DNA of 64,000 nt from a virus. A program made the translations under genes and the position numbers. Under the pieces are notes generated by a model. It did no database searches. It was not told the DNA's origin and saw only the letters and a list, made by a program, of their open reading frames with translations. This document shows, in pieces, positions 1-64,000 of the stretch (its first letter is position 1; every line of letters starts with the position of its first letter). The stretch lies in IMG/VR virus record IMGVR_UViG_3300003690_000003, positions 106,862 through 170,861 of that record; one strand, written 5' to 3'.

Positions 1-520
1 TTATTCCACCCACAATGTCATTTTCTAAGACAGCAGCTAGAGCGCCTGCCATGTCGCCAATTCCAACCTCTCCTACTTCTTCTATGGGCCATTCTAAATC
101 AGGTATCGTGGAGTCCGGTGTCAAAGGGTGAATGGTCGTCGCCAGCGCCGGTGTACGTCCTATTGAAAAAGCTATTTTATTTGTATTAATGTTATTAGGG
201 GTATTTAAAATTTCAAGATCATCTGGTTCAAGACTGCCGTGATATTGGGTCTGATTCAAATAACCAAAGTCTGCATAGGTATTTGGACCGTCGCCGTCTT
301 TAAAAGACCAATATCGCCCCATCGCGCCACGAAAAAAATCTTGTTCTGTATAGTCCGGGCCTCGCGCGCGATCATTAGCACTCATATATGTCGTTCTTAG
401 GCATGCATGATTTAAAGCAAACTTAGGGGATGTAATATCATCCCACCTAATTGTACTTGTCCTTTCAAGTTTTGACACCCCGACCAAGCTTCTATCAACT
501 AAAAGGTTTCGTTTACCCAT
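1..520 (-). CDS. Partial virion-module protein, 3' end outside window
   Basis: The frame is open from an ATG at 520 to the window edge (173 codons), and the C terminus is cut off. The start is preceded by a purine-rich TAGGAAAA sequence. The visible part is soluble, without a signal peptide or membrane segment, and rich in Asp, Asn and aromatics (for example RGAMGRYWSFKDGDGP near residue 65). I do not recognise a family. It is the last gene of a co-directional run of large tail and baseplate proteins, only 51 nt after its upstream neighbour, so a virion structural role is inferred from position. Confidence 0.75.
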   Translation of the reverse strand, partial: MGKRNLLVDRSLVGVSKLERTSTIRWDDITSPKFALNHACLRTTYMSANDRARGPDYTEQDFFRGAMGRYWSFKDGDGPNTYADFGYLNQTQYHGSLEPDDLEILNTPNNINTNKIAFSIGRTPALATTIHPLTPDSTIPDLEWPIEEVGEVGIGDMAGALAAVLENDIVGGI

Positions 521-571
521 TTGATTTTCCTATAGTATATAGATTTTTCTTGATATTTTTAAACATATTGA

Positions 572-3500
572 TTAGTAATCTTGTCCATTATCGTTCTGCT
601 CAAAAACGCGTGTAGGAATCGTAATCCCTGTTTGGTTTTCATATATAGTAATAACATTTCGTCTTCGAGGCATCGTGTGCCAACCAAACCATAGTTGCTT
701 AAGAGTTCTAACCCCGCGGTCTCGATCACTATTAGCACTTCGTGGCGGGGGCCACGCTATAGGTCGATGTGAACCAGCTTGCCAACGTCGTTTGCCGTTG
801 GGCAAGAGTTCCTTATACCACCTATAAAAAGCTATATAAACCTGCACTCGTTCAGGCCCAGTAAGTGATGGCGGTGGGCCCGGTGTGGTCGGTGCTTGTT
901 GTTGCGCGGCCGCATAACCAGTAGTAGTAGTGGTCATGGTAGCCGCGGCAGTTGTAGTGGCAGCCGCGGCAGCTGCTACACGGGTGGCTTCGGCTGCGGC
1001 AGCAGCGGCTGCTGCGGCGGCTGCTTGTTGGGCCTGGGCTGCGGCTGCCGCGGTGGCGCGAGCTGCTGCAGCCTGCTGTGCAGCATATGCAACAGCAGCC
1101 GTGGGGTTGGTTCCAACTCTTGTGTCTGTGTCGTATGAGTTAGCAAACTCGATAGAATCAGAAAATGAATCAATATTTGCAGCAATATTGGATGGGACCC
1201 CATATGTTATTGCTACGGCCTGAGTGGGACTTGGATTGGGTAACTCCAGAACTGCGCCTTCGCCTCCAATCACAAATAGCTCATTATAAATAGGCATCTT
1301 TAAGCCATCAAAATTAGCCAAATGTGTTTTGTGTCTTTTAAGGCGACACATTAAAGATCTATTACCGGTATCTGCGGCTTGTACAACTGATAGAGTAAGC
1401 GGATACCAAACCGGTGCCGTAACAATCGATCCCACCCCACCGAGCATATAAGCATGCATATATTCTACTATATATACAAATCCATATCGAGCTGCTATCA
1501 ATGCGGTATTACCCGGATCAATATTTCCGTCAGATACTTCATTAATAAATGCCATTTCAGAAGGCGCCGGAGGCGGTAAAGGAGTTGTGGCTGGATTAGC
1601 AAACGCGGGAGAACTGAGGGCTGGTGAACTAGCCAAACTAGCCGCCATATTTCCTTGCTCAACCTGGGCCTGAACTTGAGGGAGGCCAGCGCCTCCTACA
1701 AAAAAGTTCCCTGCGCTCAGCGTTGTTAGGGCGGGGACTATTGGATTGGGCTTTCCATTAAAAAAGTCCCCTTGAGTCAAATAGTTAGAAATCTGAGAAA
1801 CATTAGCGACGAGTTGAGTTGCCAAATTTGAGGTGCTACCACCAGCACCAGGCTGTAAAAGATTTATTGCTGCACTACCACTCAAAGCTTCGGCAGCAGC
1901 TTCGCGTTCAGGTTCGGTAATAAACTCTGAGTTTAATGAAAAAAGGTTGCTGACATCAAGGCCTTTCTCAGCATTAGCGCTCAGGTCCTCCGTGGTTGCA
2001 GGGGTGTTAAAAACGTTTTTTATAGGATTTTGTGGAGTATTTTGAAATACCGTTGCGACACAGTTATTAAAATGCATTATTCCATTTTGATTTTGAATTA
2101 GCCTTGTATTCGTATGTTGCAACGCCGGATTAGTTGCTTTAAGTCCCGGCGTACTAGCAAAAGTAATAGGAGAGTTTTTATTTATATTGGCCGAAAGAAT
2201 CTCGTAAAACGCTTCCTCTATGGCATTTTTAGTTGTATTATTATCTGAGAAAATGTCCAAAGGCTTCCGACCCGGTATTCTTAAAAAGTTAGGAGTTAAA
2301 AATATTGCGCCCTGTTGGGTGACCCCATCATTTTTTCCTGTCTCGTTGGCGACTAACCGGCCCCATTGATCAAAAGTAAGTCGCTTAATGGTCCCGCCGA
2401 CCGCGGCGTCGGTAGTCGAACCTACACTTAAAAGTCTCTTTGTGTTCAAAAAATCCAATCCATAAGGACGCAAAGCATCAGTGTCTATCGATTCCAAAAA
2501 GAACTGTCTAATGGTAAATATTTTTTTGCCCCCGGTCGTGGGTGCGGCGGGCGCCTGGGTCATGCTAGTTGTAGATCCTTTAGTTACTCCTATAGCACTC
2601 CTCAACGAAGAAGAAAAATCCCTGAGAAGCCTTATTAAAAATTCTATACCAGATGGTCCCGTAATCAAGGGGTTCACCGCAATAAATAAATTCATCTGTT
2701 CTTGAAGCGTTTGAGGACCAAAAAAGAAACCCATGGCAGTCAAATATTTGTTAACCGCTATAGACCACGGAGCTCCCACTACGATGGTAATAACTCCGCC
2801 TCCGAACTGTCGAGCTCGAATGTTTGCATCACGCGCAAGAGTTTGGCTGACTAACTCTTGACCCTCAGTTCCTGTAATGACGCCCATGCCGCCAATGGCT
2901 GGCTGGCCTCCAAAATCTATAATATTCTGAAGGGCGGCGCTGTACTGTTGAATAGCACCCTGGGCTACGGCTGCTGTTGTAGTTAAACTTTGTTCAATGG
3001 GCCCCATGTCAGAAACTGCACCATAGTCTACATCTCGCGGGGCACCGGTGGCGGGGTCAATATATTCAAGTGCCTCGCCGCTTTTAATTTTTTCTATAAA
3101 CAAGGGTGTATAGCGATTAGTCGTAATATTATAGTTACCAGAAAGTAAAGAGGTGCTCAGAAATCTTTCTAGCTGAACGATTAATAAATCGATGCCCGGG
3201 TCAGCAGGATCTGGCTTGGTTAAAATCTGTAAAATTTTATCTCTTGACTTATCTTCTATGGTTATCTCAACCCCATATTCATATAATCCAGTTGTAATAT
3301 CTTTAATACTATTATCGCGGATCTGATATTGCATGACTCCAGTTGAGGTGTTATAATCCATTCGTTGTGGTTCGCCCACTACTTCTACTCTTTTATCAAA
3401 CAAACGCAAGGGCGAATCCCCACCGGTTAATTTATTAAATACATTAGGCTTATTAACTCTGCGCCTTATAACCCTTATTGATTCCATATTACAACTTGTT

Positions 3501-4531
3501 AACTTATCATTAACATTATTATATAAAGCTTCATATTTGGCGCCATTTACTACAGCTTCTAAATAATCAAAACCGAAATAAAGAGACAAATCATTATTTT
3601 CATTTTTCGAAAAATATAAAGGCGAAAGATAAGATGGTTTTTGTTTTCTAACTTTTTCTAAAGTTTTTAATCTATCGCGAACGGCCTTATTGGCGGTTGT
3701 CAAACCACTCAACTTATTAAAATCAAATGAATGTCTTTCTACTCTCGCAAGATTTCGCTGATCAACTATCTTAGAGTTAATAGTTTTCTGGACTCGGAGA
3801 AGATTTCCGGACTCTGAGCCGCCAGAGCCATCTCCAGTGCGCCAGCGCGCTCCCTGATCTTGGTGAACGTCGCCCACCCATAGGCTCAGGCTTGGATCAT
3901 CAGAGGAAACACTTGCTGGATAAAACAGATTAGTTTCTAAGTTGACTATTGAGTTTTTAATGACCAGTTCAGAAACAGTTTTGCCAAATAAAACATCCGC
4001 TGGATCAATAACGCTGGTATCATTATCTTCATTTGTATCAACTATGGGTACCGCAAAAATACTTAAGTACGGAGGAGCGGCGCCGGGTACCTCAAATGAT
4101 TTTCTAAAAAGCAAATCCGTACCGTACAGATCTCCATACTGCTGCGCCTGTGTTGTAGAAAGGCCCGCACTTAGAGCAACGTCCCCTAAAACCGCTTCCT
4201 GAAGAGGATAAACTCCCCGCGAAACTTTACCGTTGTCCTGATTTGAGTTTAGAAAATCTTTAAGTTTCGTACGGTCAGCATATATCGATATTGCCAAAGC
4301 ATCGTCACTAGTGACAACAACTAAAACATTTAACTTATTAAAAAATGACTCGCGAGTTCCTATTATAGAAGAATTGCTAGCAGCCGTAGTAAAATACTGC
4401 TTTAACACAAACTCCACATCTATCTTGAGCTTGTCGCCTCGATTATACAATGTAATATTTTTGATATAAACCGGAAATGTGTCTGGATCTTGACCGATAA
4501 TGCTAAGACTATGTTCTGGGATATGTGCCAT
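572..4531 (-). CDS. Large virion structural protein with Ala/Thr/Gln-rich linker (1319 aa)
   Basis: A 1319-residue protein without signal peptide, encoded in the tail module and overlapping the 345-aa gene upstream by one base. Residues 1 to about 1130 are mixed and mostly beta/loop-like. About 70 residues of nearly pure Ala, Thr and Gln follow (roughly 1144-1213). The C-terminal domain of about 100 residues is basic and aromatic (PERVQVYIAFYRWYKELLPN, then GKRRWQAGSH). This layout suits a tail or baseplate-peripheral protein whose end domain hangs on a flexible or helical tether. I cannot assign a named T4 gene. The structural role is inferred from size, neighbours and composition. Confidence 0.85.
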   Translation of the reverse strand: MAHIPEHSLSIIGQDPDTFPVYIKNITLYNRGDKLKIDVEFVLKQYFTTAASNSSIIGTRESFFNKLNVLVVVTSDDALAISIYADRTKLKDFLNSNQDNGKVSRGVYPLQEAVLGDVALSAGLSTTQAQQYGDLYGTDLLFRKSFEVPGAAPPYLSIFAVPIVDTNEDNDTSVIDPADVLFGKTVSELVIKNSIVNLETNLFYPASVSSDDPSLSLWVGDVHQDQGARWRTGDGSGGSESGNLLRVQKTINSKIVDQRNLARVERHSFDFNKLSGLTTANKAVRDRLKTLEKVRKQKPSYLSPLYFSKNENNDLSLYFGFDYLEAVVNGAKYEALYNNVNDKLTSCNMESIRVIRRRVNKPNVFNKLTGGDSPLRLFDKRVEVVGEPQRMDYNTSTGVMQYQIRDNSIKDITTGLYEYGVEITIEDKSRDKILQILTKPDPADPGIDLLIVQLERFLSTSLLSGNYNITTNRYTPLFIEKIKSGEALEYIDPATGAPRDVDYGAVSDMGPIEQSLTTTAAVAQGAIQQYSAALQNIIDFGGQPAIGGMGVITGTEGQELVSQTLARDANIRARQFGGGVITIVVGAPWSIAVNKYLTAMGFFFGPQTLQEQMNLFIAVNPLITGPSGIEFLIRLLRDFSSSLRSAIGVTKGSTTSMTQAPAAPTTGGKKIFTIRQFFLESIDTDALRPYGLDFLNTKRLLSVGSTTDAAVGGTIKRLTFDQWGRLVANETGKNDGVTQQGAIFLTPNFLRIPGRKPLDIFSDNNTTKNAIEEAFYEILSANINKNSPITFASTPGLKATNPALQHTNTRLIQNQNGIMHFNNCVATVFQNTPQNPIKNVFNTPATTEDLSANAEKGLDVSNLFSLNSEFITEPEREAAAEALSGSAAINLLQPGAGGSTSNLATQLVANVSQISNYLTQGDFFNGKPNPIVPALTTLSAGNFFVGGAGLPQVQAQVEQGNMAASLASSPALSSPAFANPATTPLPPPAPSEMAFINEVSDGNIDPGNTALIAARYGFVYIVEYMHAYMLGGVGSIVTAPVWYPLTLSVVQAADTGNRSLMCRLKRHKTHLANFDGLKMPIYNELFVIGGEGAVLELPNPSPTQAVAITYGVPSNIAANIDSFSDSIEFANSYDTDTRVGTNPTAAVAYAAQQAAAARATAAAAAQAQQAAAAAAAAAAAEATRVAAAAAATTTAAATMTTTTTGYAAAQQQAPTTPGPPPSLTGPERVQVYIAFYRWYKELLPNGKRRWQAGSHRPIAWPPPRSANSDRDRGVRTLKQLWFGWHTMPRRRNVITIYENQTGITIPTRVFEQNDNGQDY
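893..1100 (-). repeat. Low-complexity GCN tract encoding poly-Ala/Thr/Gln linker
   Basis: About 200 bp of imperfect GCN/ACN/CAR triplets inside the 1319-aa gene, coding for runs of up to about 11 Ala with scattered Gln, Thr, Arg and Glu. Codons are mixed (GCA, GCC, GCG, GCT), so the tract is not a pure microsatellite and is probably selected at protein level. It separates the body of the protein from its basic C-terminal domain. Confidence 0.85.
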
Positions 4532-5568
4532 TATTCACAGATATCCTCTTCTGGTGCATAAAGATCGCGAATGAAATACTCTCTGGTACTTATAACACTA
4601 GATCCGGGAGCTGTTCCAAGCGCCGAGAAGTCTTCTATATTTGCCTGTCGCAACAAGTCATTACTTATTTCATTATCGACTTCTAGCGTTAAATAATATG
4701 GCACTTCTGTATTTGTATGAATAGCCGCCGAATCATCATTAAATTTCAAGGGCAATAAGTTGCCAAACAAGGTGCTACTAGATAAATAAACTTCAATATC
4801 AAAGTTCTCTTTATTAAAATCTACGTTCTTTTCAGTTATTTGAATAATCAAATCTTCTGGGCTAATAACTACATAGGTTCCATCTGGTTTAATAGTTGTC
4901 GTTATCGCTTGAATATTGTGTACATTGTGTTGTTGGGTCAGCGCTTCGTCTGTATATTCAGGACTATCCGCGAGGGCTGGGGACCAATCTTCTATCGCTG
5001 CAGCATACGTTCTATATTTGATAGCAATATCAATTTGAGGAATCTTTTCTATTCCGGCGGAGCTCGTATAAAAAGAAAGTGATGACGAGATCTCGCCGTG
5101 GCGCGCCGTTACTGCCCATGCTGGCTGTTTGTTAGAGTTGAGCCTCGATCTTCCTAATGGTTTTGTAAAAAAATCAATCCTATCTTGAACATATTGTAGT
5201 TCTTGGCGATTATAGATTGCACCTGGATCCATGAATAAAGGATCGTCAAGAAGGGTGCGGTCTTCTTTAAATATGGCACGAATAATCGCTGCGCTAGCAC
5301 TTTGAGCCGTCTGGATACCAGTAAATACATTTAAGGTTTTAGTGGAGGGAGTATCATCTTGAATCCTTGGCTCTATACTATTTTGGCCTTCAGTTACAGT
5401 AACTTGTGTACTAGTATTATCCCCCCCCGTAAACGCAGAGTTGTATATTATACCTTCATCAAAAAAAGCATAATAAGCCGGCTTAAAAACGCCCTTGGAA
5501 AGCTTATATCTTCCATATGGGGTTAGCTTTACTTCTAAAACTTCTTGCTTTTTATTAAAAAACTCCAT
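4531..5568 (-). CDS. Tail/baseplate structural protein (345 aa)
   Basis: A soluble 345-residue protein between the 4098-aa LamG protein (9 nt gap) and the 1319-aa protein (one-base overlap). It begins MEFFNKKQEVLEVKLTPYGR and continues with aromatic-rich sequence; this N-terminal style resembles virion proteins of marine myophages, which is a memory-based resemblance only. No enzymatic motif is visible. A run of eight G on the coding strand (plus-strand 5421-5428) lies near codon 47. The frame stays open across it, but it is a potential slippage site. A structural role is inferred from neighbours. Confidence 0.85.
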   Translation of the reverse strand: MEFFNKKQEVLEVKLTPYGRYKLSKGVFKPAYYAFFDEGIIYNSAFTGGDNTSTQVTVTEGQNSIEPRIQDDTPSTKTLNVFTGIQTAQSASAAIIRAIFKEDRTLLDDPLFMDPGAIYNRQELQYVQDRIDFFTKPLGRSRLNSNKQPAWAVTARHGEISSSLSFYTSSAGIEKIPQIDIAIKYRTYAAAIEDWSPALADSPEYTDEALTQQHNVHNIQAITTTIKPDGTYVVISPEDLIIQITEKNVDFNKENFDIEVYLSSSTLFGNLLPLKFNDDSAAIHTNTEVPYYLTLEVDNEISNDLLRQANIEDFSALGTAPGSSVISTREYFIRDLYAPEEDICE

Positions 5569-5577
5569 TAATCTTTC

Positions 5578-8500
5578 TTACCCTAGAAGGTTCAAGGCTC
5601 CTTGTGCTGCGTCGGCGGCAGCCTGATCAGCCAGGTCCTGCGCCGCTTCGACATCCTCAACCGATTCGCTGGAGGCATACTGTATTCCCATATCCATCTT
5701 AACTAGCTCCACAAGAGAGAAATAATCGTATGGCCAGTTGTAAGTATAAGGAGAATCAATGCTATTTGGAACTGTTGATAAATCATCAGTAAGCCCCGTT
5801 GCTTTATATTTGTTATAGTTACTCTTCGCTCTTCGTTTTACCTTAAATACCATCCAACGCATGTGCTCGCTAATCTGTCTCTGGTCACTATCGAAAAAGT
5901 CTTCTGCCAATAAGGAATGTTGGATTGTTGCCTCTCTAGCTTGTAGTGATTCTCCGCTAGTCTCAGGAGGTAAGTTTTGCCATATATCGGCTAAATCTTG
6001 TTGGGAAAACTTCTTTGTAAACTCAAAAACAAACATCACAAACGGATCGATTGTTTCTCGGCCCGTTTCGGTTGTTACAAAATCAAATTTTGGAGGGAAC
6101 ACATAGTCTTTCAAAGCTTTACAAATCTTTAGGACGTCAGGTTTCACTTGGACTTGAGTTTGCTGACCGGCAAGAATACGAATGGCGCCGTTTCTTTGGT
6201 GCTTGCTGAATCTATAGAACTTTCTGCGGCCGTCGAGGGCAATAGTAAATGGTACCGCTACGACCGCTTCGGATACCACTTTTGCATCGGTTATGGAGCC
6301 AATCCGCTTTACGACCGGAGAAAAACCAACTACATCTAGCAAAGATTGAACATTGTAATTTGCGTCGCCATTTGGTGAACTCTCGATGTGGCCTGGATCG
6401 GTTAAAGAGATAAAAATCCCCTCTCTCCCTTGACAGATGGCCCCCTTCTGATGCCACATCCCCTTGGTCGCTAAAAGGTCGCCGCTGTGAGCGGCCGCAG
6501 TCGGAGTGAGCGGCGTCGATGCTGACACGGCAGCAAAATTCAACACTGGCGTCTCAAACTTAGTTTGTATAAGCCATCGTTTTGTCGCGGTGGTCGTGTT
6601 GGCTATAATAGCGGTTACCTCTCTTGTCAAATCCACACTTGCACTAATCTGCATCGCCGCAAAGCGTTGTTTGGCGTCAGGGTCGTTCAGAAAAATCGTA
6701 TTTGTGCTCGCGTCAGGGCTTAAATATTCCCCAGACCTCTGGTAAGTTATCTCGCTATTAGAAAAAATATCAGCCAGCATAGGCTTCCCATCATATTGCG
6801 GTTTAAAAAGAATCGTTGCAACAGCCTCACCATCATAATAGGGAGGCGTTACGTGAACCCACGAAGGAATGTTGGCCGTTCCTTCGAAGCTGGCAGACAT
6901 CGGCCGTCCAAACCCGCTAGCACGATTATACATAGTAAAAATAGTCGTATCCGCAACTTGTTTAGAAAGTTGAGTTTGCGCTGGGCTGGCGGCGCCAATG
7001 ATAGATTGTTGAGTGCGGTTCAAGCTCACTTTCATGCCATAAACAGAACCAGATTTAACCTCTCTAAATTGATCTTCGCGGGAAGATTTAAATGATTTTA
7101 AACCAGTCTGGAAAAAGTCTACCGTCTCACAGACAAAATTATCTATAGCCAGTTCATAATTTTTAAGGCCATCTCCTGGCCATCTAACAGCATTCATACA
7201 GTTTGCCAACGTCGGATTGGTGGGATTACTAGCTAGGTGACCATAACTAGAAGAAATACTTCCCGAGCCCACTCCCCGATCAAATATATATCCTGCATTA
7301 AAGTTATCGTAGTTAGCAGCAGGGTTCGGGTCGTCGGCGGCGGGGACCTGAATGGGGGCGAGGATCCTAGTGCTCATATGCTGCACTGGATGTAGAAGCG
7401 CTTCAAAAGGAAGCTTGTGCATATAATAATAATATCCAGTTTCATCGACCAGGGTCGAGTAAGACGCCGAGGGGTTTAATGGAAGAAGACCTTTCCATCC
7501 ATAGTATTCCCCAAAATCATCTGAACCGGCGCGAGGACAGTTCGCCCCGCCGATCTGTTTCGTCTGAGACCGAGCTGAGTATTGAACATCGCGGCCGACG
7601 GTATGGCCGAGATAATCTCTGATATAGCCATCCCAAATGCTCCGAAGGATATAGTTGGAAACGCCAATTCCTGATTTAATCGTATTATACAAGATTCCCG
7701 GGCCGGCTAAGGGCTCAACAAAGGCACGAAATGCTGCTTTCGTCTCCATAAAATCAGACGTTATCCGGCCTCCACCCCTCTTGGGGAGACGACTACCCCC
7801 GGCCCAATCTGGACTAGTAGCCTCGTCGTCATTACCGCAGGCAGCCGCAGTACACTTCATAAACGGTCCATATGAAGATGAAAGTCCCTTGTAAGGCAAG
7901 AACTTAACTAACCCGGAGCATCGCAAAGCTAGCTTGTCTTTCTTCATAATATCGCCATTGACAAGAGATTTGTTATCGTAAGTCTCATCGACTACACTAA
8001 AAAATCTCATAAAATCAGAGTTGGAATAAACCTTGAAAAAATTATTCTCGGAGCTATCAGCTATAGAGGAACCAGTTAAGTCTAAAAAGCTATTATTGGG
8101 GGCCCAAAAGTCTTCAGCCGCCGTATTCAGATAATAATCCATCTGTTCACTAATTCTAAACTCGGGAACTATAGAATAATCTTTACCAATAAGTCTCAAA
8201 TTCTCACAATATTGATCATAAGTTAAATAAGGCTTTTTGCCGGCTTGTTCGGCAACCTGGTATTCGGCATCGCCTGGAAAGTTTGCTCTGGGGTTATTGG
8301 TATTAAAAGATGTGGGGGCTCCACCGTCACCGGCTGCGCCGGAGATACCAATCATACATCTTTGAGTGTACATACAACTGGCGGTAATATTTCCTTCACC
8401 CCACTGATCAAATCCAGAAAAACAATTTTGAAGAAGCCCAGAGCCACTAAGGGGATTCGAAGATAAGGTATCTTGAAAGTTTGTATCAGCTGTAGTGCCC

Positions 8501-11500
8501 GGGCTAGGATAGCCATGACCATCGAGAGGCCAAATACTGGCATTTAAGGCAGCGCCCGTAGGCGACATAGGAAGATCCACTTGACTACCGGCATATCCGC
8601 GTAGAGTGCGATTATTATTCCATATATTACTAATAGAATAGTTTACTCTCCGACGATTTCTATTAAGACCGGCATTCTTAGCTGCGGGATAAACTGTTTG
8701 TTTGTAGTTTACAAGTACTTTGTCTATATTTTCGAAAGGAGAGTTCTCAGTATTTCCAGCGGTATCTTTAAGAAGAAGCTCATTTAGACGATTGAAATAC
8801 AAATCTCCTCTCTTAGTGTCGAGTTTGAGATTATATCTATTTGTGAGTTCAATGTTTGCAAAGTAATCTACTTTATTAGCAAATGAATGATTATAAATCA
8901 ATGACTGATCGATAAACGTTACATTTCTATCATTATCGACCACTCTATTGGTGGAAACAAGAGTGTGAGTCATTACTTTGTGCTGGCTCCCTATAGGAGG
9001 TTCTATATAACTAACAATCTCGTTGCCTTTAAGACCGCGGACGCCAGTGGCCCGGTTTACTATAGTCGGGAGTGTTCTTACAGTTAGGCGGTTGTTCTTT
9101 CTTTGTTCTCGCACTAATGGGTGTGAGTGTGGGCCCGCTTGGATTTGTCGGAATGTAGGCCAGCCATAAGGGCCGTTGCGGTGAAGCATGAGAGCGTTGA
9201 ACATCTGCGCAGTGCCGGCGCCTTGGCCATAGGTGCCAGCAGCGGCTTCTCCAGTACCATCGTAAATAAACCCCTCAATATATCCAAAATCTTCAGCATT
9301 CCTATTGGCATATTGCGTCTCGATCGCATCGGACTGGGACGGGTAAAATAGTTTTACGCGCTGCTGTCCATTAAGTGTAGATAAAATATCCGTGTTTAAA
9401 GGAAATCCTAAAGTATTTTGGGACGCAGTAAGCGGATCCTTAAGAACAGTATTCAGACCCGCAAAATTTGGTCCATAAAACGGATATCCGCCGGCAGCTA
9501 CGGTCTTTCGTGTAGCGCCCCATCGGTACAGGGGGAACCACAGCGGATATGCCCCACCGGCCGGGCCCCTGACCGTGCAGCCAAAATCACTTGCCGAAAC
9601 AAACTGATCTTCTAGTTTGTAATGGAAAGGTCCATCATATCTTGAACCGTCGATAGAAAGATCTGAAGCCACTGCTCCATTAACAGTACCATTGTGACCA
9701 CCAATCTGATCGATTATCATCGTAGCCGAATCACCCCTTCCATCGCCCATGCGATACCAAGAGAGCAGACTGGCGGCCGCGCTGTGTTGTTTAAAATTCT
9801 TTGCTGTACCATTGTTATATGCCTCTTCGGCCTGGTTTGCTGATAGTTCAGTGTTCCAAATAGCCACTTCATCGATGTTGCCATCAAAGTAGCCGCCAGG
9901 GGCATCAAGTTCGACTCCTATGGTGCCGTTCTCGGTGGCGATGGCCGCGGGGTTATCCAGCTGGAAGCCGGCACTTGTAGTACGATCGACGCCGTCGAGA
10001 TACAGTTTCATACCGCCGAGAGAGACCCCTGCAGGATCGCCCCCCTCAAAGGTTGCCACGACATGGTGCCACTGATTATCATTTAAGTACGCAGTACCCG
10101 TCTTAATACGCCCGTTGCTGTCGCTACCATCAATTTGGAATCTAATCCCGTCGCTAGAGTTGGTATAAAGAGCACGACCATAAATACCAAAATGTATTAA
10201 CTGCTGATAGCTGCTCCAGTCCGCGGAATTAAACCACAAAGAAATCGAAAATGGCTTAGCGCTGGTGCCGCTTCCGCCAATAAGACTGTTCCAGGTAACG
10301 GCTGTTCCAATATCAATATAATCATTTGTATCATCAAAAAACATCGATGAACTGTTCTGAAGATATGCATAGCTTGTTAGACCATCATATCCATAAACCT
10401 TCGCGGTAGGAAGGAGTGAACCTGTAATCCATGCATATTGTCTATCGCTCTGCGGGATTTGATGAGTTACGTAAGCATTGTCATAGGTGTTGGTTTGATA
10501 GGTCGGCCATGAAACTCCTCCGGCGGCGAGGGCTTCGAAGCGCTTAGGAGCATGGGCGTGCTGAAGCACCAAGTCAGTTGCTAGCGAAGCGCTTGCGGCA
10601 CTACTGCCAATAAGGCCCATTTGATTATCAACGGAAGCGTTTGTATCGCCGGCGTAGGAGTTGAAACGATACCACGCTTGCAGACTCGTTGGAAGCGTCT
10701 CCTTGATATTAACAACAACTCCATTATTATATAAACTCTTCACTTCGGCTGCAGCCAGGACCTTTGACCAAACCGCAAAATTGCTAATATAAGCGTTGGT
10801 ATTCGCGGTTCCGCTATCTCTACTCCCAATAGTTAGGCCTTTTATAATCTGGCCAGAAGTACTCGAATTAGCTACGGTATCATTATCATTGACCCCATTA
10901 AGATAAATTGTGGCAGTTTCATCGCCGCCGTTGTCGCTCCCCCCGTTATAGGTTATAACCACATGATACCACCGATTGGTGGTAAGTGCTGTAGCGTTCA
11001 GGACGGTGACGCCTGAACTGTTGTTGCCAAAAAACTTTAAGAGACCGGTCGAATAAATATTCATATATCTCTGTACACCAAATGCCCAAACCTTGCTGCT
11101 GCTCCCGGGGAGAGTCGGAAGCCGCAGCCACAGAGAAACACTAAATGGCAATGCAGCGTTGCCCAAGCCACCTACAAGAGATGTCCAATCACTGGCGATG
11201 CCGGCCTCTACATAGCTTGTAGAACCATTGAAATAGCCAGCCCCCACAGGCGCCTCTTTGATCACACGCTTCGGATTTCGGTTCATCTTATTCCATGAGG
11301 GGAGGTTGGAATAAGCAACCTGAGTCAAACCATACTTGCGGATCCCCGAAGCCGAGCTGCTGGCCGCAACGCCGACTTCCACGCCAAAGCGACCAGAATG
11401 TAAAGTAGACCGCTGGTTGAGTCCGCGCGCATAATCAATCTGATCTACAACATGGATTGTACCGGATATGCTAGGATCGCCCGGAACCGAGCCGGTGCGT

Positions 11501-14500
11501 CCATAGTCTATAACTCCACGGTTGCGCCAAGGAAGTGCGTTATATACTGACTTCTCTTCGTGAGCGGGATCCATATAGCCGCGAGATGAGACATCCCAGC
11601 CACCAGGAGCATTAAACCTGTTAACTATAATAGACTGGTTAGAGTTTGCGCCGGTACGCGTAGGAAGGGTATATTCTAAGTTGCCCCCCACATTTTGTGT
11701 AAGATTTCCAAAGGAAGGAGAGGTCTTTTGTATAGCACTAGCTGGGAGGCTCTCAGGGGTTCCATTATGAGCGCCCACCTCATCGATCAGCGAGTTTACA
11801 CCAAGACTGTAGCTCGTTGAACCATCGGTGGCGTCATTGGCATTATCTCCGAGTTTCCACCAAGATATAAGATTTCCACTGGCGGCGGCAACAGTCTGTT
11901 TCAAATTAAGGCGCGCACCGTTATTATATATTTCGGTAACATGATCTTGAGAAAGTTCTTTTCTCCAAACGGCAGCATCACATATATGACCGAGCCATTC
12001 ATCCTGAACACCGGTGCCGCGGGCGCCTATAAAACATTCCATGCCGCTGATTTCAAGCGGAGCGCTAACAGTGTCTACCAGGTTGGTATCCAGTGTGCCA
12101 TTAACATATAATTTTTGTGCACCGGTGGTGTCGCCCTCAAATGTGGCCACAATATGCATCCACACTCCCGTTGTAATCGTACTTGTATTTACTTTACCCG
12201 TATCGACGCTGCCAGCAATAGTAAACTCAAAGCGGCCCGAGTCGCCAGTATCCCAATAAAGACGTCTATCTGAATTTGAAAAATCAAAAATGCGGTCATT
12301 GTCACTAATACTAGGATCTACTTTTACCCACGCTGAAAGGCTGAATGCTTTCGCGCTGCCCCCGGCGCCGCCAATCTCCGCTGCCCAAACCGTGTCCGCC
12401 CCAATCAAAACCCTATCGTCGGTGGTCTCACCCCCAAAATATACCGAATGAACTTCAGGAGTCTGCAGCGGGAATCGACCTCTCGTGGCCAAAGTCTCAG
12501 GATACAACGCAAAGTCAAACGACTGATCTTGGAAGAACGGATCATTAATGCTTCTTCCAGCGGTTTGTATAATCTGGTAGTTCTTCTGATAGTTTCCTAT
12601 CCTGCTATGCATTATTGTCCCGGACATTCTCTGGTTCAGAGAACCGGTTGTCATCAAGATATTCTTGATATTAACTGGACGTTTGGTGCCAACATTCCTC
12701 TTAAGATTGGCTTTTGGTCGATTAAATAAGTATGGAGGGCTTACTGCCGGCGAATCTTCTTGTGGGTATTGAGGGCCTACAATACCGAGGGCGCCCACCT
12801 CGGCGTCGGTGGCGGGAGGAAAGATCCGGCCACCGGTCCAAAGTCCTAATAGAAGCTTAAATCCTTCTGCGCGGTCGTCGGCGTTATCTAAACCACCACC
12901 GAGGGGATCGCCCTCCCGATGTGGCCTTGAACTAGAAACATTAAGCTCAATATGACGGTGTTCGCGGCCTCCTACAAACTTCTCAGTAAAAGGTCCCTGC
13001 ATTGGAACTTCATAGTCGGGCCCATAAACATCGGTATGTAGATTGGTTAACTGTACGCTTCCTGTAAATCGATTAACTATTTGGAGATTGTAACCGGTGT
13101 TAACTGATGAACTATATAAACTAAACGGCGCTATTAATTGACCGTCATTGGTTGTAAAATATGGAGAATTGGCGGGCTCTTTGTTGATAAATCCCATACC
13201 AAAGCCGAGTCTTCTCTTAACTCCCGGGTTTAAATTATCGGAAATATTTTGCCATTTCTCAACATCGTCTCCAAAAGCTAGCATTATATTAGCAGGAATA
13301 TTGGTACCAGGAACTCTTGGGCCGGCTGGATATGTTGCTGCATAAACCACGTCACGCTGTTTTTTGCGAGTATAGTTTACGCCACTACGAATAGTCCGCA
13401 GCTTCTTAAAACTATTCTCTATAGTAAATCTATAAGGGGTCGATTTTTTTCTATTACGAACAGACTCTGTTGTCTTAAGAACCATAGTCCGGCTATGATT
13501 GACGCTTGCAACTGAAGAACTAACAGGATTTAATGTCGTTCCCTCCATACCGGCATATTTTGGATACCTCTCTGCCATCTGCAGCCAATAAGTTGCATTA
13601 ACACTTTGTGAGAGTACTGTGGGGGGAGGCCCTGTGATAGGGGTGAGTATCGGATGGTGAGCGTACTTCCAGCCCGGGCTTAATGGAAGCACCGTTAAGA
13701 GAGGCCCGATGGGATCCGAGGGCTTCATTTCTAAAGTGGGGAACTTGTGTTGATATTTATCGCGCGCTAGTATGTGATTTTCCACCATTATTCGAATGCC
13801 ATCTGCAAAATCTGCAGATGCCGGTACCAACTGTTCAATCATCTTACCCAAAGAAGTATCAAACCATTTATAAAACTCAATATATTTATCTAAATCGGGT
13901 GTATTCTCAACGCGTTCAAAAAATAGCTCTCTCAGCTTTCCTAACCGTTTATATTGAGGACGATATTTATTAACTGGCTCTCCAATAAGATTGTTAAAAT
14001 CGACAATGGAACCAAATATATTAAGCATTTCCTCTGAAATGGTTTGATACATGCTCTTTTCGAATGCAAAAAAGAAAGTAATTGGACGTGATTCCCGTGT
14101 AAACTCAAGATCGTCTTGCGTGGTCAATACTTTAATCATGTCTTGAGCATAAAGATTCTCGGGCAAATTCTGTTTTGCCGAAACTAAGTAATCTACGTCT
14201 ACCACTTTAACAGAACTAACCGGGAATCCGTAACCTCGGCCGGTATGTTGAGCATTTAATATATTCCCTAATGCCCCGTAACGAGTAGTTTGAAGTGCTG
14301 TTGAACCAGAAGAAAAGTCTGCCACCACAAACTCTCCAGAAGCATCTGAGCCGGTTACCTGTTCAAAATCCCAGTTTAGTGCCAAAGTTTCTATTTGTGG
14401 AACTTCGAAATTGTTTTTACCATCCTGGAACACATAGGCACTTCTGTAGGGATGCAGCGCGCCATAGTTTTTAACATCTCTTGCGTGGGCTTTAATCGCA

Positions 14501-17500
14501 TCATTCTCTAAATAATCCAGCCAATATCTGCATGCTGCCATCTTAACATCCGACTTGGCTAAAACAGATCCAGTAAAGTTCTCAACATGAGCGCCCACAT
14601 ATACGCGCTTTGACCCCGTCATAAAACCATCCGGAACTTCAGATTGAAGTAAAGAACCGCTTACACTAAACTCATTTAATATTACATCAGCATCATACTG
14701 CACTCCATATAGCTCAACAATCCAGCTATGCGAAGTAGCATCGCTTCCGGTTACAAAATCCATCTCTGGATAGGTACTGGGACGTACGCGGACTGCTAAC
14801 GACCATTTGCTATTATCATAAACCTGTTCAAATAACGGACTTGTCAGGACAGAACCGGTTATACAGCCGCCAGAACTGGCGCTTAAAACGAACCTTGCAT
14901 TATTATCGCCAGCCGCTCCACGTGCGACAAAGACTTGGAAGTTAGTCCTGTCAAGAGAGTTCCAAGTTGTTTCATCCGAGAAGAGTATTTCGCTATCGAC
15001 TGCGGTATGAACTCCAAATATAGAGGCTGATACTTCAGTAAAGTTCTGAGTTGAATATAAATCGCTCGCTTGAGCGAACTTCTTAGGGAATAATACTTCG
15101 GCTTCTAATGTAAAAGCATAACCATTTGCGAGGAAGGCCCCCCCGGTAATATAATTTACTGAGTTGCTATTGGCGTTAGAAGCGTTTTGAAATACCAAAG
15201 AAGAAAAACGATCTGTGTGATTAAAGTCTATCAGACGATCACGTGATTCCGCCATCGTTGTATTATCACGAAGTTCATATTCTATATTGTCTCCATATAA
15301 GCTCAGCTTAACTACTTCTTCATCTATTCCAAAACAACGAACCAGATTTCTAAAACTTTTTTCAGTTCCCTTGGACTTATAAATGTGAATCAGATTATTA
15401 TAAATGTTCTGATATATCATACTCTTAATGTCAGTAAGAGATTTTACAAAAAGCCTATCTTCGCTTCTATCGGCTAGCTTTTCTAAAACGTCTGCGTCTA
15501 GAAATAACTCTGGAGAGAGTAAGCCGCGCGCGTCTAAAAGTCTATTACTAAAAATATTTGGTTTGTCGGATCCGCTAACATACCCAAAATCTTTAATGGT
15601 ATTAACGTTTTCTATCTGCAGTTGTAGAGAGTCAAAATACATCGCACAAATTTGTGTTAAGTTTTTTAATTCATCGCCACCCTTAGAATCTTCTTCCTGA
15701 ATCCAAGTGGGAAACATACCAAATAAAGACGAATTATTAGTATGATCGTAAACAGATCCGGAGGTTTCCAAAGAAGTTAATACGGCTTGGACCTCTGGAT
15801 GTGAGGGGTACAAAATAGGATCTCGGAACTCAGTGGCTGCAGCTGAAGCCGATACAATGGCAGAGCCCGTATTTCTAATAGCGGAATAGTATGTCGCATC
15901 GCGTGTCCAGGCACCGTTGGTCACGCGGCCTGAAAAGTCTAGAATAGTTAGGTCTTTACTTTCAACCCCCGTAATACCTTCATTGAACTTATAGTATACT
16001 CCCAAATCGGTATTTGCCAGGTCAGTGTTAGTACCCCCTCCCACTTGAGTAAACCAATAACGACCAATATCCTTCGAACTTCTTTGGGTCTTCCAATAGC
16101 GAAACTCGTCTAAAGAACCAGAAAGTTTACCGGCGCCGGCGGTGACGGTCGACGGTGTCGTTGTACCCGATGGAGCAGTTCTAAGGGCGCCTATATACGC
16201 CGCCATAGAGCCGCTAACCTTGTTGAGCCCAGTGGTACCTAGCAAAAGCTGCTGTTCAAAATCGCCATCAACATAAAATCTAGAGGTGATGCCGGCAGAT
16301 GCTGACTTAAAAGTAAATGCATAGTGATGCCAGTTTCCATCAGCCACTGATGCGGCGATAAAAGTATTCGTAGGTATCAACCCAGAACTATAAGTTAAAC
16401 CAGCCGGATCAAGTTGAATAGTTGGAAGAGTCGTTGTGGCCGCAGGAGTCATATGATCCGTTCCAATCTGATCATAAATTGCCGAATTTGTGTCTCTTGA
16501 GCCATCGCCCATTCGCCACCAAGAAATAATATTTGACACGTCAGAGCGCTGGCCTAAGTTTGTTGGCTCCCCGCTGTTGTAAAGTGCAGTAACTTCGGCT
16601 GAACTTAGTACCACCTTCCAAACACTTACCTCGTCTATATAACCGGTAAAAGCCTGATCCTTCTCTTCGTCGTTTCCTAAGAAAGCACCATAAGTAGAGA
16701 TAGTACCCCAATCATTCCTGGCCGTATTATAGCTACTATTAAGAGTCTTAACCACACCATCGACATAAACGATTGCTGTTTCTGCCGGACTCGTAGCGGC
16801 GTTTCCATCATATGTTACAACTATGTGATGCCATGTATTATCACTAATTGCATTATTGTTAGTTCGATTATTTAAATTGGTGCCGGCGGTGTCGGCATAA
16901 ACTTGAATTCTATTGGCATGACTGATGGCGACCCTAAAATCATCATTCCCTAGGGTAAAAATCCTATCTGGTGTACTGCCGCCGCCGTCCGCGGTTTTGT
17001 ATACCCAAGCCGAAAAAGTGATTCTCCTGTTCGTGAGTGCCGTATTCCATGTTCCGGCTGAGCGCGTGCCGCCCAATCTAGCCGTAATATCACTATCGCC
17101 GCTAAATAGCACCCCCTTGGGCGCTGCTGTCACAGCTGACGCGTCCACAAAGCCCATCGTCCCGGACATCATTGTTAGAAGGAAGGGACTCGTTCCATCA
17201 TCGGAACCGGTTAAATCAATTCTAAAACGACCATAATCTGCGCTTGATGAGTTGGCATAGTTCCAAAGATCAAAAATAACCTCTTTTCCGGTATTGTTAG
17301 TCGTATCAAACGCATCCTTTTTCAGCCAAAACTCTACAGATGTCCCATTGGTTAAATCAAGTTCTAGATTTGATTCTCTATTATCCGCCGGCGACCATAT
17401 ATTAGCCGGAGCGGTACGAGGGACCGTGCTTTTAAGATGAGGGCCTCCGTAAAGGCTAATATATTCAAGATCTTCTGGAAGACCATAGCCATCAACTATA

Positions 17501-17874
17501 CTTCCGTCACGATCGCCCCATCCACCATAAGAAAAGTTAATATATCCTGTAGTTCGTGGATATCTCTCTTCAAAAACGTATAAATCTACATATGAAGAAC
17601 TATTTTCCCAGCTAAGTCTCTCATATAAAGACCCATCATAAGGATAGGCCTTATAAATATTTCTTACTGCGTCCCCATAATATTGTTTAGCAGACCCATA
17701 TCGCGCAAAGTTTTCAGGTTTTGAATAATCAATAGGAGGTAGATAGCGGCTTTCTTTAACAATGTCTGCGTCGTGATAGTTAACTGATTCTACATCAGCG
17801 CCTACACTTTCTTCTGTTCTGTTTGTTAAAGATTTAGCAATCGAAATCTTACTAAATAGATCTTTAAGACTCAC
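5578..17874 (-). CDS. Giant LamG-domain virion protein (4098 aa)
   Basis: A 12.3 kb gene encoding a 4098-residue protein, six bases after the 513-aa gene and nine bases before the next. It contains at least five LamG/concanavalin A-like modules: an interrupted one at about residues 165-600, with cassettes at about 253-482, 1808-2048, 2210-2442 and 2504-2739. Each cassette shows the LamG signatures W-H-H/Y-V-V-T-F/Y, LYVDG-like and IDEVxxW, followed by LxxWWRMGDG-like and DQIG-like strings. Between them is a Ser/Gly/Tyr-rich scaffold, including a helical segment with YKSKGTEKSFRNLVRCFGI near residue 845. LamG domains usually bind carbohydrate or protein, so receptor or surface attachment is likely. 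With gp25- and gp6-like neighbours, it is probably a tail-tip or fibre-like component. No protease or hydrolase motif was recognised. Confidence 0.93.
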   Translation of the reverse strand: MSLKDLFSKISIAKSLTNRTEESVGADVESVNYHDADIVKESRYLPPIDYSKPENFARYGSAKQYYGDAVRNIYKAYPYDGSLYERLSWENSSSYVDLYVFEERYPRTTGYINFSYGGWGDRDGSIVDGYGLPEDLEYISLYGGPHLKSTVPRTAPANIWSPADNRESNLELDLTNGTSVEFWLKKDAFDTTNNTGKEVIFDLWNYANSSSADYGRFRIDLTGSDDGTSPFLLTMMSGTMGFVDASAVTAAPKGVLFSGDSDITARLGGTRSAGTWNTALTNRRITFSAWVYKTADGGGSTPDRIFTLGNDDFRVAISHANRIQVYADTAGTNLNNRTNNNAISDNTWHHIVVTYDGNAATSPAETAIVYVDGVVKTLNSSYNTARNDWGTISTYGAFLGNDEEKDQAFTGYIDEVSVWKVVLSSAEVTALYNSGEPTNLGQRSDVSNIISWWRMGDGSRDTNSAIYDQIGTDHMTPAATTTLPTIQLDPAGLTYSSGLIPTNTFIAASVADGNWHHYAFTFKSASAGITSRFYVDGDFEQQLLLGTTGLNKVSGSMAAYIGALRTAPSGTTTPSTVTAGAGKLSGSLDEFRYWKTQRSSKDIGRYWFTQVGGGTNTDLANTDLGVYYKFNEGITGVESKDLTILDFSGRVTNGAWTRDATYYSAIRNTGSAIVSASAAATEFRDPILYPSHPEVQAVLTSLETSGSVYDHTNNSSLFGMFPTWIQEEDSKGGDELKNLTQICAMYFDSLQLQIENVNTIKDFGYVSGSDKPNIFSNRLLDARGLLSPELFLDADVLEKLADRSEDRLFVKSLTDIKSMIYQNIYNNLIHIYKSKGTEKSFRNLVRCFGIDEEVVKLSLYGDNIEYELRDNTTMAESRDRLIDFNHTDRFSSLVFQNASNANSNSVNYITGGAFLANGYAFTLEAEVLFPKKFAQASDLYSTQNFTEVSASIFGVHTAVDSEILFSDETTWNSLDRTNFQVFVARGAAGDNNARFVLSASSGGCITGSVLTSPLFEQVYDNSKWSLAVRVRPSTYPEMDFVTGSDATSHSWIVELYGVQYDADVILNEFSVSGSLLQSEVPDGFMTGSKRVYVGAHVENFTGSVLAKSDVKMAACRYWLDYLENDAIKAHARDVKNYGALHPYRSAYVFQDGKNNFEVPQIETLALNWDFEQVTGSDASGEFVVADFSSGSTALQTTRYGALGNILNAQHTGRGYGFPVSSVKVVDVDYLVSAKQNLPENLYAQDMIKVLTTQDDLEFTRESRPITFFFAFEKSMYQTISEEMLNIFGSIVDFNNLIGEPVNKYRPQYKRLGKLRELFFERVENTPDLDKYIEFYKWFDTSLGKMIEQLVPASADFADGIRIMVENHILARDKYQHKFPTLEMKPSDPIGPLLTVLPLSPGWKYAHHPILTPITGPPPTVLSQSVNATYWLQMAERYPKYAGMEGTTLNPVSSSVASVNHSRTMVLKTTESVRNRKKSTPYRFTIENSFKKLRTIRSGVNYTRKKQRDVVYAATYPAGPRVPGTNIPANIMLAFGDDVEKWQNISDNLNPGVKRRLGFGMGFINKEPANSPYFTTNDGQLIAPFSLYSSSVNTGYNLQIVNRFTGSVQLTNLHTDVYGPDYEVPMQGPFTEKFVGGREHRHIELNVSSSRPHREGDPLGGGLDNADDRAEGFKLLLGLWTGGRIFPPATDAEVGALGIVGPQYPQEDSPAVSPPYLFNRPKANLKRNVGTKRPVNIKNILMTTGSLNQRMSGTIMHSRIGNYQKNYQIIQTAGRSINDPFFQDQSFDFALYPETLATRGRFPLQTPEVHSVYFGGETTDDRVLIGADTVWAAEIGGAGGSAKAFSLSAWVKVDPSISDNDRIFDFSNSDRRLYWDTGDSGRFEFTIAGSVDTGKVNTSTITTGVWMHIVATFEGDTTGAQKLYVNGTLDTNLVDTVSAPLEISGMECFIGARGTGVQDEWLGHICDAAVWRKELSQDHVTEIYNNGARLNLKQTVAAASGNLISWWKLGDNANDATDGSTSYSLGVNSLIDEVGAHNGTPESLPASAIQKTSPSFGNLTQNVGGNLEYTLPTRTGANSNQSIIVNRFNAPGGWDVSSRGYMDPAHEEKSVYNALPWRNRGVIDYGRTGSVPGDPSISGTIHVVDQIDYARGLNQRSTLHSGRFGVEVGVAASSSASGIRKYGLTQVAYSNLPSWNKMNRNPKRVIKEAPVGAGYFNGSTSYVEAGIASDWTSLVGGLGNAALPFSVSLWLRLPTLPGSSSKVWAFGVQRYMNIYSTGLLKFFGNNSSGVTVLNATALTTNRWYHVVITYNGGSDNGGDETATIYLNGVNDNDTVANSSTSGQIIKGLTIGSRDSGTANTNAYISNFAVWSKVLAAAEVKSLYNNGVVVNIKETLPTSLQAWYRFNSYAGDTNASVDNQMGLIGSSAASASLATDLVLQHAHAPKRFEALAAGGVSWPTYQTNTYDNAYVTHQIPQSDRQYAWITGSLLPTAKVYGYDGLTSYAYLQNSSSMFFDDTNDYIDIGTAVTWNSLIGGSGTSAKPFSISLWFNSADWSSYQQLIHFGIYGRALYTNSSDGIRFQIDGSDSNGRIKTGTAYLNDNQWHHVVATFEGGDPAGVSLGGMKLYLDGVDRTTSAGFQLDNPAAIATENGTIGVELDAPGGYFDGNIDEVAIWNTELSANQAEEAYNNGTAKNFKQHSAAASLLSWYRMGDGRGDSATMIIDQIGGHNGTVNGAVASDLSIDGSRYDGPFHYKLEDQFVSASDFGCTVRGPAGGAYPLWFPLYRWGATRKTVAAGGYPFYGPNFAGLNTVLKDPLTASQNTLGFPLNTDILSTLNGQQRVKLFYPSQSDAIETQYANRNAEDFGYIEGFIYDGTGEAAAGTYGQGAGTAQMFNALMLHRNGPYGWPTFRQIQAGPHSHPLVREQRKNNRLTVRTLPTIVNRATGVRGLKGNEIVSYIEPPIGSQHKVMTHTLVSTNRVVDNDRNVTFIDQSLIYNHSFANKVDYFANIELTNRYNLKLDTKRGDLYFNRLNELLLKDTAGNTENSPFENIDKVLVNYKQTVYPAAKNAGLNRNRRRVNYSISNIWNNNRTLRGYAGSQVDLPMSPTGAALNASIWPLDGHGYPSPGTTADTNFQDTLSSNPLSGSGLLQNCFSGFDQWGEGNITASCMYTQRCMIGISGAAGDGGAPTSFNTNNPRANFPGDAEYQVAEQAGKKPYLTYDQYCENLRLIGKDYSIVPEFRISEQMDYYLNTAAEDFWAPNNSFLDLTGSSIADSSENNFFKVYSNSDFMRFFSVVDETYDNKSLVNGDIMKKDKLALRCSGLVKFLPYKGLSSSYGPFMKCTAAACGNDDEATSPDWAGGSRLPKRGGGRITSDFMETKAAFRAFVEPLAGPGILYNTIKSGIGVSNYILRSIWDGYIRDYLGHTVGRDVQYSARSQTKQIGGANCPRAGSDDFGEYYGWKGLLPLNPSASYSTLVDETGYYYYMHKLPFEALLHPVQHMSTRILAPIQVPAADDPNPAANYDNFNAGYIFDRGVGSGSISSSYGHLASNPTNPTLANCMNAVRWPGDGLKNYELAIDNFVCETVDFFQTGLKSFKSSREDQFREVKSGSVYGMKVSLNRTQQSIIGAASPAQTQLSKQVADTTIFTMYNRASGFGRPMSASFEGTANIPSWVHVTPPYYDGEAVATILFKPQYDGKPMLADIFSNSEITYQRSGEYLSPDASTNTIFLNDPDAKQRFAAMQISASVDLTREVTAIIANTTTATKRWLIQTKFETPVLNFAAVSASTPLTPTAAAHSGDLLATKGMWHQKGAICQGREGIFISLTDPGHIESSPNGDANYNVQSLLDVVGFSPVVKRIGSITDAKVVSEAVVAVPFTIALDGRRKFYRFSKHQRNGAIRILAGQQTQVQVKPDVLKICKALKDYVFPPKFDFVTTETGRETIDPFVMFVFEFTKKFSQQDLADIWQNLPPETSGESLQAREATIQHSLLAEDFFDSDQRQISEHMRWMVFKVKRRAKSNYNKYKATGLTDDLSTVPNSIDSPYTYNWPYDYFSLVELVKMDMGIQYASSESVEDVEAAQDLADQAAADAAQGALNLLG
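9660..10365 (-). repeat. LamG cassette D
   Basis: Encodes residues about 2504-2739. It opens SSMFFDDTNDYIDIG, continues GGSGTSAKPFSISLWFNS, QWHHVVATFEGG, KLYLDGVDR and NIDEVAIWNTEL, and closes with LLSWYRMGDGRGD and DQIGGHNGT. It is the most typical copy. A scaffold linker of about 60 residues separates it from cassette C. Confidence 0.78.
10550..11245 (-). repeat. LamG cassette C
   Basis: Encodes residues about 2210-2442. It opens GYFNGSTSYVEAGIASDW, continues GGLGNAALPFSVSLWLRL, RWYHVVITYNGG, IYLNGVND and ISNFAVWSKVL, and closes with LQAWYRFNSYAGD. It lies between scaffold segments NRNPKRV upstream and GGVSWPTYQTNTYDNAYV downstream. The order of motifs matches cassettes B and D. Confidence 0.75.
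11730..12450 (-). repeat. LamG cassette B
   Basis: Encodes residues about 1808-2048. It begins SVYFGGETTDDRVLIG, has GGAGGSAKAFSLSAWVKVD, GVWMHIVATFEGDTTG and KLYVNGTLD, and closes with LISWWKLGDNAND and a DEVGAHNGT string. The domain and its trailing LISWW-GD tail are collinear with cassettes A, C and D. The flanking scaffold segments are unrelated to the other flanks, as expected if whole modules were inserted. Boundaries were read by eye. Confidence 0.75.
16430..17115 (-). repeat. LamG cassette A, nested inside another LamG domain
   Basis: Encodes residues about 253-482 of the 4098-aa protein. It starts at VLFSGDSDITARLGG, contains NTWHHIVVTYDG and GYIDEVSVWK, and ends with IISWWRMGDG and YDQIG. 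Before it lies the first half of a LamG domain (VEFWLKKD, FDLWNY). After it lies the second half (NWHHYAFTFKSA, RFYVDGDFE, GSLDEFRYWK). The cassette therefore appears to interrupt an older LamG fold in frame. Boundaries are approximate, set by where similarity to cassettes B-D begins and ends. Confidence 0.75.
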
Positions 17875-17879
17875 TTTTG

Positions 17880-19421
17880 TTACCCTTCCTCAACCCTAAA
17901 CTTAAATTCTTCTGACTGTTGGACCCAGTCCTTTGATGAATCATTATAGTAAACGAACTTTAGACCATAAGAATAGCCGCCTTCTAATAATGACATGTTT
18001 AAATCAAAATAGTTTCCTGATACATCATAAGAAAGATAAGAATATTTGGTACTGCCAGTTCCATATGGAATCACATTAAGATCGTCTACTACCCGGAAAA
18101 CACGATAAGATGCGCTTACAATCGTTTCATTAGGAATAATCGCTGTCGCTACACTATAAATGGAATCATTTATTGCCTTTGGACGTACATAAAGTCTAAA
18201 CCTGGCTGTCTCACTTCGGATATAACCATCCTTAAGGTTGGATATTGCAGTTACATATTGGGTCGATGGCGCATTATCATAAGCCACAAGGGTTTTTGGA
18301 GCAACGGAGCCAGTAAAAAGTTCAGTAGTCCCATCATGCCATACATCGTAAAGCTGTGTTAAAGTACCTGTGGCGGCAAACGATGCTGAGTATATGCCGG
18401 TTTTGTACCATCCTCCAGTCACATTGATATCCAAATTGGCCGCGACATCCCCTCCAACTGGAAGTGCTAACTTAGAGCCCGCAGGGGCTGTTGAACCCGA
18501 ATATAAGCTAAGCAGTATTGTTCCGGTTCCTACCGATGGAATGTCAACGAGGCGCCCTCGAACATAGTTATATAAGTATAAAGTATTAAGATTGTCTGTT
18601 GCGGTGGCTAGAGAGCTGCTATAATAAAAGCTACCGCGGTTATCTTTAACACGTGAGTCCCAGCGCGCCTCTAACACCGGGCGCTTGAAGAAAAACTCTG
18701 AAGATCTTGCAAAAAACTTTTTAGTATAGTAGGATTCAGTAGCTCCCACAGTATTTTGAATAAGGCCACCGGTTGTATTAATCCCCGTAGAACTTGAAAA
18801 ATATGCTTCCTGACTAGCTGTAAGTCGCACACTGAGGCCATAATTATCATATTCACCGCCGGACTCGCCGACTATCCAGTTTTCTACGATTTCAGAAATA
18901 TCTATTTCTAGATCTTCATAGCCATTCGGGAAAGAAGCATTATAGGTTGGAGCGCTCAAATAATCGCCACCTACCGTGGTCCACGCGCCAACCTTGCCTC
19001 TGCGCATCCAGTTCGAACCACTATTATCATAAGTGCGATCAGTATACTCTTCCATATCTAAACCAACGCCTTCTTCCCAAGAAGATGAGATGGGTTCTAT
19101 TACCAGATTAAATTGGCGAGGCAACGTATAAGCATGCCGAGCGTTATACATTCTTAGATAAAAACTTACACTCCCGCTAGCAGGAATGGTGCCCGCTGTT
19201 CGATCTGTCGAAATCGTCGACACTGGAAACTCAATTATGGTGCGTGTTAATTCTTGGGAAAGCCCATCCGATCCGGAGGCTTCACCATAAATAGAAAAAA
19301 CCTCTACTACATCGGCCATTCCCATATTAGACCCCGTTCCTCTCTGACTTTCCAGCAAAGAAGACTTAAAGGCATTTGTTATAGTATTATCTTTATTAGC
19401 CGTATAACGCTTAATAGCCAT
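17880..19421 (-). CDS. Virion structural protein downstream of gp6 (513 aa)
   Basis: A soluble 513-residue protein that overlaps the gp6-like gene by one base and sits five bases before the giant LamG gene. The sequence is beta-rich (many Ser, Thr, Tyr, Gly), begins MAIKRYTANKDNTITNAFKS, and ends in an Ig-like stretch (WVQQSEEFKFRVEEG). No catalytic motif is visible. Its place between the baseplate wedge protein and the giant adhesin suggests a baseplate or adaptor component. That is positional inference; I do not recognise the family. Confidence 0.87.
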   Translation of the reverse strand: MAIKRYTANKDNTITNAFKSSLLESQRGTGSNMGMADVVEVFSIYGEASGSDGLSQELTRTIIEFPVSTISTDRTAGTIPASGSVSFYLRMYNARHAYTLPRQFNLVIEPISSSWEEGVGLDMEEYTDRTYDNSGSNWMRRGKVGAWTTVGGDYLSAPTYNASFPNGYEDLEIDISEIVENWIVGESGGEYDNYGLSVRLTASQEAYFSSSTGINTTGGLIQNTVGATESYYTKKFFARSSEFFFKRPVLEARWDSRVKDNRGSFYYSSSLATATDNLNTLYLYNYVRGRLVDIPSVGTGTILLSLYSGSTAPAGSKLALPVGGDVAANLDINVTGGWYKTGIYSASFAATGTLTQLYDVWHDGTTELFTGSVAPKTLVAYDNAPSTQYVTAISNLKDGYIRSETARFRLYVRPKAINDSIYSVATAIIPNETIVSASYRVFRVVDDLNVIPYGTGSTKYSYLSYDVSGNYFDLNMSLLEGGYSYGLKFVYYNDSSKDWVQQSEEFKFRVEEG

Positions 19422-21226
19422 TAAACCACGCTTCCTTGTATATCTACGTTTGGATACTTGATCTCAAATGCTGAATCCCTATCAGCTTTTATATATCTTC
19501 CATCGTTTGAAAGGTGTGCATCCAAATCAAAGTTAAAATTCGAATAAGGGTCACCGCTTTTTGCTATAAGCTTCACATCTAAAACGTCTATTACGTTGGG
19601 TACTTTTTGAAGTTCTTTATAAATATCTCCAATATAAAGGTCTTCGCCAATGTCGTACGTTGTATTGATAAAGTAGGTTCTCAATCTACTGGTGGCCGTA
19701 GCTAAAGCATTGTATTTATTCTCTTCGTAATCAGTTATTATAACAAATTCAACTCCAAAATTAACCACTTGAGCATCTAAAATATCAATCGTATCATTTA
19801 TTACTTTATAACGCGACAGCCATGTTTTTAAATTTTGTTTAATGGTTGAATTAGTATTCACTAAAAATCCATTATTATCTTCCGATAAAATATACATATT
19901 AAGATTTCTTTTGAAGGAATCAAAATCACGTAAAATCGTACATCTTTTAACAGCTCCAAAACTAGGAGGCATTGCATAAGAGATTGCCTGATAGTCCTGG
20001 ATGGTCACGGCCCTGTTTTGAGTTGCATAATAACTGAACACGCGCTGTTTGATTTCTTCTGTTGAGGGAAGTGATACGTCACCTAGGATGGGCTCCTCAT
20101 TATTAACTTCTAGAGAAGATAAAACAGTATTTCTTTTCGCTCCGTTAAGAGATCCTTCGTTTTCAAACTGTAAAATAGGAATAGCAACTGTCGTAAGAGT
20201 ATTGGCTGCAATATTAACATCACTTGCGTCATTAACTCGATAGTGAATCGTCAAGGTTGTATTTGCCGGCGCAATGCCAAACTTGTCGGTATCAGTGAGA
20301 TTAGTAGGATCAAACTCCTTGTCTGTGGTATAATCGCGGCCGTGGAGTTTCAATGTAATCTTGCTTGGATCTAAAACAGATGCATTTGTTAGCTCAGTAT
20401 CGCTCCCGTATCCAAACTGTAAAAATGCGTCGGTTCTGCTTCTCTCTAAAGTAAAACGTCGAATAGCTGGCACAGCCTTTAAAATCGAAGGGACACTATT
20501 TTTATCTGCATTGTTGTTTCTGATTGCTTTATAGATTACTTCTTGGGCCAGATGTTCTACTTCAAAATATTCATGACCCTCTGAATCTGATACCGACATA
20601 ATCTCCGTTACAGCCGGTGAGGCAAGCGGAACTTTCAGAAACCTTTGGTATTCGCCAATAGTTTTGGCCTCGCGTTCCATTCGGCCAGAAATAACCTTTC
20701 CGGAAGCTTTAGCCGCAAACCCAGTAGGTGAATTAGTAGTTCCATCAACGGTTGTGATTATAATTTCATTTCCGGCGGCTCCAAAATAAATATCTTCAGT
20801 GAGAGTAAATGTCTTGCCGCCCACGGAAGTAAACTGACTACTGGCTCGAAGAGTCGGATAATAATCTGTATCTGGCGCACCTAAAGAGTCGGCCGGTACT
20901 GTAACATAAAACTGTGCTGTTCCAACAGAAGTTGCACTATCGGTATACTTCCAACCTAATTGGCGCGCTAGCCGTACTACATTATCATATTCTAAAGCAC
21001 TATCCAAAAAAGACTCATTCACTTGATAATCCAAATAAAATGATAAAATATCTCCTATATAAGAAACCGAATCTAATACGAGCGATCCAAAGCCTGCCTC
21101 ATTGAAATCCTTAAAACTCTCAGGATAATAACGCTTTGCGTATCCCACCAGTTCCGTTTTAATCGATTCAAAATCCCGACTAGTATAGTTTACTGCTTTT
21201 ATTTTCTTTCTAGAGTTTGAAGGCAT
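19421..21226 (-). CDS. Baseplate wedge protein, gp6-like (Baseplate J family)
   Basis: A 601-residue protein, close to T4 gp6 (about 660). The N terminus has SRDFESIKTELVGYAKRYYP and DILSFYLDYQVNESFLDSAL, the hallmark opening of gp6/Baseplate_J proteins of T4-like phages. The central region is beta-rich, and the C-terminal part contains KVPNVIDVLDVKLIAKSG. In T4, gp6 dimers form the wedge core around the hub and drive the dome-to-star transition on sheath contraction. The gp25-like gene is 16 nt upstream, the same pairing seen in contractile systems. Homology is recognised by eye; residue limits are approximate. Confidence 0.9.
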   Translation of the reverse strand: MPSNSRKKIKAVNYTSRDFESIKTELVGYAKRYYPESFKDFNEAGFGSLVLDSVSYIGDILSFYLDYQVNESFLDSALEYDNVVRLARQLGWKYTDSATSVGTAQFYVTVPADSLGAPDTDYYPTLRASSQFTSVGGKTFTLTEDIYFGAAGNEIIITTVDGTTNSPTGFAAKASGKVISGRMEREAKTIGEYQRFLKVPLASPAVTEIMSVSDSEGHEYFEVEHLAQEVIYKAIRNNNADKNSVPSILKAVPAIRRFTLERSRTDAFLQFGYGSDTELTNASVLDPSKITLKLHGRDYTTDKEFDPTNLTDTDKFGIAPANTTLTIHYRVNDASDVNIAANTLTTVAIPILQFENEGSLNGAKRNTVLSSLEVNNEEPILGDVSLPSTEEIKQRVFSYYATQNRAVTIQDYQAISYAMPPSFGAVKRCTILRDFDSFKRNLNMYILSEDNNGFLVNTNSTIKQNLKTWLSRYKVINDTIDILDAQVVNFGVEFVIITDYEENKYNALATATSRLRTYFINTTYDIGEDLYIGDIYKELQKVPNVIDVLDVKLIAKSGDPYSNFNFDLDAHLSNDGRYIKADRDSAFEIKYPNVDIQGSVV

Positions 21227-21242
21227 TTTATATCTCCCTATA

Positions 21243-21638
21243 TTAGATTCCAGATTCGCTTTCTAGTATATCTACCCGGTCAGTATCTTGAAGGGGAATG
21301 ATTGTATATCTAACAGAAACTCCCAAAACATTAGGATTGCCTCTCATATCATCACCACTGTGAAAATCAACATGGTTTACCGTAACAAAAGGCATATATT
21401 TCTTTACCTGAGCGTTAATCTTTTCACTTATTTCTCCATAGGTGGCTCCTGTCATAGGTTCAAAAAAATAAGATCGCAAACCGATACCAAAATGAATATC
21501 CATAACGCGCTCGCCTTGGTTTGTTAGCAGTAAATTTTTCAAGTTTTGCTTAATCATTTCTTTATAGGTGATATTCAAATTATAAAAACCAAACTGATCA
21601 TCATATCGAAGAGGAAATTTTGGTGACAAGCCTTTCAT
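21243..21638 (-). CDS. Baseplate wedge protein, gp25-like
   Basis: A 131-residue protein, the same length as T4 gp25 (132). It shows the GPW/gp25 family layout: MIKQNLKNLLLTNQGERVMD followed by IHFGIGLRSYFFEP, then a central helix and a C-terminal beta strand (SVRYTIIPLQDTD). gp25 helps start sheath polymerisation at the baseplate and is conserved in phages, R-type pyocins and type VI secretion (TssE). The adjacent gp6-like gene supports the assignment. A 95-nt AT-rich gap lies upstream. Confidence 0.93.
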   Translation of the reverse strand: MKGLSPKFPLRYDDQFGFYNLNITYKEMIKQNLKNLLLTNQGERVMDIHFGIGLRSYFFEPMTGATYGEISEKINAQVKKYMPFVTVNHVDFHSGDDMRGNPNVLGVSVRYTIIPLQDTDRVDILESESGI

Positions 21639-21681
21639 ATCTTTAACCTTTTTAATTAGTTATGTAAAAAGTTATTTGGTA

Positions 21682-21689
21682 CATTTATA
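21682..21689 (-). promoter_or_regulatory. Candidate T4-type late promoter (TATAAATG)
   Basis: The 95-nt gap before the gp25-like gene contains TATAAATG on the minus strand, one base off the T4 late-promoter box TATAAATA, about 45 nt before the ATG. A gp55-like late sigma factor is encoded nearby. The gap is very AT-rich and the plus strand carries an exact TATAAATA overlapping it, so chance occurrence is quite possible. Confidence 0.3.
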
Positions 21690-21733
21690 AATAGAGATCG
21701 GTGCATAAGTCTATTAAAAAAACTTATTGTTAT

Positions 21734-24700
21734 TTATGTACAATCTATCGGATCAAGACCTCCACCTCCATCTGTGGTATCGGATACATCATCTATCTCT
21801 GCTTCGATTCGGTCAGGTTCTTCCTCACAACTATAAGTCGATGAAGGCTCCCGCGGTTCTGGCGGAGGTCCAAGTTGTGGAGGTGCAGGGGCGGGGAGGG
21901 AAGGACACTGTTGTACGGCGTCCACAAGAGCTGGATTAAACTCTCCTTCTGGCGGATATCCTTCAAAAAGCCTTAAAAGAATGTATATTATACCCAAAGG
22001 CCCCGGAGGTAATGCAAATATATAAGGTATTGTTCCTATTAAATTTAAGCCGTCAGGACTTACAGATGGTCGAATAAACTTCGGTGCATTACCAAATTTC
22101 TCTGCAATCCTGTTATCCATAAACTCTACCAAATCGAACTCCGCTATTTCTTCAGCGGCCGCTTCCTGTTCCGCTAGCGCTGCTGCCACAGCGCCGCCAG
22201 CTTGCGCAAGATCTGTGACTCTGCTGGCCTGCTCGATTATCTGCCCGCTAACGTCTTTAATAATCTTTCCAACTACTACGTGAGGATCAATCATTTCCGC
22301 AAGTCCTTTAAGAATCCGTATGGGGGTTTCTATAAGCATCTTTAATATAAAAGATTGCCCCATCTCTGCAAATGGTTCACCAAACGCTGCACCAATACCC
22401 AACATTGCATCGGCAAGAGCATCCGAAGAGGCTCGGCTTTCAGGATCTGTAAACGCATAATCATCTCCTGCTAAGGCCGCTCTCAGTATCATTCGAAGCG
22501 ATATTTTGGTATCATTAAACATGGTTGTAAAGTCACCAGATAGCATATCGGCAGAACGAAGTCCAATCGTAAACAAAAACTGCATTAGAGCATCACTATC
22601 ATATGCGGGTGATGGCATCTGGTAGCCCGGGTTCTTAAATAGCTTTTTGTATCCTTCATCGTTTACAATCTGATTTGCCACCTGAGTTCCATAACTAAGT
22701 TGAGTGCGGGTATCTCTAAGGAACGGCCTTACTACATCATACATCCGAGTATCGACATATTTACTTTCCTGGGCGCCTCCACGTCTTTGAATATCGCGAG
22801 ATCGCGCTGATATATCAAGAGATCCCACTGTTCCTGCGAGGGAAACTTCCCCCTTAATTCCTGTATCAACTCCCCATATCCGGCCGGTGTTGGTCGCTCC
22901 TGGATCCGCGCTCTGTATAATCCAGTTGGACTTAGTTTTATAATAATGCTGTCTATACTTGTTATTTACCGGCTGTGGAGGAGGTGTGTCGGGCGGTGCA
23001 TATTCAGTACCCGGGCAGCCGCGGCCGGCCAGCAGCGCCAGATCGACACCCAGGCCGATGTATTGATCGATCGTAGCTGAGCTGAGACATTCTGGGACTT
23101 CCTGCTGAACAGGAGTACCTGGTGCCACAGTCGCAGCGACGAGTTCTCTCATCACCGGGTGTTCGAGAGACATTTTTGGAGAGTAATAAGCTATCCTTGA
23201 CCCCATCCGAATATCTTTAAGTACATGTGTTATTGTATTATCATAAGATTTATCGCCAGTTAAATACCCAGTTGAAGAGGGCCACCTTGCCTCATCCGGA
23301 GAGAAATCAGGCCCAAGCAAATCCGCTGCTGCCTCCATAAGAGCCCTAAACATTTGAGCCTCAGTCATCGCCTGGAGTTGCTGGGCACCCGGGGCTGGGC
23401 CGGGGTCATTGCTGGTTCCAGTAGAATTACCCAGCATTGCCTGAAACTCATCCCACTTCATGTCCCTAATTTGTTCCTCCATCGCTACCTGGCGCTCGCC
23501 ATCCTGGCTAACAAGCCATATATCTACAACCTCGAAGTCTCCACTGGCTAGCCCCGGCAAGCTTGGACACTTCGAAGGATCCGAGGGGCCCGGGCCAACG
23601 CGGGGATCTTGACACCTCAACTGACTACCCGGAGATTTATGCCATTTAAAGGGAACACTAATATCGCCGTGTGGTGTCCTGCGGCCCTTATATGCTGGGT
23701 GGTGGCGCTGTTCGTCGTCGTGGCCGGAGCTGGGAGTGGAGGGGTAATCACTCGCGTTCCAAAAGACTTTATCCCATCCCCATCGATGCGGCGGCGCAAT
23801 AGTATTGTTGGCATAACCTAACTGTAACTTTGCTTGAAGTAACTTATCCGGTAAGTATGTACTCGCAACTTCTACGCGCCGGTCGATCTCGGTAACAGCA
23901 TAATCTACATCTCCAGAAATGCCGCCATTGCCTGTATATTGTGCCCAGTCTTCATGAGGTTCGTTAAGCTCGTTGATCATGGAGGGATATTGAAAAAATC
24001 TAACTGCCCAGTCGGCATACCCATCTCCATCCGCATCCCCTTCCTGCACCGCTGGCCAATCAACACCAGCAGGACCGAGATCATTGCCCGAACCAATCCC
24101 ATCATGCCACCTTCGACCATAACCAAGAAGTGTCCAGGTCGGGTATCCTGTCCAAACAGCTTCGTTATAATCGCTGGGGTATAAGTCATTTTTACGCAAA
24201 CGATATTGAATATCTCCCGTTCCTAGCGAGGTGATCGTGTTCCTTGCGGGGGCCTCGGCCTCGCCGTAGCCGGGGCCGGTACGTGGCTTGTCTACTTTCC
24301 ACCAATAAACCGTTATCCTGTTATGAAGATCATCATATCGATTGCTTGATTCTACTATTTGATCAGATATCCAATCTTTTCTATACATATAGCGGCTGGC
24401 AGCCCATCCGCCGGTGCGAGCAGCTTCAGTAAGATGAGCATTGCCGCCCGGGGTCATCGAACCCCCGGGTTGCTGGTCGAGATCCCAGGGATCGTCCATA
24501 GTGCCATTAGCTACGAACGGATATATAAGAGGCGTCGTAGCTTCAACAGAGAGAGACGTTTGAGAGTGCTGAAACCCAAGACCGACGCCCCCGGCGGTGT
24601 GGCCGATCTGGCGCGTCCAGCTCCAAACCGACGGCAGTCCTAGGTGTTTGATTACCTTGCGCCGGAAAGAGCTGCCGCCCTCTTCAAATAAATCTCCCTC

Positions 24701-27700
24701 GAAGGCCACGTCTACACCGCCCGCGGGGATCGTAGTGGGATCCTGGTGGTCACCGCCGTACCAGCCGCTGCGATCCATATAAGTACCGGGGCCTCGTCCG
24801 GCGATGTCGTCTTGAAGGTTTGCTTGCGCGGAATCGGGTTGGCGTACTTCATTCCACCAAAACCTAATTGCATCATAATTGTTTTTTCGTATCGGTCCTC
24901 GAACAGCATGATAGTATTCTCGCCCCGCTACCTTCTCGGCGTGGCCTGGCTTGCCGCAGTTAGCAGTCTCACAACCTAGCCCAAGATTAATCCCTTTTTT
25001 ATCACCGGCATGCCGGTGATCGTATGAACCATTGCCGGCCCTGCCTTTCCAGTAATACCAGGGACTCTCATGCTGTATGGTTCTTACTATATACATCACT
25101 GATACACTGTCCAGGCTAGTATCAGGTTTTGTATCACTAGCCCGAACGGTATTAACAAATGTATTAAATCGATCGATACTAACGACCATATCATTCCAGT
25201 TTGACGCATAAGTATATTCGCCCTCTTGGGTCGATGTATCAAACGGAATAGGTAAAAGTTTATCCATCCATTCTTTAATCTGGCCGGCGCGACGCAGGTT
25301 CTCCTCTGCCATCATCGCGGCCTTAACGGCGTTATCTGCTTCTACCGAACCTGCTATGGGGGTTCCGGCAAGCATATTGTTTAGATTATCCATATTTACA
25401 GCTAGTTTAATATAGTTTTCGCGAACAAACACACCATGGTTTGCGGCCAAAAGAGCCTCATCCTCCGATATTGTATCAGACATAACCCCGGGGTATCGCA
25501 AAGATGTTCCATAATTATAGTCCACTTCCCTGGCGGCCGTTATTGTCTCAACTCCTTGCTGGTCCGTTGTTGTTATCTCTGGCTCTTCAAGTTCCCATGT
25601 AAATATATCTCCCCAGCCGGAGGCCCTTTTTAACTGTGGTTTAATCGGAGCCGAAGGATTGACTGTAAGTGGGAAATCAAGAACATCGGAAGTTGGCAAT
25701 CCATACAATAAGAAAGAGGTGTCAGCGCCGGCGGTCTGCTTCCCAAACGCGGTATTAATAATATCTGCCATTTTGACTAATCTTTTGCGAATCACATATT
25801 CTAGAGCATATTTGCCATATGTGTCATTTAGCATAACCGTTGTTAGATCGACCGCTTCTTCGCGAGGTCCCGCAGCATCGATCGCTGCCATCACATCGAG
25901 CGGGATTATTTCAGGAGCTCCATCTGGATCTGTCGGATTTGGAAGATGTCTTCCGGGGTCCAGTTCGTGGGCTGATGACTGGGCGCGAATTCTGAGCTTA
26001 TCAACATGCATTATTGATGCTTTAGTCAATGCTATTAACATTTGTCTTTCTAGCCTGTCCTCTCTTCCCTCGTTGGCGTCTAAGGGCATTGTCGATGTAG
26101 CGCCAATGCTACCATATATTGCTTCAATAATGTTCGTTCTAACAAACTCACCACTAAGCCAATCGGCATCTAGCCCGTATGCATCAAGCAAAAAGATATT
26201 TTTAAGAAGTTGTTCTAATAAAAGAACCTGCACATAGGCATTCAGGACTGCATAAATTAGCGCATCCTCGACCGGTCCTATCACACAAGTTTTATCTGTA
26301 CACGAGTTTTCTTCAAACTCGTTTAAAGCTTCTTGAATAATACCATCAATATCTAACAAATCATTACCAAATGTAGCACCATTGGGACATGGTATGGGTA
26401 CTAATGATAGTTTTTTAAGCTCTCCTACACTAAAAAGCTTTGAATTTCGCACATTATATGCTAGTGAATTAAACAAAGATATATATGCTGAAAAATATAA
26501 GGACTTCTTACAGGCCTGCCTTAATAACGTTGGATCCTGCTCGAAGCCGGTACTCCCGGGACCAATAGGAGGATTGTAAAGCTCAAAAGTGGAAATATAA
26601 TGATCAAATACGGATGATTCAAAAGCAGATGCTAAAAATTCTCGACCGTCACAAGAGAATTGAAAGTTATCACCTCCGTCTGCGCACTGGTAAGTGGCGG
26701 AGGCGCCCTCCGCGGGTACCGGGTATCTTTCAATCCCCGTCTCAGTTGTATAGGTTAAGGGAAACAGAGAGGCGGCCGACCCTGCCGGTACTTGTCCGGG
26801 GGAAAAATAGATATAAGAGCTTAACTCCGGATTATTATAATCTATTATAAGAATAGAGAAATACATATTATTGTAATCGGGGAGCGGGTTGAGCGAGACA
26901 CTTGAATTATTACTAAGCCATGGAGAACTAATATTACGATCCAAACCGGCTAAGTTGTCTTTATACCCCGGGGCAACGTTGTATGTGATGGATATACCAG
27001 CACAAGCGGAACCCCGGCCTGAATCAGTAGCTTCGAATAGTCTTGCTATCCCAGCAATTTGAGGATTGCTCATTAATCGTGAAGGGAACAAACTCATTAA
27101 CTGTTCTCCGGGAGGATCTCGATCAGACTCAGTCAGCGCACCTTCGTCGTCGCGCGGGCTCGGAGGAGTGGGAAGAGCGCCGGCTTCTTCCAAAGCATCC
27201 ATAAGCGCCGCATTTTCTGTACTGCATCCGGGTGTAGGTACAAGCAATATATCTCTTAACAAAGAAATATCACGTATAAAGGCAGTTTTTGGTATATCAA
27301 AAAGACCAGTAAACATGGTAGTAATAGAGTGATTGAGTGCCGGCATGCTTGCAAAGGCCGGTACTACTCCAGCTCCACAGCCCAAATCAGGAATAGCCCC
27401 GTCCATCAAACCGGCCCCATTGTCATAAGCGTCCAAAAGAGCATCAAAAATACTGGGGTCTACGGCCTCCGTTAACATCTCTTCTATGGTACAGGGATCC
27501 AGGTCATCGACGTTAATGGGCGGCTCGGCATATACTGATTCACAATAATCATTTGAAACACAGCCCCCCACGCATATAAAAAAATCTACTATTCGTGCAT
27601 CATTAAAAAGTATCGCACTCAAAGAGGTATTGCCCCCTTCTAAAAAGTCGGGTTCTGTGCTCAATATATTCTTAATAACTTCCACTACTCTTTCAGAGGC

Positions 27701-29314
27701 AGCTCCATTAATTAAATCGCATGTTTCACGAGGTGTTATATTCTGCGCCACCTTCGCTAAAAATGAATCGCCTGTTTCAGAAACTATATTAAACTCTTCG
27801 TAACAAGATTCAAGGCATGCTTGAATGTTGGGTTCATCCTTGGCGATCCGTGTAGGTTGCGGATAAAGATCGATTAAAGAATTGATAGGAATTGCCTCTC
27901 CAACTTCTTCTTCATCTTGGCCGCGGCAAAGCTCAACAATTATATCTGCGAGTGTTTGAGTTACTGCTAGTAACGCATCATAGGCGGCATCTATTAGTCC
28001 TTGTTTAATTTCTTCTACTATGCCTTTGGCGATATCAACAGTAGGAAGATCGATTTCTATTTTAGGAATTTTGAGAATAAGCGGTTTTGGCATTATATCA
28101 TAAGGATTAAGGCCCGGGATGGGAGGAAGCGTTCGGAGGGTCCACCCGGATTTTATAGCCAAACATTCTAAGGCCGCCATGATCAGATTATCAATTCCGT
28201 ACTTGTTTATAAACTCTTGAACTATTTCAACTTTTGCTTCAGCGTCCTTCATCTTTTCGGCGACTTTTTGAAGCTTCTTTTCCATCTTCTTTCTTTCAGG
28301 ATCTTTTTCCATGGCCTGACGAAGCATGGCTAGCTGTACTACTGGGTCTTTAAGTTTCTTCTTGTTTTCTTCTTCGGTTTCCTTATCTATAAAGGGTTTT
28401 TGGCCCTTTTTCTGCTCATTTTCTTCGGTAGGAGAGTGGGGGCGCCCAAAAAAGTTAACTTCTACATTTGGCAAAAACTTAGCTATAAACTCCGACCACG
28501 TAGGAATTTGTCTACTTGTTTTAAGCCGATGTATTTTATGAAGCTGAAACAATAATCGATTGACGCGTGGATCTTTTAACCCTGGTGTGTCATATAAAAA
28601 ATACGTTTTCCCCTTTATAAGAGGTTTATCTAATCCGCGTTGAACCAGCGTAATATTAGTAATTTGATATGAACTATCAAATGCAATGCGTATTTTATCG
28701 TCCTCATAAGGTCGATATTTAAAGTCATTAAACTCAATAAATAATTTTATTTTCTTTACCGCGGCAAGAAGTTTGTTATAATCTTGTATAAAATTAACCG
28801 ATGGTTTTGTGCTTCCCTCAAAATATTTACTCTGACTCTGGAAACCGTTAAACATAGTCGAAATATCAGCTACTTGTCTATCGAACTTAGATGTTCGATA
28901 TTCTTCAACGTATATTGAAGAAGCCGCAGTATCGATCTTCTTCGGCGCTCCATCAACAACGCTTTTCTCAATAGAAAAAAGTAGAAGAGGGCGTGTCATT
29001 GGACGCGTAAAAAAGTGATAAGCCTCTCCAGTAGCGCTTGGCATCGGGGATGGAGCAGCCGCGGCTAATGGAAGTTCTTTGCCATAAAAATCATATATTT
29101 TTAGGACTGCTGACGCTTTTACAGGAATCGATGTTTCCCATAGGGTTCCCGGTAGTGCCAAAAGATCATAATAATCTGCTTCAGAAAGTGTTCGATCTAA
29201 CGTTTCCCCCCTAATCACTATTTTAATTAAGTCGCCCTCTACCCAAGGCCTGCCAACTTGACGCGCATACCATTTTCTTTGATTTAAAAGGTTCTCTCGG
29301 ACTCGTGAGCTCAT
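21734..29314 (-). CDS. Giant baseplate/tail structural protein (2526 aa)
   Basis: A 2526-residue protein encoded between the spike-like gene and the gp25-like gene. Residues 1-330 are mixed alpha/beta. Residues about 290-390 are highly charged and probably coiled coil (many Lys, Glu). Residues about 480-700 are rich in Cys with CxxxC-like spacing (ACLESCYEEF, ICVGGCVSNDYC). The region from about 1450 to 1900 is rich in Trp, Gly, His and Asp, and could be a surface domain. Near the C terminus a hydrophobic stretch (YIFALPPGPLGIIYILLRLF) precedes a Pro-rich acidic tail ending DPIDCT. I see no clear lysozyme or peptidase catalytic motif. A hub, tape-like or wedge-associated role is inferred from position only. 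Confidence 0.88.
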   Translation of the reverse strand: MSSRVRENLLNQRKWYARQVGRPWVEGDLIKIVIRGETLDRTLSEADYYDLLALPGTLWETSIPVKASAVLKIYDFYGKELPLAAAAPSPMPSATGEAYHFFTRPMTRPLLLFSIEKSVVDGAPKKIDTAASSIYVEEYRTSKFDRQVADISTMFNGFQSQSKYFEGSTKPSVNFIQDYNKLLAAVKKIKLFIEFNDFKYRPYEDDKIRIAFDSSYQITNITLVQRGLDKPLIKGKTYFLYDTPGLKDPRVNRLLFQLHKIHRLKTSRQIPTWSEFIAKFLPNVEVNFFGRPHSPTEENEQKKGQKPFIDKETEEENKKKLKDPVVQLAMLRQAMEKDPERKKMEKKLQKVAEKMKDAEAKVEIVQEFINKYGIDNLIMAALECLAIKSGWTLRTLPPIPGLNPYDIMPKPLILKIPKIEIDLPTVDIAKGIVEEIKQGLIDAAYDALLAVTQTLADIIVELCRGQDEEEVGEAIPINSLIDLYPQPTRIAKDEPNIQACLESCYEEFNIVSETGDSFLAKVAQNITPRETCDLINGAASERVVEVIKNILSTEPDFLEGGNTSLSAILFNDARIVDFFICVGGCVSNDYCESVYAEPPINVDDLDPCTIEEMLTEAVDPSIFDALLDAYDNGAGLMDGAIPDLGCGAGVVPAFASMPALNHSITTMFTGLFDIPKTAFIRDISLLRDILLVPTPGCSTENAALMDALEEAGALPTPPSPRDDEGALTESDRDPPGEQLMSLFPSRLMSNPQIAGIARLFEATDSGRGSACAGISITYNVAPGYKDNLAGLDRNISSPWLSNNSSVSLNPLPDYNNMYFSILIIDYNNPELSSYIYFSPGQVPAGSAASLFPLTYTTETGIERYPVPAEGASATYQCADGGDNFQFSCDGREFLASAFESSVFDHYISTFELYNPPIGPGSTGFEQDPTLLRQACKKSLYFSAYISLFNSLAYNVRNSKLFSVGELKKLSLVPIPCPNGATFGNDLLDIDGIIQEALNEFEENSCTDKTCVIGPVEDALIYAVLNAYVQVLLLEQLLKNIFLLDAYGLDADWLSGEFVRTNIIEAIYGSIGATSTMPLDANEGREDRLERQMLIALTKASIMHVDKLRIRAQSSAHELDPGRHLPNPTDPDGAPEIIPLDVMAAIDAAGPREEAVDLTTVMLNDTYGKYALEYVIRKRLVKMADIINTAFGKQTAGADTSFLLYGLPTSDVLDFPLTVNPSAPIKPQLKRASGWGDIFTWELEEPEITTTDQQGVETITAAREVDYNYGTSLRYPGVMSDTISEDEALLAANHGVFVRENYIKLAVNMDNLNNMLAGTPIAGSVEADNAVKAAMMAEENLRRAGQIKEWMDKLLPIPFDTSTQEGEYTYASNWNDMVVSIDRFNTFVNTVRASDTKPDTSLDSVSVMYIVRTIQHESPWYYWKGRAGNGSYDHRHAGDKKGINLGLGCETANCGKPGHAEKVAGREYYHAVRGPIRKNNYDAIRFWWNEVRQPDSAQANLQDDIAGRGPGTYMDRSGWYGGDHQDPTTIPAGGVDVAFEGDLFEEGGSSFRRKVIKHLGLPSVWSWTRQIGHTAGGVGLGFQHSQTSLSVEATTPLIYPFVANGTMDDPWDLDQQPGGSMTPGGNAHLTEAARTGGWAASRYMYRKDWISDQIVESSNRYDDLHNRITVYWWKVDKPRTGPGYGEAEAPARNTITSLGTGDIQYRLRKNDLYPSDYNEAVWTGYPTWTLLGYGRRWHDGIGSGNDLGPAGVDWPAVQEGDADGDGYADWAVRFFQYPSMINELNEPHEDWAQYTGNGGISGDVDYAVTEIDRRVEVASTYLPDKLLQAKLQLGYANNTIAPPHRWGWDKVFWNASDYPSTPSSGHDDEQRHHPAYKGRRTPHGDISVPFKWHKSPGSQLRCQDPRVGPGPSDPSKCPSLPGLASGDFEVVDIWLVSQDGERQVAMEEQIRDMKWDEFQAMLGNSTGTSNDPGPAPGAQQLQAMTEAQMFRALMEAAADLLGPDFSPDEARWPSSTGYLTGDKSYDNTITHVLKDIRMGSRIAYYSPKMSLEHPVMRELVAATVAPGTPVQQEVPECLSSATIDQYIGLGVDLALLAGRGCPGTEYAPPDTPPPQPVNNKYRQHYYKTKSNWIIQSADPGATNTGRIWGVDTGIKGEVSLAGTVGSLDISARSRDIQRRGGAQESKYVDTRMYDVVRPFLRDTRTQLSYGTQVANQIVNDEGYKKLFKNPGYQMPSPAYDSDALMQFLFTIGLRSADMLSGDFTTMFNDTKISLRMILRAALAGDDYAFTDPESRASSDALADAMLGIGAAFGEPFAEMGQSFILKMLIETPIRILKGLAEMIDPHVVVGKIIKDVSGQIIEQASRVTDLAQAGGAVAAALAEQEAAAEEIAEFDLVEFMDNRIAEKFGNAPKFIRPSVSPDGLNLIGTIPYIFALPPGPLGIIYILLRLFEGYPPEGEFNPALVDAVQQCPSLPAPAPPQLGPPPEPREPSSTYSCEEEPDRIEAEIDDVSDTTDGGGGLDPIDCT

Positions 29315-29328
29315 TTAATATCCTTTTC

Positions 29329-30312
29329 TTAGTTTGTAGTGTTGTAATCGCTACAAATAAAAGATTCAAATCCTTCTTTTAAATAATTATTTTCCCACAT
29401 TGACATATTAGTCATATGTGAGACAATGGATAATTCTGTTTGAGCCGTTTGTTGTACAATCGCCTTGATCGCATCTGCTATCATATCGGTGCTTGGCGAG
29501 GTAGATTGTCCATAAAAAGGAGATTTATGAGTATGAGATGCAACTTTCTGATTCATTGATCTTTGATATTTTAAGAACGAGTATACTATTTCTCTCAAAT
29601 CTTCAACCTGTTCACCCAACTTAAGAAGCGCATTTTTTAGATTAGTTCCTTTTACAAGCGGCTGAGAATCCGGATCGGGGCCCGGGCCTGCAATCAGATC
29701 AATACCGCTTATTCCTAGAACACGTTCGCCTCTAGCATCTCTTGCGTCTTGACTGGTAACAAGTTTGATACCTCCTCGCGACACGAGGCGGATTTGATCT
29801 GCTTTAAGAGCAATCGCCGAAGCCGCAATCGCATTTCCCACTTTGCCATCTGGAAGCTCAAAATAGTCATCAATGTCTGCTTTTTGACTAATATAAATAC
29901 GCGCAGCATCAATCTTAAAATCCGGATTTACTTTTATCGGGTTACCATCATCATCTCGTTCGCGAACATAAGATCCCATGCGCCCTACAACTAAATCTAT
30001 TGCACCTACCTGAGTGTGCCCCTTCCCCCCGTATCCTGTTACTGTCGCGCCAGGACGATCGCTTCCCAATACTAACCACGCATTTCGGCTATTATTGAAT
30101 ACTCGATCGCTTATAAGTTCATTATATAAAGGAACCGGTTCTATAGAACGATTACCAGCAATCCCCGACTTCTCAAACTTAAGATCATCCGGAGCATTAA
30201 TATAAGCTTCTAGTCTCTGCGGATTGGCAAAATCTAAAGCGACATTTTTATCGGGCCTAGGAGCTAAATATTTAGTCTTCTCGCCTACAAAATCGTCATT
30301 TTCACTGCTCAT
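29329..30312 (-). CDS. Baseplate spike/needle-like protein with beta-helical segment (327 aa)
   Basis: A soluble 327-residue protein. The central part has short periodic beta stretches typical of membrane-piercing spike beta-helices (GAIDLVVGR, then AIALKADQIRLVSRGGIKLV). The C-terminal part is helical and contains ASHTHKSPF, a His-rich motif that could bind metal as in spike tips. It lies 11 nt after a gene with an OB-fold-like motif and 14 nt before the 2526-aa protein. This suits a gp5-type central spike split over two genes. The spike assignment rests on composition, not on detected homology. Confidence 0.8.
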   Translation of the reverse strand: MSSENDDFVGEKTKYLAPRPDKNVALDFANPQRLEAYINAPDDLKFEKSGIAGNRSIEPVPLYNELISDRVFNNSRNAWLVLGSDRPGATVTGYGGKGHTQVGAIDLVVGRMGSYVRERDDDGNPIKVNPDFKIDAARIYISQKADIDDYFELPDGKVGNAIAASAIALKADQIRLVSRGGIKLVTSQDARDARGERVLGISGIDLIAGPGPDPDSQPLVKGTNLKNALLKLGEQVEDLREIVYSFLKYQRSMNQKVASHTHKSPFYGQSTSPSTDMIADAIKAIVQQTAQTELSIVSHMTNMSMWENNYLKEGFESFICSDYNTTN

Positions 30313-30323
30313 TCATTTTCCCT

Positions 30324-31262
30324 TTATCGAAGAACATACCCTACCCCGTCGACCCACTGGGCGCCCGTATTTTGCTGGACCTGGGCCCAACTTTGTCCGA
30401 CTCGATCTCGGGCGCTGGCTTGACATTGCTTTTGTGCTTCTGCCTCCAGGGCCTCGATTTTCCGACCCTCGGTCGCCTGTTCAACACATTGATTAAAAAT
30501 CACAGCCTCTGCTTCAAACCTTACCTGTTGCGGAGACACATTTTGAGTAGCTTCACTAACTTGCCTATTATAACCCTCGCATGCGACCTGATTGCCCGCA
30601 GCGCACTGCGCTTTAAGTGCTTTCAGAATAGGATCTTTTTCTGTCGCTACTATCTCAGCCAGCTCCTGCATCGTCTCTCCTTCTCCAATTCCTGTTTTCT
30701 TAGTACTAGAGTTAAACTTACTAACCAAACTACTATCTGATATATTCTCAGAAAACATATCAGAAATATTAATGCCGGTTGTTTTTATATAATCCCCTTT
30801 AGTGTGAGTAAGATTATCGTATCTTACCACTACAACATCTCCCCTCTCTGGTTCAGGGGATCCTTCTAACACTGTTGCTTTAAACGTAGGAAGCAGACTC
30901 ACATACATAGGATCTAAAACACTCAACTTTTTAAGATTCATATGTACTGTTGTAGGTCGAGATATAACGTAACATTTCAAATCAAACATTTTTTCTTGTG
31001 TTTTATCTATATCGGCTACTAAGCCTAAGTTTGGGTCATATGAAGACATCATTCCGGCGCTTCGTGGAAGCACGGCCATCACAACTGCTTCATCGTCGTC
31101 CGGTGGCAGCGCGTTTGGTACAAAGTAAGCGCTAGTGGCGCGCCCGGCGGCAGATAAGCTATTATCTAAACGCGTATCTATAAGTGGCTGATCAATCGGA
31201 GTGCCGTATGATTTTGTTTCATGTCTTTTTACAAATTCTAGGAATCTATTTGGGCGTGTCAT
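30324..31262 (-). CDS. Baseplate hub-associated protein, possible OB-fold (312 aa)
   Basis: A 312-residue protein overlapping the 99-aa gene by four bases (ATGA). The middle has PERGDVVVVRYDNLTHTKGD, the pattern of an OB-fold strand pair as in spike or hub proteins. The last 100 residues form a predicted helix rich in Gln, Glu and Ala with three Cys, ending in GAQWVDGVGYVLR. No lysozyme catalytic motif is recognised. Together with the following beta-helix-like gene it may form the central spike complex; this is inferred. Confidence 0.78.
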   Translation of the reverse strand: MTRPNRFLEFVKRHETKSYGTPIDQPLIDTRLDNSLSAAGRATSAYFVPNALPPDDDEAVVMAVLPRSAGMMSSYDPNLGLVADIDKTQEKMFDLKCYVISRPTTVHMNLKKLSVLDPMYVSLLPTFKATVLEGSPEPERGDVVVVRYDNLTHTKGDYIKTTGINISDMFSENISDSSLVSKFNSSTKKTGIGEGETMQELAEIVATEKDPILKALKAQCAAGNQVACEGYNRQVSEATQNVSPQQVRFEAEAVIFNQCVEQATEGRKIEALEAEAQKQCQASARDRVGQSWAQVQQNTGAQWVDGVGYVLR

Positions 31263-31558
31263 TCTTGATTTTCCTTATCAAGCATATCATAGAGATCTGA
31301 TTTATCTTCTTCAGATAATCCATCCACTCCTCCTTGCTGCTTTTGAAGAAGTGCAGAAATCTTAACCATTTGCTCATTAGATCTTTGTAGATTTTCTACA
31401 TATTTGGCCGCTATAGCGCCAAGCTCTTTGCGCGCTGAGTCTGACATTTTCATATCATTCATCGCGTCTATAAGAAGCGACTTGGCAAGCGCGCGGTCTT
31501 CTCTAATATTGCGCGTAGCCTCTTGAATATATTCTTCTAGATTTCGCCGCTTTCCCAT
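31259..31558 (-). CDS. Small charged helical protein next to late sigma factor (99 aa)
   Basis: A 99-residue, wholly helical and highly charged protein (begins MGKRRNLEEYIQEATRNIRE). It overlaps the sigma-factor gene by 22 nt upstream and the 312-aa gene by 4 nt downstream, so it is translationally coupled. No family is recognised. Being next to a gp55-like factor it could be a transcription accessory protein such as a gp33 analogue or a tail assembly factor, but the sequence alone does not decide. Confidence 0.8.
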   Translation of the reverse strand: MGKRRNLEEYIQEATRNIREDRALAKSLLIDAMNDMKMSDSARKELGAIAAKYVENLQRSNEQMVKISALLQKQQGGVDGLSEEDKSDLYDMLDKENQE

Positions 31559-32247
31559 TTGTTTCTAAATACCTTATACTTTTTACGAAGTTTGTTTAAG
31601 TTATTAACTACTTGTTTTGTGTTAAGCCCAGTAATCTCCCGTAAGTATAAGTAAATAGCTTTTTTATTGAAAATTTCAATATCATTACATGACTCAAAAA
31701 GTATTTTCACAGCCTGAAGAACCTTCTTCTCATTTTCTTTGAGCATATCGCCGTCCCAATCGGACAGTTCCAAAAAAAAATTGTTCCAAAACTCTTGTTC
31801 TTCTCTTGTCTGATCATATTGTTTCTCTTTTGATATCACCTCTTCATGAAGTTGATTTATCATGTCTTCTAAGTATACTTCTTTTTTTGCGCGACGCGCG
31901 TTCTGTTTTACTTTATGGATAAACCAATTTTTAGTTACTACACTAAAATATGAAAAAGCTTTAGAGCCCTTGTTTGGATCATATTTATCCAATATTGTAG
32001 TAAGCCATATTTTACATTCATCTCGAAGAGAGTCGATATTTGGCAATGAAGTAAACCGATAAGTAAAAATTATCTTATTTACCATTTCATTAAATGCTGG
32101 CTGTATAAACGCAATATATAGTTCAGTTCGTCGCTCTATAGTACATGCTTCTTTGGCATATTCTACAATAGCATCTTCATGAATCTGTGTAAAATAATGA
32201 TTCTTACGCCTCTTATTCTTCTTCTTGAGGGGTGTTGGTTCCATCAT
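31537..32247 (-). CDS. Late-transcription sigma factor, gp55-like
   Basis: A 236-residue protein (T4 gp55 is 185). It has a basic N terminus (LKKKNKRRKNHYF) and a sigma region 2-like segment (LRDECKIWLTTILDKYDPNK followed by GSKAFSYFSVVTKNWFIHKV), matching the aromatic-rich core helix of gp55/sigma70 region 2. The C-terminal third is helical and could bind core polymerase or the beta flap. gp55 directs host RNA polymerase to TATAAATA late promoters in T4. The gene overlaps the membrane-protein gene upstream by 35 nt, and the second Met would be an alternative start. Confidence 0.88.
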   Translation of the reverse strand: MMEPTPLKKKNKRRKNHYFTQIHEDAIVEYAKEACTIERRTELYIAFIQPAFNEMVNKIIFTYRFTSLPNIDSLRDECKIWLTTILDKYDPNKGSKAFSYFSVVTKNWFIHKVKQNARRAKKEVYLEDMINQLHEEVISKEKQYDQTREEQEFWNNFFLELSDWDGDMLKENEKKVLQAVKILFESCNDIEIFNKKAIYLYLREITGLNTKQVVNNLNKLRKKYKVFRNKWESGEI

Positions 32248-32548
32248 CCTCTAAGTCCTCCTCTAATCTTTCTACATCCGTGGTGAGGCTATATATATCT
32301 TCAAATTTCCTCAACTCTTCACGAACAAATTTTGTCTTAATAACCAATTCTTCTAAGATCGGTTCTCCATGATACATATCCATTGCATATAAAGAACTAG
32401 TAAACTCCTCAAACACTCGAAAAACTACATATAAATCCCCCAAGTTATCTGAGGTATAAAGCAGCTTAGCTAACACTTTATAGACATACCAAATTAACAA
32501 AATATTTAATACTACAGATAAAATCAGTCCTAATATCAAATATGTCAT
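32213..32548 (-). CDS. Single-pass membrane protein (111 aa)
   Basis: One N-terminal transmembrane helix (residues about 3-25, LILGLILSVVLNILLIWYVY) is followed by a charged cytoplasmic helix and an acidic tail ending TPQEEE. It overlaps the FmdB-like gene upstream by four bases and the sigma gene downstream by 35. Similar small membrane proteins neighbour late sigma genes in marine T4-like phages as far as I recall. Function unknown. Confidence 0.83.
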   Translation of the reverse strand: MTYLILGLILSVVLNILLIWYVYKVLAKLLYTSDNLGDLYVVFRVFEEFTSSLYAMDMYHGEPILEELVIKTKFVREELRKFEDIYSLTTDVERLEEDLEDDGTNTPQEEE

Positions 32549-32793
32549 CGTTGCGTGTCTAGATCCTTACGTTGCTTTTGTAGTTCTTGGCGAGATTCTT
32601 CGATAAACTCTTCTGTTATTTGACCCACTTTTTTAGTGGATTGCTTTTTAACCCCATAAGATGGCGTTGTTAAAAGCTTTGTTAACATATCTTGCACACC
32701 ACATTTTTCACACACCTGTAGTATATCACTAAGGCCATGCATTGTTAAGTATTCAATATTACAGGCGCCACACTTATAGGCATAGCGCGGCAT
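32545..32793 (-). CDS. FmdB-type zinc-ribbon protein (82 aa)
   Basis: An 82-residue protein opening MPRYAYKCGACNIEYLTMHG, with CxxC at residues about 8-11 and a second CxxC (CEKCGV) near residue 33. This is the FmdB/CxxC_CxxC regulatory zinc-ribbon layout, followed by a basic Gln-rich helix. In bacteria such proteins are regulatory or assembly-linked; in phages their role is unknown. It overlaps both neighbours by 1-4 nt in a compact operon. Confidence 0.87.
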   Translation of the reverse strand: MPRYAYKCGACNIEYLTMHGLSDILQVCEKCGVQDMLTKLLTTPSYGVKKQSTKKVGQITEEFIEESRQELQKQRKDLDTQR

Positions 32794-33011
32794 TAGTTTT
32801 CTTCTGTTAATACTTCATCAACAAAATCTGGTACATTGGCTACTGTAGTTCCATCAAAACTAACTACAGGAGGATTTACCACAAACAGATCGCCACTATC
32901 GTCAAGCTCCCAGTCGGTTTCTTGCAACAGTTCTACAATGTCCGTTTCCTCTAAAAGACACTTCTGTAGTGTCATCATCAATGCCCCTAGGGCTTGGTTA
33001 CTAAGTTTCAT
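32793..33011 (-). CDS. Small acidic protein (72 aa)
   Basis: A 72-residue acidic protein (MKLSNQALGALMMTLQKCLL then many Asp/Glu), without signal or membrane segment. The N-terminal amphipathic helix and the Asp/Glu-rich body resemble small proteins common in marine myophages. The start has a good GGAGAA ribosome site. A 66-nt gap with a small hairpin lies upstream. Function unknown. Confidence 0.82.
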   Translation of the reverse strand: MKLSNQALGALMMTLQKCLLEETDIVELLQETDWELDDSGDLFVVNPPVVSFDGTTVANVPDFVDEVLTEEN

Positions 33012-33029
33012 TTTTTCTCCTTCTGTATG

Positions 33030-33047
33030 CTTTCCTGTGACGGAAAG
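33030..33047 (-). promoter_or_regulatory. Short hairpin in the 5' region of the 72-aa gene
   Basis: Inverted repeat CTTTCC/GGAAAG with a six-base loop, between the stop of the carbohydrate island and the start of the 72-aa gene, just before its ribosome site. No U-run follows, so it is not a typical intrinsic terminator. It may be an RNA-processing or regulatory hairpin, or chance. Confidence 0.35.
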
Positions 33048-33077
33048 TCATAGTATATATTTTATCAGTGTGCATTA

Positions 33078-33833
33078 CTATTTGGTTCCTCGTATGGCAG
33101 GGTCAATATTATAAGCCTTAAAAAGTGGCTGTAGCTCCTGTTCATAATGAGAGGTAAGCCAACATGCCTTCCTTCCCAATGAACCACCGGTAATAGCGGT
33201 GGCCATATATGGAAATACGCTCGAATCATAGTGTAGGTTCCCTCGTTTGGGCTCTCCGCTATATGTGTAACACCCCCTAATACCCATACGTATGCATGCG
33301 TGTGATCCCCGAACTTCGCTATCTTGAATATTTCGTGGGGCAAAAAACTTAAAAAGATTCAGTAAGCGATCCTTTTTCCAGATTGCAGCTTGAGTAGAAT
33401 AGATATATGTCGACCGGGGCGCCGAAGATATTTCAAATAAATCCAGCTCTTCAGAAACTTTCTGGTCCGGGAGTCGGGGATCGATCCCTGACTTTATTAG
33501 GCGTACAAAGCTGTAATCGGATTCCTTAAGAAACTGATTAATGGCACGAATTTTTTCTTCTTGTGCGTCATCATAAAGTATAAAATCTTCAAACATTACT
33601 AACACATGTTCTTCTTTCACCTGTGACATCGACTCAATAAACCTTTTACAATACACCTCTTCTTCATTATTTAGGACCTGGATACAGTTTGTCGGCAGCG
33701 TCTCAGCATGGTGGGGTATTAATACTGTCTTCTTGTCAAAAAACGGCGCATGTTTTTCAAGCTGTCCAAAAAACATAGACCATACATCCGCATAGCTGGG
33801 GTGAGTCCACACTACTAATCTTAAATTATCCAT
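33078..33833 (-). CDS. Carbohydrate-island protein, possible GT-A glycosyltransferase (251 aa)
   Basis: A 251-residue soluble protein, the last gene of the carbohydrate island. The first half has alternating strand/helix pattern with VLVMFEDFILYDDAQEE near residues 78-94, which resembles the nucleotide-sugar metal-binding region of GT-A enzymes (an ED-F-x-x-x-D in place of DxD). The second half holds conserved-looking aromatic and Gly segments (RGSHACIRMGIRGCYTYSGE). Context with at least four clear glycosyltransferases favours a transferase. The assignment is tentative, as no family is recognised with certainty. Confidence 0.8.
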   Translation of the reverse strand: MDNLRLVVWTHPSYADVWSMFFGQLEKHAPFFDKKTVLIPHHAETLPTNCIQVLNNEEEVYCKRFIESMSQVKEEHVLVMFEDFILYDDAQEEKIRAINQFLKESDYSFVRLIKSGIDPRLPDQKVSEELDLFEISSAPRSTYIYSTQAAIWKKDRLLNLFKFFAPRNIQDSEVRGSHACIRMGIRGCYTYSGEPKRGNLHYDSSVFPYMATAITGGSLGRKACWLTSHYEQELQPLFKAYNIDPAIRGTK

Positions 33834-33842
33834 GTTCTATGC

Positions 33843-34205
33843 TTATATTTCCAATCCCAAAAGTCCCTTATTTCTATCAAGGTTTATAGCTACAGCATAG
33901 TCTTCGTTCCCGTCGGGCTTTCGATCGTTTACTAAATATCTTTTACCGCCCCCAACTCCCAGAATAAGCTGATCATAAATAATACCTAGTTGTGACAGCT
34001 GTCTTTCTGTTTGGGACCGGGACCCTTCTCTGCGCCCAGATACTAATATAATATTATAACCTTTTTTGTCCCATTCTAATAATGTTTCAACTGTTCCAGA
34101 TAAAAGCTTTGGATTAAAATCTGGTTTGGTTGTTTCCGTGGCAGCGCCATGTTCTATCAATGTTCCGTCGATATCACAAAATATTGTTTTTGCCCTATTA
34201 TCCAT
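33843..34205 (-). CDS. HAD-superfamily phosphatase (120 aa)
   Basis: A 120-residue minimal HAD hydrolase: motif I CDIDGTLIEHG at residues about 10-20, motif II Ser/Thr in VSGRREGSRS, and motif IV-like VNDRKPDGNEDYAV. It overlaps the GatZ-like gene by eight bases. Small HAD phosphatases in sugar-nucleotide clusters remove phosphate from sugar phosphates (GmhB and KdsC are classic cases). The substrate here cannot be read from sequence, but a sugar bisphosphate from the PfkB kinase is a reasonable candidate. Confidence 0.88.
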   Translation of the reverse strand: MDNRAKTIFCDIDGTLIEHGAATETTKPDFNPKLLSGTVETLLEWDKKGYNIILVSGRREGSRSQTERQLSQLGIIYDQLILGVGGGKRYLVNDRKPDGNEDYAVAINLDRNKGLLGLEI

Positions 34206-35169
34206 AAAATAAGCTTCCTAGCTTGTTCTTAATATTGTATTTTATTTCAGTATCAATATCTTCAAAATTAGATTTAATTCTTTCTAGGAAATCTAGTTGA
34301 GATAATATATAATGACCGCATATATTTATAAGCTCTTCTTTATTTACTGTGGGATCATAATAATCGTCTACCCACTTTTTCCAACGTCTAGAGTCATAGC
34401 ATATCTGCCAAAATACGTCAAGAAGTTCAGGCTTTTCATTTTTAATTTTATGTAGATATGTTTTAGTTTCTATCTGTCCGAATTCTGGGGCTATATTAAT
34501 TGAATCTAGGCCAAGTGAAAACTTTTCGTGAATCAGCGCTGGTGGCAAATAGTCACCATTGTGTTCCTTCGCAAACATTCCATGCTGATGTACTATTTTA
34601 AGCATTCCTTTAAGTCGCTCCTTGCCATATACTCCTGTGTTTTCATTTCCTTGCAACGATGTACCTGATTGTATCACACAATATTTAATTTTTTCATATT
34701 CTGCTGCTTTAAGCTTCCGCTCTAAATCTTTTAATAGCCTGCCGACCTCGGAGGTACTAAAATGTCTGATTGCTTCCTCTGTTCCCACTTCAAAAAATAT
34801 CTTCGAGTTTCGTTGATAACAATATTTAATCATTTCAACTGTCCACTGCAAACCATCTTCATAAACGGGATATTTTTTCCAAGGATCAATGTGAATCATA
34901 TCTAAATATTTGCAATCTACCTCTAAAGAATCATAACCGTCATCATCACAAAGCCCCTGGCCGGGGCCGGCATGATCGCGAGTGATGAACTGCCGCGGCA
35001 TATATCTGCGAAAGGTTTTGGTCGACCACCCATTTACATAGCCTCCTTGGGTGGCAACTTGACGACGAGAAGGGATAAATCCTATACGATGGCCTGTCTC
35101 GTTGCAAAACTCTACTACAGAGTCTACAACATTTTTTGACATTGGGCCAATAAAATATTTAATCGACAT
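34198..35169 (-). CDS. GatZ/KbaZ-like TIM-barrel protein (323 aa)
   Basis: A 323-residue protein resembling the so-called non-catalytic subunit of class II tagatose-bisphosphate aldolase: IGFIPSRRQVATQGGYVNGW at residues about 29-48, RDHAGPGQG near 64, HIDPWKKYP, and FFEVGTEEAIRHF near 125. The pattern of strand-ending Asp/Glu/His suits a TIM barrel. GatZ/KbaZ family genes also occur in bacterial capsule clusters, where their substrates differ. The usual GatY partner is absent, but a class II aldolase of another type (AraD/FucA) is encoded in the same island. It overlaps both neighbours by 8-11 nt. Confidence 0.85.
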   Translation of the reverse strand: MSIKYFIGPMSKNVVDSVVEFCNETGHRIGFIPSRRQVATQGGYVNGWSTKTFRRYMPRQFITRDHAGPGQGLCDDDGYDSLEVDCKYLDMIHIDPWKKYPVYEDGLQWTVEMIKYCYQRNSKIFFEVGTEEAIRHFSTSEVGRLLKDLERKLKAAEYEKIKYCVIQSGTSLQGNENTGVYGKERLKGMLKIVHQHGMFAKEHNGDYLPPALIHEKFSLGLDSINIAPEFGQIETKTYLHKIKNEKPELLDVFWQICYDSRRWKKWVDDYYDPTVNKEELINICGHYILSQLDFLERIKSNFEDIDTEIKYNIKNKLGSLFYG

Positions 35170-36721
35170 TTTCCAGTGTTCTTTTCAAACTCAGCTTCCC
35201 AAAATTAAATAAAAATTTGTTAAAAGGATATTTATGCAATGGCGCCATGTTTATCCATATAATCGCCGTCAGCACCTCTACCTTTTGAAAATCATATCCA
35301 TTATCAATAATAAATTTTTTCAATATCTTTTTACACTCTAAAAGTTTAGAGTTACACAAAATATAACAGTTATCGACTGAACTATTAAACATCTTCTTGT
35401 TTACAATTTCATGATTAATACTCAGATTGTGATTCAGCTTAGCCAAATCATAATATATGTCCCCAATCGATAAATGACCTCCGAAATCTTGACGCCAATC
35501 GAGTAAACAGAAGCCATCCTCCGTTTCAAGAATATTGTCTAATATAAAATCTCCATGGAACTGTACAGGAACCCCCGCGCATAACCATTTCAAATCGATT
35601 TTATTGAAAAGCTCTTTAATAGGAGGGACCGCTTCTCCATTAATCAGCACCGACACGTCGGAGTTTTTCTCTAAAAATGTATTAATACGTGAAAATGTTT
35701 TATCGACGTAAAACCGACGACATATCTCATCAAAGGCATCACACTCTTTTTTTAACCACAGCCGCTCTTTTGACCACTCTAGAAGGCGCCAAAACTTCTC
35801 GCGGGTAACTGACTTAGAAAACAAACTCCCTGGGACCAACTCATACTTATAAAAGTTATTTCCTGTGGCCACGACGCGAGGTACCAAGCCAGCAAGACGT
35901 TTGGCACGCTGAATACGATTTTGATTAATCTCGGCATTGGCAAAAAACTTTATAACGTGCTTCTCAAAAAAGTAAATCGATTCCTCCTTTTTTTCCAGCA
36001 CGTCGGTCGTGGTCGTAAAGTGTTGTCGAGCCCTTTCTAGTTCTCCTACGTTGCCAATATCAATCCACCCATGTGCCTCAACAAACTTAACTGGAGCCGC
36101 CGAAGTCTCCAACATACGGTTGATTACATTTCCTTCAAACAAAGAAGTGCTATCCCCTTCCGCGTGATATAATTTTTCTAGCTCCTCCCAAAACAAAATA
36201 TAATCTTTAATCCCGCATAGTCCTACATATGCAAAATCATAATGAAGCTCTCCTTTCTCTTTAATTTTTACTACTGCGCCCCTGTCAACCAACAGGGTGC
36301 TATATTGCGAAGCGTCATTTTTTTGCTCTCCAACACAAAAATTCTCACCACTTTGAACACACTCCAATAAAAATGTACTATCCTTAAAGAAAGTATCACA
36401 TGCATTAAATATGAAAGGGCACTGAAGTTCTTCCTTGGCTTGTAAAATAGAATAAGCAAGGCTCGACCCGGGACCATTATAGTTATCCACCCACACAAAA
36501 GCACAGTTTAACTGCGGATATGCCATTTCTACAAACTCTTTTACATATAAACCATAGTGTCCTAGCGTAATCACGAACTCTGTGCCAGCTGGATATCCTT
36601 CTATAATATATGAAATAGCTGGTTTGTCCCCTATGCGAACAAGTGCCTTGTTGGTAAAATCGGTAAGATCACCAAGGCGGCTCCCAACTCCGCTTGTTGT
36701 TATTAATACTTTATATTGCAC
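35159..36721 (-). CDS. Fusion: sugar nucleotidyltransferase + APH/choline-kinase-like phosphotransferase
   Basis: A 520-residue two-domain enzyme starting at GTG (36719-36721) directly after the cupin stop. The N-terminal domain (about 1-240) is a MobA/RfbA-like NTP transferase: TTSGVGSRLGDLTDFTNKAL (signature GxGxR..K), NACDTFF with catalytic-type Asp, and WIDIGNVGELERA. The C-terminal domain (about 270-520) is an APH/choline-kinase-like fold: VQFHGDFILDNIL (HGDxxxxN catalytic loop) and LLDWRQDFGG (metal-binding Asp). Comparable LicC/LicA-type pairs activate small alcohols; fused forms occur in capsule loci. It likely phosphorylates and activates one glycan substituent or sugar. Confidence 0.9.
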   Translation of the reverse strand: MQYKVLITTSGVGSRLGDLTDFTNKALVRIGDKPAISYIIEGYPAGTEFVITLGHYGLYVKEFVEMAYPQLNCAFVWVDNYNGPGSSLAYSILQAKEELQCPFIFNACDTFFKDSTFLLECVQSGENFCVGEQKNDASQYSTLLVDRGAVVKIKEKGELHYDFAYVGLCGIKDYILFWEELEKLYHAEGDSTSLFEGNVINRMLETSAAPVKFVEAHGWIDIGNVGELERARQHFTTTTDVLEKKEESIYFFEKHVIKFFANAEINQNRIQRAKRLAGLVPRVVATGNNFYKYELVPGSLFSKSVTREKFWRLLEWSKERLWLKKECDAFDEICRRFYVDKTFSRINTFLEKNSDVSVLINGEAVPPIKELFNKIDLKWLCAGVPVQFHGDFILDNILETEDGFCLLDWRQDFGGHLSIGDIYYDLAKLNHNLSINHEIVNKKMFNSSVDNCYILCNSKLLECKKILKKFIIDNGYDFQKVEVLTAIIWINMAPLHKYPFNKFLFNFGKLSLKRTLENVD

Positions 36722-37075
36722 TTAGTCGGACACTCTCTTATAGTCATCTTCGAAGCGAACTATATCATCTTCACCAAAATATTCTCCCCGCTGCACTTCA
36801 ATAAAAACCAAGTTGTCTTGGCCCGTATTGCGTATACGATGCTTTGCTTCTACAGGGACGCGTACAACATCTCCGGCCTTAACCTCGGACGTAACATCAT
36901 CCAATGTTAGGCGCCCCCCTCCTTGAACTATAATCCATGTTTCATCGCGCTTGTGATGTAGCTGGTAACTGGGGGCATGCCCTGGATATACCACTATTTC
37001 CTTCACCTTACAGTAGCTTGTATCCAAAAGGTTTTCGAATGTTCCCCATGGGCGCGCTTCCTTATAGTGTGTCAT
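36722..37075 (-). CDS. Cupin, mannose-6-phosphate isomerase type II-like (117 aa)
   Basis: A 117-residue single cupin: RPWGTFENLLDT, then KVKEIVVYPGHAPSYQLHHK, DETWIIVQGGGRLTLDD and VPVEAKHRIRNTG. These are the two cupin motifs with His/His/Glu/His ligand pattern, as in the C-terminal isomerase domain of ManC/type II PMI enzymes. It likely isomerises a hexose phosphate or epimerises a sugar in the island pathway. It overlaps the methyltransferase gene by four bases (ATGA). Confidence 0.9.
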   Translation of the reverse strand: MTHYKEARPWGTFENLLDTSYCKVKEIVVYPGHAPSYQLHHKRDETWIIVQGGGRLTLDDVTSEVKAGDVVRVPVEAKHRIRNTGQDNLVFIEVQRGEYFGEDDIVRFEDDYKRVSD

Positions 37076-38244
37076 GGGACGAATTTAATCTTGGGATTTA
37101 TATTAGTAAGGATGTCATGTTTTATTTCCTCGTTATAAACGCCAGCCCTTAAGATTACTATAGCACTATCTTCGTTGCTCAACGCGGCCGGAGACGCTAC
37201 CTGAAGATGTGTGCCATAAAGTCGTTTACCGTGTTTTTTAACATCGTTATCTAAGATGCTAACTATCTTGTCTGTTTGCAGTCCGTGGGCTATCAACCAC
37301 TGCGAAAACACATGCCCTCCAAATAGATATATCGGCGCTGTGGCCTCCTTGACTAAAATATTAAGCTCTTGGGATAATTGCGCGTCGGCTTTTATGTACT
37401 TCATCCACAACTCTTTATGATTCTCATAAAGCTTTGGGGGTAGTTCGGATGGTCGTCTGCTGTTGCTAGTTTTTTTAATACCATAAAAAATACTATGATC
37501 ATCTCTAAAATATTCTTTTTCAACAACTTCAAACCCATAGGTTTCTATAAAATAATCGACGTATACCTCATCTAAGAAATATGTGTGCTCAAAATTTAAA
37601 CAATTAGAGTAGTTTTTTTCTAACATCGCTCTCATATTGGGGATAGAAAAAAACGACAGGTCCCCTATCTTCATAAATGTCGCTTTGTCGCGCATAAAAC
37701 GATGAGGAGAATATACATGCTCGAATACGTGTGAATGTACTATCGTATCATATCTTTCGGTCGCTTTAAAATTCTCATTAAACCACCCTTTAATAAGGTG
37801 CAGAGGCTCCTTAATATTCTCACTTGGATTGGGCTCCACAATCGTCCACTTCAACTCCGGACGATTGTTTAGAATTAGGCGCCCTAAATAACCATGTAAC
37901 CCTCCTATTTCCAATATGCTATTGGTCTTATCAGGCTGTCGTAAAATAAATCTAGAAAAAGCTTCGTGATGTCGGCGCCAAAGCTCTCCTACCGTCCCCG
38001 AGCCATGGCCTTTTTTATATACTATTTCCAAAGGTAAAACAGGATCAAGCTGAATCATTCCAGACTTGCGACTAATCCACCAACTCATCGACGAAACTAA
38101 ATCATCTTCTGGTGACGTGTTATCACACCCCATAAAAACAGGAAAATTTGAAAAGGTGCACAGATGCTCCATATCTGTAGAGTTCGTAATTAAATCAGAG
38201 CCTCTTGGGATACCTGTTATAACATTTGTCTTATCTTTTTTCAT
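37072..38244 (-). CDS. SAM-dependent sugar C-methyltransferase-like protein (390 aa)
   Basis: A 390-residue protein. The N terminus has Cys residues as in zinc-binding methyltransferase domains (CTFSNFPVFMGCDN). A Rossmann SAM domain follows: NSILEIGGLHGYLGRLIL (motif I) and HSHVFEHVYSPHRFM (post-I region), at residues about 110-220. The C-terminal domain (about 300-390) begins APIYLFGGHVFSQWLIAHGL and SILDNDVKKHGKRL, as in three-part NDP-hexose C-methyltransferases. It likely methylates a sugar nucleotide or glycan; the acceptor is not known. It overlaps the downstream cupin gene by 4 nt and the upstream glycosyltransferase gene by 14. Confidence 0.87.
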   Translation of the reverse strand: MKKDKTNVITGIPRGSDLITNSTDMEHLCTFSNFPVFMGCDNTSPEDDLVSSMSWWISRKSGMIQLDPVLPLEIVYKKGHGSGTVGELWRRHHEAFSRFILRQPDKTNSILEIGGLHGYLGRLILNNRPELKWTIVEPNPSENIKEPLHLIKGWFNENFKATERYDTIVHSHVFEHVYSPHRFMRDKATFMKIGDLSFFSIPNMRAMLEKNYSNCLNFEHTYFLDEVYVDYFIETYGFEVVEKEYFRDDHSIFYGIKKTSNSRRPSELPPKLYENHKELWMKYIKADAQLSQELNILVKEATAPIYLFGGHVFSQWLIAHGLQTDKIVSILDNDVKKHGKRLYGTHLQVASPAALSNEDSAIVILRAGVYNEEIKHDILTNINPKIKFVP

Positions 38245-40003
38245 TTTTTTCCCAACTCAAAAACTTATCAAAGACATATTCAGCCGGCGGATTAGCTCCG
38301 TGTTCAGATAAAAAAAGCACCGAAGTTTCAAATGGATTCCAACTATCTTTATATCTAGTCAGATTGACCGGCATTGAGAACGCACTTGTGTTCCAATCGG
38401 CCCAGACTATCTGTGGACACCCACATAGGCTTGCTAAATGCATCGGTCCAGAAGAAGTTCCAAAAATGCATGCTGCGCTAGCCAAAGTGTTTAAAAGTTC
38501 CTTCGATTCACACTCTCGCATGTCCGCGGAACCTTCGACAAACATGGATTCTTCTTTGGTTCCAATACATACTACATTATAGCCCACCGAATGAAGTTTT
38601 TTAATTAAGTCTTCCCACTTGTCACGGCTCCAATTGTCATTGGGGCGCAAGCTTCTATTCCGAGCATGAATAACAACAGCTTTTTCCTCTTTTGTTTTCT
38701 CTCCTAGCTTTTTATACTCAGGGGGAAGGAAGTGTTGTGCTATCTGGATTTTTTCAGTAATCGGAGTATAGGGAGGGTTTCCAACTCTTCGCGGGCCCAC
38801 AACCGATACGGCCGACTCTTGCGGATCGATTTTTAGAGATTCCAGAGTCTCTTTAACTATGGCCCCTAGCGGCGGGATGCCCGTACGATGAAAGGTGTCT
38901 CGGGGCCCTGCGTTTTCAGGATCAAAAGGAACAAATATATCACAAAAATCATCATATAAAAAGCGCGAATGTTTTGAAGACACACATACGGTTTTATCAT
39001 AAAACGCAGAAAGGCTTCTAATATATCCCTGCCACGCAAACAATTCCCACCCAAACTCTCCGACCCACGGACCAGCAAGTAAAATGGTTTCTTTTTCTTT
39101 CTTGTGTCTCGGCGAAAAGTCAAATCTTTCTAATAAGCGCAACGTTTCGGCAGCCCAGTTCTTTCTGGTATATTGCTGGACTGTCACTCTACCTTGTTTT
39201 CCTATCCTCTCTCTTTCTTTGGGATTCTCTAGATAAAATGCAATCTTTTTATTTAAATCATCATAGTCTTTAAAAATAACGAGGTCTTCGCCGTCCGTAA
39301 AAAAATCTTCCCTGTCGTTCCAATCATCTGATATCAAAAATCCGGCGGCGGCTAGAACCTTAAAAACCCGATCTGACTGACCCCCTGTCGTACAAAAATT
39401 AAGATTAATCTTGGACTGCGATACCGCCATGGAGTGTTGCTCAGCAAAAACATTGTTTATTACGCTAATAGAGTATTTGATTTGTTCCATCTTGGATTTT
39501 CGATCGCCGTACAGCGTCCCTATAAAACTAACATCATAAATCTTTTCTAGATTTCGCGGCTTCTCAAGAGCGCTATCAAAGCCATCTGTTACCAAAAACG
39601 AGTTTTTATTAAGCTCTAATGCTTTATCTAACACATTCTTCTTATCACATGTAAAAAAGTCTGCCACTCTTGTCTTGTCGTAGAATTCTTCGTATGAATA
39701 TGTAGCAAGAGGATCAGCAAACCAATAGCATAAAGGAGCAAGTTTTTTACACTCTTTAAAAACTCGAATGCTTATACCGTTACATTTAGAAAAAATTATA
39801 AAATCGGGAGCCCAGCTTTTACAAAAGCGAATAATTTCATCATCCCTTTTAGAGGAAATAAAAGGATTCCCTTCTAAAGTATGCCCGCGAGTTCGATAGT
39901 TATAAGCAACCACTGTGTGTCCCGCGTTTTGTAGCTCCCTCAGCTTTGCGTTATCAGCACTTTGATGTATATTATCAAAAACGGCGCTATAAAATATTTT
40001 CAT
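38231..40003 (-). CDS. Fusion of two glycosyltransferase modules (CgeB-like + GT9-like)
   Basis: A 590-residue protein. Residues 1-300 resemble CgeB-type GT-B enzymes: CYWFADPLATYSYEEF, YDVSFIGTLYGDRKSKMEQI, then RVFKVLAAAGFLISDDWNDR and TDGEDLVIFKDYDDL. Residues about 305-590 resemble GT9 heptosyltransferases: GPWVGEFGWELFAWQGYIRS, AVVIHARNRSLRPNDNWSRD, and FGTSSGPMHLASLCGCPQIV, the classic GT9 donor-site string with S-G-P-M-H-L-A. GT9 enzymes use ADP-heptose or related donors, which fits the heptose-type enzymes upstream. The fusion could add two sugars in sequence. No signal peptide; cytosolic. Confidence 0.9.
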   Translation of the reverse strand: MKIFYSAVFDNIHQSADNAKLRELQNAGHTVVAYNYRTRGHTLEGNPFISSKRDDEIIRFCKSWAPDFIIFSKCNGISIRVFKECKKLAPLCYWFADPLATYSYEEFYDKTRVADFFTCDKKNVLDKALELNKNSFLVTDGFDSALEKPRNLEKIYDVSFIGTLYGDRKSKMEQIKYSISVINNVFAEQHSMAVSQSKINLNFCTTGGQSDRVFKVLAAAGFLISDDWNDREDFFTDGEDLVIFKDYDDLNKKIAFYLENPKERERIGKQGRVTVQQYTRKNWAAETLRLLERFDFSPRHKKEKETILLAGPWVGEFGWELFAWQGYIRSLSAFYDKTVCVSSKHSRFLYDDFCDIFVPFDPENAGPRDTFHRTGIPPLGAIVKETLESLKIDPQESAVSVVGPRRVGNPPYTPITEKIQIAQHFLPPEYKKLGEKTKEEKAVVIHARNRSLRPNDNWSRDKWEDLIKKLHSVGYNVVCIGTKEESMFVEGSADMRECESKELLNTLASAACIFGTSSGPMHLASLCGCPQIVWADWNTSAFSMPVNLTRYKDSWNPFETSVLFLSEHGANPPAEYVFDKFLSWEKNEKR

Positions 40004-40009
40004 ACCACT

Positions 40010-40339
40010 CTACTTTTTAAAAAACTCACTATCAAGAATTCCTTTATCATCAACATATATATCGGCGGCCGGCTTACCTAGAAAGAGAGCATGATATTTA
40101 AGACCCCACTCGTTTAGTTGATTTTCTGTAAAAGAATACATTTGTTTGTATGCCTCAATTTGATTGTTACTGCTTCTTCCCATCCCCCGCGCAGTCAAAA
40201 AAAATATTGTATGGCCATTCTGATATAGATCATTTACTTTCTGGATACGCTTCCGATCGGGAATTGAATTAATGTAATCGCTCCCGTTTGTCTGACAGAT
40301 TGTTCCATCGATATCAAAAACATAAGTTATTTTATCCAC
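40010..40339 (-). CDS. HAD phosphatase, capsule-type (109 aa)
   Basis: A 109-residue HAD hydrolase: YVFDIDGTICQTNGSDYINS at the N terminus, then ADRK-like SIPDRKRIQKVNDLYQNGHT, motif II in FFLTARGMGRSSNNQ, and FLGKPAADIYVDDKGI. This string order is typical of the small phosphatases found in O-antigen and capsule clusters. It overlaps the transaldolase gene by 13 nt. It is a candidate for the C7- or C5-phosphate removal step after the PfkB kinase, by analogy with GmhB. Substrate not determined. Confidence 0.9.
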   Translation of the reverse strand: MDKITYVFDIDGTICQTNGSDYINSIPDRKRIQKVNDLYQNGHTIFFLTARGMGRSSNNQIEAYKQMYSFTENQLNEWGLKYHALFLGKPAADIYVDDKGILDSEFFKK

Positions 40340-40995
40340 TTATTAAAATCTCTTATAAACCCATCTACAGATTCATCAGTTTTTAAATGTTTAGTCGCCT
40401 TTTTAATTACTGAAGCAGAGGCCGTCACAATATGACAGCCGGCATCCCAACAGTCTTCTAAATCATATGCATTACGAATACTTCCAGCTATTATCTCACA
40501 CTGCAGGTTGTTGATATCAATAAATTTTCTCGTTCTTTGCAACGCTTGAATCGCGTTTCCTTGGTTGTCCAAAACCCTATTATAAAATAGAGAAACATAT
40601 CTGGCGCCGGCGGAGGCGGCTAGTTGCAACTGCGTGGCAGTAAAACAGCATGTACAGTTCACTCTAACTCCAAGCTGGAAAAGTTGATTTACCGCTCTCA
40701 TTTCCTCAAACCCGACCGGTACCTTTATATTCACATTATCATAATCAATTCTTTCAATAATCTTTAGCCCCTGCTTAATCATCTCATCAGGTTCTGTTGC
40801 GAAAACCTCAACAGAAACTGGTATTTTCTGTTGGTACTTTTTACAAAGCTCGCAAATCTGTTGGATGTGCGAATAGAAATCTGCCTTTGGTTCTTTTGAA
40901 AGTAAAGACGGATTGGTTGTTATGCCTTGCACTAACCCTTTTGACAATACTTCTTCTATCTCTTGTAGGTTCGCTGTATCGACAAATAATTTCAT
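40327..40995 (-). CDS. talC: Transaldolase/fructose-6-phosphate aldolase-like
   Basis: A 222-residue class I aldolase of the TalC/FSA subfamily (usual length about 215-220). MKLFVDTANLQEIEEVLSKG and QGITTNPSLLSKEP form the N terminus. NVNIKVPVGFEEMRAV carries the Schiff-base Lys near residue 91. VNCTCCFTATQLQLAASAGA and RYVSLFYNRVLDNQGNA give the later barrel strands. Cyanophages carry TalC to tune host carbon metabolism. Here its place inside a sugar operon suggests it makes or breaks a ketose phosphate (such as sedoheptulose-7-P) for the following isomerase. It overlaps neighbours by 4 and 13 nt. Confidence 0.93.
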   Translation of the reverse strand: MKLFVDTANLQEIEEVLSKGLVQGITTNPSLLSKEPKADFYSHIQQICELCKKYQQKIPVSVEVFATEPDEMIKQGLKIIERIDYDNVNIKVPVGFEEMRAVNQLFQLGVRVNCTCCFTATQLQLAASAGARYVSLFYNRVLDNQGNAIQALQRTRKFIDINNLQCEIIAGSIRNAYDLEDCWDAGCHIVTASASVIKKATKHLKTDESVDGFIRDFNKWIK

Positions 40996-41429
40996 TTTTT
41001 ATCTTCCTCTAAATGTTTATACGTTTTCCCATCTTCAACTATGTGGGAGTCCGCATTATCATCCAAAGTTGAAAACTCTATAATAACCGTATCCTCCAAA
41101 GCGATTCGCATATGCATAAAACCAGGCGGTATGTGAAATACATCTCCTTTATTTAAAATCAAAGAAGTATTTTTTGCTCTTCCGATTCGAGTCCCTACTT
41201 TGAGCTTTCCTGATTCAATATAATAAGATTCTTCCTTCTTTACATGATATTCCAGGCTACTTTGAGTATCCTTTCTCATAAAAATCCTTTTAACTGTATA
41301 TTTATCATTTTCGAAAAGAGTTTTTATACTACCCCAATATTTATCGATACTCTTTACTACACTATTAACCGGAGGCAGCGTGTGGCGACCATATTTAATT
41401 TCATTGCCCATAGTAACTCTTATCCCCAT
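40992..41429 (-). CDS. Cupin, mannose-6-phosphate isomerase-like (145 aa)
   Basis: A 145-residue cupin: KEESYYIESGKLKVGTRIG and FHIPPGFMHMRIALEDTVII carry the two cupin motifs, with several His and Glu ligands. It is distinct from the other island cupin (36722-37075). It starts 29 nt inside the class II aldolase gene; a second Met at codon 7 would shorten the overlap to 11 nt and is equally likely. Probable sugar-phosphate isomerase or epimerase; activity not proven. Confidence 0.85.
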   Translation of the reverse strand: MGIRVTMGNEIKYGRHTLPPVNSVVKSIDKYWGSIKTLFENDKYTVKRIFMRKDTQSSLEYHVKKEESYYIESGKLKVGTRIGRAKNTSLILNKGDVFHIPPGFMHMRIALEDTVIIEFSTLDDNADSHIVEDGKTYKHLEEDKK

Positions 41430-42084
41430 GCTTTCTCAAAAAGTGTTTATTGATGATAAATTTTTCTAGTGTTGACTGCGGATTGAACAACAAGGTTTTG
41501 TATGCCATTTCTGCGACCAACTCTAAAATAAATGAATGTTGCAATGCGTTCTCGATTGTATTTCCCCAAACGAAAGAGCCATGCCCGGATATCAGACATG
41601 CCGCAACATCATTATAACTCAAACCAGACATTTTATAAAATTTTGCAATAGTTTTGCCCGTATATTTCTCATAATTTTCTGTCACTTCATTTTCAGTGGG
41701 GTGACGGATACATGGTATTTCTCCAAAAAAATAGTCCGCATGAGTTGTACCCAAACAGGGTATTGATTTCTGGGCTTGCGCAAAAATCGTAGCATATTTC
41801 GAATGTGTATGCACTATGCTATTGATATCTGAAAAGTTTTTATAAATCTCTAAATGAGTTGGCAAATCAACGGACGGTTTTCTACCGCTTATTAAAGTTT
41901 CATCCATTCTTACACTAGAGATTTCATCAATACTCAATAAATTCAAATCAGCTCCAGAAGGCTTTATATAAACTACGCTAGTATCTCTATCATAATAACT
42001 AACATTTCCCCAAGTTAAACTAACAAGACCCTTGTCGATGATCCATTTGTTGGCCTTTAAAACCTCTTTCTTAATCGATCTCAT
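41401..42084 (-). CDS. Class II aldolase/epimerase, AraD/FucA family
   Basis: A 227-residue protein of the usual length. SLTWGNVSYYDRDTSVVYIK is the substrate phosphate-binding N-terminal string. LPTHLEIYKNFSDINSIVHT and HSKYATIFAQ hold the His zinc ligands, with a further His in CLISGHGSFVWGN. Family members cleave or epimerise sugar phosphates (fuculose-1-P aldolase, ribulose-5-P 4-epimerase). With TalC and RpiB homologues nearby it probably acts on a pentulose or heptulose phosphate. It overlaps the PfkB gene by 14 nt. Confidence 0.9.
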   Translation of the reverse strand: MRSIKKEVLKANKWIIDKGLVSLTWGNVSYYDRDTSVVYIKPSGADLNLLSIDEISSVRMDETLISGRKPSVDLPTHLEIYKNFSDINSIVHTHSKYATIFAQAQKSIPCLGTTHADYFFGEIPCIRHPTENEVTENYEKYTGKTIAKFYKMSGLSYNDVAACLISGHGSFVWGNTIENALQHSFILELVAEMAYKTLLFNPQSTLEKFIINKHFLRKHGDKSYYGQ

Positions 42085-42982
42085 TCAAATCCTCATATAC
42101 TGGTGATACGGTACCTCTTTTTAAGGTGGACGCCGCGGCCCATTTATTACAAAAAGATAAATCTTTATCCTTGTAACTCATACTGAAAGCAGCCAAAAAA
42201 GAGTCGCCGGCGCCACATGTATCCACGGGCGCGACTCGATATCCATCATGACACAACAATACATTGTTATAATACAGAATCGAGCCGGCGGCTCCTAAAG
42301 TGACACATATATTACTATTCAGATTTTTAGATAGTTTCTGCATGTGTTTATATGTAGGTTTAAAAAAAGGGCAGTTTTGTATTGCCTCTTCATGGTTCAT
42401 ACAAATAAAATCTGAGTTAGCAAAGTGGGGGTATTGATTCTTCCCATCAGAAATCTGTGAGCTGGAGATTACTACTGCCTTGTTGGTTTTAAAATATTCT
42501 ATCAGGTCTTGAGTTGTCTTCTTATCATCAAAAAGGCCATTTCTATAATCCGCTAAAACGACGGTGTCAACTTTTTGTTGAGCTACATACTTCTTTATAA
42601 GCTCTAAATCTGCTATGACAAGATTTCTTTTGTCGCCACGATTTATTTGCAAATATTTATAGCTATGGAGTCCTTTTTTAATCCAAACTCTGCTTTTAAC
42701 AAGATTTTCTCCCCTGTGTGCCAGGGGTTTAAGTATGAAGTTATCACTCTTCCAACCATAAAATAAGCCACTGTATTGATCTTCCCCTACGTTTGTAAAA
42801 AATGTAACGCGTGCTCCAAGTGACAACAAATTGTTTACTACATTGGCAGCACCTCCAAAAGATACTTTTTCATCAACAAGCCTGGTTTTTAAAGTAGGAG
42901 TTTCTAAAGATAGACCTATACAATCACAAAAAAGATCATGATCAACGATTGAATCTCCTAAAACTAAAATATTTTTTTTCAA
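42071..42982 (-). CDS. PfkB-family sugar kinase, HldE N-terminal-like
   Basis: A 303-residue ribokinase-fold protein. LGDSIVDHDLFCDCIGLSLE opens the protein, SFGGAANVVNNLLSLGARVT (about 41-60) is the HldE/RfaE1-type substrate motif, and APVDTCGAGDSFLAAFSMSY (about 247-266) is the PfkB anion-hole motif with catalytic Asp. HldE domain 1 phosphorylates heptose-7-P at C1. The matching nucleotidylyltransferase domain is encoded in the adjacent gene, which overlaps by four bases. It is therefore a split HldE kinase half in all likelihood; the exact sugar is not known. Confidence 0.93.
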   Translation of the reverse strand: MKKNILVLGDSIVDHDLFCDCIGLSLETPTLKTRLVDEKVSFGGAANVVNNLLSLGARVTFFTNVGEDQYSGLFYGWKSDNFILKPLAHRGENLVKSRVWIKKGLHSYKYLQINRGDKRNLVIADLELIKKYVAQQKVDTVVLADYRNGLFDDKKTTQDLIEYFKTNKAVVISSSQISDGKNQYPHFANSDFICMNHEEAIQNCPFFKPTYKHMQKLSKNLNSNICVTLGAAGSILYYNNVLLCHDGYRVAPVDTCGAGDSFLAAFSMSYKDKDLSFCNKWAAASTLKRGTVSPVYEDLNEID

Positions 42983-43848
42983 CTTTCACTCTTCTCCCAG
43001 CCTTTGTTTTGGTATATTTTCTTTATAACGTTGGTGGTAGAATAGTTTTCCAAGAGGGGATATATTTTTATATCAACTTTATCTGGTATCTTATCTCGGC
43101 GCCTTACCTCTTTAGCATTCCACTCCCCTCCCTTCACAATAATAGATGGCTGTAGCTCTTCTATAATGCTTGCGCTTTCCAGTTCATCGTAAACCACCAC
43201 TTCGTCTACTTCTTCAAGCGCCTCTAAAAGCTTTTTTCTATCTTCTTCGTTATTAATGGGTCTATTTTCGCCCTTTAGCTCACGAACACTCCTATCCGAG
43301 TTGATACCAACAACAAGCTTATCTCCGAGAGACTTAGCGAATCTTAACAATCCTAGATGCCCAGCATGCAAAATATCAAATACTCCATTCGTAAAAACAA
43401 TTTGTTTCTTTGTAGATGACAACTTCTCTACTCGTGCGATATGTCTGCCTTCTCCAAAGTTAGTTTGTAGCCAAATATCTGTAATTTCAAAATTTTGTTC
43501 TTCCGTGGTAGTCCAACTTCCCAAACATAGTACATTAGAATCGTTATGTTCACGACTCTTTGGCGCTGTCATAACATTGTGAACTAAGGCTGCCCTCACT
43601 TTATCAAATCTATTTGCGGCGATGCTCATACCAACACCAGTACCACAAATAAGAATACCCCTGTGAATATCATCATTGCTTAAAATCTGACACAATTGAT
43701 TAGCGTAGTCGACGTAGTCCACTTTTTTAGTTTTATCATAAGGTCCTATATCTATAACAATATACCCCTTCTCTTTAAGGTGGGTTCTAATTTTTTCTTT
43801 TAAAGTAATCCCGTTATGATCAGACGCCAAGCCTACAATATTCATCAA
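42979..43848 (-). CDS. Fusion: RpiB/LacAB isomerase + RfaE2/HldE nucleotidylyltransferase
   Basis: A 289-residue bifunctional protein. Residues 1-150 are RpiB-like: ASDHNGITLKEKIRTHLKEK, DYANQLC, and GILICGTGVGMSIAANRFDK with the active-site Cys and CGTGxGxSIxAN motif, then EHNDSNVLCLG. Residues about 155-289 are RfaE2-like: FTNGVFDILHAGHLGLLRFA (HxGH), VVGINSDRSVRELKGENRPI and IVKGGEWN. RpiB interconverts aldose and ketose phosphates; RfaE2 transfers AMP or CMP to a sugar-1-phosphate. Fusing both suggests the isomerase replaces GmhA in an ADP-heptose-like path, but ribose or other pentoses are possible too. It overlaps both neighbours by 4 nt. Confidence 0.93.
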   Translation of the reverse strand: MMNIVGLASDHNGITLKEKIRTHLKEKGYIVIDIGPYDKTKKVDYVDYANQLCQILSNDDIHRGILICGTGVGMSIAANRFDKVRAALVHNVMTAPKSREHNDSNVLCLGSWTTTEEQNFEITDIWLQTNFGEGRHIARVEKLSSTKKQIVFTNGVFDILHAGHLGLLRFAKSLGDKLVVGINSDRSVRELKGENRPINNEEDRKKLLEALEEVDEVVVYDELESASIIEELQPSIIVKGGEWNAKEVRRRDKIPDKVDIKIYPLLENYSTTNVIKKIYQNKGWEKSES

Positions 43849-44714
43849 AGCTCCAATAAATCTGAAAAAGTTTTTAGCGCTGCATCTCTTTTTTGTCTTA
43901 TTTTAACGATCAGCTCTTTACCGGATAAATCAAACCAGTCTTCCGAGGTAGCGCCGATCATAGCCTTTCGAGTTACTACTTTACATTCGAGCATTTTTGC
44001 TTCTACCACAACTCGTGACAGTGTTTCCAATACCTGCGGCATAAAAATAAAATATTTGTATTGAGCCATAGCTTCTAATAACTCTTCCTCTGAAAGCGGA
44101 CCTATTAAATCGTACTCTATACTATTTGTTTCGCAATACTTAACGGCCTCCACTGTTCCTTTAATAGGATTAGGCGAGTTAATAATACAATACTTATTTT
44201 TCTTGGGAGATCCCACCAAGGATTCTATAAAATCTAGCTTCTCGTCTGACCACAAAGAACAGCCAATATTGCTTACGTTATTTATATCAAGAGTTTTTTC
44301 CATTATTTTTTTGCATATGCCGCTTAATACTACGACACTGTATGCTTTTTCATAAAAGCTTTTATTAATGATTTGCTCTCCTGGGATGATAAAATTAGGA
44401 AACACAGAAGGATCACGAGTTCTTATATATTTGTGATCATGTTCATAAATAATATATTTTTTGGGGCCACCATGGCCGGAAGATCCTTCTAAAAGTCGTT
44501 TGCTCTGTTCGGAAAGCTCAATAAAGTTGGATATAATATATGTTTCTTCCGCGGAAGAAGAAACAATCGTGTCGGGTGTAGTCTTCTTCGCATGAAGCAT
44601 TGTTACATCTACTTCGGTATTTCGTAGAAAGTTGATAAGTACAGCATCATTGTTTTCGGCGCCGCCATTGATTTGGTTATTAAAAAAGTCAGCCACAAAA
44701 GTTACCTTTTTCAT
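43845..44714 (-). CDS. GT-B glycosyltransferase, GT4-like (289 aa)
   Basis: A 289-residue protein with a GT-B layout. FVADFFNNQINGGAENNDAV near the N terminus is the acceptor-side Gly-rich loop. IINSPNPIKGTVEAVKYCET and FIFMPQVLETLSRVVVEAKM give the donor side with the Glu-x7-Glu motif typical of retaining GT4 enzymes. It is shorter than most GT4s (350-400). It overlaps neighbours by four bases on both sides (ATGA), so it is tightly coupled to the NDP-sugar genes. Confidence 0.87.
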   Translation of the reverse strand: MKKVTFVADFFNNQINGGAENNDAVLINFLRNTEVDVTMLHAKKTTPDTIVSSSAEETYIISNFIELSEQSKRLLEGSSGHGGPKKYIIYEHDHKYIRTRDPSVFPNFIIPGEQIINKSFYEKAYSVVVLSGICKKIMEKTLDINNVSNIGCSLWSDEKLDFIESLVGSPKKNKYCIINSPNPIKGTVEAVKYCETNSIEYDLIGPLSEEELLEAMAQYKYFIFMPQVLETLSRVVVEAKMLECKVVTRKAMIGATSEDWFDLSGKELIVKIRQKRDAALKTFSDLLEL

Positions 44715-45958
44715 AACACTTCTATATTACTTAAGCTTTCAAGCCACTCCACTTCTTCTTTAGAATAGATTGTAGAAATAAAATCTTTATACAACTGTTC
44801 AGCTTGAAAATTCTTTATAATATGTTTTTTCAACTTATTTGCGGCGGCCTGAAATCTCGTATGGTTTTTGTAAACTTCGCGAAGTTGTTTCTTGTAATCG
44901 CCCTCAACGGGATATGCCCACATCGAATCTTTCTCTACGACGCCTTCCCAGTGAGCTTCAGGAGGCACAGTGCCAAGAGTATAAGCTACTTTTGCTACCA
45001 TAGGTCTCAATTTACCATTTTTATTTGGAGCATAAAGAAAATCTGTATGGCCACTCCAAAGTGAAGTTACAATGGGTAATCCATTATATGCTGCTTCGAA
45101 TAACGGTAACCCAAAGCCTTCTCCGTGACTTATAGAAACCAAAGCTTTTATCTTATCATGGGTATAAAGCCATGTCATTTCTTCTTCCGAGAGAGTTCCG
45201 TGTAGCAAATATATTTTACATTTTCGCTCGCCGTATGGTCTCATTAATGCTTTCAAACGCATCTCGGTTATCTGCCTATCGATTATACAATCTTTGGCTA
45301 TGTTAGTTTTTAAAACGAAACCAACTTCTTCATCTTTAAACTCGTCTACAAACCACTTAAGAGTGTTATCTATATTTTTTCGCGGGCCCCATTGTGCCAC
45401 TGTTAAAAAGTTAAAATCGTATTTCAAATCTATCCCCTCTAGAGAACTAGGTTCAAAATGTCGCACTGGATAGTTAATAACTTCAATCGGAGTCTCACAT
45501 CTATAGTTTTCTACTATTTCGCCAGTCTCTTTGTTTTTTGCGTTGGCTGTGGTGGTCTCATATACTTGTTTGGAATGATTCGAGACTACAATAATCTTAT
45601 CCATATCATTTCCTTTAGTGAGCCATATAGGTGCCACCTTGGTAGTTTCAATACCAGCAGTATACCCAATGTTTATGGGTGCTATTTTTTCCCATTCATT
45701 AGGAATTGTTACCTGAAGAGATATATCTAAAAGTCCCTTTGCTTGAACAAGTTTCATCGTTTTGAAAAGCAAGTGATCAAGCCACTGACGTTCTTCGCCT
45801 AGGCCCGTAATATACCCGGTGTGTCCCCATGGAATATTAATGAGATATATATCAAATACATCTTCGCGACTTTTTAGTGCTCGAAGAGCAAATCTGGTTT
45901 GTTCTCCATAACCCGAACGAGAGAATGCGGGCCCTTTAACTAATATTTTCTTTTTCAT
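44711..45958 (-). CDS. GT4-family glycosyltransferase (415 aa)
   Basis: A 415-residue GT-B enzyme: VKGPAFSRSGYGEQTRFALR (N-terminal acceptor loop), FLTVAQWGPRKNIDNTLKWF (start of donor domain) and ALVSISHGEGFGLPLFEAAY (GT4 Glu-x7-Glu donor motif). It likely transfers a sugar from a nucleotide donor with retention. It overlaps both neighbours by four bases. The acceptor may be a host glycan, a virion protein or DNA; there is no sequence clue to decide. Confidence 0.92.
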   Translation of the reverse strand: MKKKILVKGPAFSRSGYGEQTRFALRALKSREDVFDIYLINIPWGHTGYITGLGEERQWLDHLLFKTMKLVQAKGLLDISLQVTIPNEWEKIAPINIGYTAGIETTKVAPIWLTKGNDMDKIIVVSNHSKQVYETTTANAKNKETGEIVENYRCETPIEVINYPVRHFEPSSLEGIDLKYDFNFLTVAQWGPRKNIDNTLKWFVDEFKDEEVGFVLKTNIAKDCIIDRQITEMRLKALMRPYGERKCKIYLLHGTLSEEEMTWLYTHDKIKALVSISHGEGFGLPLFEAAYNGLPIVTSLWSGHTDFLYAPNKNGKLRPMVAKVAYTLGTVPPEAHWEGVVEKDSMWAYPVEGDYKKQLREVYKNHTRFQAAANKLKKHIIKNFQAEQLYKDFISTIYSKEEVEWLESLSNIEVL

Positions 45959-47214
45959 ACTATCTCCAAGAACTCATATGCTATATAACCTTTTCGTGTA
46001 TTCCACGAACCGTTGATCTCGTAAACTTCTTTTAAGGTCTCATCCCATTTTTCTATATAAGTTGCGAAATTATAGTTTTTCGTAACATGGGCTACTCCTA
46101 GGTGACCCATTTCTGCTCGCTGTTCGGCTGTCAAATTGTAAAAGTCTACTAAAGCCTTAACAAAATCATCTTTATTTAATCGGTCTTCAAAAATATATGG
46201 AACGTCTTGAGAGCCAATAACCGCTTTAGAAACAGACTCAAGTCCAATTCCAAACCAGTTCTCTCCGTCGGTTACTTGTTCTTGAAGTCCTCCTGTCATA
46301 TTAACAATAATAGGTGTTTCACATGCTAACGATTCTAATGTAGCCAGCCCAAATCCCTCTGCATCAGCAATATTAATCGTGCAATCTGCCATATTATACA
46401 TCAGGGCCATGCCTTCGGGAGGCAATTTGTCTCTAGAAAGCATTATTTCTCCATTTGTTAGCCCCAACTCATACATAATATGTTCTAAATCTTGCCCATG
46501 GACATCTTTTGGTTCGGTGTGCATAATCAAACACGCGTTATCGTGTCCTACCTTGTCCAAAAACTCCTTAAACCAGAAAATCAATGTTCCACTTTGCTTT
46601 CGGCGCGCATTTCGATTATTCCAAAAAAATACAAATTTCTTCGGATTATTTAAGTGTGTTTGTCGAAATGTTTCTACAACCTCCGCGTCTAGTTTTTTAA
46701 AATATGTCGGATCAACAGCATGAGGAAGATATAAAGATTTAACTGTCGGTGAAACCGTTTTAACTATATCATATGTCACTTTAGATATACAAGCGACACA
46801 ATCGTTTGAATCATAAAACTTTTTGTTAAAACGAGGATAAGGATAATTATCCCATACGTGATAATATACCATCGGAACAAGAGAACGAATCTCGTTTTCT
46901 ATCTCCCACAACCAACCGTAAAAACGAGGATCCGTCATAAACCATAAAATATCCGGTTTTTGCTGAATTAATATAGATCTAACCTGGTCCTGTGTACCAT
47001 ATCCATCAACAGGAAAAATAAGCCAATCATCACCCCACTGCTCGGTTTTTTGAGCATTATGATCATCATGCCGCATCGCTCCAGCAAAAGATATAAACTG
47101 ATAACGACCTGTCTTAAGCAGTCCTTCAATAATATACTTTGTTTGAGTTCCCACTCCGGAAGGAGAAAGAGGATGATCACTTATAGTGAAAATCTTGATT
47201 TTTTTATCTGTCAT
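45955..47214 (-). CDS. GT4-family glycosyltransferase (419 aa)
   Basis: A 419-residue GT-B enzyme: TISDHPLSPSGVGTQTKYII at the N terminus, FVFFWNNRNARRKQSGTLIF at the start of the donor domain and INIADAEGFGLATLESLACE as the Glu-x7-Glu donor motif. It is the first gene of the carbohydrate island in transcription order, 10 nt after the nuclease gene. It resembles the next GT4 in plan but not closely in sequence, so it is probably not a recent duplicate. Confidence 0.92.
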   Translation of the reverse strand: MTDKKIKIFTISDHPLSPSGVGTQTKYIIEGLLKTGRYQFISFAGAMRHDDHNAQKTEQWGDDWLIFPVDGYGTQDQVRSILIQQKPDILWFMTDPRFYGWLWEIENEIRSLVPMVYYHVWDNYPYPRFNKKFYDSNDCVACISKVTYDIVKTVSPTVKSLYLPHAVDPTYFKKLDAEVVETFRQTHLNNPKKFVFFWNNRNARRKQSGTLIFWFKEFLDKVGHDNACLIMHTEPKDVHGQDLEHIMYELGLTNGEIMLSRDKLPPEGMALMYNMADCTINIADAEGFGLATLESLACETPIIVNMTGGLQEQVTDGENWFGIGLESVSKAVIGSQDVPYIFEDRLNKDDFVKALVDFYNLTAEQRAEMGHLGVAHVTKNYNFATYIEKWDETLKEVYEINGSWNTRKGYIAYEFLEIV

Positions 47215-47224
47215 GTTTTTTTCC

Positions 47225-47986
47225 TTAAGGACATTCTTTTGTCATATTAAAAGCGCACTTATAGCAGTTGCTTCGCTTTTTGAAATATCGTTGTTTTTCA
47301 ATATTATAAAGTGCCATATGCAATAGTTTAAGTGCGTTCTCGGTTTTTTTTGCTCCACTAGAAACTCGGAAGAACTCAACTTTATTTTTTTCAGCGGTTC
47401 TTTTAAGAAGCGCAAAATGAGTTTCAACATTTCTAAGATCGATATTGTGCTTCTGGCAAAAGAAATATTTATATAATGTTAGCTGATAGGTAACCATCGG
47501 GTTTGAACGTCTGCGAGAATCCCATCCCCATGTGGTAGTTTTCCAGTCTACAATATGATATTTACCATCATCAGTCTTAACCACCGCATCAATAAATCCT
47601 TTAAAATCTATTTTCTCATTAATCGGCACCCTTAATTGTTCTTCACTAGAAATAATCTCATAACTTTTAAAGTAGTCATCGAGGGCGGGCTCAATCTCTG
47701 GTAAGAGCGCTAACCCCTGTGGCACCATTTCCATGGCCCTCTCTAGGTTGAACTCTACCTTGTCGTCTTCAAGCCGTTTGAGTGCTTTCTGAAAGCTTTT
47801 CGTGAATGCCTCAGAAGCGTCGAAGTCCTCTTTAAGCAACTTTCTCTCACAAACGTCATGAACAGCATTTCCAAATGCTGTATACTCGTTTCCTTTAAAA
47901 GCCTTAAGGCCGTCGATATGTACAAGTTTATGATAAAACGGGCAGAACTCCCAGTTTTTTAGCTCTGAATAAGATATATGGGTCAA
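47225..47986 (-). CDS. PD-(D/E)XK nuclease, RecB/Cas4-like with Fe-S cysteines
   Basis: A 253-residue nuclease. SYSELKNWEFCPFYHKLVHI has the first Cys. YTAFGNAVHDVCER holds the His of the RecB motif. FKGFIDAVVKTDDGKYHIVD and WKTTTWGW give motifs II-III (Asp, Glu-like Asp, Lys), and VTYQLTLYKYFF the QxxxY motif. The C terminus NCYKCAFNMTKECP supplies three further Cys, so a 4Fe-4S cluster as in Cas4/AddB is likely. It probably resects or processes DNA ends in replication or recombination. It abuts the next gene without a gap. Confidence 0.9.
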   Translation of the reverse strand: MTHISYSELKNWEFCPFYHKLVHIDGLKAFKGNEYTAFGNAVHDVCERKLLKEDFDASEAFTKSFQKALKRLEDDKVEFNLERAMEMVPQGLALLPEIEPALDDYFKSYEIISSEEQLRVPINEKIDFKGFIDAVVKTDDGKYHIVDWKTTTWGWDSRRRSNPMVTYQLTLYKYFFCQKHNIDLRNVETHFALLKRTAEKNKVEFFRVSSGAKKTENALKLLHMALYNIEKQRYFKKRSNCYKCAFNMTKECP

Positions 47987-48721
47987 CTAGTTGTCGCTTT
48001 CTCTGTGTAACGTACTTAAAATATTATACAATACTGGGCTCACTTCTTTAACCCGACGAGTATCTCCAAGATAATATTTTTCAAAACCATTGGCAAAATA
48101 TTCTCTCAATGAAGTGGCAGCGTAAGGTGAAGCAAAAAGCCCCATAGTTAAAGTTAGTAATATGGGATAGCCAACCGTATCCGATAGAAACTCGTCGAAG
48201 GCTTCTGAATATTCAAAGTTCAAATAATATTTCTCTGGAATCTGATATTCATGCGCATCCAATATGGCTTTTAACTTCGCTCTTTTCCCTATGAACTCAT
48301 CCCGAAGTTTCTGATCCCCATATATAAAACTTCCATACCTAGACTCTATAGAATGTGCGATTTCATGAATAACATCTTCTAACATGTCGTGAGTAGTGGG
48401 TTCTTTATTAGAAATATAAATAGCATCATCGGCGTATATTGCATTGCGTCCTTTAAGATTTGGGAACTCACCAATATAAACTATCTCTATATTACCAAGC
48501 AAATGTCGTGGGATTTTCTTTTCAATTTTTTCTACAAACTCAGCTATATTTACTTCATCTGAAAAAATCGGATCTTTAATCACTATGGGGATTTGACCAT
48601 GAATACGATATTCCTGAGTTTTTTTAATTCCTTCTGCAATATAGGAATGTAAACTATTTATCTCCGCTGGGCGCTTCTTCTTCATTGCTATCCTCTGAGG
48701 TTCCTGAGTTTTTCTCAGCAT
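47987..48721 (-). CDS. Zincin-like metallopeptidase domain protein (244 aa)
   Basis: A 244-residue protein. MLEDVIHEIAHSIESRYGSF (residues about 117-136) has the HExxH zinc motif. Downstream, SLREYFANGFEKYYLG contains a Glu positioned like the third ligand in gluzincins and related phage or toxin peptidases. No signal peptide, so cytosolic or virion-associated. Its start overlaps the 111-aa gene by 68 nt; a later Met (codon 13, MKKKRPAEIN) would reduce the overlap to 32 nt. Activity is inferred from the motif only. Confidence 0.83.
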   Translation of the reverse strand: MLRKTQEPQRIAMKKKRPAEINSLHSYIAEGIKKTQEYRIHGQIPIVIKDPIFSDEVNIAEFVEKIEKKIPRHLLGNIEIVYIGEFPNLKGRNAIYADDAIYISNKEPTTHDMLEDVIHEIAHSIESRYGSFIYGDQKLRDEFIGKRAKLKAILDAHEYQIPEKYYLNFEYSEAFDEFLSDTVGYPILLTLTMGLFASPYAATSLREYFANGFEKYYLGDTRRVKEVSPVLYNILSTLHRESDN

Positions 48722-48989
48722 TAAATAGTCGCTCGCCCGCTTCTACGTCTGATAATGCTTGATGATATCCTCGAATCCAGTTTTCTTCTGCGATAGGCAT
48801 TAAAAACTCCGGAAAGTCCTCTGCAAAAACCTCTACAACCATTTCGAGAGTTACATCATTATTTTCTGGTTGCTTCTTTTCTCCCACATATTGTACAATG
48901 TAATTCATCAAATCATTTTTACATTCTACACTCTCTTTAAGCTCAGGGTTGTCTGTTATTTCGGGGTTATCTTTAAACTCAATATCCAT
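48654..48989 (-). CDS. Acidic protein next to PhoH (111 aa)
   Basis: A 111-residue acidic protein with a well-structured core (DVTLEMVVEVFAEDFPEFLM, then AEENWIRGYHQALSDVEAGE) and a disordered Glu/Ser tail. Similar proteins are common near PhoH and nuclease genes in marine T4-like phages, as I recall. Function unknown. It lies nine bases after the PhoH gene. Confidence 0.82.
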   Translation of the reverse strand: MDIEFKDNPEITDNPELKESVECKNDLMNYIVQYVGEKKQPENNDVTLEMVVEVFAEDFPEFLMPIAEENWIRGYHQALSDVEAGERLFNAEKNSGTSEDSNEEEAPSGDK

Positions 48990-48998
48990 TTTTTTCTC

Positions 48999-50339
48999 CT
49001 ACAAATATTTAGCAGCATATGTTGCTACCTTAGAGCGTTCGCCTTTCATCAAAGTGACATGGCCGGCCAATTCAAAGTTCTTGAACTTTTCCACAGCATG
49101 TGTAAGACCATTCGTCGTCTCATCGACATATGCATTATCTATTTGTTCAATATCACCAGTCAAAATAATCTTCGATCCTTCACCTACTCTAGTTATTATA
49201 GTCTTTAATTCATGAGTTGTCAAGTTCTGAGCTTCATCTATTATAATATAAGCGTTAGCTATTGAACGCCCACGAATATAGGTCAACGCTTCGATTTCTA
49301 TTCTACCACGATCGAGATACATATCTAAAGTAGTTTTATCATTTCCCATCAAAAACTGAAGATTATCTTGGATCGGCATTAGCCACGGTTTCATCTTTTC
49401 TTCTAAAGTCCCCGGTAAAAAGCCCAAATCCTTGCCCAGAGGCTGCACAGGACGCGATACAATCATGCGTGTATAGTGGGGGTCCCCTGTGCCCATGAAA
49501 TCGTCTACAGTCTGTTGTAGGCCGGCTGCTATAGCACAAAGCGTCTTACCAGATCCCGCCTTGCCAATAAGAGTGATAATCTGTACACTACGATCCATCA
49601 AAAGATCCATCGTAAACTGCTGTTCTTTATTTCGTGATTTTACTCCCCATATTCCCTTGTTATATTTGAGCAATCGGCGAAGAGGCTCTGCGTGTGAAAT
49701 AAAGCGTGCTAATGCTGTCTTTTTTTGATTAGCATTGGATACAAGCATTAAAAACTGATTGGGATGGCACGCCAGTTCTTCCGGTTCTAAATATATATCT
49801 TCTCCATCATAAAATCTTTCAATCACACGATCGTCCACTAGATGAGTAGCAAATCCGGTGAAAATGCTTTCACTGTCTTTTACAATTTGATTATTAATAT
49901 AATCTTCTGTTTCTAAACCAATGGAATCGCAAATAACGCGCATATTAATATCGCGCGAAACCATAATGACTTTGCGAGTGGGGTGTTCCTTTTTAACTGA
50001 TAATGCTGTAGCTATGATAAGATGATCTGGTATAGAAGGCTCTAAATCTTTAGGGAATCCGCTTTTTCGTAGAGTTTCAGAGCCCCATGCATATAAAAGC
50101 CCGTGACCTTTCCGAATTCTAACTCCGCTGAACAAAGAACCCTTTGTGCGAAGTTCATCTAAAATACGAATTGTTTTACGCGACTGCGTACCAACGCTAT
50201 CTTGGCGTTTCTTGTGTTTATCAATCTCTTCCAAAACCTTGAAAGGGATTATTAAATCGTTATTCCCGTAATTATAGATACAAGCAGCATTTGTTAAAAG
50301 AGCGCTGGTATCTAGGACGTAGAACTTTTTTCTACTCAT
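48999..50339 (-). CDS. phoH: PIN-PhoH fusion protein (446 aa)
   Basis: A 446-residue protein. The N-terminal PIN ribonuclease domain (1 to about 150) shows FYVLDTSALLTNAACIYNYG and VIMVSRDINMRVICDSIG with conserved Asp residues. The C-terminal PhoH ATPase shows Walker A ITLIGKAGSGKTLCAIAAGL (about 245) and Walker B AYIIIDEAQNLTTHELK (about 355), then KIILTGDIEQID. The domain order is that of bacterial PhoH2 (PIN-PhoH), described as an RNA helicase/RNase. phoH is a marker gene common in marine phages. It is preceded by a 46-nt gap. Confidence 0.95.
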   Translation of the reverse strand: MSRKKFYVLDTSALLTNAACIYNYGNNDLIIPFKVLEEIDKHKKRQDSVGTQSRKTIRILDELRTKGSLFSGVRIRKGHGLLYAWGSETLRKSGFPKDLEPSIPDHLIIATALSVKKEHPTRKVIMVSRDINMRVICDSIGLETEDYINNQIVKDSESIFTGFATHLVDDRVIERFYDGEDIYLEPEELACHPNQFLMLVSNANQKKTALARFISHAEPLRRLLKYNKGIWGVKSRNKEQQFTMDLLMDRSVQIITLIGKAGSGKTLCAIAAGLQQTVDDFMGTGDPHYTRMIVSRPVQPLGKDLGFLPGTLEEKMKPWLMPIQDNLQFLMGNDKTTLDMYLDRGRIEIEALTYIRGRSIANAYIIIDEAQNLTTHELKTIITRVGEGSKIILTGDIEQIDNAYVDETTNGLTHAVEKFKNFELAGHVTLMKGERSKVATYAAKYL

Positions 50340-50385
50340 CTAATGTTAATTAGACAGCATATGCAACTTCTTGTTGTTTTTATTG

Positions 50386-50616
50386 TTAATGGTATCTGTA
50401 TTTTACCAATATGGCTACCGGTACCCAAAAAAGTGTTACGACTACCATAATCACTTGAACGCCAAAAATGGCGTCTAAATATCCGGTCATTCTTAATGAA
50501 TTAACTATATTGGCGATAAAAACACTATTAAGTATAATAATACAAAAAGTCACACCAAGAGTCAACAACACATAAACTAAGTCTATTAAAGCTGTTTTTA
50601 ATCTTTTTAAGTTCAT
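50386..50616 (-). CDS. Small two-helix membrane protein (76 aa)
   Basis: A 76-residue protein with two predicted transmembrane helices (about 13-37, ALIDLVYVLLTLGVTFCIII; and 50-70, VQVIMVVVTLFWVPVAILV), a basic N terminus and a basic C terminus. It overlaps the 109-aa gene by four bases. Could be a holin-like or membrane-remodelling protein, but no lysin is adjacent and I do not assign one. Confidence 0.75.
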   Translation of the reverse strand: MNLKRLKTALIDLVYVLLTLGVTFCIIILNSVFIANIVNSLRMTGYLDAIFGVQVIMVVVTLFWVPVAILVKYRYH

Positions 50617-50942
50617 ACTGCTGCTGCGTGGAATACTGTCTCGTCTGGTCGATAGAGAAGTTCATTTACAACAAATCCGCTCTTTTCGCCTTTGCAGTGT
50701 TTAGGAAACCATCTATTGGTATCCATAATATCTATAAATGTATTTAAAGTATAGTAAATCTCGCCATGCACAGTTTCTAGACGCCATCGATGGGCCCGAT
50801 CGCTTTGTCCTTTAACATCGCTTTCAAAAGATTTTATATCATCCATTCGCATATAAATATGATAGTTTTTATCCTCTCGTACATGTGTAAAGTTTACAAA
50901 ATATGCACCCACTTCGGCGACATTTTCAACATTAATTTTCAT
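50613..50942 (-). CDS. Hypothetical cytosolic protein (109 aa)
   Basis: A 109-residue soluble protein without recognised motifs (VHGEIYYTLNTFIDIMDTNR in the middle). It overlaps the cytidylyltransferase gene by 11 nt upstream and the membrane protein by 4 nt downstream, so all three are probably co-translated. Confidence 0.75.
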   Translation of the reverse strand: MKINVENVAEVGAYFVNFTHVREDKNYHIYMRMDDIKSFESDVKGQSDRAHRWRLETVHGEIYYTLNTFIDIMDTNRWFPKHCKGEKSGFVVNELLYRPDETVFHAAAV

Positions 50943-51432
50943 TATTTTTTCCTCTCAAAAGAATTCTTTTATCTGGCTTAGGTATATCCAAATCAGTAGT
51001 ATCTAAATCGGCAATGAGATTGGAATCATTAACAAGGTCAGAACTACTTTGTATTTTTTCGCCTCCAAGGGCCCACGCTAACTTAATACCAAGTTTTCCA
51101 CAAAGGGCCATTTCAGGAGTATTTTTATTGGTCCTGTCGCCCCCATTGCCAAAAATATCCGGCCTTACCCTGTAAAGAGCCTCACAAACAGTTCCATCTT
51201 TATCATCAACCAGAACTACTCTTGTAACCCCTTGAATCGCTCCTAGTATTTCTGCTCTTTCCTCCCAAGGCATAAATATATATCCTTTTTTCTTCATTAG
51301 CCAATCATCGCTGTTAGCTGCAATAATGACATTTCCCAGTTCTGCTGCAGCCAATATCATGCGCACGTGGCCGATATGAATAGGATCAAAACCACCTGAA
51401 AGCATTATCACTGGAGTTAAGGGTTCGTCCAT
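50932..51432 (-). CDS. Cytidylyltransferase-like nucleotidyltransferase (166 aa)
   Basis: A 166-residue HxGH-superfamily enzyme: MLSGGFDPIHIGHVRMILAA (residues about 9-28), AANSDDWLMKKKGYIFMPWE, and FGNGGDRTNKNTPE with the second nucleotide-binding motif. It resembles glycerol-3-phosphate or sugar-phosphate cytidylyltransferases. It is separate from the RfaE2 domain in the carbohydrate island and lacks a kinase partner nearby. The start is 9 nt after the 130-aa gene. Confidence 0.9.
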   Translation of the reverse strand: MDEPLTPVIMLSGGFDPIHIGHVRMILAAAELGNVIIAANSDDWLMKKKGYIFMPWEERAEILGAIQGVTRVVLVDDKDGTVCEALYRVRPDIFGNGGDRTNKNTPEMALCGKLGIKLAWALGGEKIQSSSDLVNDSNLIADLDTTDLDIPKPDKRILLRGKNNEN

Positions 51433-51441
51433 CTTTACTTT

Positions 51442-51834
51442 CTACCAATAAACTGTATAAGACTCTGAATTATTATCAAAATCAATAATAATATATTCAA
51501 TATCTACCGGCTCGCCGCATGTCGGATTATAATATGTGCGTTCCATAAAAAAATATCCATTGGTATGATTATTATGCACGAAATCTTTGGTGTTTTGAAC
51601 ATCGATTAAAGAAGTAATATGAATGAGCAAATAATATAAATCTTCATATCCATCTCCATCATCTGCTATAGCCCAAAATCTCCAATCATCAGCGGATCTT
51701 TCCTCATTATCAATACACTCCCACCCCGCATCTACAATGTGGGGGATATCATCATAATATGGCTCATAGTCTAGGACAAAGATGCAGCCATTCATTACAA
51801 AGCCCAATAAAGCGGTAATCATAAATCGATGCAT
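51442..51834 (-). CDS. Secreted/lipoprotein-like protein (130 aa)
   Basis: A 130-residue protein with an N-terminal hydrophobic stretch and a Cys at residue 17 (MITALLGFVMNGCIFVLDYE), a weak lipobox. The mature part is acidic and aromatic with two further Cys. No catalytic motif. Probably exported to the periplasm or outer membrane. It overlaps the upstream membrane-protein gene by one base. Superinfection-exclusion lipoproteins are a possible comparison, but untested. Confidence 0.72.
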   Translation of the reverse strand: MHRFMITALLGFVMNGCIFVLDYEPYYDDIPHIVDAGWECIDNEERSADDWRFWAIADDGDGYEDLYYLLIHITSLIDVQNTKDFVHNNHTNGYFFMERTYYNPTCGEPVDIEYIIIDFDNNSESYTVYW

Positions 51835-52097
51835 TATTCTATTTCCTCGCGATTTATATATATCACGTTATCTTCTTTCCTGATGTCTAATCTTTTTTCT
51901 ATATCTTCAAGCTCTTCTAGTTCCCATGGCATCGGAACAATTTCGTTATGAGCCAACGCGACTTCGTGATAGTTTAAACGAGTTTCTAAGTACTGCATAC
52001 GATTATAAAATACAGTTGTATGTCTCTTTAACACTATAATGTTAAGAAAAGTCAAAAATCCTAGCGCTAATATTAGGGAGAAGTTAAGCTCTATCAT
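51834..52097 (-). CDS. Small single-pass membrane protein (87 aa)
   Basis: An 87-residue protein: one N-terminal transmembrane helix (about 4-24, LNFSLILALGFLTFLNIIVL), a basic linker and a charged helix. It is the first gene after a consensus sigma70-type promoter (52106-52134) and one base before the next gene. Function unknown; no signal peptidase site is obvious. Confidence 0.75.
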   Translation of the reverse strand: MIELNFSLILALGFLTFLNIIVLKRHTTVFYNRMQYLETRLNYHEVALAHNEIVPMPWELEELEDIEKRLDIRKEDNVIYINREEIE

Positions 52098-52105
52098 CTT
52101 TATCT

Positions 52106-52134
52106 ATGATACATGAATATTTTTTGTTTGTCAA
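52106..52134 (-). promoter_or_regulatory. Sigma70-type promoter, TTGACA-17-TATCAT
   Basis: On the minus strand, TTGACA (52129-52134), a 17-bp spacer and TATCAT (52106-52111), in the short gap before the 87-aa gene. One of the two best -35/-10 pairs noticed in the window. It suggests host sigma70 drives this accessory block (51.4-52.1 kb and perhaps on to PhoH). Read by eye; not tested. Confidence 0.7.
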
Positions 52135-52143
52135 TGGTATTTT

Positions 52144-52380
52144 TTAGTTTTTGTCAGGTTCTTTTTCTTCTTTGTACGTAGAATAAATAACAATTGTTCT
52201 GAGCCCCTCAAAGGTGGCCGGAGTTACTTTCCTAGCGACACTAGCCTTTTCTTTTGTGCTAGCATCTACCAGCAACGCCGCCCCGAGCGCGCTGTTTTTG
52301 ATTTTATACTTATAAAGCGGGCTTATTTCAACAGTTGCTTTTAAGATGATTGTTTTTCTTTCATTCTCGGTCATTCTCAA
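52144..52380 (-). CDS. Small hypothetical protein (76-78 aa)
   Basis: The frame can start at TTG (52380) or ATG (52374); I prefer ATG, giving 76 residues opening MTENERKTIILKATVEIS. The body is beta-rich without known motif and the tail is charged. The start lies just after the stop of an 11-residue leader ORF (52377-52412) that has its own strong Shine-Dalgarno site, so translational coupling is likely. Downstream there is only a short gap before the TTGACA promoter. Confidence 0.7.
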   Translation of the reverse strand: MRMTENERKTIILKATVEISPLYKYKIKNSALGAALLVDASTKEKASVARKVTPATFEGLRTIVIYSTYKEEKEPDKN

Positions 52381-52412
52381 AATGCTCTCACTGTTAACAT
52401 TGTCTTTTTCAT
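52377..52412 (-). CDS. 11-residue leader ORF with strong ribosome site
   Basis: ATG at 52412 codes for MKKTMLTVRAF, then TGA, overlapping the TTG start of the next gene. A strong AGGAGA-type ribosome site lies 5' of it, within a GTTAG...CTAAC inverted repeat (52413-52434) that could hide the site. It may be a leader peptide that couples translation of the 76-aa protein. An alternative is that the ribosome site belongs to the main gene through a longer start that I cannot see. Confidence 0.45.
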   Translation of the reverse strand: MKKTMLTVRAF

Positions 52413-52446
52413 GTTAGTTCTCCTTTCTCCTAACAGACATAATACC

Positions 52447-52475
52447 ATTATGAGTCATATAGTTTAAGAAGTCAA
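52447..52475 (-). promoter_or_regulatory. Sigma70-type promoter, TTGACT-17-CATAAT
   Basis: Minus-strand TTGACT (52470-52475), 17-bp spacer, CATAAT (52447-52452). It begins one base after the U-tract of the terminator that ends the 185-aa gene, so it restarts transcription for the leader ORF and the 76-aa gene. Very compact terminator-promoter junction. Confidence 0.65.
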
Positions 52476-52476
52476 T

Positions 52477-52501
52477 AAAAAAACCCCCTCCGAAGAGGGG
52501 G
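52477..52501 (-). terminator. Intrinsic terminator after the 185-aa gene
   Basis: Perfect 7-bp GC-rich stem CCCCCTC/GAGGGGG with a four-base loop (TTCG on the RNA strand), followed by seven T on the minus strand. A textbook Rho-independent terminator and the only clear one seen in the window. It isolates the 185-aa gene from downstream genes. Confidence 0.93.
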
Positions 52502-52535
52502 CTTAATATTAAGGCCTTTAGAATACTCTTAAGGT

Positions 52536-53093
52536 TTAAGAGAACGCTGAAGCCATCGCTGTCGCGCCGGTGCCCCGATTGCAGATCTTAAGCTCCGCGG
52601 CCCAGCCGTTCAAAGCTCCGGTCAAGTTCACGAGTTTTAGCGTTGTACCGGCACCACCATCGCCGTTAGTGTCTCCTTCGAGCGTAATGACGTTATCAGC
52701 AGCGACTGATACATCCACCGCAGATGTGATCTGACCACCGATACGAACGATAATAGAACCAAGCGCGTACGCGGTGTCTGTAGTCGTTGTGAAGGTGTGT
52801 TGAACACCATCATTTAGATTTGTCGTCCACAAGACTGTAATCCAGTCACCGATCGCTCCAGCCGCGGCTGACGGTATTGTCATTGCGAGCCCGGTAGCTG
52901 TTTCGCCTGAATAATGCGTGTTAACCGATAACGCCGTTGCAGTGATCGCGGTCCGTGCTGCACCAGCTGTCGCTGCAGCTCGAAGTGTTCTAGAATCACG
53001 GAGGCCTTCAGTAGACTCCGTCACGATATTAGCACCTTGGATTTTAAAGTCGCCTTTAATCTTTCTCAGTAAATTTACTGCTCTCTTACTCAT
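52536..53093 (-). CDS. Probable abundant virion/decoration protein (185 aa)
   Basis: A 185-residue protein with a basic N terminus (MSKRAVNLLRKIKGDFKIQG) and a body very rich in Ala, Thr, Gly and Val, typical of beta-sandwich capsid decoration or fibre proteins (VTLEGDTN-like strings, then NGWAAELKICNRGTG). Its codon use is more GC-rich than its neighbours. It has a strong AGGAGG ribosome site, its own intrinsic terminator and a structured upstream region, all signs of high expression. A virion decoration role is inferred; no homology call is made. Confidence 0.85.
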   Translation of the reverse strand: MSKRAVNLLRKIKGDFKIQGANIVTESTEGLRDSRTLRAAATAGAARTAITATALSVNTHYSGETATGLAMTIPSAAAGAIGDWITVLWTTNLNDGVQHTFTTTTDTAYALGSIIVRIGGQITSAVDVSVAADNVITLEGDTNGDGGAGTTLKLVNLTGALNGWAAELKICNRGTGATAMASAFS

Positions 53094-53190
53094 TTTAATT
53101 TCCCTCCTATAGGATTATATAAGTACGTACGTTGAGGGTATCCCCTCACCTATACATAGTCTTACATAGTCTTAGTGGTCTGATCAGCAG
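53094..53190 (-). promoter_or_regulatory. Structured 5' region of the 185-aa gene
   Basis: The gap between the small ORF at 53207-53308 and the 185-aa gene holds several ordered elements: palindrome CTGATCAG (53180-53187), two exact tandem copies of ACATAGTCTT (53154-53173), hairpin TGAGGG/CCCTCA with a four-base loop (53133-53148), an ACGTACGT-like palindrome and a TATAAT box about 20 nt before the ATG. No good -35 was found. It is probably a promoter and 5' UTR control region; the exact start is not determined. Confidence 0.5.
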
Positions 53191-53210
53191 TTAATATTGG
53201 CGAATATTAA
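53191..53210 (-). promoter_or_regulatory. Perfect AT-rich hairpin
   Basis: Inverted repeat TTAATATT/AATATTAA with a four-base loop, overlapping the stop codon of the 33-aa small ORF. No U-run follows, so it is not a standard terminator. It may stabilise RNA ends or bind a regulator. Confidence 0.4.
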
Positions 53211-53308
53211 GACGGGATGGAGGTGGCCACCCACCACCAAGCTATTGTAGCAATCAATAACGATATTGATAATAAGCCAAAGTCTTGTTTTTTCCACCAC
53301 TTACACAT
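53207..53308 (-). CDS. Small membrane peptide ORF (33 aa)
   Basis: ATG at 53308, seven bases after the stop of the 94-aa gene; TAA at 53207. It encodes a peptide with basic N terminus (MCKWWKKQDFG) and one hydrophobic helix with three Trp (SLLIATIAWWWVATSIP). No strong ribosome site is visible, so expression would depend on coupling. The composition is that of a real single-pass peptide rather than random sequence. Confidence is moderate. Confidence 0.5.
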   Translation of the reverse strand: MCKWWKKQDFGLLSISLLIATIAWWWVATSIPS

Positions 53309-53314
53309 ACATTT

Positions 53315-53599
53315 TTACTTTTTTCTACGCTTTTTTTGAAGTTTTTTCTTTCTTCTTTTTTTAAACTCTCGGTGTTCTAATATAAGACGAGTTTCTTCAA
53401 TGGCTGGATCAAGGCGCGTTTTCACTGCAAAACACTTATCACTCTGTGGCCAAACACCCGGCATAAAACGTACCTTCACTTGCAGTTCTGGATCCGCTAG
53501 AAGCTCGCTGCGCTTTTGGGCGGCCTCAGCAAACGATGAGTACCTTCTAACAATTGTCCAAGGGGGCCCTTCTTTGCCCTCTTGTATTCTTTCACTCAT
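53315..53599 (-). CDS. Very basic small protein (94 aa)
   Basis: A 94-residue protein: the N-terminal two thirds contain IVRRYSSFAEAAQKRSELLA and a Trp/Cys-containing stretch; the last 17 residues are almost only Lys and Arg (EFKKRRKKKLQKKRRKK). The tail would bind nucleic acid or ribosomes. Its ATG overlaps the stop of the small ORF upstream (TAATG). Function not recognised. Confidence 0.8.
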   Translation of the reverse strand: MSERIQEGKEGPPWTIVRRYSSFAEAAQKRSELLADPELQVKVRFMPGVWPQSDKCFAVKTRLDPAIEETRLILEHREFKKRRKKKLQKKRRKK

Positions 53600-53697
53600 T
53601 AATGTCTCCTGTTACTTCCTCTGTCAGTAAACATACCAACAGCCACTATTATAACCATTAATATGCTGACAGTTAAGAGTATATCTCCAAGTTCCAC
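53599..53697 (-). CDS. Small membrane peptide ORF with GTG start (32 aa)
   Basis: GTG at 53697, preceded by GGAGG at good distance inside the end of the lipoprotein gene; TAA at 53599 overlaps the ATG of the 94-aa gene (TAATG). It codes for MELGDILLTVSILMVIIVAV followed by a charged tail, a typical single-pass small protein. Position, ribosome site and stop-start overlap argue that it is a real gene. Confidence 0.65.
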   Translation of the reverse strand: MELGDILLTVSILMVIIVAVGMFTDRGSNRRH

Positions 53698-53699
53698 TA

Positions 53700-54206
53700 T
53701 TATTCTTCCTCCAAAGTCTTATAGTAAACCATTCCGAGAACTGGCTCATAATATTCTCCCTCTTCGATTATCAGTGATATCATTTTATGTGTTTTCGTTA
53801 CAGGACGCCAAATAATTTGAAGCAATTTATCCGGGGCGCGCCACATCCAATCGAATTGGTTGCCTTTTTTCTTATCTTCTGTGATGTGCAAACATTCAAA
53901 TTTATCTCTGGTAAGATACGATATTAGATTATCATATATTTCTACTTCACTTTGCAAAAGAAGTTTTTCACCACAGAAATAAAGATCTGTAGTCCCTTCG
54001 AGTTGTAATAAAAGGTAACCAGAAACTAAATCTGTTTTTACTTCTTCGGAACATCTCCACATGATGCTTCCATCATTCGGATCAGCCCAAACGCATTCCA
54101 TCTGAAAATATTCTTCACCATAATCGGGTCCTGGTTCCCCTTGTATGCAAGAACACAAAATAACACATAACGTTATTAAAAATAGGTATTTATAACCAAT
54201 CCCCAT
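53700..54206 (-). CDS. Lipoprotein (168 aa)
   Basis: A 168-residue protein with a clear lipoprotein signal: hydrophobic core then lipobox LCSC (FLITLCVILCSCIQGEPG, lipidated Cys near residue 20). The mature part is acidic with Cys and aromatic residues (FQMECVWADPNDGSIMWRC). No catalytic motif. Probably anchored in the host envelope, where phage lipoproteins can block superinfection; that function is only inferred. Confidence 0.85.
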   Translation of the reverse strand: MGIGYKYLFLITLCVILCSCIQGEPGPDYGEEYFQMECVWADPNDGSIMWRCSEEVKTDLVSGYLLLQLEGTTDLYFCGEKLLLQSEVEIYDNLISYLTRDKFECLHITEDKKKGNQFDWMWRAPDKLLQIIWRPVTKTHKMISLIIEEGEYYEPVLGMVYYKTLEEE

Positions 54207-54242
54207 CTATAATAAATAGAGAACAAGGTTATAAACCAGAAT

Positions 54243-54869
54243 CTATGATATCGATTTTTGTGTTGCTCTGGCAAACACAAACAGAAAGATGCCGATTAAG
54301 GCGAGACCAATCCAGCCTAGGTAAAGGCCCGCCCCAATAAATCCTGAAGCTGATATTATAGTGACACGCAAGGAAATCTTTGTGGCTTTTTCGGGCCCAT
54401 ATTTCATTGAAAGTATAGCCCGTAATACTCTTCCGCCATCCATTGGATACGCTGGGAACAGGTTAAAAATGCCCATTACAGCATTAATCAGGGCCAAGTC
54501 GGCTGCTCCTGGAAGCTGTAAAGCTATCAACGGTAATGAAGCTAGAAATAATACCAAATTTACAGCTGGTCCGGCTAATGCAATATAAATCTCTTCCTTG
54601 GGATTATCAGGTTCTCTTTCAATAGCTGCTAGACCGCCCAGAAGATGCAATGTAATGCTGTGAGTTCCAATCCCAAAATGCTTTGCTGTAATAGCGTGTC
54701 CCATTTCGTGCAGTAAAACAGAACCAAATAGCAATATGATTAAGATGGTTGCCAAAAGAGCACCGATTAGGCCACCCGCATAGCTTCCCATTAAAACATA
54801 CGCGATAGCAACGATAAAAAAACTACCATGTAGTCGAATCGGTACACCATCAAATGTAAATAAAGTCAT
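54243..54869 (-). CDS. Site-2-protease-type intramembrane metalloprotease (M50)
   Basis: A 208-residue polytopic protein with about five or six transmembrane helices. VLLHEMGHAITAKHFGIG (about 51-68) is the HExxH zinc motif in a membrane helix. NAVMGIFNLFPAYPMDGGRV (about 129-148) carries the NxxPxxPxDGG motif with the third Asp ligand. LAGPAVNLVLFLASL lies between, as in S2P/RseP relatives without PDZ. In bacteria these cut anti-sigma factors or signal peptides. In a phage it could alter envelope stress or process a phage membrane protein; substrate unknown. Overlaps the next gene by one base. Confidence 0.92.
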   Translation of the reverse strand: MTLFTFDGVPIRLHGSFFIVAIAYVLMGSYAGGLIGALLATILIILLFGSVLLHEMGHAITAKHFGIGTHSITLHLLGGLAAIEREPDNPKEEIYIALAGPAVNLVLFLASLPLIALQLPGAADLALINAVMGIFNLFPAYPMDGGRVLRAILSMKYGPEKATKISLRVTIISASGFIGAGLYLGWIGLALIGIFLFVFARATQKSIS

Positions 54870-55414
54870 TAAAGTCCTTTATCACCCCATCCACCATAGA
54901 TCCATTTTTCATTCATAAGATGACCAATTTCCTCCGTATGCATCCAACCAAGAGCATGACCAAGTTCATGTTCTAGAACACGCGCTCTAACTTTATTTTT
55001 AAGATATATCTTTGCCCAAGAAACTTCACCAGTATCATTGTCCACATAAAAATGAGTAGTAGCCATATTACTCCCGGGTTTAAACGTTTCTTGCGTCACC
55101 AAGTTAATGGTAATATATCCCACAGGGTCTGAGTCTTGACATACCGACAGGGCCCGTTTTCCCCCCAAATAAACACTATGGTAGAACATGTAGCCACGTT
55201 CATTCCACCATTTTATAGCTTTATTAACATCTTTTTTCCCCACCGGCGCATAATCACAAACAACTACCGTTGGTATTCTTTTCCAGTGCCCAGCTTGGAT
55301 TAACAACTTTTTAGATATTTTAAATGTTTCGAGTCCTTTTGTAACAGGGATAGTCGCATATATATTACCAGGTATTATTAATAGCAATAGTAATATTAAA
55401 AGCAACTTTCTCAT
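54869..55414 (-). CDS. Secreted metzincin (matrixin-like) protease, copy 1
   Basis: A 181-residue protein. A signal peptide (MRKLLLILLLLLIIPGNIYA) precedes a compact catalytic domain. HELGHALGWMH (near residue 149) is the full HExxHxxGxxH metzincin zinc motif, and HLMNEKW supplies the Met-turn. Two Cys in the pro/catalytic region may form a disulfide. The preceding block (IPTVVVCDYAPVGKKDVNKA, IKWWNERGYMF) is also found in its paralogue at 55411-55986. Probably acts in periplasm or outside, for instance on peptidoglycan-linked or surface proteins; substrate not known. Confidence 0.92.
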   Translation of the reverse strand: MRKLLLILLLLLIIPGNIYATIPVTKGLETFKISKKLLIQAGHWKRIPTVVVCDYAPVGKKDVNKAIKWWNERGYMFYHSVYLGGKRALSVCQDSDPVGYITINLVTQETFKPGSNMATTHFYVDNDTGEVSWAKIYLKNKVRARVLEHELGHALGWMHTEEIGHLMNEKWIYGGWGDKGL

Positions 55415-55986
55415 TTTCTCAAGCCTTTATTACCCCATGATGGACGATAGTTACTCATCATGTGGCCTTTCCCGCCACCGTGATACCAGCCCAGAGCATG
55501 CCCAAGTTCATGTGCAAGAATGTGTGAATATATTTTGCTATTTTGTTCGTCTTCCGATAGAACCTTGAAGCGCAAATGAATATTGGACCACAATATACTA
55601 TCTTTTTCCTTATTTCGTTTAGTCGTGGCAGCTGCAGGCGATTGAGGGTGTGCCATTTGAGAATAGTCCGTTGTGGGTTTAAACATGATAAAACCTGCAG
55701 GAGTCTCGGAGTAGCATGCCTCTAAAGAGGTTTTATTCTTCGAGTCATAGATGGCATTCAGAACATAACCTAGACTCTTCCACCACTCGACAGCTTTCCG
55801 AGTGTCCTTGACAGTAATATTTGCTCCTTCACACACTATCACCGTAGGAATTATTCTCCATTCCCCTTTTTGCAGGGGCGGATCATATTCTTGAGGGGAG
55901 GGCATTATTTGATATGGTTCGGCGCCGCTGGCCGGATCCGGGGATCCAAAAGCCATAAATAACAGTACAATAAGAAGTTTTTTCAT
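55411..55986 (-). CDS. Secreted metzincin (matrixin-like) protease, copy 2
   Basis: A 191-residue paralogue of the downstream gene. Signal peptide MKKLLIVLLFMAFGSPDPAS; shared domain WRIIPTVIVCEGANITVKDT then AVEWWKSLGYVL; zinc motif AHELGHALGWYHGGGKGHMM with His, His, His and a Met-turn; both copies end WG-D/N-KGL. It overlaps the other copy by four bases (ATGA). It begins 25 nt after the tmRNA 3' end. The two copies are clearly related but diverged, so the duplication is not recent. Confidence 0.92.
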   Translation of the reverse strand: MKKLLIVLLFMAFGSPDPASGAEPYQIMPSPQEYDPPLQKGEWRIIPTVIVCEGANITVKDTRKAVEWWKSLGYVLNAIYDSKNKTSLEACYSETPAGFIMFKPTTDYSQMAHPQSPAAATTKRNKEKDSILWSNIHLRFKVLSEDEQNSKIYSHILAHELGHALGWYHGGGKGHMMSNYRPSWGNKGLRK

Positions 55987-56011
55987 GATAATTCAATAAG
56001 AAGTTGGTAGT

Positions 56012-56330
56012 TGGTGGAGGTGGTGGGAATCGAACCCACGTCCAAAGCATGCATCCTTCAAGTCGTTCACAAGCATAGTTATATTTTAATCTAAATACAC
56101 AAAATAGTCAAGCTTTTAATGCGCAAAACTTTGACAAAAGCGCTTACATTGTCAATGCTCTTCTTGGACACTTGGTGAAGAGCAACCAAGGGTTAAGCAG
56201 CTAGGGCTAAACCGTAATCTGCATCATTGGCAGTTATATTTTTTCTGAAAAGTTTTATGTGATTACCAGAAGTTACACAGCTTGCACTAATATACGGATT
56301 TTTTACTCTGTCGATACCTTAAACACCCCC
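56012..56330 (-). ncRNA. ssrA: Transfer-messenger RNA (tmRNA), tag ANDADYGLALAA
   Basis: 319 nt. The 5' end GGGGGUG pairs with CACCUCC before ACCA, giving a 7-bp acceptor stem with G3-U wobble, the alanine identity element. The T arm is GTGGG-TTCGATT-CCCAC, and CCA is encoded (56012-56014). The D-like part reads GGTATCGACAG. The mRNA-like part begins at GCC (56229-56231) and codes for ANDADYGLALAA, then TAA (56193-56195). After the stop, CTTGGT/ACCAAG with loop GCTCTTC pairing downstream GAAGAGC forms a perfect pseudoknot. A second stem (TTGACAA/TTGTCAA) follows. The RNA is shorter than the roughly 360 nt of E. coli tmRNA. It rescues stalled ribosomes and tags proteins for proteolysis. Confidence 0.97.
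56083..56111 (-). promoter_or_regulatory. Promoter-like sequence nested in tmRNA gene
   Basis: TTGACT (56106-56111), 17-bp spacer, TAAAAT (56083-56088) on the minus strand, inside the AT-rich linker of the tmRNA. It would start RNA near 56076 and read into the metzincin pair. The match is good but lies in AT-rich structured RNA, so it may be chance. Confidence 0.35.
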
Positions 56331-56352
56331 TTAATACCTACTATAATATATA

Positions 56353-56712
56353 TTACTCTTCTTCGGAAAAGAAATTGATTACTTCATACTTCTTAATTGC
56401 CTTCTTAAAATTCCTCTCTGATATTCCTAATATTCTGGTAGCATCTTTCCTAGTTTTAGTCACTCCCATTGCTGCCTTGATAGCTGCATCTTTAATGAGA
56501 TCTGGTAACGACTTCCATAATAATATACCATGGATTTTGCCTCGTGTCAATCTGGCCGCAAGTTCTAAGCGCAAAGCAATAATATCTTCCAGAGTTAAAG
56601 CGCCAAGCATGGCTTCAAACTCTTCAGATGATCTGCCTTCTTTTCTTAACTTGCGAGAAACACTAAAATATCGATTGCGACCTATTTTTTCGTGTCGTTT
56701 GAGAGTAACCAT
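56353..56712 (-). CDS. Fis-type helix-turn-helix protein (119 aa)
   Basis: A 119-residue basic protein. The C terminus (about 68-112) is a Fis/NtrC-type HTH: LIKDAAIKAAMGVTKTRKDA then TRILGISERNFKKAIKKYEV. The N terminus is charged helical. It may regulate phage genes or bind DNA. It overlaps the acidic 281-aa gene by 31 nt, and its end is 22 nt before the tmRNA 5' end, so the tmRNA promoter probably lies in this gene or the AT-rich gap. Confidence 0.85.
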   Translation of the reverse strand: MVTLKRHEKIGRNRYFSVSRKLRKEGRSSEEFEAMLGALTLEDIIALRLELAARLTRGKIHGILLWKSLPDLIKDAAIKAAMGVTKTRKDATRILGISERNFKKAIKKYEVINFFSEEE

Positions 56713-57527
56713 TCAACGATTTCGTCCATATCTAAGTTTACTTTTTCTTGGAGTGCCGGAGGTCCCGGCGCAAGTTCAGCGGTGGCACCTTCGAGGCCGG
56801 GAGCCACCTCAGCGCCGGGCGGCATTTGTATATCCGGAGGGGGAAGGTCGGTCTGTAGTTCATCTTCGAAGCGCTCAAAATATAGCTTAAGATTAGTCAT
56901 AATATAATCTTTGAACATTTCTCGATCTGATGGATCATCTAGATCATCAAAAGCCGTTATGAGATTCTTTTCGATGTCTTTGTAGTCGGTATAGGCTCTA
57001 TTTCTACCTGTCTTGTCTTGCCCAACAATCGAGAATTCTTCTACCTCTTCTTCCGGAGTTGGTTCCTTTTTTTCTACATCAATAAAAGCCGGATTCTCTT
57101 CCGGGGTGCCCACATCAATCTCAACCACTTCCTGAATATCAACCACTTCTTCTTCTTCTCGTGGCAAAAATCGCGAGTCTTCCACTTCTAGGGAGGAATC
57201 AACAGCATTTAAAATATGATTTTTGTAGGATTCTCGCTGTTCTTTTTTGGAGGTGAGAGATTTATAGCCTTGTCGTAGAACCGTCAACATGTTAGTATTT
57301 TTAAAAAGATCTTCAAGAGCATTAATACCAGTATTGGCATGCACCGCGCTCGTAGTAACGGCGGGGTCTGCTTCTACAATAAGTTGTCGAATAACGCTTC
57401 TTAGCTGCTTTTCTTCTTGCAACTGCTCCTGTGCTTTTCCAACACGTCGCATTTTAACTACTTTAATGGCTTCACGTATATGTTGCCGCAACTGCATTTC
57501 TTGTACAAATTGTTTTCTATCGATCAT
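56682..57527 (-). CDS. Acidic protein with repeated amphipathic helix motif (281 aa)
   Basis: A 281-residue protein. The N-terminal 60 residues contain two similar basic amphipathic helices (QLRQHIREAIKVVKMRR and QLRSVIRQLIVEAD). A long Glu/Pro-rich disordered part follows (near 130-175, then 225-260), and a C-terminal helix ends in EIVEWLLSNDTKK. Such composition fits a head-scaffold or assembly protein, but that is inferred. It overlaps both neighbours (4 and 31 nt). Confidence 0.82.
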   Translation of the reverse strand: MIDRKQFVQEMQLRQHIREAIKVVKMRRVGKAQEQLQEEKQLRSVIRQLIVEADPAVTTSAVHANTGINALEDLFKNTNMLTVLRQGYKSLTSKKEQRESYKNHILNAVDSSLEVEDSRFLPREEEEVVDIQEVVEIDVGTPEENPAFIDVEKKEPTPEEEVEEFSIVGQDKTGRNRAYTDYKDIEKNLITAFDDLDDPSDREMFKDYIMTNLKLYFERFEDELQTDLPPPDIQMPPGAEVAPGLEGATAELAPGPPALQEKVNLDMDEIVEWLLSNDTKK

Positions 57528-59785
57528 AATGATGTCCCACTATTAATTAAATAGTTCGCTACTTCTTCAACTAGTGATTTACCTGTTAATTTTTGATGTT
57601 GCTTTTGCTTCTCGTTTTCTTCTTCGGTATCTAAGTCGTGCCATGGGCCACCCTTAGCTCCAAGAGCACCACCTTCTATAGAACCTCCAGCCATACTAGA
57701 TATTTCATCAATCATTTCATCAATCAGCCCATGAAGATCGCTGGCACGAAAGGATTCGCCGATCGGCTGTTCCTCCTTGGGTTCTTCTTTGGTAGTACCA
57801 CCAAGAACTCTTGTAAAAATATATTCTGCCTGATTTTGTGAACTTTCAGGCAAGAAAGTTTTAAACTTTTTTAGGTCTCCATCTAAAAGCGCGCGTCGCA
57901 TTTGGCTGGCGCTCATTTTCTCAAGTGGATCGTCGGAACCGGCGAGAGGAGGAACCATTAAGGAGCCCACTGTCAAGTCTGGGCGCGCCTTTTTGATGCT
58001 TTTACCAATGTCTCCATGTTGTCTGTCGGCAGTGCTAGCAGCAATATGTAGAGTAGAGCCTTTAGGGAGCCCGAGCGCTGAGTTGTATATAGCCTGTAAA
58101 GGACTATTCGTTATTCTAATCTCTCCCGTTTTCTTTTTAATGGGTCTTCCATCCTCATCCAGCACTGGAAGACCATTCTTAGGAACAGTTATTATTGCAA
58201 TTTCATCCAATCCTATATTCTCATTTTGTAAAAGCATTCGAAGAACTTGCATAGATTGAGATAGAGTTATTCCATCACGTGCAGTTTCCCCGGTCACCAA
58301 GTATGGCTTGGCACCAGGTTTCTTGGCAGTTGCTTGTTTGATCAGATGTATATGGCCCTTGTGCGGTGGTTTAAAGCCCCCGGGGATAAAAATGAACTCT
58401 TTTCCTTTGTTAGTAAAGACTTCATTAAGCGGTACCAGATCATCAAATAAGTTTGCCGGTATGCCCGGGCGGGAACCGGGGAAGTTTTGCAGACCTAATA
58501 ACTGGTTCATAGGGGCAAAGTTGCCAGTAAACTTATATGTGTGACCATCAAAATCAAATACAAATCCTTCGGCCGCGGTCACTATTTTTTCAACATTTTT
58601 GAGTTTTCTCATTTGTTGTGCTAAAAAGTCTTTTGCTTCTTGACTGTGAGAGTTTTCTACTGTCTGAATGATATGAGATATTTTCTTTTGAAGATCTTCG
58701 ACTTCTTTTCGATTATCTAAAATAAATGCGCTTTGAAGACTTTTTAGCATTTCTACAGAAAAATCATGAATAAGATCTTCTAAAGGCTCTAAAATATCTT
58801 TTATTATTAGTTTAGAGTTGACAATTAACTCTCTTATTTGAGCTTCTACTTCAGGAGTACCTTCTGTTACGGCATCTAAAATACCCTTATTGTGAAAGCC
58901 GCGGGTTCTTTTAGTGGGCCCTCCTTTAATATCATAATATTCCGCGTACATGCGACGATAAAGAAGTTTACGCGCTTCGAAATTAAGAGTTGGAAGTCGT
59001 TGGTTAACAATCTTTTCAAGTCTGTCGATTATAAACTGCCCAATATTTTTATTATCTGTGAGACCATTTACAGACATAAGTTTGTCTAGTCGAAGAATGG
59101 ATTCATCATATATTGCCCCAGTAGATAAGTTTTGAAGTTGAATAACTGCTCCAACTTGAAGAGCCATACCTTCTCTTTCAACATTATTATAAAATGACTC
59201 TAGATAAGCCTCTAGTTTAACAGCTTTTTCTTCTGCATCCTCGCGCGGCATACTAATAGTATCTTGTTTTTCTGCATCGTAGGCTTCATGGCCTACACGA
59301 TGAATTAAAAGAGATTCAACATCATAGTTAATAGCATTTCTACTGGATGCACTCATAACTTCAGCATTATAAAAGATATCTGCGTCTTCCCCAAAAAACT
59401 CAAGCTGAAGTTTTAAAGGAAGGCTTTCGGCGAATGCTTCAAAAGTTGCCATAGCTTGCGTATAGGCGGCGCGGACGTGTTCCGGAGTTTCTCTCTTTTT
59501 TCTAAGCTTACCGGTTCGAAGGCCCTTAAAAGCCGGATTTTCAATAGCCATATAAGCCATTAAGTCATCGGAGTTAAAACCTTTTTTAAAGGCGTGATCA
59601 TCGTTTCTTATTGCGACTGTTTCTCTGCGCAGCACAGAATATGAAATGGAGATATTTTGACCATCTGTTTTCTCGGTACCTGAAAGTTTTCCTTCCGAGG
59701 CTAACTTAAAGATCTCCTTCAGCTTACCAAAGGTAAGAGCGGGGTCGTCATATAAATGAGACATGTGTCCAGCGCGCCCACCCAT
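57524..59785 (-). CDS. Fusion: Rnl2-like nucleotidyltransferase domain + HxGH nucleotidylyltransferase (753 aa)
   Basis: A 753-residue protein. Residues 1 to about 330 look like an RNA-ligase/nucleotidyltransferase: GTEKTDGQNISISY (motif I, K-x-x-G-x-N) near 36, LKLQLEFFGED (motif III-like) and VEREGMALQVGAVIQL (motif IV-like). Residues about 460-650 are an HxGH nucleotidylyltransferase: FIPGGFKPPHKGHIHLIKQA and HIAASTADRQHGDIGKSIKK. The remainder is helical with a Gly-rich C-terminal segment. Could be an RNA/DNA end-healing or NAD-related enzyme. It overlaps the next gene by four bases. Confidence 0.87.
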   Translation of the reverse strand: MGGRAGHMSHLYDDPALTFGKLKEIFKLASEGKLSGTEKTDGQNISISYSVLRRETVAIRNDDHAFKKGFNSDDLMAYMAIENPAFKGLRTGKLRKKRETPEHVRAAYTQAMATFEAFAESLPLKLQLEFFGEDADIFYNAEVMSASSRNAINYDVESLLIHRVGHEAYDAEKQDTISMPREDAEEKAVKLEAYLESFYNNVEREGMALQVGAVIQLQNLSTGAIYDESILRLDKLMSVNGLTDNKNIGQFIIDRLEKIVNQRLPTLNFEARKLLYRRMYAEYYDIKGGPTKRTRGFHNKGILDAVTEGTPEVEAQIRELIVNSKLIIKDILEPLEDLIHDFSVEMLKSLQSAFILDNRKEVEDLQKKISHIIQTVENSHSQEAKDFLAQQMRKLKNVEKIVTAAEGFVFDFDGHTYKFTGNFAPMNQLLGLQNFPGSRPGIPANLFDDLVPLNEVFTNKGKEFIFIPGGFKPPHKGHIHLIKQATAKKPGAKPYLVTGETARDGITLSQSMQVLRMLLQNENIGLDEIAIITVPKNGLPVLDEDGRPIKKKTGEIRITNSPLQAIYNSALGLPKGSTLHIAASTADRQHGDIGKSIKKARPDLTVGSLMVPPLAGSDDPLEKMSASQMRRALLDGDLKKFKTFLPESSQNQAEYIFTRVLGGTTKEEPKEEQPIGESFRASDLHGLIDEMIDEISSMAGGSIEGGALGAKGGPWHDLDTEEENEKQKQHQKLTGKSLVEEVANYLINSGTSL

Positions 59786-59786
59786 T

Positions 59787-60038
59787 TTAACTCTCCTTAT
59801 TTTCTTCTAGTATATTAACTTGTTCTTCAAGAACTTTAATCTGCTCTTGCATTTTTCTGCAATGCCGGCGTACTTCGTGAAGATTAGATTTAGCTATTTC
59901 AACTCGTCGCGAATCTCGTTGTGTTCGAGGAATAATCGCATTTAAAGTTTCCGCAATCGATTGAATGTAGGTCTCTACACTTGGCTTCTGGGCTTCGCCA
60001 AGGAGAAACTCCCGAGTCATTCGATTTAAATCAACCAC
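59787..60038 (-). CDS. Small coiled-coil protein (83 aa)
   Basis: An 83-residue helical protein: N-terminal MVDLNRMTREFLLGEAQKPS, then heptad-rich RRHCRKMQEQIKVLEEQVNI and a Glu-rich end. It probably forms a coiled-coil dimer. Gaps to its neighbours are only 1-2 nt. Function unknown. Confidence 0.8.
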   Translation of the reverse strand: MVDLNRMTREFLLGEAQKPSVETYIQSIAETLNAIIPRTQRDSRRVEIAKSNLHEVRRHCRKMQEQIKVLEEQVNILEENKES

Positions 60039-60040
60039 GA

Positions 60041-60328
60041 TTAGCTACTCTTTTTTGTTTTCGTAGTTTTCTTTCTTGCGGTTGTCTTGCGCGTACGCGT
60101 CTTGGTGGTTAACTTGGGATGATGCTTTCGGAAATCTTCCGCAGTCACTTCAGCAGTCGCAAGTGTAGCAGTCGTGGTTGCGGTGAGCGCAGGAGTCGGT
60201 TCAATAACCGTGACCGGTTCGATTGTCGTCGTCGGAGTCTCCGCGGCCGCAAGAATCGCGTTGGATACAGCATTGGGAGGTAGTAACCCAAGTTGAATCT
60301 TTCTAAGAACTTTTCTTTTAGATGCCAT
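60041..60328 (-). CDS. Small basic-tailed protein (95 aa)
   Basis: A 95-residue protein: N-terminal basic helix (MASKRKVLRKIQLGLLPPNA), a Thr/Ala/Pro-rich linker, and a Lys/Thr/Arg tail (KTRTRKTTARKKTTKTKKSS) similar in style to histone H1 tails. It may bind phage DNA or another acidic surface inside the head. Its ATG overlaps the stop of the 582-aa gene by one base. Confidence 0.82.
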   Translation of the reverse strand: MASKRKVLRKIQLGLLPPNAVSNAILAAAETPTTTIEPVTVIEPTPALTATTTATLATAEVTAEDFRKHHPKLTTKTRTRKTTARKKTTKTKKSS

Positions 60329-62076
60329 TATTTTGTCTCCTTGCTAAGTTTCTCGAATATCCTTCGGGCCACATCTCGTGCCTCATCGAGGGTGAGGGAA
60401 AGAGATTCGTGTTCTTGTGTCTCGATGGATTCGCGTACGGGCCTGCGGTCGACGAAAGGGTCTCCTCTAACCGTTACGGCTTGCTTGAACCCCTTCGTAA
60501 GAGGGACTCCTCCGGGGGCGGATAGTTTTCCTTGAGCGACGCGTCCCGCCACTGCTTTCGAGGAAGCCGCGGCTTCTGGGGTTCTTTCCCAGCCTTGACT
60601 TTTCGGTGCAAAAGCAGGCTTTTCTCCTGCCTCGAAACCCCGTTTGCCGGCGCGAACACCGCCTGCCGGCGATACTCCTAGTGTGGCACCCAGCTCCGAA
60701 CTAACTTTCCGGCGTCTTTGAATATCGCCGGCCTGGCGCTCTTTTCGATCGTCGAACTCCGGCGCCTGAGCGGCCGGAGCGCTAGTGCCAGCTCCAGTTT
60801 TCTTACCCCAATCGATTTCCTGTTCCTGAAGGCCGGCCAGCTCATGGAAGCGGCTTAATTCTGATCCTAACTGATGTTCTTTTCGAAGAGGACCATATTC
60901 CTCTCCGCGTTCGGGAACAGGTGCTCGGACATCTGCAGCCTTCCGGCGAACCGGGTATTGTTGCGCTGAATCCTCAGCATCTCCAAGCTCTGCAGGAGGC
61001 GCGCCCGCAGGCTTTTCTCGTTTAATGTCCCCGGGCCGCGGTTCGCGAGAGCCCGGTGGCTGCTCGCGTTTAAGAGTGACTGGGCCTTCCTGCTCGTCGA
61101 GTTCACTTTCCTTGGCCATTGAAGGTCGATTGCCTTCTTCATCAGCATGCTCTTCGGAGGCGATACCTTCGTAATGCCTGCCGCGGCCCATTGCTTCTTC
61201 TATATCTTCATCGTCTTCATTATCTTCGTTGCGGGCTAAATGACCAGGGTGTTCTTCAGCGAGAGAAGCTTCAAGAATGGTAAGTTCTTCAACTCGTAAA
61301 GTCCTTATATTGTTATCACCAAAATCAACTTCATATGCTGTTACTTCTTGTAACTGTTCGTTCCAGTTATGATCGGTACATCGTCCTTCTAAACCGCTCA
61401 CATTCTCGCGCACATGGTGTGCACAGTAGTGATTGGGAGTAAAAATGCCCTCGTCTACTTCTTCAGCATCTGCGGCCGCATCCTTCATAGACTCTTCCTT
61501 ATCGCCGTCCTTATCGAGATCTAGGAAGTCTGGCTTAGCTCCTTCCTTAAGAAGCCCCCACTTTTTCATCAATAAAGTGTTGAGCTCGTTGTTTTTCCAT
61601 TCTTTTAATGACATTTTTGGTTCTCCTGCTTTCTCAAAATCGATTTCAATCTCGATATCGCCTTTCTTAATTAGGTCTTCAAAGTCTCTAAAGATAATAT
61701 TTCCGCGCTTATACGCATCTAGTTCAGCATTTCGCATAGCCTCGTTTTCTTGAGCATATCCGGGGCCGAGGTTTTCTGTTGATTCAAAGTCCCCATTGCA
61801 GTTTTGTGCATGGTGAACAAGTTCATGCGAAAACGATCGTAGAATATCTTTTGGGTGACGCCCATCAACGTAAATGGCAATCGAAAACTCATCTGGATTA
61901 TACTGAGCTGTGCGCCCGAGCAGCTTGTTAGCATTTTCTTCATCAGACTGAAATGAAACCATAACAGGCTTAAAAAAACCTAACTTTTCTTGAGCATATG
62001 GAAAAAAATGCTGAATCATCTGACTTAAATGATCCAGATTTCGATTTGAGTTGTTTTGTATACTACACCCTTCCAT
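60328..62076 (-). CDS. Zincin-domain protein with EF-hand-like loop and disordered tail (582 aa)
   Basis: A 582-residue protein. Residues 1 to about 130 form a zincin-like domain: ILRSFSHELVHHAQNCNGDF (HExxH at about 84). Residue about 200 onward has PDFLDLDKDGDKEESMKDA, an EF-hand-like Asp loop. Next is a small Cys/His domain (NHYCAHHVRENVSGLEGRC), then about 280 residues rich in Glu, Pro, Arg and Ala that look disordered. The helical end is LTLDEARDVARRIFEKLSKE. It may be a head protease, scaffold or internal protein, but no T4 gp21 motif is seen. Confidence 0.85.
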   Translation of the reverse strand: MEGCSIQNNSNRNLDHLSQMIQHFFPYAQEKLGFFKPVMVSFQSDEENANKLLGRTAQYNPDEFSIAIYVDGRHPKDILRSFSHELVHHAQNCNGDFESTENLGPGYAQENEAMRNAELDAYKRGNIIFRDFEDLIKKGDIEIEIDFEKAGEPKMSLKEWKNNELNTLLMKKWGLLKEGAKPDFLDLDKDGDKEESMKDAAADAEEVDEGIFTPNHYCAHHVRENVSGLEGRCTDHNWNEQLQEVTAYEVDFGDNNIRTLRVEELTILEASLAEEHPGHLARNEDNEDDEDIEEAMGRGRHYEGIASEEHADEEGNRPSMAKESELDEQEGPVTLKREQPPGSREPRPGDIKREKPAGAPPAELGDAEDSAQQYPVRRKAADVRAPVPERGEEYGPLRKEHQLGSELSRFHELAGLQEQEIDWGKKTGAGTSAPAAQAPEFDDRKERQAGDIQRRRKVSSELGATLGVSPAGGVRAGKRGFEAGEKPAFAPKSQGWERTPEAAASSKAVAGRVAQGKLSAPGGVPLTKGFKQAVTVRGDPFVDRRPVRESIETQEHESLSLTLDEARDVARRIFEKLSKETK

Positions 62077-62078
62077 TA

Positions 62079-62315
62079 TTAACGTCTATCCTTCCCAGGG
62101 TCTATCATTCGTCTGCGCATTTGATAATCCTTTTCAAATAGATAATCTGATATAACAGATACTTTAAAATATCTTGGTTGTTTAACATAAGGTATTAGGC
62201 CGTGTACTAAAAGCATAATACCACTTAACAAAAGCCGAATAGACATCCCCATCGCAAAAAATAAATGCGTGATATAATCGGTTCTCCGATCTTTAAGATG
62301 ATACCAATCAAACAT
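62079..62315 (-). CDS. Small membrane-associated protein (78 aa)
   Basis: A 78-residue protein with one or two hydrophobic helices (TDYITHLFFAMGMSIRLLLS and IMLLVHGLIPYV), then a basic aromatic end. The THLFFAxxxSIRL...HGLIP pattern resembles small phage or capsule-locus membrane proteins. Function unknown. It lies two bases before the 582-aa gene; 28 nt of AT-rich gap precede it. Confidence 0.75.
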   Translation of the reverse strand: MFDWYHLKDRRTDYITHLFFAMGMSIRLLLSGIMLLVHGLIPYVKQPRYFKVSVISDYLFEKDYQMRRRMIDPGKDRR

Positions 62316-62343
62316 CGTGATATAAATAGTTTAGAGAGAGCAA

Positions 62344-62697
62344 TTATACCACTCCCCACAAGAAACCTATTAAATGCCAAATATTTATTACTATATATAT
62401 TAATACCAATGTCCACGTGGCACTTAATACCAGGTTTGGACGCTTTGGGCGCAACCACTTTAATATTCCGATTCCGAAAAATGTTAATAGTAGCTTGCCA
62501 AAAGCAAAAGTCACCATCGACTCTTGCACTAAATATTCCATTAGAGGATTGGCTTCTTCGGCCGCGCCTAGGCTAAGCCACAAAATAGTCGCAATAAGAT
62601 CAAGAAGAGCTAGAATAATAAGCGCACTAAAAAGCAGTTTAAGTTTTTTACGCGGTACTTTGCGTGCACTTTTTATTTTTCTCACCTCCCATATCAA
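62344..62697 (-). CDS. Integral membrane protein, DUF5658-like (117 aa)
   Basis: A 117-residue protein with three predicted transmembrane helices (about 20-42, 58-78 and 90-112), opened by a basic stretch. The pattern D-L-x-A-T...A-x-E-A-N-P-L-M-x-Y is typical of the DUF5658-type membrane family (LDLIATILWLSLGAAEEANP). It overlaps the 67-aa gene by 50 nt; no good later start is seen. Confidence 0.78.
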   Translation of the reverse strand: MIWEVRKIKSARKVPRKKLKLLFSALIILALLDLIATILWLSLGAAEEANPLMEYLVQESMVTFAFGKLLLTFFGIGILKWLRPKRPNLVLSATWTLVLIYIVINIWHLIGFLWGVV

Positions 62698-62851
62698 TTA
62701 TGATACAATCTTCTTTTTCCTTTTTTTCTTCGATCTCTGGCATGGGGGGTAAGGGTACGGGAAGCTGCGGTCTCTGGTATAACTCTTCTCTTTTTCGTTC
62801 CTCTCTTTGTCTTATTTTTTCAAGTATATAAGGTGGTATATATTTCATCAT
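62648..62851 (-). CDS. Small charged Pro-rich protein (67 aa)
   Basis: A 67-residue protein, very charged at the N terminus (ILEKIRQREERKREELYQRP) then Pro-rich (QLPVPLPPMPEIEEKKEKED). No known motif. The start has a GGTAAAAAATG context; the end overlaps the membrane protein by 50 nt, so the pair may be co-translated. It could be a small interaction peptide. Confidence 0.65.
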   Translation of the reverse strand: MMKYIPPYILEKIRQREERKREELYQRPQLPVPLPPMPEIEEKKEKEDCIIIDMGGEKNKKCTQSTA

Positions 62852-62859
62852 TTTTTACC

Positions 62860-63483
62860 TCACAGTAAATCATCGATATAATCAAATAGATACTCTTCAC
62901 TCCAACCGCGGTAGATCATATACATTTCCATTTCTCGATTAATAAGATAGAATGATGGCCAACCGCTCAATCTCCAAGTTCCTCCGGAGCTTTCTAACAA
63001 ACTACGATCCCCGACCAAAATAGGCGCCGTGATGATATTATATGTAGTAGCCCATTGTTGTGCGTCGGTAACAGTAGGAATCTCTCTACTTTCAGTTTCG
63101 ATTAGGACCGTTATATATAAGAGGTCTTGTTCAATATAGTAGTCGTAATGTTCTTGTGTAAAAAATGCAGCACTCCTGCAAGGTCCGCACCACATAGCAG
63201 AAAAATCTAATACGATCGCTGTTCCGTAATGATCGTAAAGTTGAAAAACTTCTCCATTTTGATCTAATAATTCAAAATTGCATGGATGGTAACTTGGGCG
63301 CGTGCCACACTCGTCCCACGTTACTGGGGTGTTGCCCACCATAAGGGGAGCTTCCACATCTGAATCTTCTGTGAGTTCTACGCCAGGCGGCCATCCAGAA
63401 TTGGAGTCGGTGGTATCATTATTCGGTTCTACCACACAGGATGCTAGCAAAATACAAAACAATAATCCTATGCGTCTTAACAC
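62860..63483 (-). CDS. Thioredoxin-fold lipoprotein (TlpA-like, 207 aa)
   Basis: A 207-residue protein starting at GTG with AAGGGG ribosome site eight bases upstream. Signal and lipobox (IGLLFCILLASCVVEPN, Cys near residue 16) are followed by a linker with Cys pairs and a TlpA-like thioredoxin domain: TAIVLDFSAMWCGPCRSAAF (WCGPC catalytic pair near residue 97) and GTWRLSGWPSFYLINREMEM with the cis-Pro. It would be an envelope thiol oxidoreductase. A phage-encoded one is unusual; possible roles are disulfide formation in the phage's secreted Cys-containing proteins. Confidence 0.9.
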   Translation of the reverse strand: MLRRIGLLFCILLASCVVEPNNDTTDSNSGWPPGVELTEDSDVEAPLMVGNTPVTWDECGTRPSYHPCNFELLDQNGEVFQLYDHYGTAIVLDFSAMWCGPCRSAAFFTQEHYDYYIEQDLLYITVLIETESREIPTVTDAQQWATTYNIITAPILVGDRSLLESSGGTWRLSGWPSFYLINREMEMYMIYRGWSEEYLFDYIDDLL

Positions 63484-63496
63484 AAGAATCCCCTTA

Positions 63497-63524
63497 TTTT
63501 AACTAGGATCCCTAAAAGTTAAAA
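63497..63524 (-). promoter_or_regulatory. AT-rich inverted repeat before the thioredoxin lipoprotein
   Basis: Perfect 8-bp inverted repeat TTTTAACT/AGTTAAAA with a 12-nt loop, immediately before the ribosome site of the lipoprotein gene. No U-run follows. It may be an operator or RNA hairpin. Low certainty. Confidence 0.35.
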
Positions 63525-63547
63525 CACTTTAAGAATATATTATTATT

Positions 63548-63763
63548 TTACATAGCGATGGGAAGGCCGGCTGATTTCATAGCTATAAGAAGAGCGCTTA
63601 TCTCTTCTTCTCGCATACCATCGATTATTCGTAGAACCTGTGTAACCTTATGAGACTGTTGGACTGCGCTTGTGTCTACGGCGCCGGCAGCGGGTGGTTG
63701 CTCATTCAGGCTTTTTAGTTCTTCTTGAACAAGTTGTTTTAAACTGTCGCGTGATAGTTTCAT
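63548..63763 (-). CDS. Small protein with N-terminal amphipathic motif (71 aa)
   Basis: A 71-residue protein opening MKLSRDSLKQLVQEELKSLN, a basic amphipathic helix of the type found at the start of many marine phage proteins, then a Pro/Ala linker and a helical end (VLRIIDGMREEEISALLIAM). Function unknown. It starts three bases after the stop of the truncated gene at the window edge. Confidence 0.75.
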   Translation of the reverse strand: MKLSRDSLKQLVQEELKSLNEQPPAAGAVDTSAVQQSHKVTQVLRIIDGMREEEISALLIAMKSAGLPIAM

Positions 63764-63766
63764 TTC

Positions 63767-64000
63767 TTAGTCCTTTAGTCCACTCATACATAGTATAGCC
63801 ACAAGCCCCGGGACCTCATCTTTTACATAAACGCCTGAAAATAGTGTATTAGTTCTACCTCCGACATAAGAAATGGCAGCATCCATGTGTTTGCTAACTT
63901 CTGGATTAGAAGCCATTGCAGATGTAACCACCAACAACATAGCTCCGTTAACGGGACTTCCTTGCGGCTGTGGGCACGGAGAGCGCGTTGAGCAGTTCTG
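63767..64000 (-). CDS. Partial protein, 5' end outside window
   Basis: A minus-strand frame open from the window edge to TAA at 63767-63769 (77 residues of C terminus). The visible part contains SPVNGAMLLVVTSAMASNPE and ISYVGGRTNTLFSGVYVKDE. It is soluble and has no recognised motif. Three bases separate it from the next gene, in keeping with the same operon. Confidence 0.7.
   Translation of the reverse strand, partial: QNCSTRSPCPQPQGSPVNGAMLLVVTSAMASNPEVSKHMDAAISYVGGRTNTLFSGVYVKDEVPGLVAILCMSGLKD

Follow-up and report, generated by a model that had tools for sequence, protein, structure and literature searches.

Six adjoining genes in a viral genome probably, though by no wide margin of confidence, encode a dedicated nucleotide-sugar pathway that follows the logic of ADP-heptose synthesis and leads, most likely, from a pentulose 5-phosphate to an NDP-pentose. 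The genes lie on the minus strand at positions 40010-43848 of the window, the 64,000-nucleotide stretch that we analysed, which spans bases 106862-170861 of a virus record 170,861 bases long. The substrates, the nucleotide base, the role of the cupin and the acceptor in this pathway are those that we infer from the gene set. The original prediction for this region had left the product as either a new NDP-heptose or an NDP-pentose. The second option fits the evidence better, and an ordinary NDP-heptose is unlikely.

The general logic would run from a ketose n-phosphate through an aldose n-phosphate, an aldose 1,n-bisphosphate and an aldose 1-phosphate to an NDP-aldose. Transaldolase, together with transketolase, would supply pentose phosphates. 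AraD would convert D-xylulose 5-phosphate into L-ribulose 5-phosphate, and the RpiB domain would turn a pentulose 5-phosphate into an aldose 5-phosphate. The PfkB enzyme would then phosphorylate C1 to give the 1,5-bisphosphate, the HAD phosphatase would take off the 5-phosphate to leave the 1-phosphate, and the RfaE2 domain would produce an NDP-pentofuranose; on chemical grounds the product should be a furanose, since the 5-phosphate blocks pyranose closure. Finally, the neighbouring glycosyltransferases would attach the sugar either to a glycan on the host surface or to a protein of the virion. In a more specific and tentative form, the module would provide a so far undescribed way to an NDP-L-pentofuranose (e.g. 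L-arabinofuranose) that needs no mutase, running from D-xylulose 5-phosphate to L-ribulose 5-phosphate (AraD), an L-aldopentose 5-phosphate (the Trp-type RpiB), the 1,5-bisphosphate (PfkB), the 1-phosphate (HAD) and NDP-L-pentofuranose (RfaE2). That this is so, and that the module at the same time resides mainly in marine phages and only rarely in their hosts, we regard as possible rather than probable.

Gene content and surroundings of the module

The six genes follow one another head to tail, each overlapping the next by 4-29 bases, in the order RpiB-RfaE2 fusion, PfkB kinase, AraD, cupin, transaldolase and HAD phosphatase. The first (42979..43848) is a single open reading frame with an RpiB-like isomerase domain at about residues 1-145 and an RfaE2/HldC-like nucleotidyltransferase domain at about residues 147-280, as judged from Pfam/NCBIfam models and PDB matches. 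It is followed by a PfkB-family sugar-phosphate kinase nearest to HldE1 (42071..42982; TIGR02198), an AraD-type L-ribulose-5-phosphate 4-epimerase of the class II aldolase fold (41401..42084; NF006047), a cupin (40992..41429; family match, AF2 and Foldseek) and a transaldolase of the small TAL/FSA family (40327..40995; family match and active-site residues). The last gene encodes a small EcbF/BcbF-like HAD phosphatase (40010..40339), which matches TIGR01689 at 44 bits, below the cut-off, belongs to PHROG 1238 and keeps the DxDGT and DDK motifs. The original prediction had placed the transaldolase, RpiB, PfkB, HAD and RfaE2 functions in one operon, and the open reading frames and domains are indeed found there, including the fusion of RpiB to the nucleotidylyltransferase that it described. 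Its claim of a candidate for every ADP-heptose-type step also stands, as an isomerase, a C1 kinase, a phosphatase and a nucleotidyltransferase are all encoded. The AraD-type epimerase and the cupin are module members that it overlooked.

The module is flanked by glycosyltransferase genes on the same strand. The protein at 38231..40003 combines a Glyco_trans_1_2 half with a GT9 half, so that the predicted GT9-like neighbour is present, with a weak match (24.0 bits; cut-off 22). Pieces homologous to this protein adjoin the module in several relatives, and it is a candidate user of the sugar. On the other side lies a protein of unknown family in a glycosyltransferase-like position (43845..44714), for which the Pfam search gave no match and whose homologues adjoin the module in many relatives, followed by two conserved neighbours that are GT4-type glycosyltransferases (44711..45958 and 45955..47214; PF00534). 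The predicted lack of the GmhA isomerase was borne out: the GmhA family (SIS_2, PF13580) had no match across the 170,861-base record, which may be incomplete, and no match over the cut-off in any of 34 related virus records.

Isomerase, epimerase, cupin and transaldolase

The RpiB domain passes the RpiB model cut-offs and keeps the catalytic Asp10, Cys68 and His101 and the phosphate-site Arg135 and Arg139. With catalytic residues or motifs retained in the kinase and RfaE2 as well, the active-site loss that the original prediction had named as counting against it did not occur. Arg113 (Leishmania/T. cruzi RpiB numbering) is listed among the substrate-recognition residues of ribose-5-phosphate isomerase B (PMC4783025), and its equivalent in the window is Trp112. 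Tryptophan occupies this place in 40/40 module RpiBs, and the arginine is kept in 31/31 stand-alone viral RpiBs and in the four solved RpiBs compared. The 40 module domains form one monophyletic group (support 0.944). They are alike in fold and in catalytic Cys, His and Asp to RpiB, LacA and LacB, and differ from them in forming a separate clade, in the Trp at the Arg113 equivalent and in being fused to RfaE2. LacA and LacB, whose substrate is a six-carbon sugar, likewise lack Arg113. The Arg-to-Trp change makes the RpiB name less informative despite the model cut-offs passed; it fits a substrate other than ribose 5-phosphate, of a length that the change does not fix. To our knowledge, activity of RpiB on L-ribulose 5-phosphate has not been established.

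The pentose reading is preferred in part because of AraD, which matches a specific L-ribulose-5-phosphate 4-epimerase subfamily model above its cut-off (NF006047, 269.6 bits; cut-off 257) with catalytic and phosphate-site residues kept, and which stays under the araD equivalog cut-off. It is about 44% identical over its full length to E. coli AraD (1jdi), and its catalytic residues are alike: His92, His94, His168, Asp117 and Tyr224/225 align with the zinc-binding His residues, Asp120 and Tyr229 of the E. coli enzyme, which we take to be its metal ligands and catalytic residues, respectively. The phosphate-site residues of E. coli AraD are conserved too. The genomic settings differ, as the known AraD belongs to an arabinose catabolic operon and the module AraD to a nucleotide-sugar cluster.

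The cupin is the best-conserved module protein (56-83% to viral homologues). Its AF2 model (mean pLDDT 84.6, pTM 0.75) matches cupins, and the Foldseek matches are unspecific, including lyxose isomerase, CapF cupins and many unrelated cupins; the protein is possibly a sugar-phosphate isomerase/epimerase or an accessory enzyme. The AF2 model of the fusion (pLDDT 82.5, pTM 0.48, with unreliable domain packing) matches RpiB and HldC. The two models confirm the folds and give no specificity.

The transaldolase has the TAL residues Glu, Asn and Phe and the Schiff-base Lys. Across the sequences compared, Glu is found at the place of FSA Gln59 in 27/28, Phe at the place of FSA Tyr131 in 28/28 and the Lys in 28/28. 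Glu and Phe, as opposed to Gln59 and Tyr131 of FSA, distinguish a transaldolase from fructose-6-phosphate aldolase, and on these TAL-type residues an FSA-type aldolase was rejected. A transaldolase yields sedoheptulose 7-phosphate as readily as it aids the formation of pentose phosphates.

Distribution in viruses and cells

Viral contigs were scanned with RpiB, RfaE2 and AraD alignments and gene maps were then drawn; alignment queries were needed, since a single-sequence scan recovered RfaE2 relatives only. The fused RpiB-RfaE2 is present in about 50 viral contigs, with 37 distinct RpiB sequences including that of the window. All six genes occur in the same order in at least 31 other contigs, as counted from the gene maps, a count that includes near-identical contigs and hence represents fewer independent events. 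Given 37 distinct fused RpiBs in viral records and an order kept in 31 contigs, the arrangement is more than chance. Variants exist. RpiB stands alone in one locus (L065), and two loci carry the module without AraD (L043 and L047), which indicates that AraD is not always required; no class II aldolase is found in the whole 196,877-base record of L043. Of the virus records tested, all 20 of the RpiB type contain a transaldolase and none of the 14 of the HldE type does.

Cellular genomes carry the module as well. When genomes were scanned with the cupin, a complete module was identified in the same order on a 53-kb contig of the Prochlorococcus single cell AG-347-M18. This contig also has Wzc/Wza-like and glycosyltransferase genes, a separate gmhA/hddA/hddC-gmhB-like set whose matches fall below the curated heptose-model cut-offs, and, as we read the starts of the encoded sequences, probable housekeeping genes (ftsH, argF, lexA and pheS). 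In the alphaproteobacterial single cell AAA536-K22, the module is split over two contigs, with transketolase genes beside it. Both cellular copies sit within polysaccharide gene clusters. Among relatives, sampled in sets of 400, 136, 385 and 386 genomes, no strong match was found beyond these two cells; four other genomes of the 400-genome sample gave weak cupin matches (E about 1e-16). In the fusion tree, both cellular copies fall within the viral sequences, which is compatible with either direction of transfer.

Sugar length and alternative functions

The ADP-L-glycero-D-manno-heptose pathway (GmhA-HldE-GmhB-HldD) shares the kinase, phosphatase and nucleotidyltransferase logic of the module and has homologous PfkB and RfaE2 enzymes; a cupin is nearby in most viral HldE-type loci too. 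In contrast, the module is without GmhA and HldD, contains RpiB, AraD and transaldolase instead, and has replaced the signature residues. We compared it with viral loci that encode an HldE-like single protein (kinase plus RfaE2) as the control. The module kinase scores 91 bits with TIGR02198 and 56 bits with the ribokinase model, both below cut-off, and keeps GAGD and other catalytic positions. Relative to E. coli and viral HldE, it carries R31G, P34L, V38T, R118Q, D120N and xSQ in place of DPK, and this loss of the heptose signature extends to nearly all module kinases. The RfaE2 domain, at 154.3 bits against a heptose-model cut-off of 181.5, keeps HxGH, K384, R388, STT, TNG, NSD, KG and KGG. 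It differs from HldE in D434E, Y435W/F, A/V441R, the loss of DTP and two conserved Arg without counterpart there. Docking of B. pseudomallei HldC predicted ExTP and KGG as its heptose-1-phosphate-binding motifs (PMC7993394), and ExTP is absent from the window and nearly all relatives. Heptose kinases and nucleotidyltransferases of viruses and E. coli hardly vary at the replaced positions, which may contact the sugar. Of 58 viral HldE kinases, 50 match the signature of E. coli HldE at 24 positions, which were picked after viewing the alignment, so that the count describes two groups and is no independent statistical test.

The heptose-type loci differ in their neighbours as well. An HldD-like epimerase is the next gene in 3/3 HldE-type loci tested (scores of 231, 202 and 242 bits, short of the 274.6-bit cut-off), and none was seen in the window's module. 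At least one phage (L024) has a heptose-type kinase and a heptose-type RfaE2 in addition to the module, and L018 has the module plus a heptose-type RfaE2. With the signature residues replaced and heptose-type enzymes coexisting in L024, an ordinary heptose is unlikely, and, judged from these sequence comparisons, the module is most likely not a source of the ordinary D-glycero-D-manno-heptose nucleotide. The proposal that RpiB replaces GmhA in an ordinary NDP-heptose route is not supported, in view of the lost signature, L024 and the AraD in the module.

A true NDP-heptose route, to a heptose of some kind, we also consider unlikely. Here the transaldolase would make sedoheptulose 7-phosphate, RpiB would act for GmhA ahead of the kinase, HAD and RfaE2, and AraD-type 4-epimerisation would perhaps give a new stereoisomer. 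The nearest matches of the kinase and RfaE2 domains are to HldE, the transaldolase that provides sedoheptulose 7-phosphate is tied to the module, the RpiB has lost Arg113 as the six-carbon isomerases LacA and LacB have, and the two loci without AraD still hold a complete heptose-like set. The replaced signature, the coexisting heptose-type enzymes and the missing HldD-like gene speak against it, as does an AraD that retains its pentulose-phosphate residues. Less probable again is a sugar of other length or type (a hexose, an octulose-derived sugar or another) made by the same logic. The altered RpiB pocket and the two additional RfaE2 arginines would suit it, and transaldolases in general accept other acceptors; however, AraD resembles a pentulose-5-phosphate enzyme at every residue checked, and the sequence points to no particular alternative substrate.

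Two functions outside sugar activation for glycans were rejected, each being very improbable. The first is that these are pentose-phosphate-pathway auxiliary genes that boost nucleotide synthesis during infection and merely lie beside unrelated sugar genes. Cyanophages are well known to carry transaldolase as an auxiliary gene, and RpiB, transaldolase and AraD all act on pentose phosphates, but the six genes are inherited together as one block, and plain auxiliary genes were rejected on the Trp in place of the Arg of the other RpiBs compared, on the fusion to a nucleotidyltransferase and on the polysaccharide context of the cellular copies. The second is modification of phage DNA by the activated sugar. 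Phages do put pentoses on DNA, such as the arabinosyl-hydroxymethylcytosine of RB69 (PMC6024577, PMC12838424); however, the RB69 candidate genes belong to different families, the cellular copies lie in surface-polysaccharide clusters, and DNA hypermodification was rejected on the absence of any thymidylate synthase/dCMP hydroxymethylase family gene from the 170,861-base record, itself possibly incomplete.

The pentose reading is favoured by the six-gene order in viruses and cells, the transaldolase association, the absence of GmhA and the loss of the heptose signature. The HldD-like gene in heptose-type loci, the coexistence in L024 and L018, the separate heptose-like set of Prochlorococcus and the transketolase genes beside the AAA536-K22 module agree with it. 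The Arg113 change weighs against it in that it disfavours ordinary ribose 5-phosphate and allows a longer substrate, as in LacA/LacB; so do the modules without AraD, a transaldolase that would suit a heptose equally well and a cupin that is unaccounted for.

Among the closest described systems are the sugar clusters of cyanophages (Kyanoviridae) such as P-SSM2, P-TIM68 and S-SM2, which share RfaE2, a PfkB-like kinase, a small HAD, a cupin and glycosyltransferases with the module. Unlike the module, they have no RpiB or transaldolase that we could find; S-SM2 does encode a distant class II aldolase, along with a gene resembling transketolase. No description of the six-gene combination was found in the literature searched, outside which subscription papers and preprints fall. 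The module would thus be a nucleotide-sugar pathway, unreported in that literature, common to many marine phages and rarely shared by Prochlorococcus and an alphaproteobacterium. Small soluble enzymes carry out every step, so that the identity of the sugar is directly assayable. If a furanose donor is indeed made without a mutase, this would alter the view of how such sugars arise and would offer a handle on why phages carry surface-sugar genes of their own.

A second set of sugar genes and a module variant without AraD

A second set of sugar genes lies on the minus strand (window 33843-38244). Its five genes encode a HAD protein, a 323-aa protein without a match to Pfam, an NTP_transferase+APH fusion, a cupin of the mannose-6-P-isomerase type and a methyltransferase. 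All five were found again adjoining the module in the viral loci L023/L099. The module itself occurs without AraD in the viral loci L043 and L047, and a search of the entire 196,877-base record of L043 revealed no class II aldolase.

Other genes of the phage record

Three further features were located on the minus strand. A tmRNA gene (window 56012-56330) specifies the tag peptide ANDADYGLALAA. The 4098-aa protein encoded at window 5578-17874 contains five Laminin_G_3 stretches and is probably a giant fibre or adhesin. A domain of the ATLF metalloprotease type was weakly matched at window 47987-48721 (24.3 bits, below the cut-off of 27.4); the product is probably a phage metallopeptidase-like protein, and the match is no evidence for a toxin. 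In the same phage record, the starts of the ORFs at L010:10080-11651 and L010:16662-17696 resemble, on a by-eye reading, GroEL and IMP dehydrogenase/GMP reductase, respectively.

Cyanophage gene names and HldE-type loci

In cyanophages (L003, L004, L005 and L015), the PHROG 1238 genes named 'phosphoheptose isomerase' encode small HAD proteins homologous to the module HAD, and the PHROG 7851 genes named 'cysteine dioxygenase' encode the cupin. Both names are likely annotation errors on such genes.

In many viral contigs (L102-L177), a cupin is encoded close to an HldE-like kinase-nucleotidyltransferase protein. An HldD-like epimerase was present in all three HldE-type contigs tested. No GmhA turned up in the HldE-type records checked, which would leave the isomerase step to the host or to the cupin.
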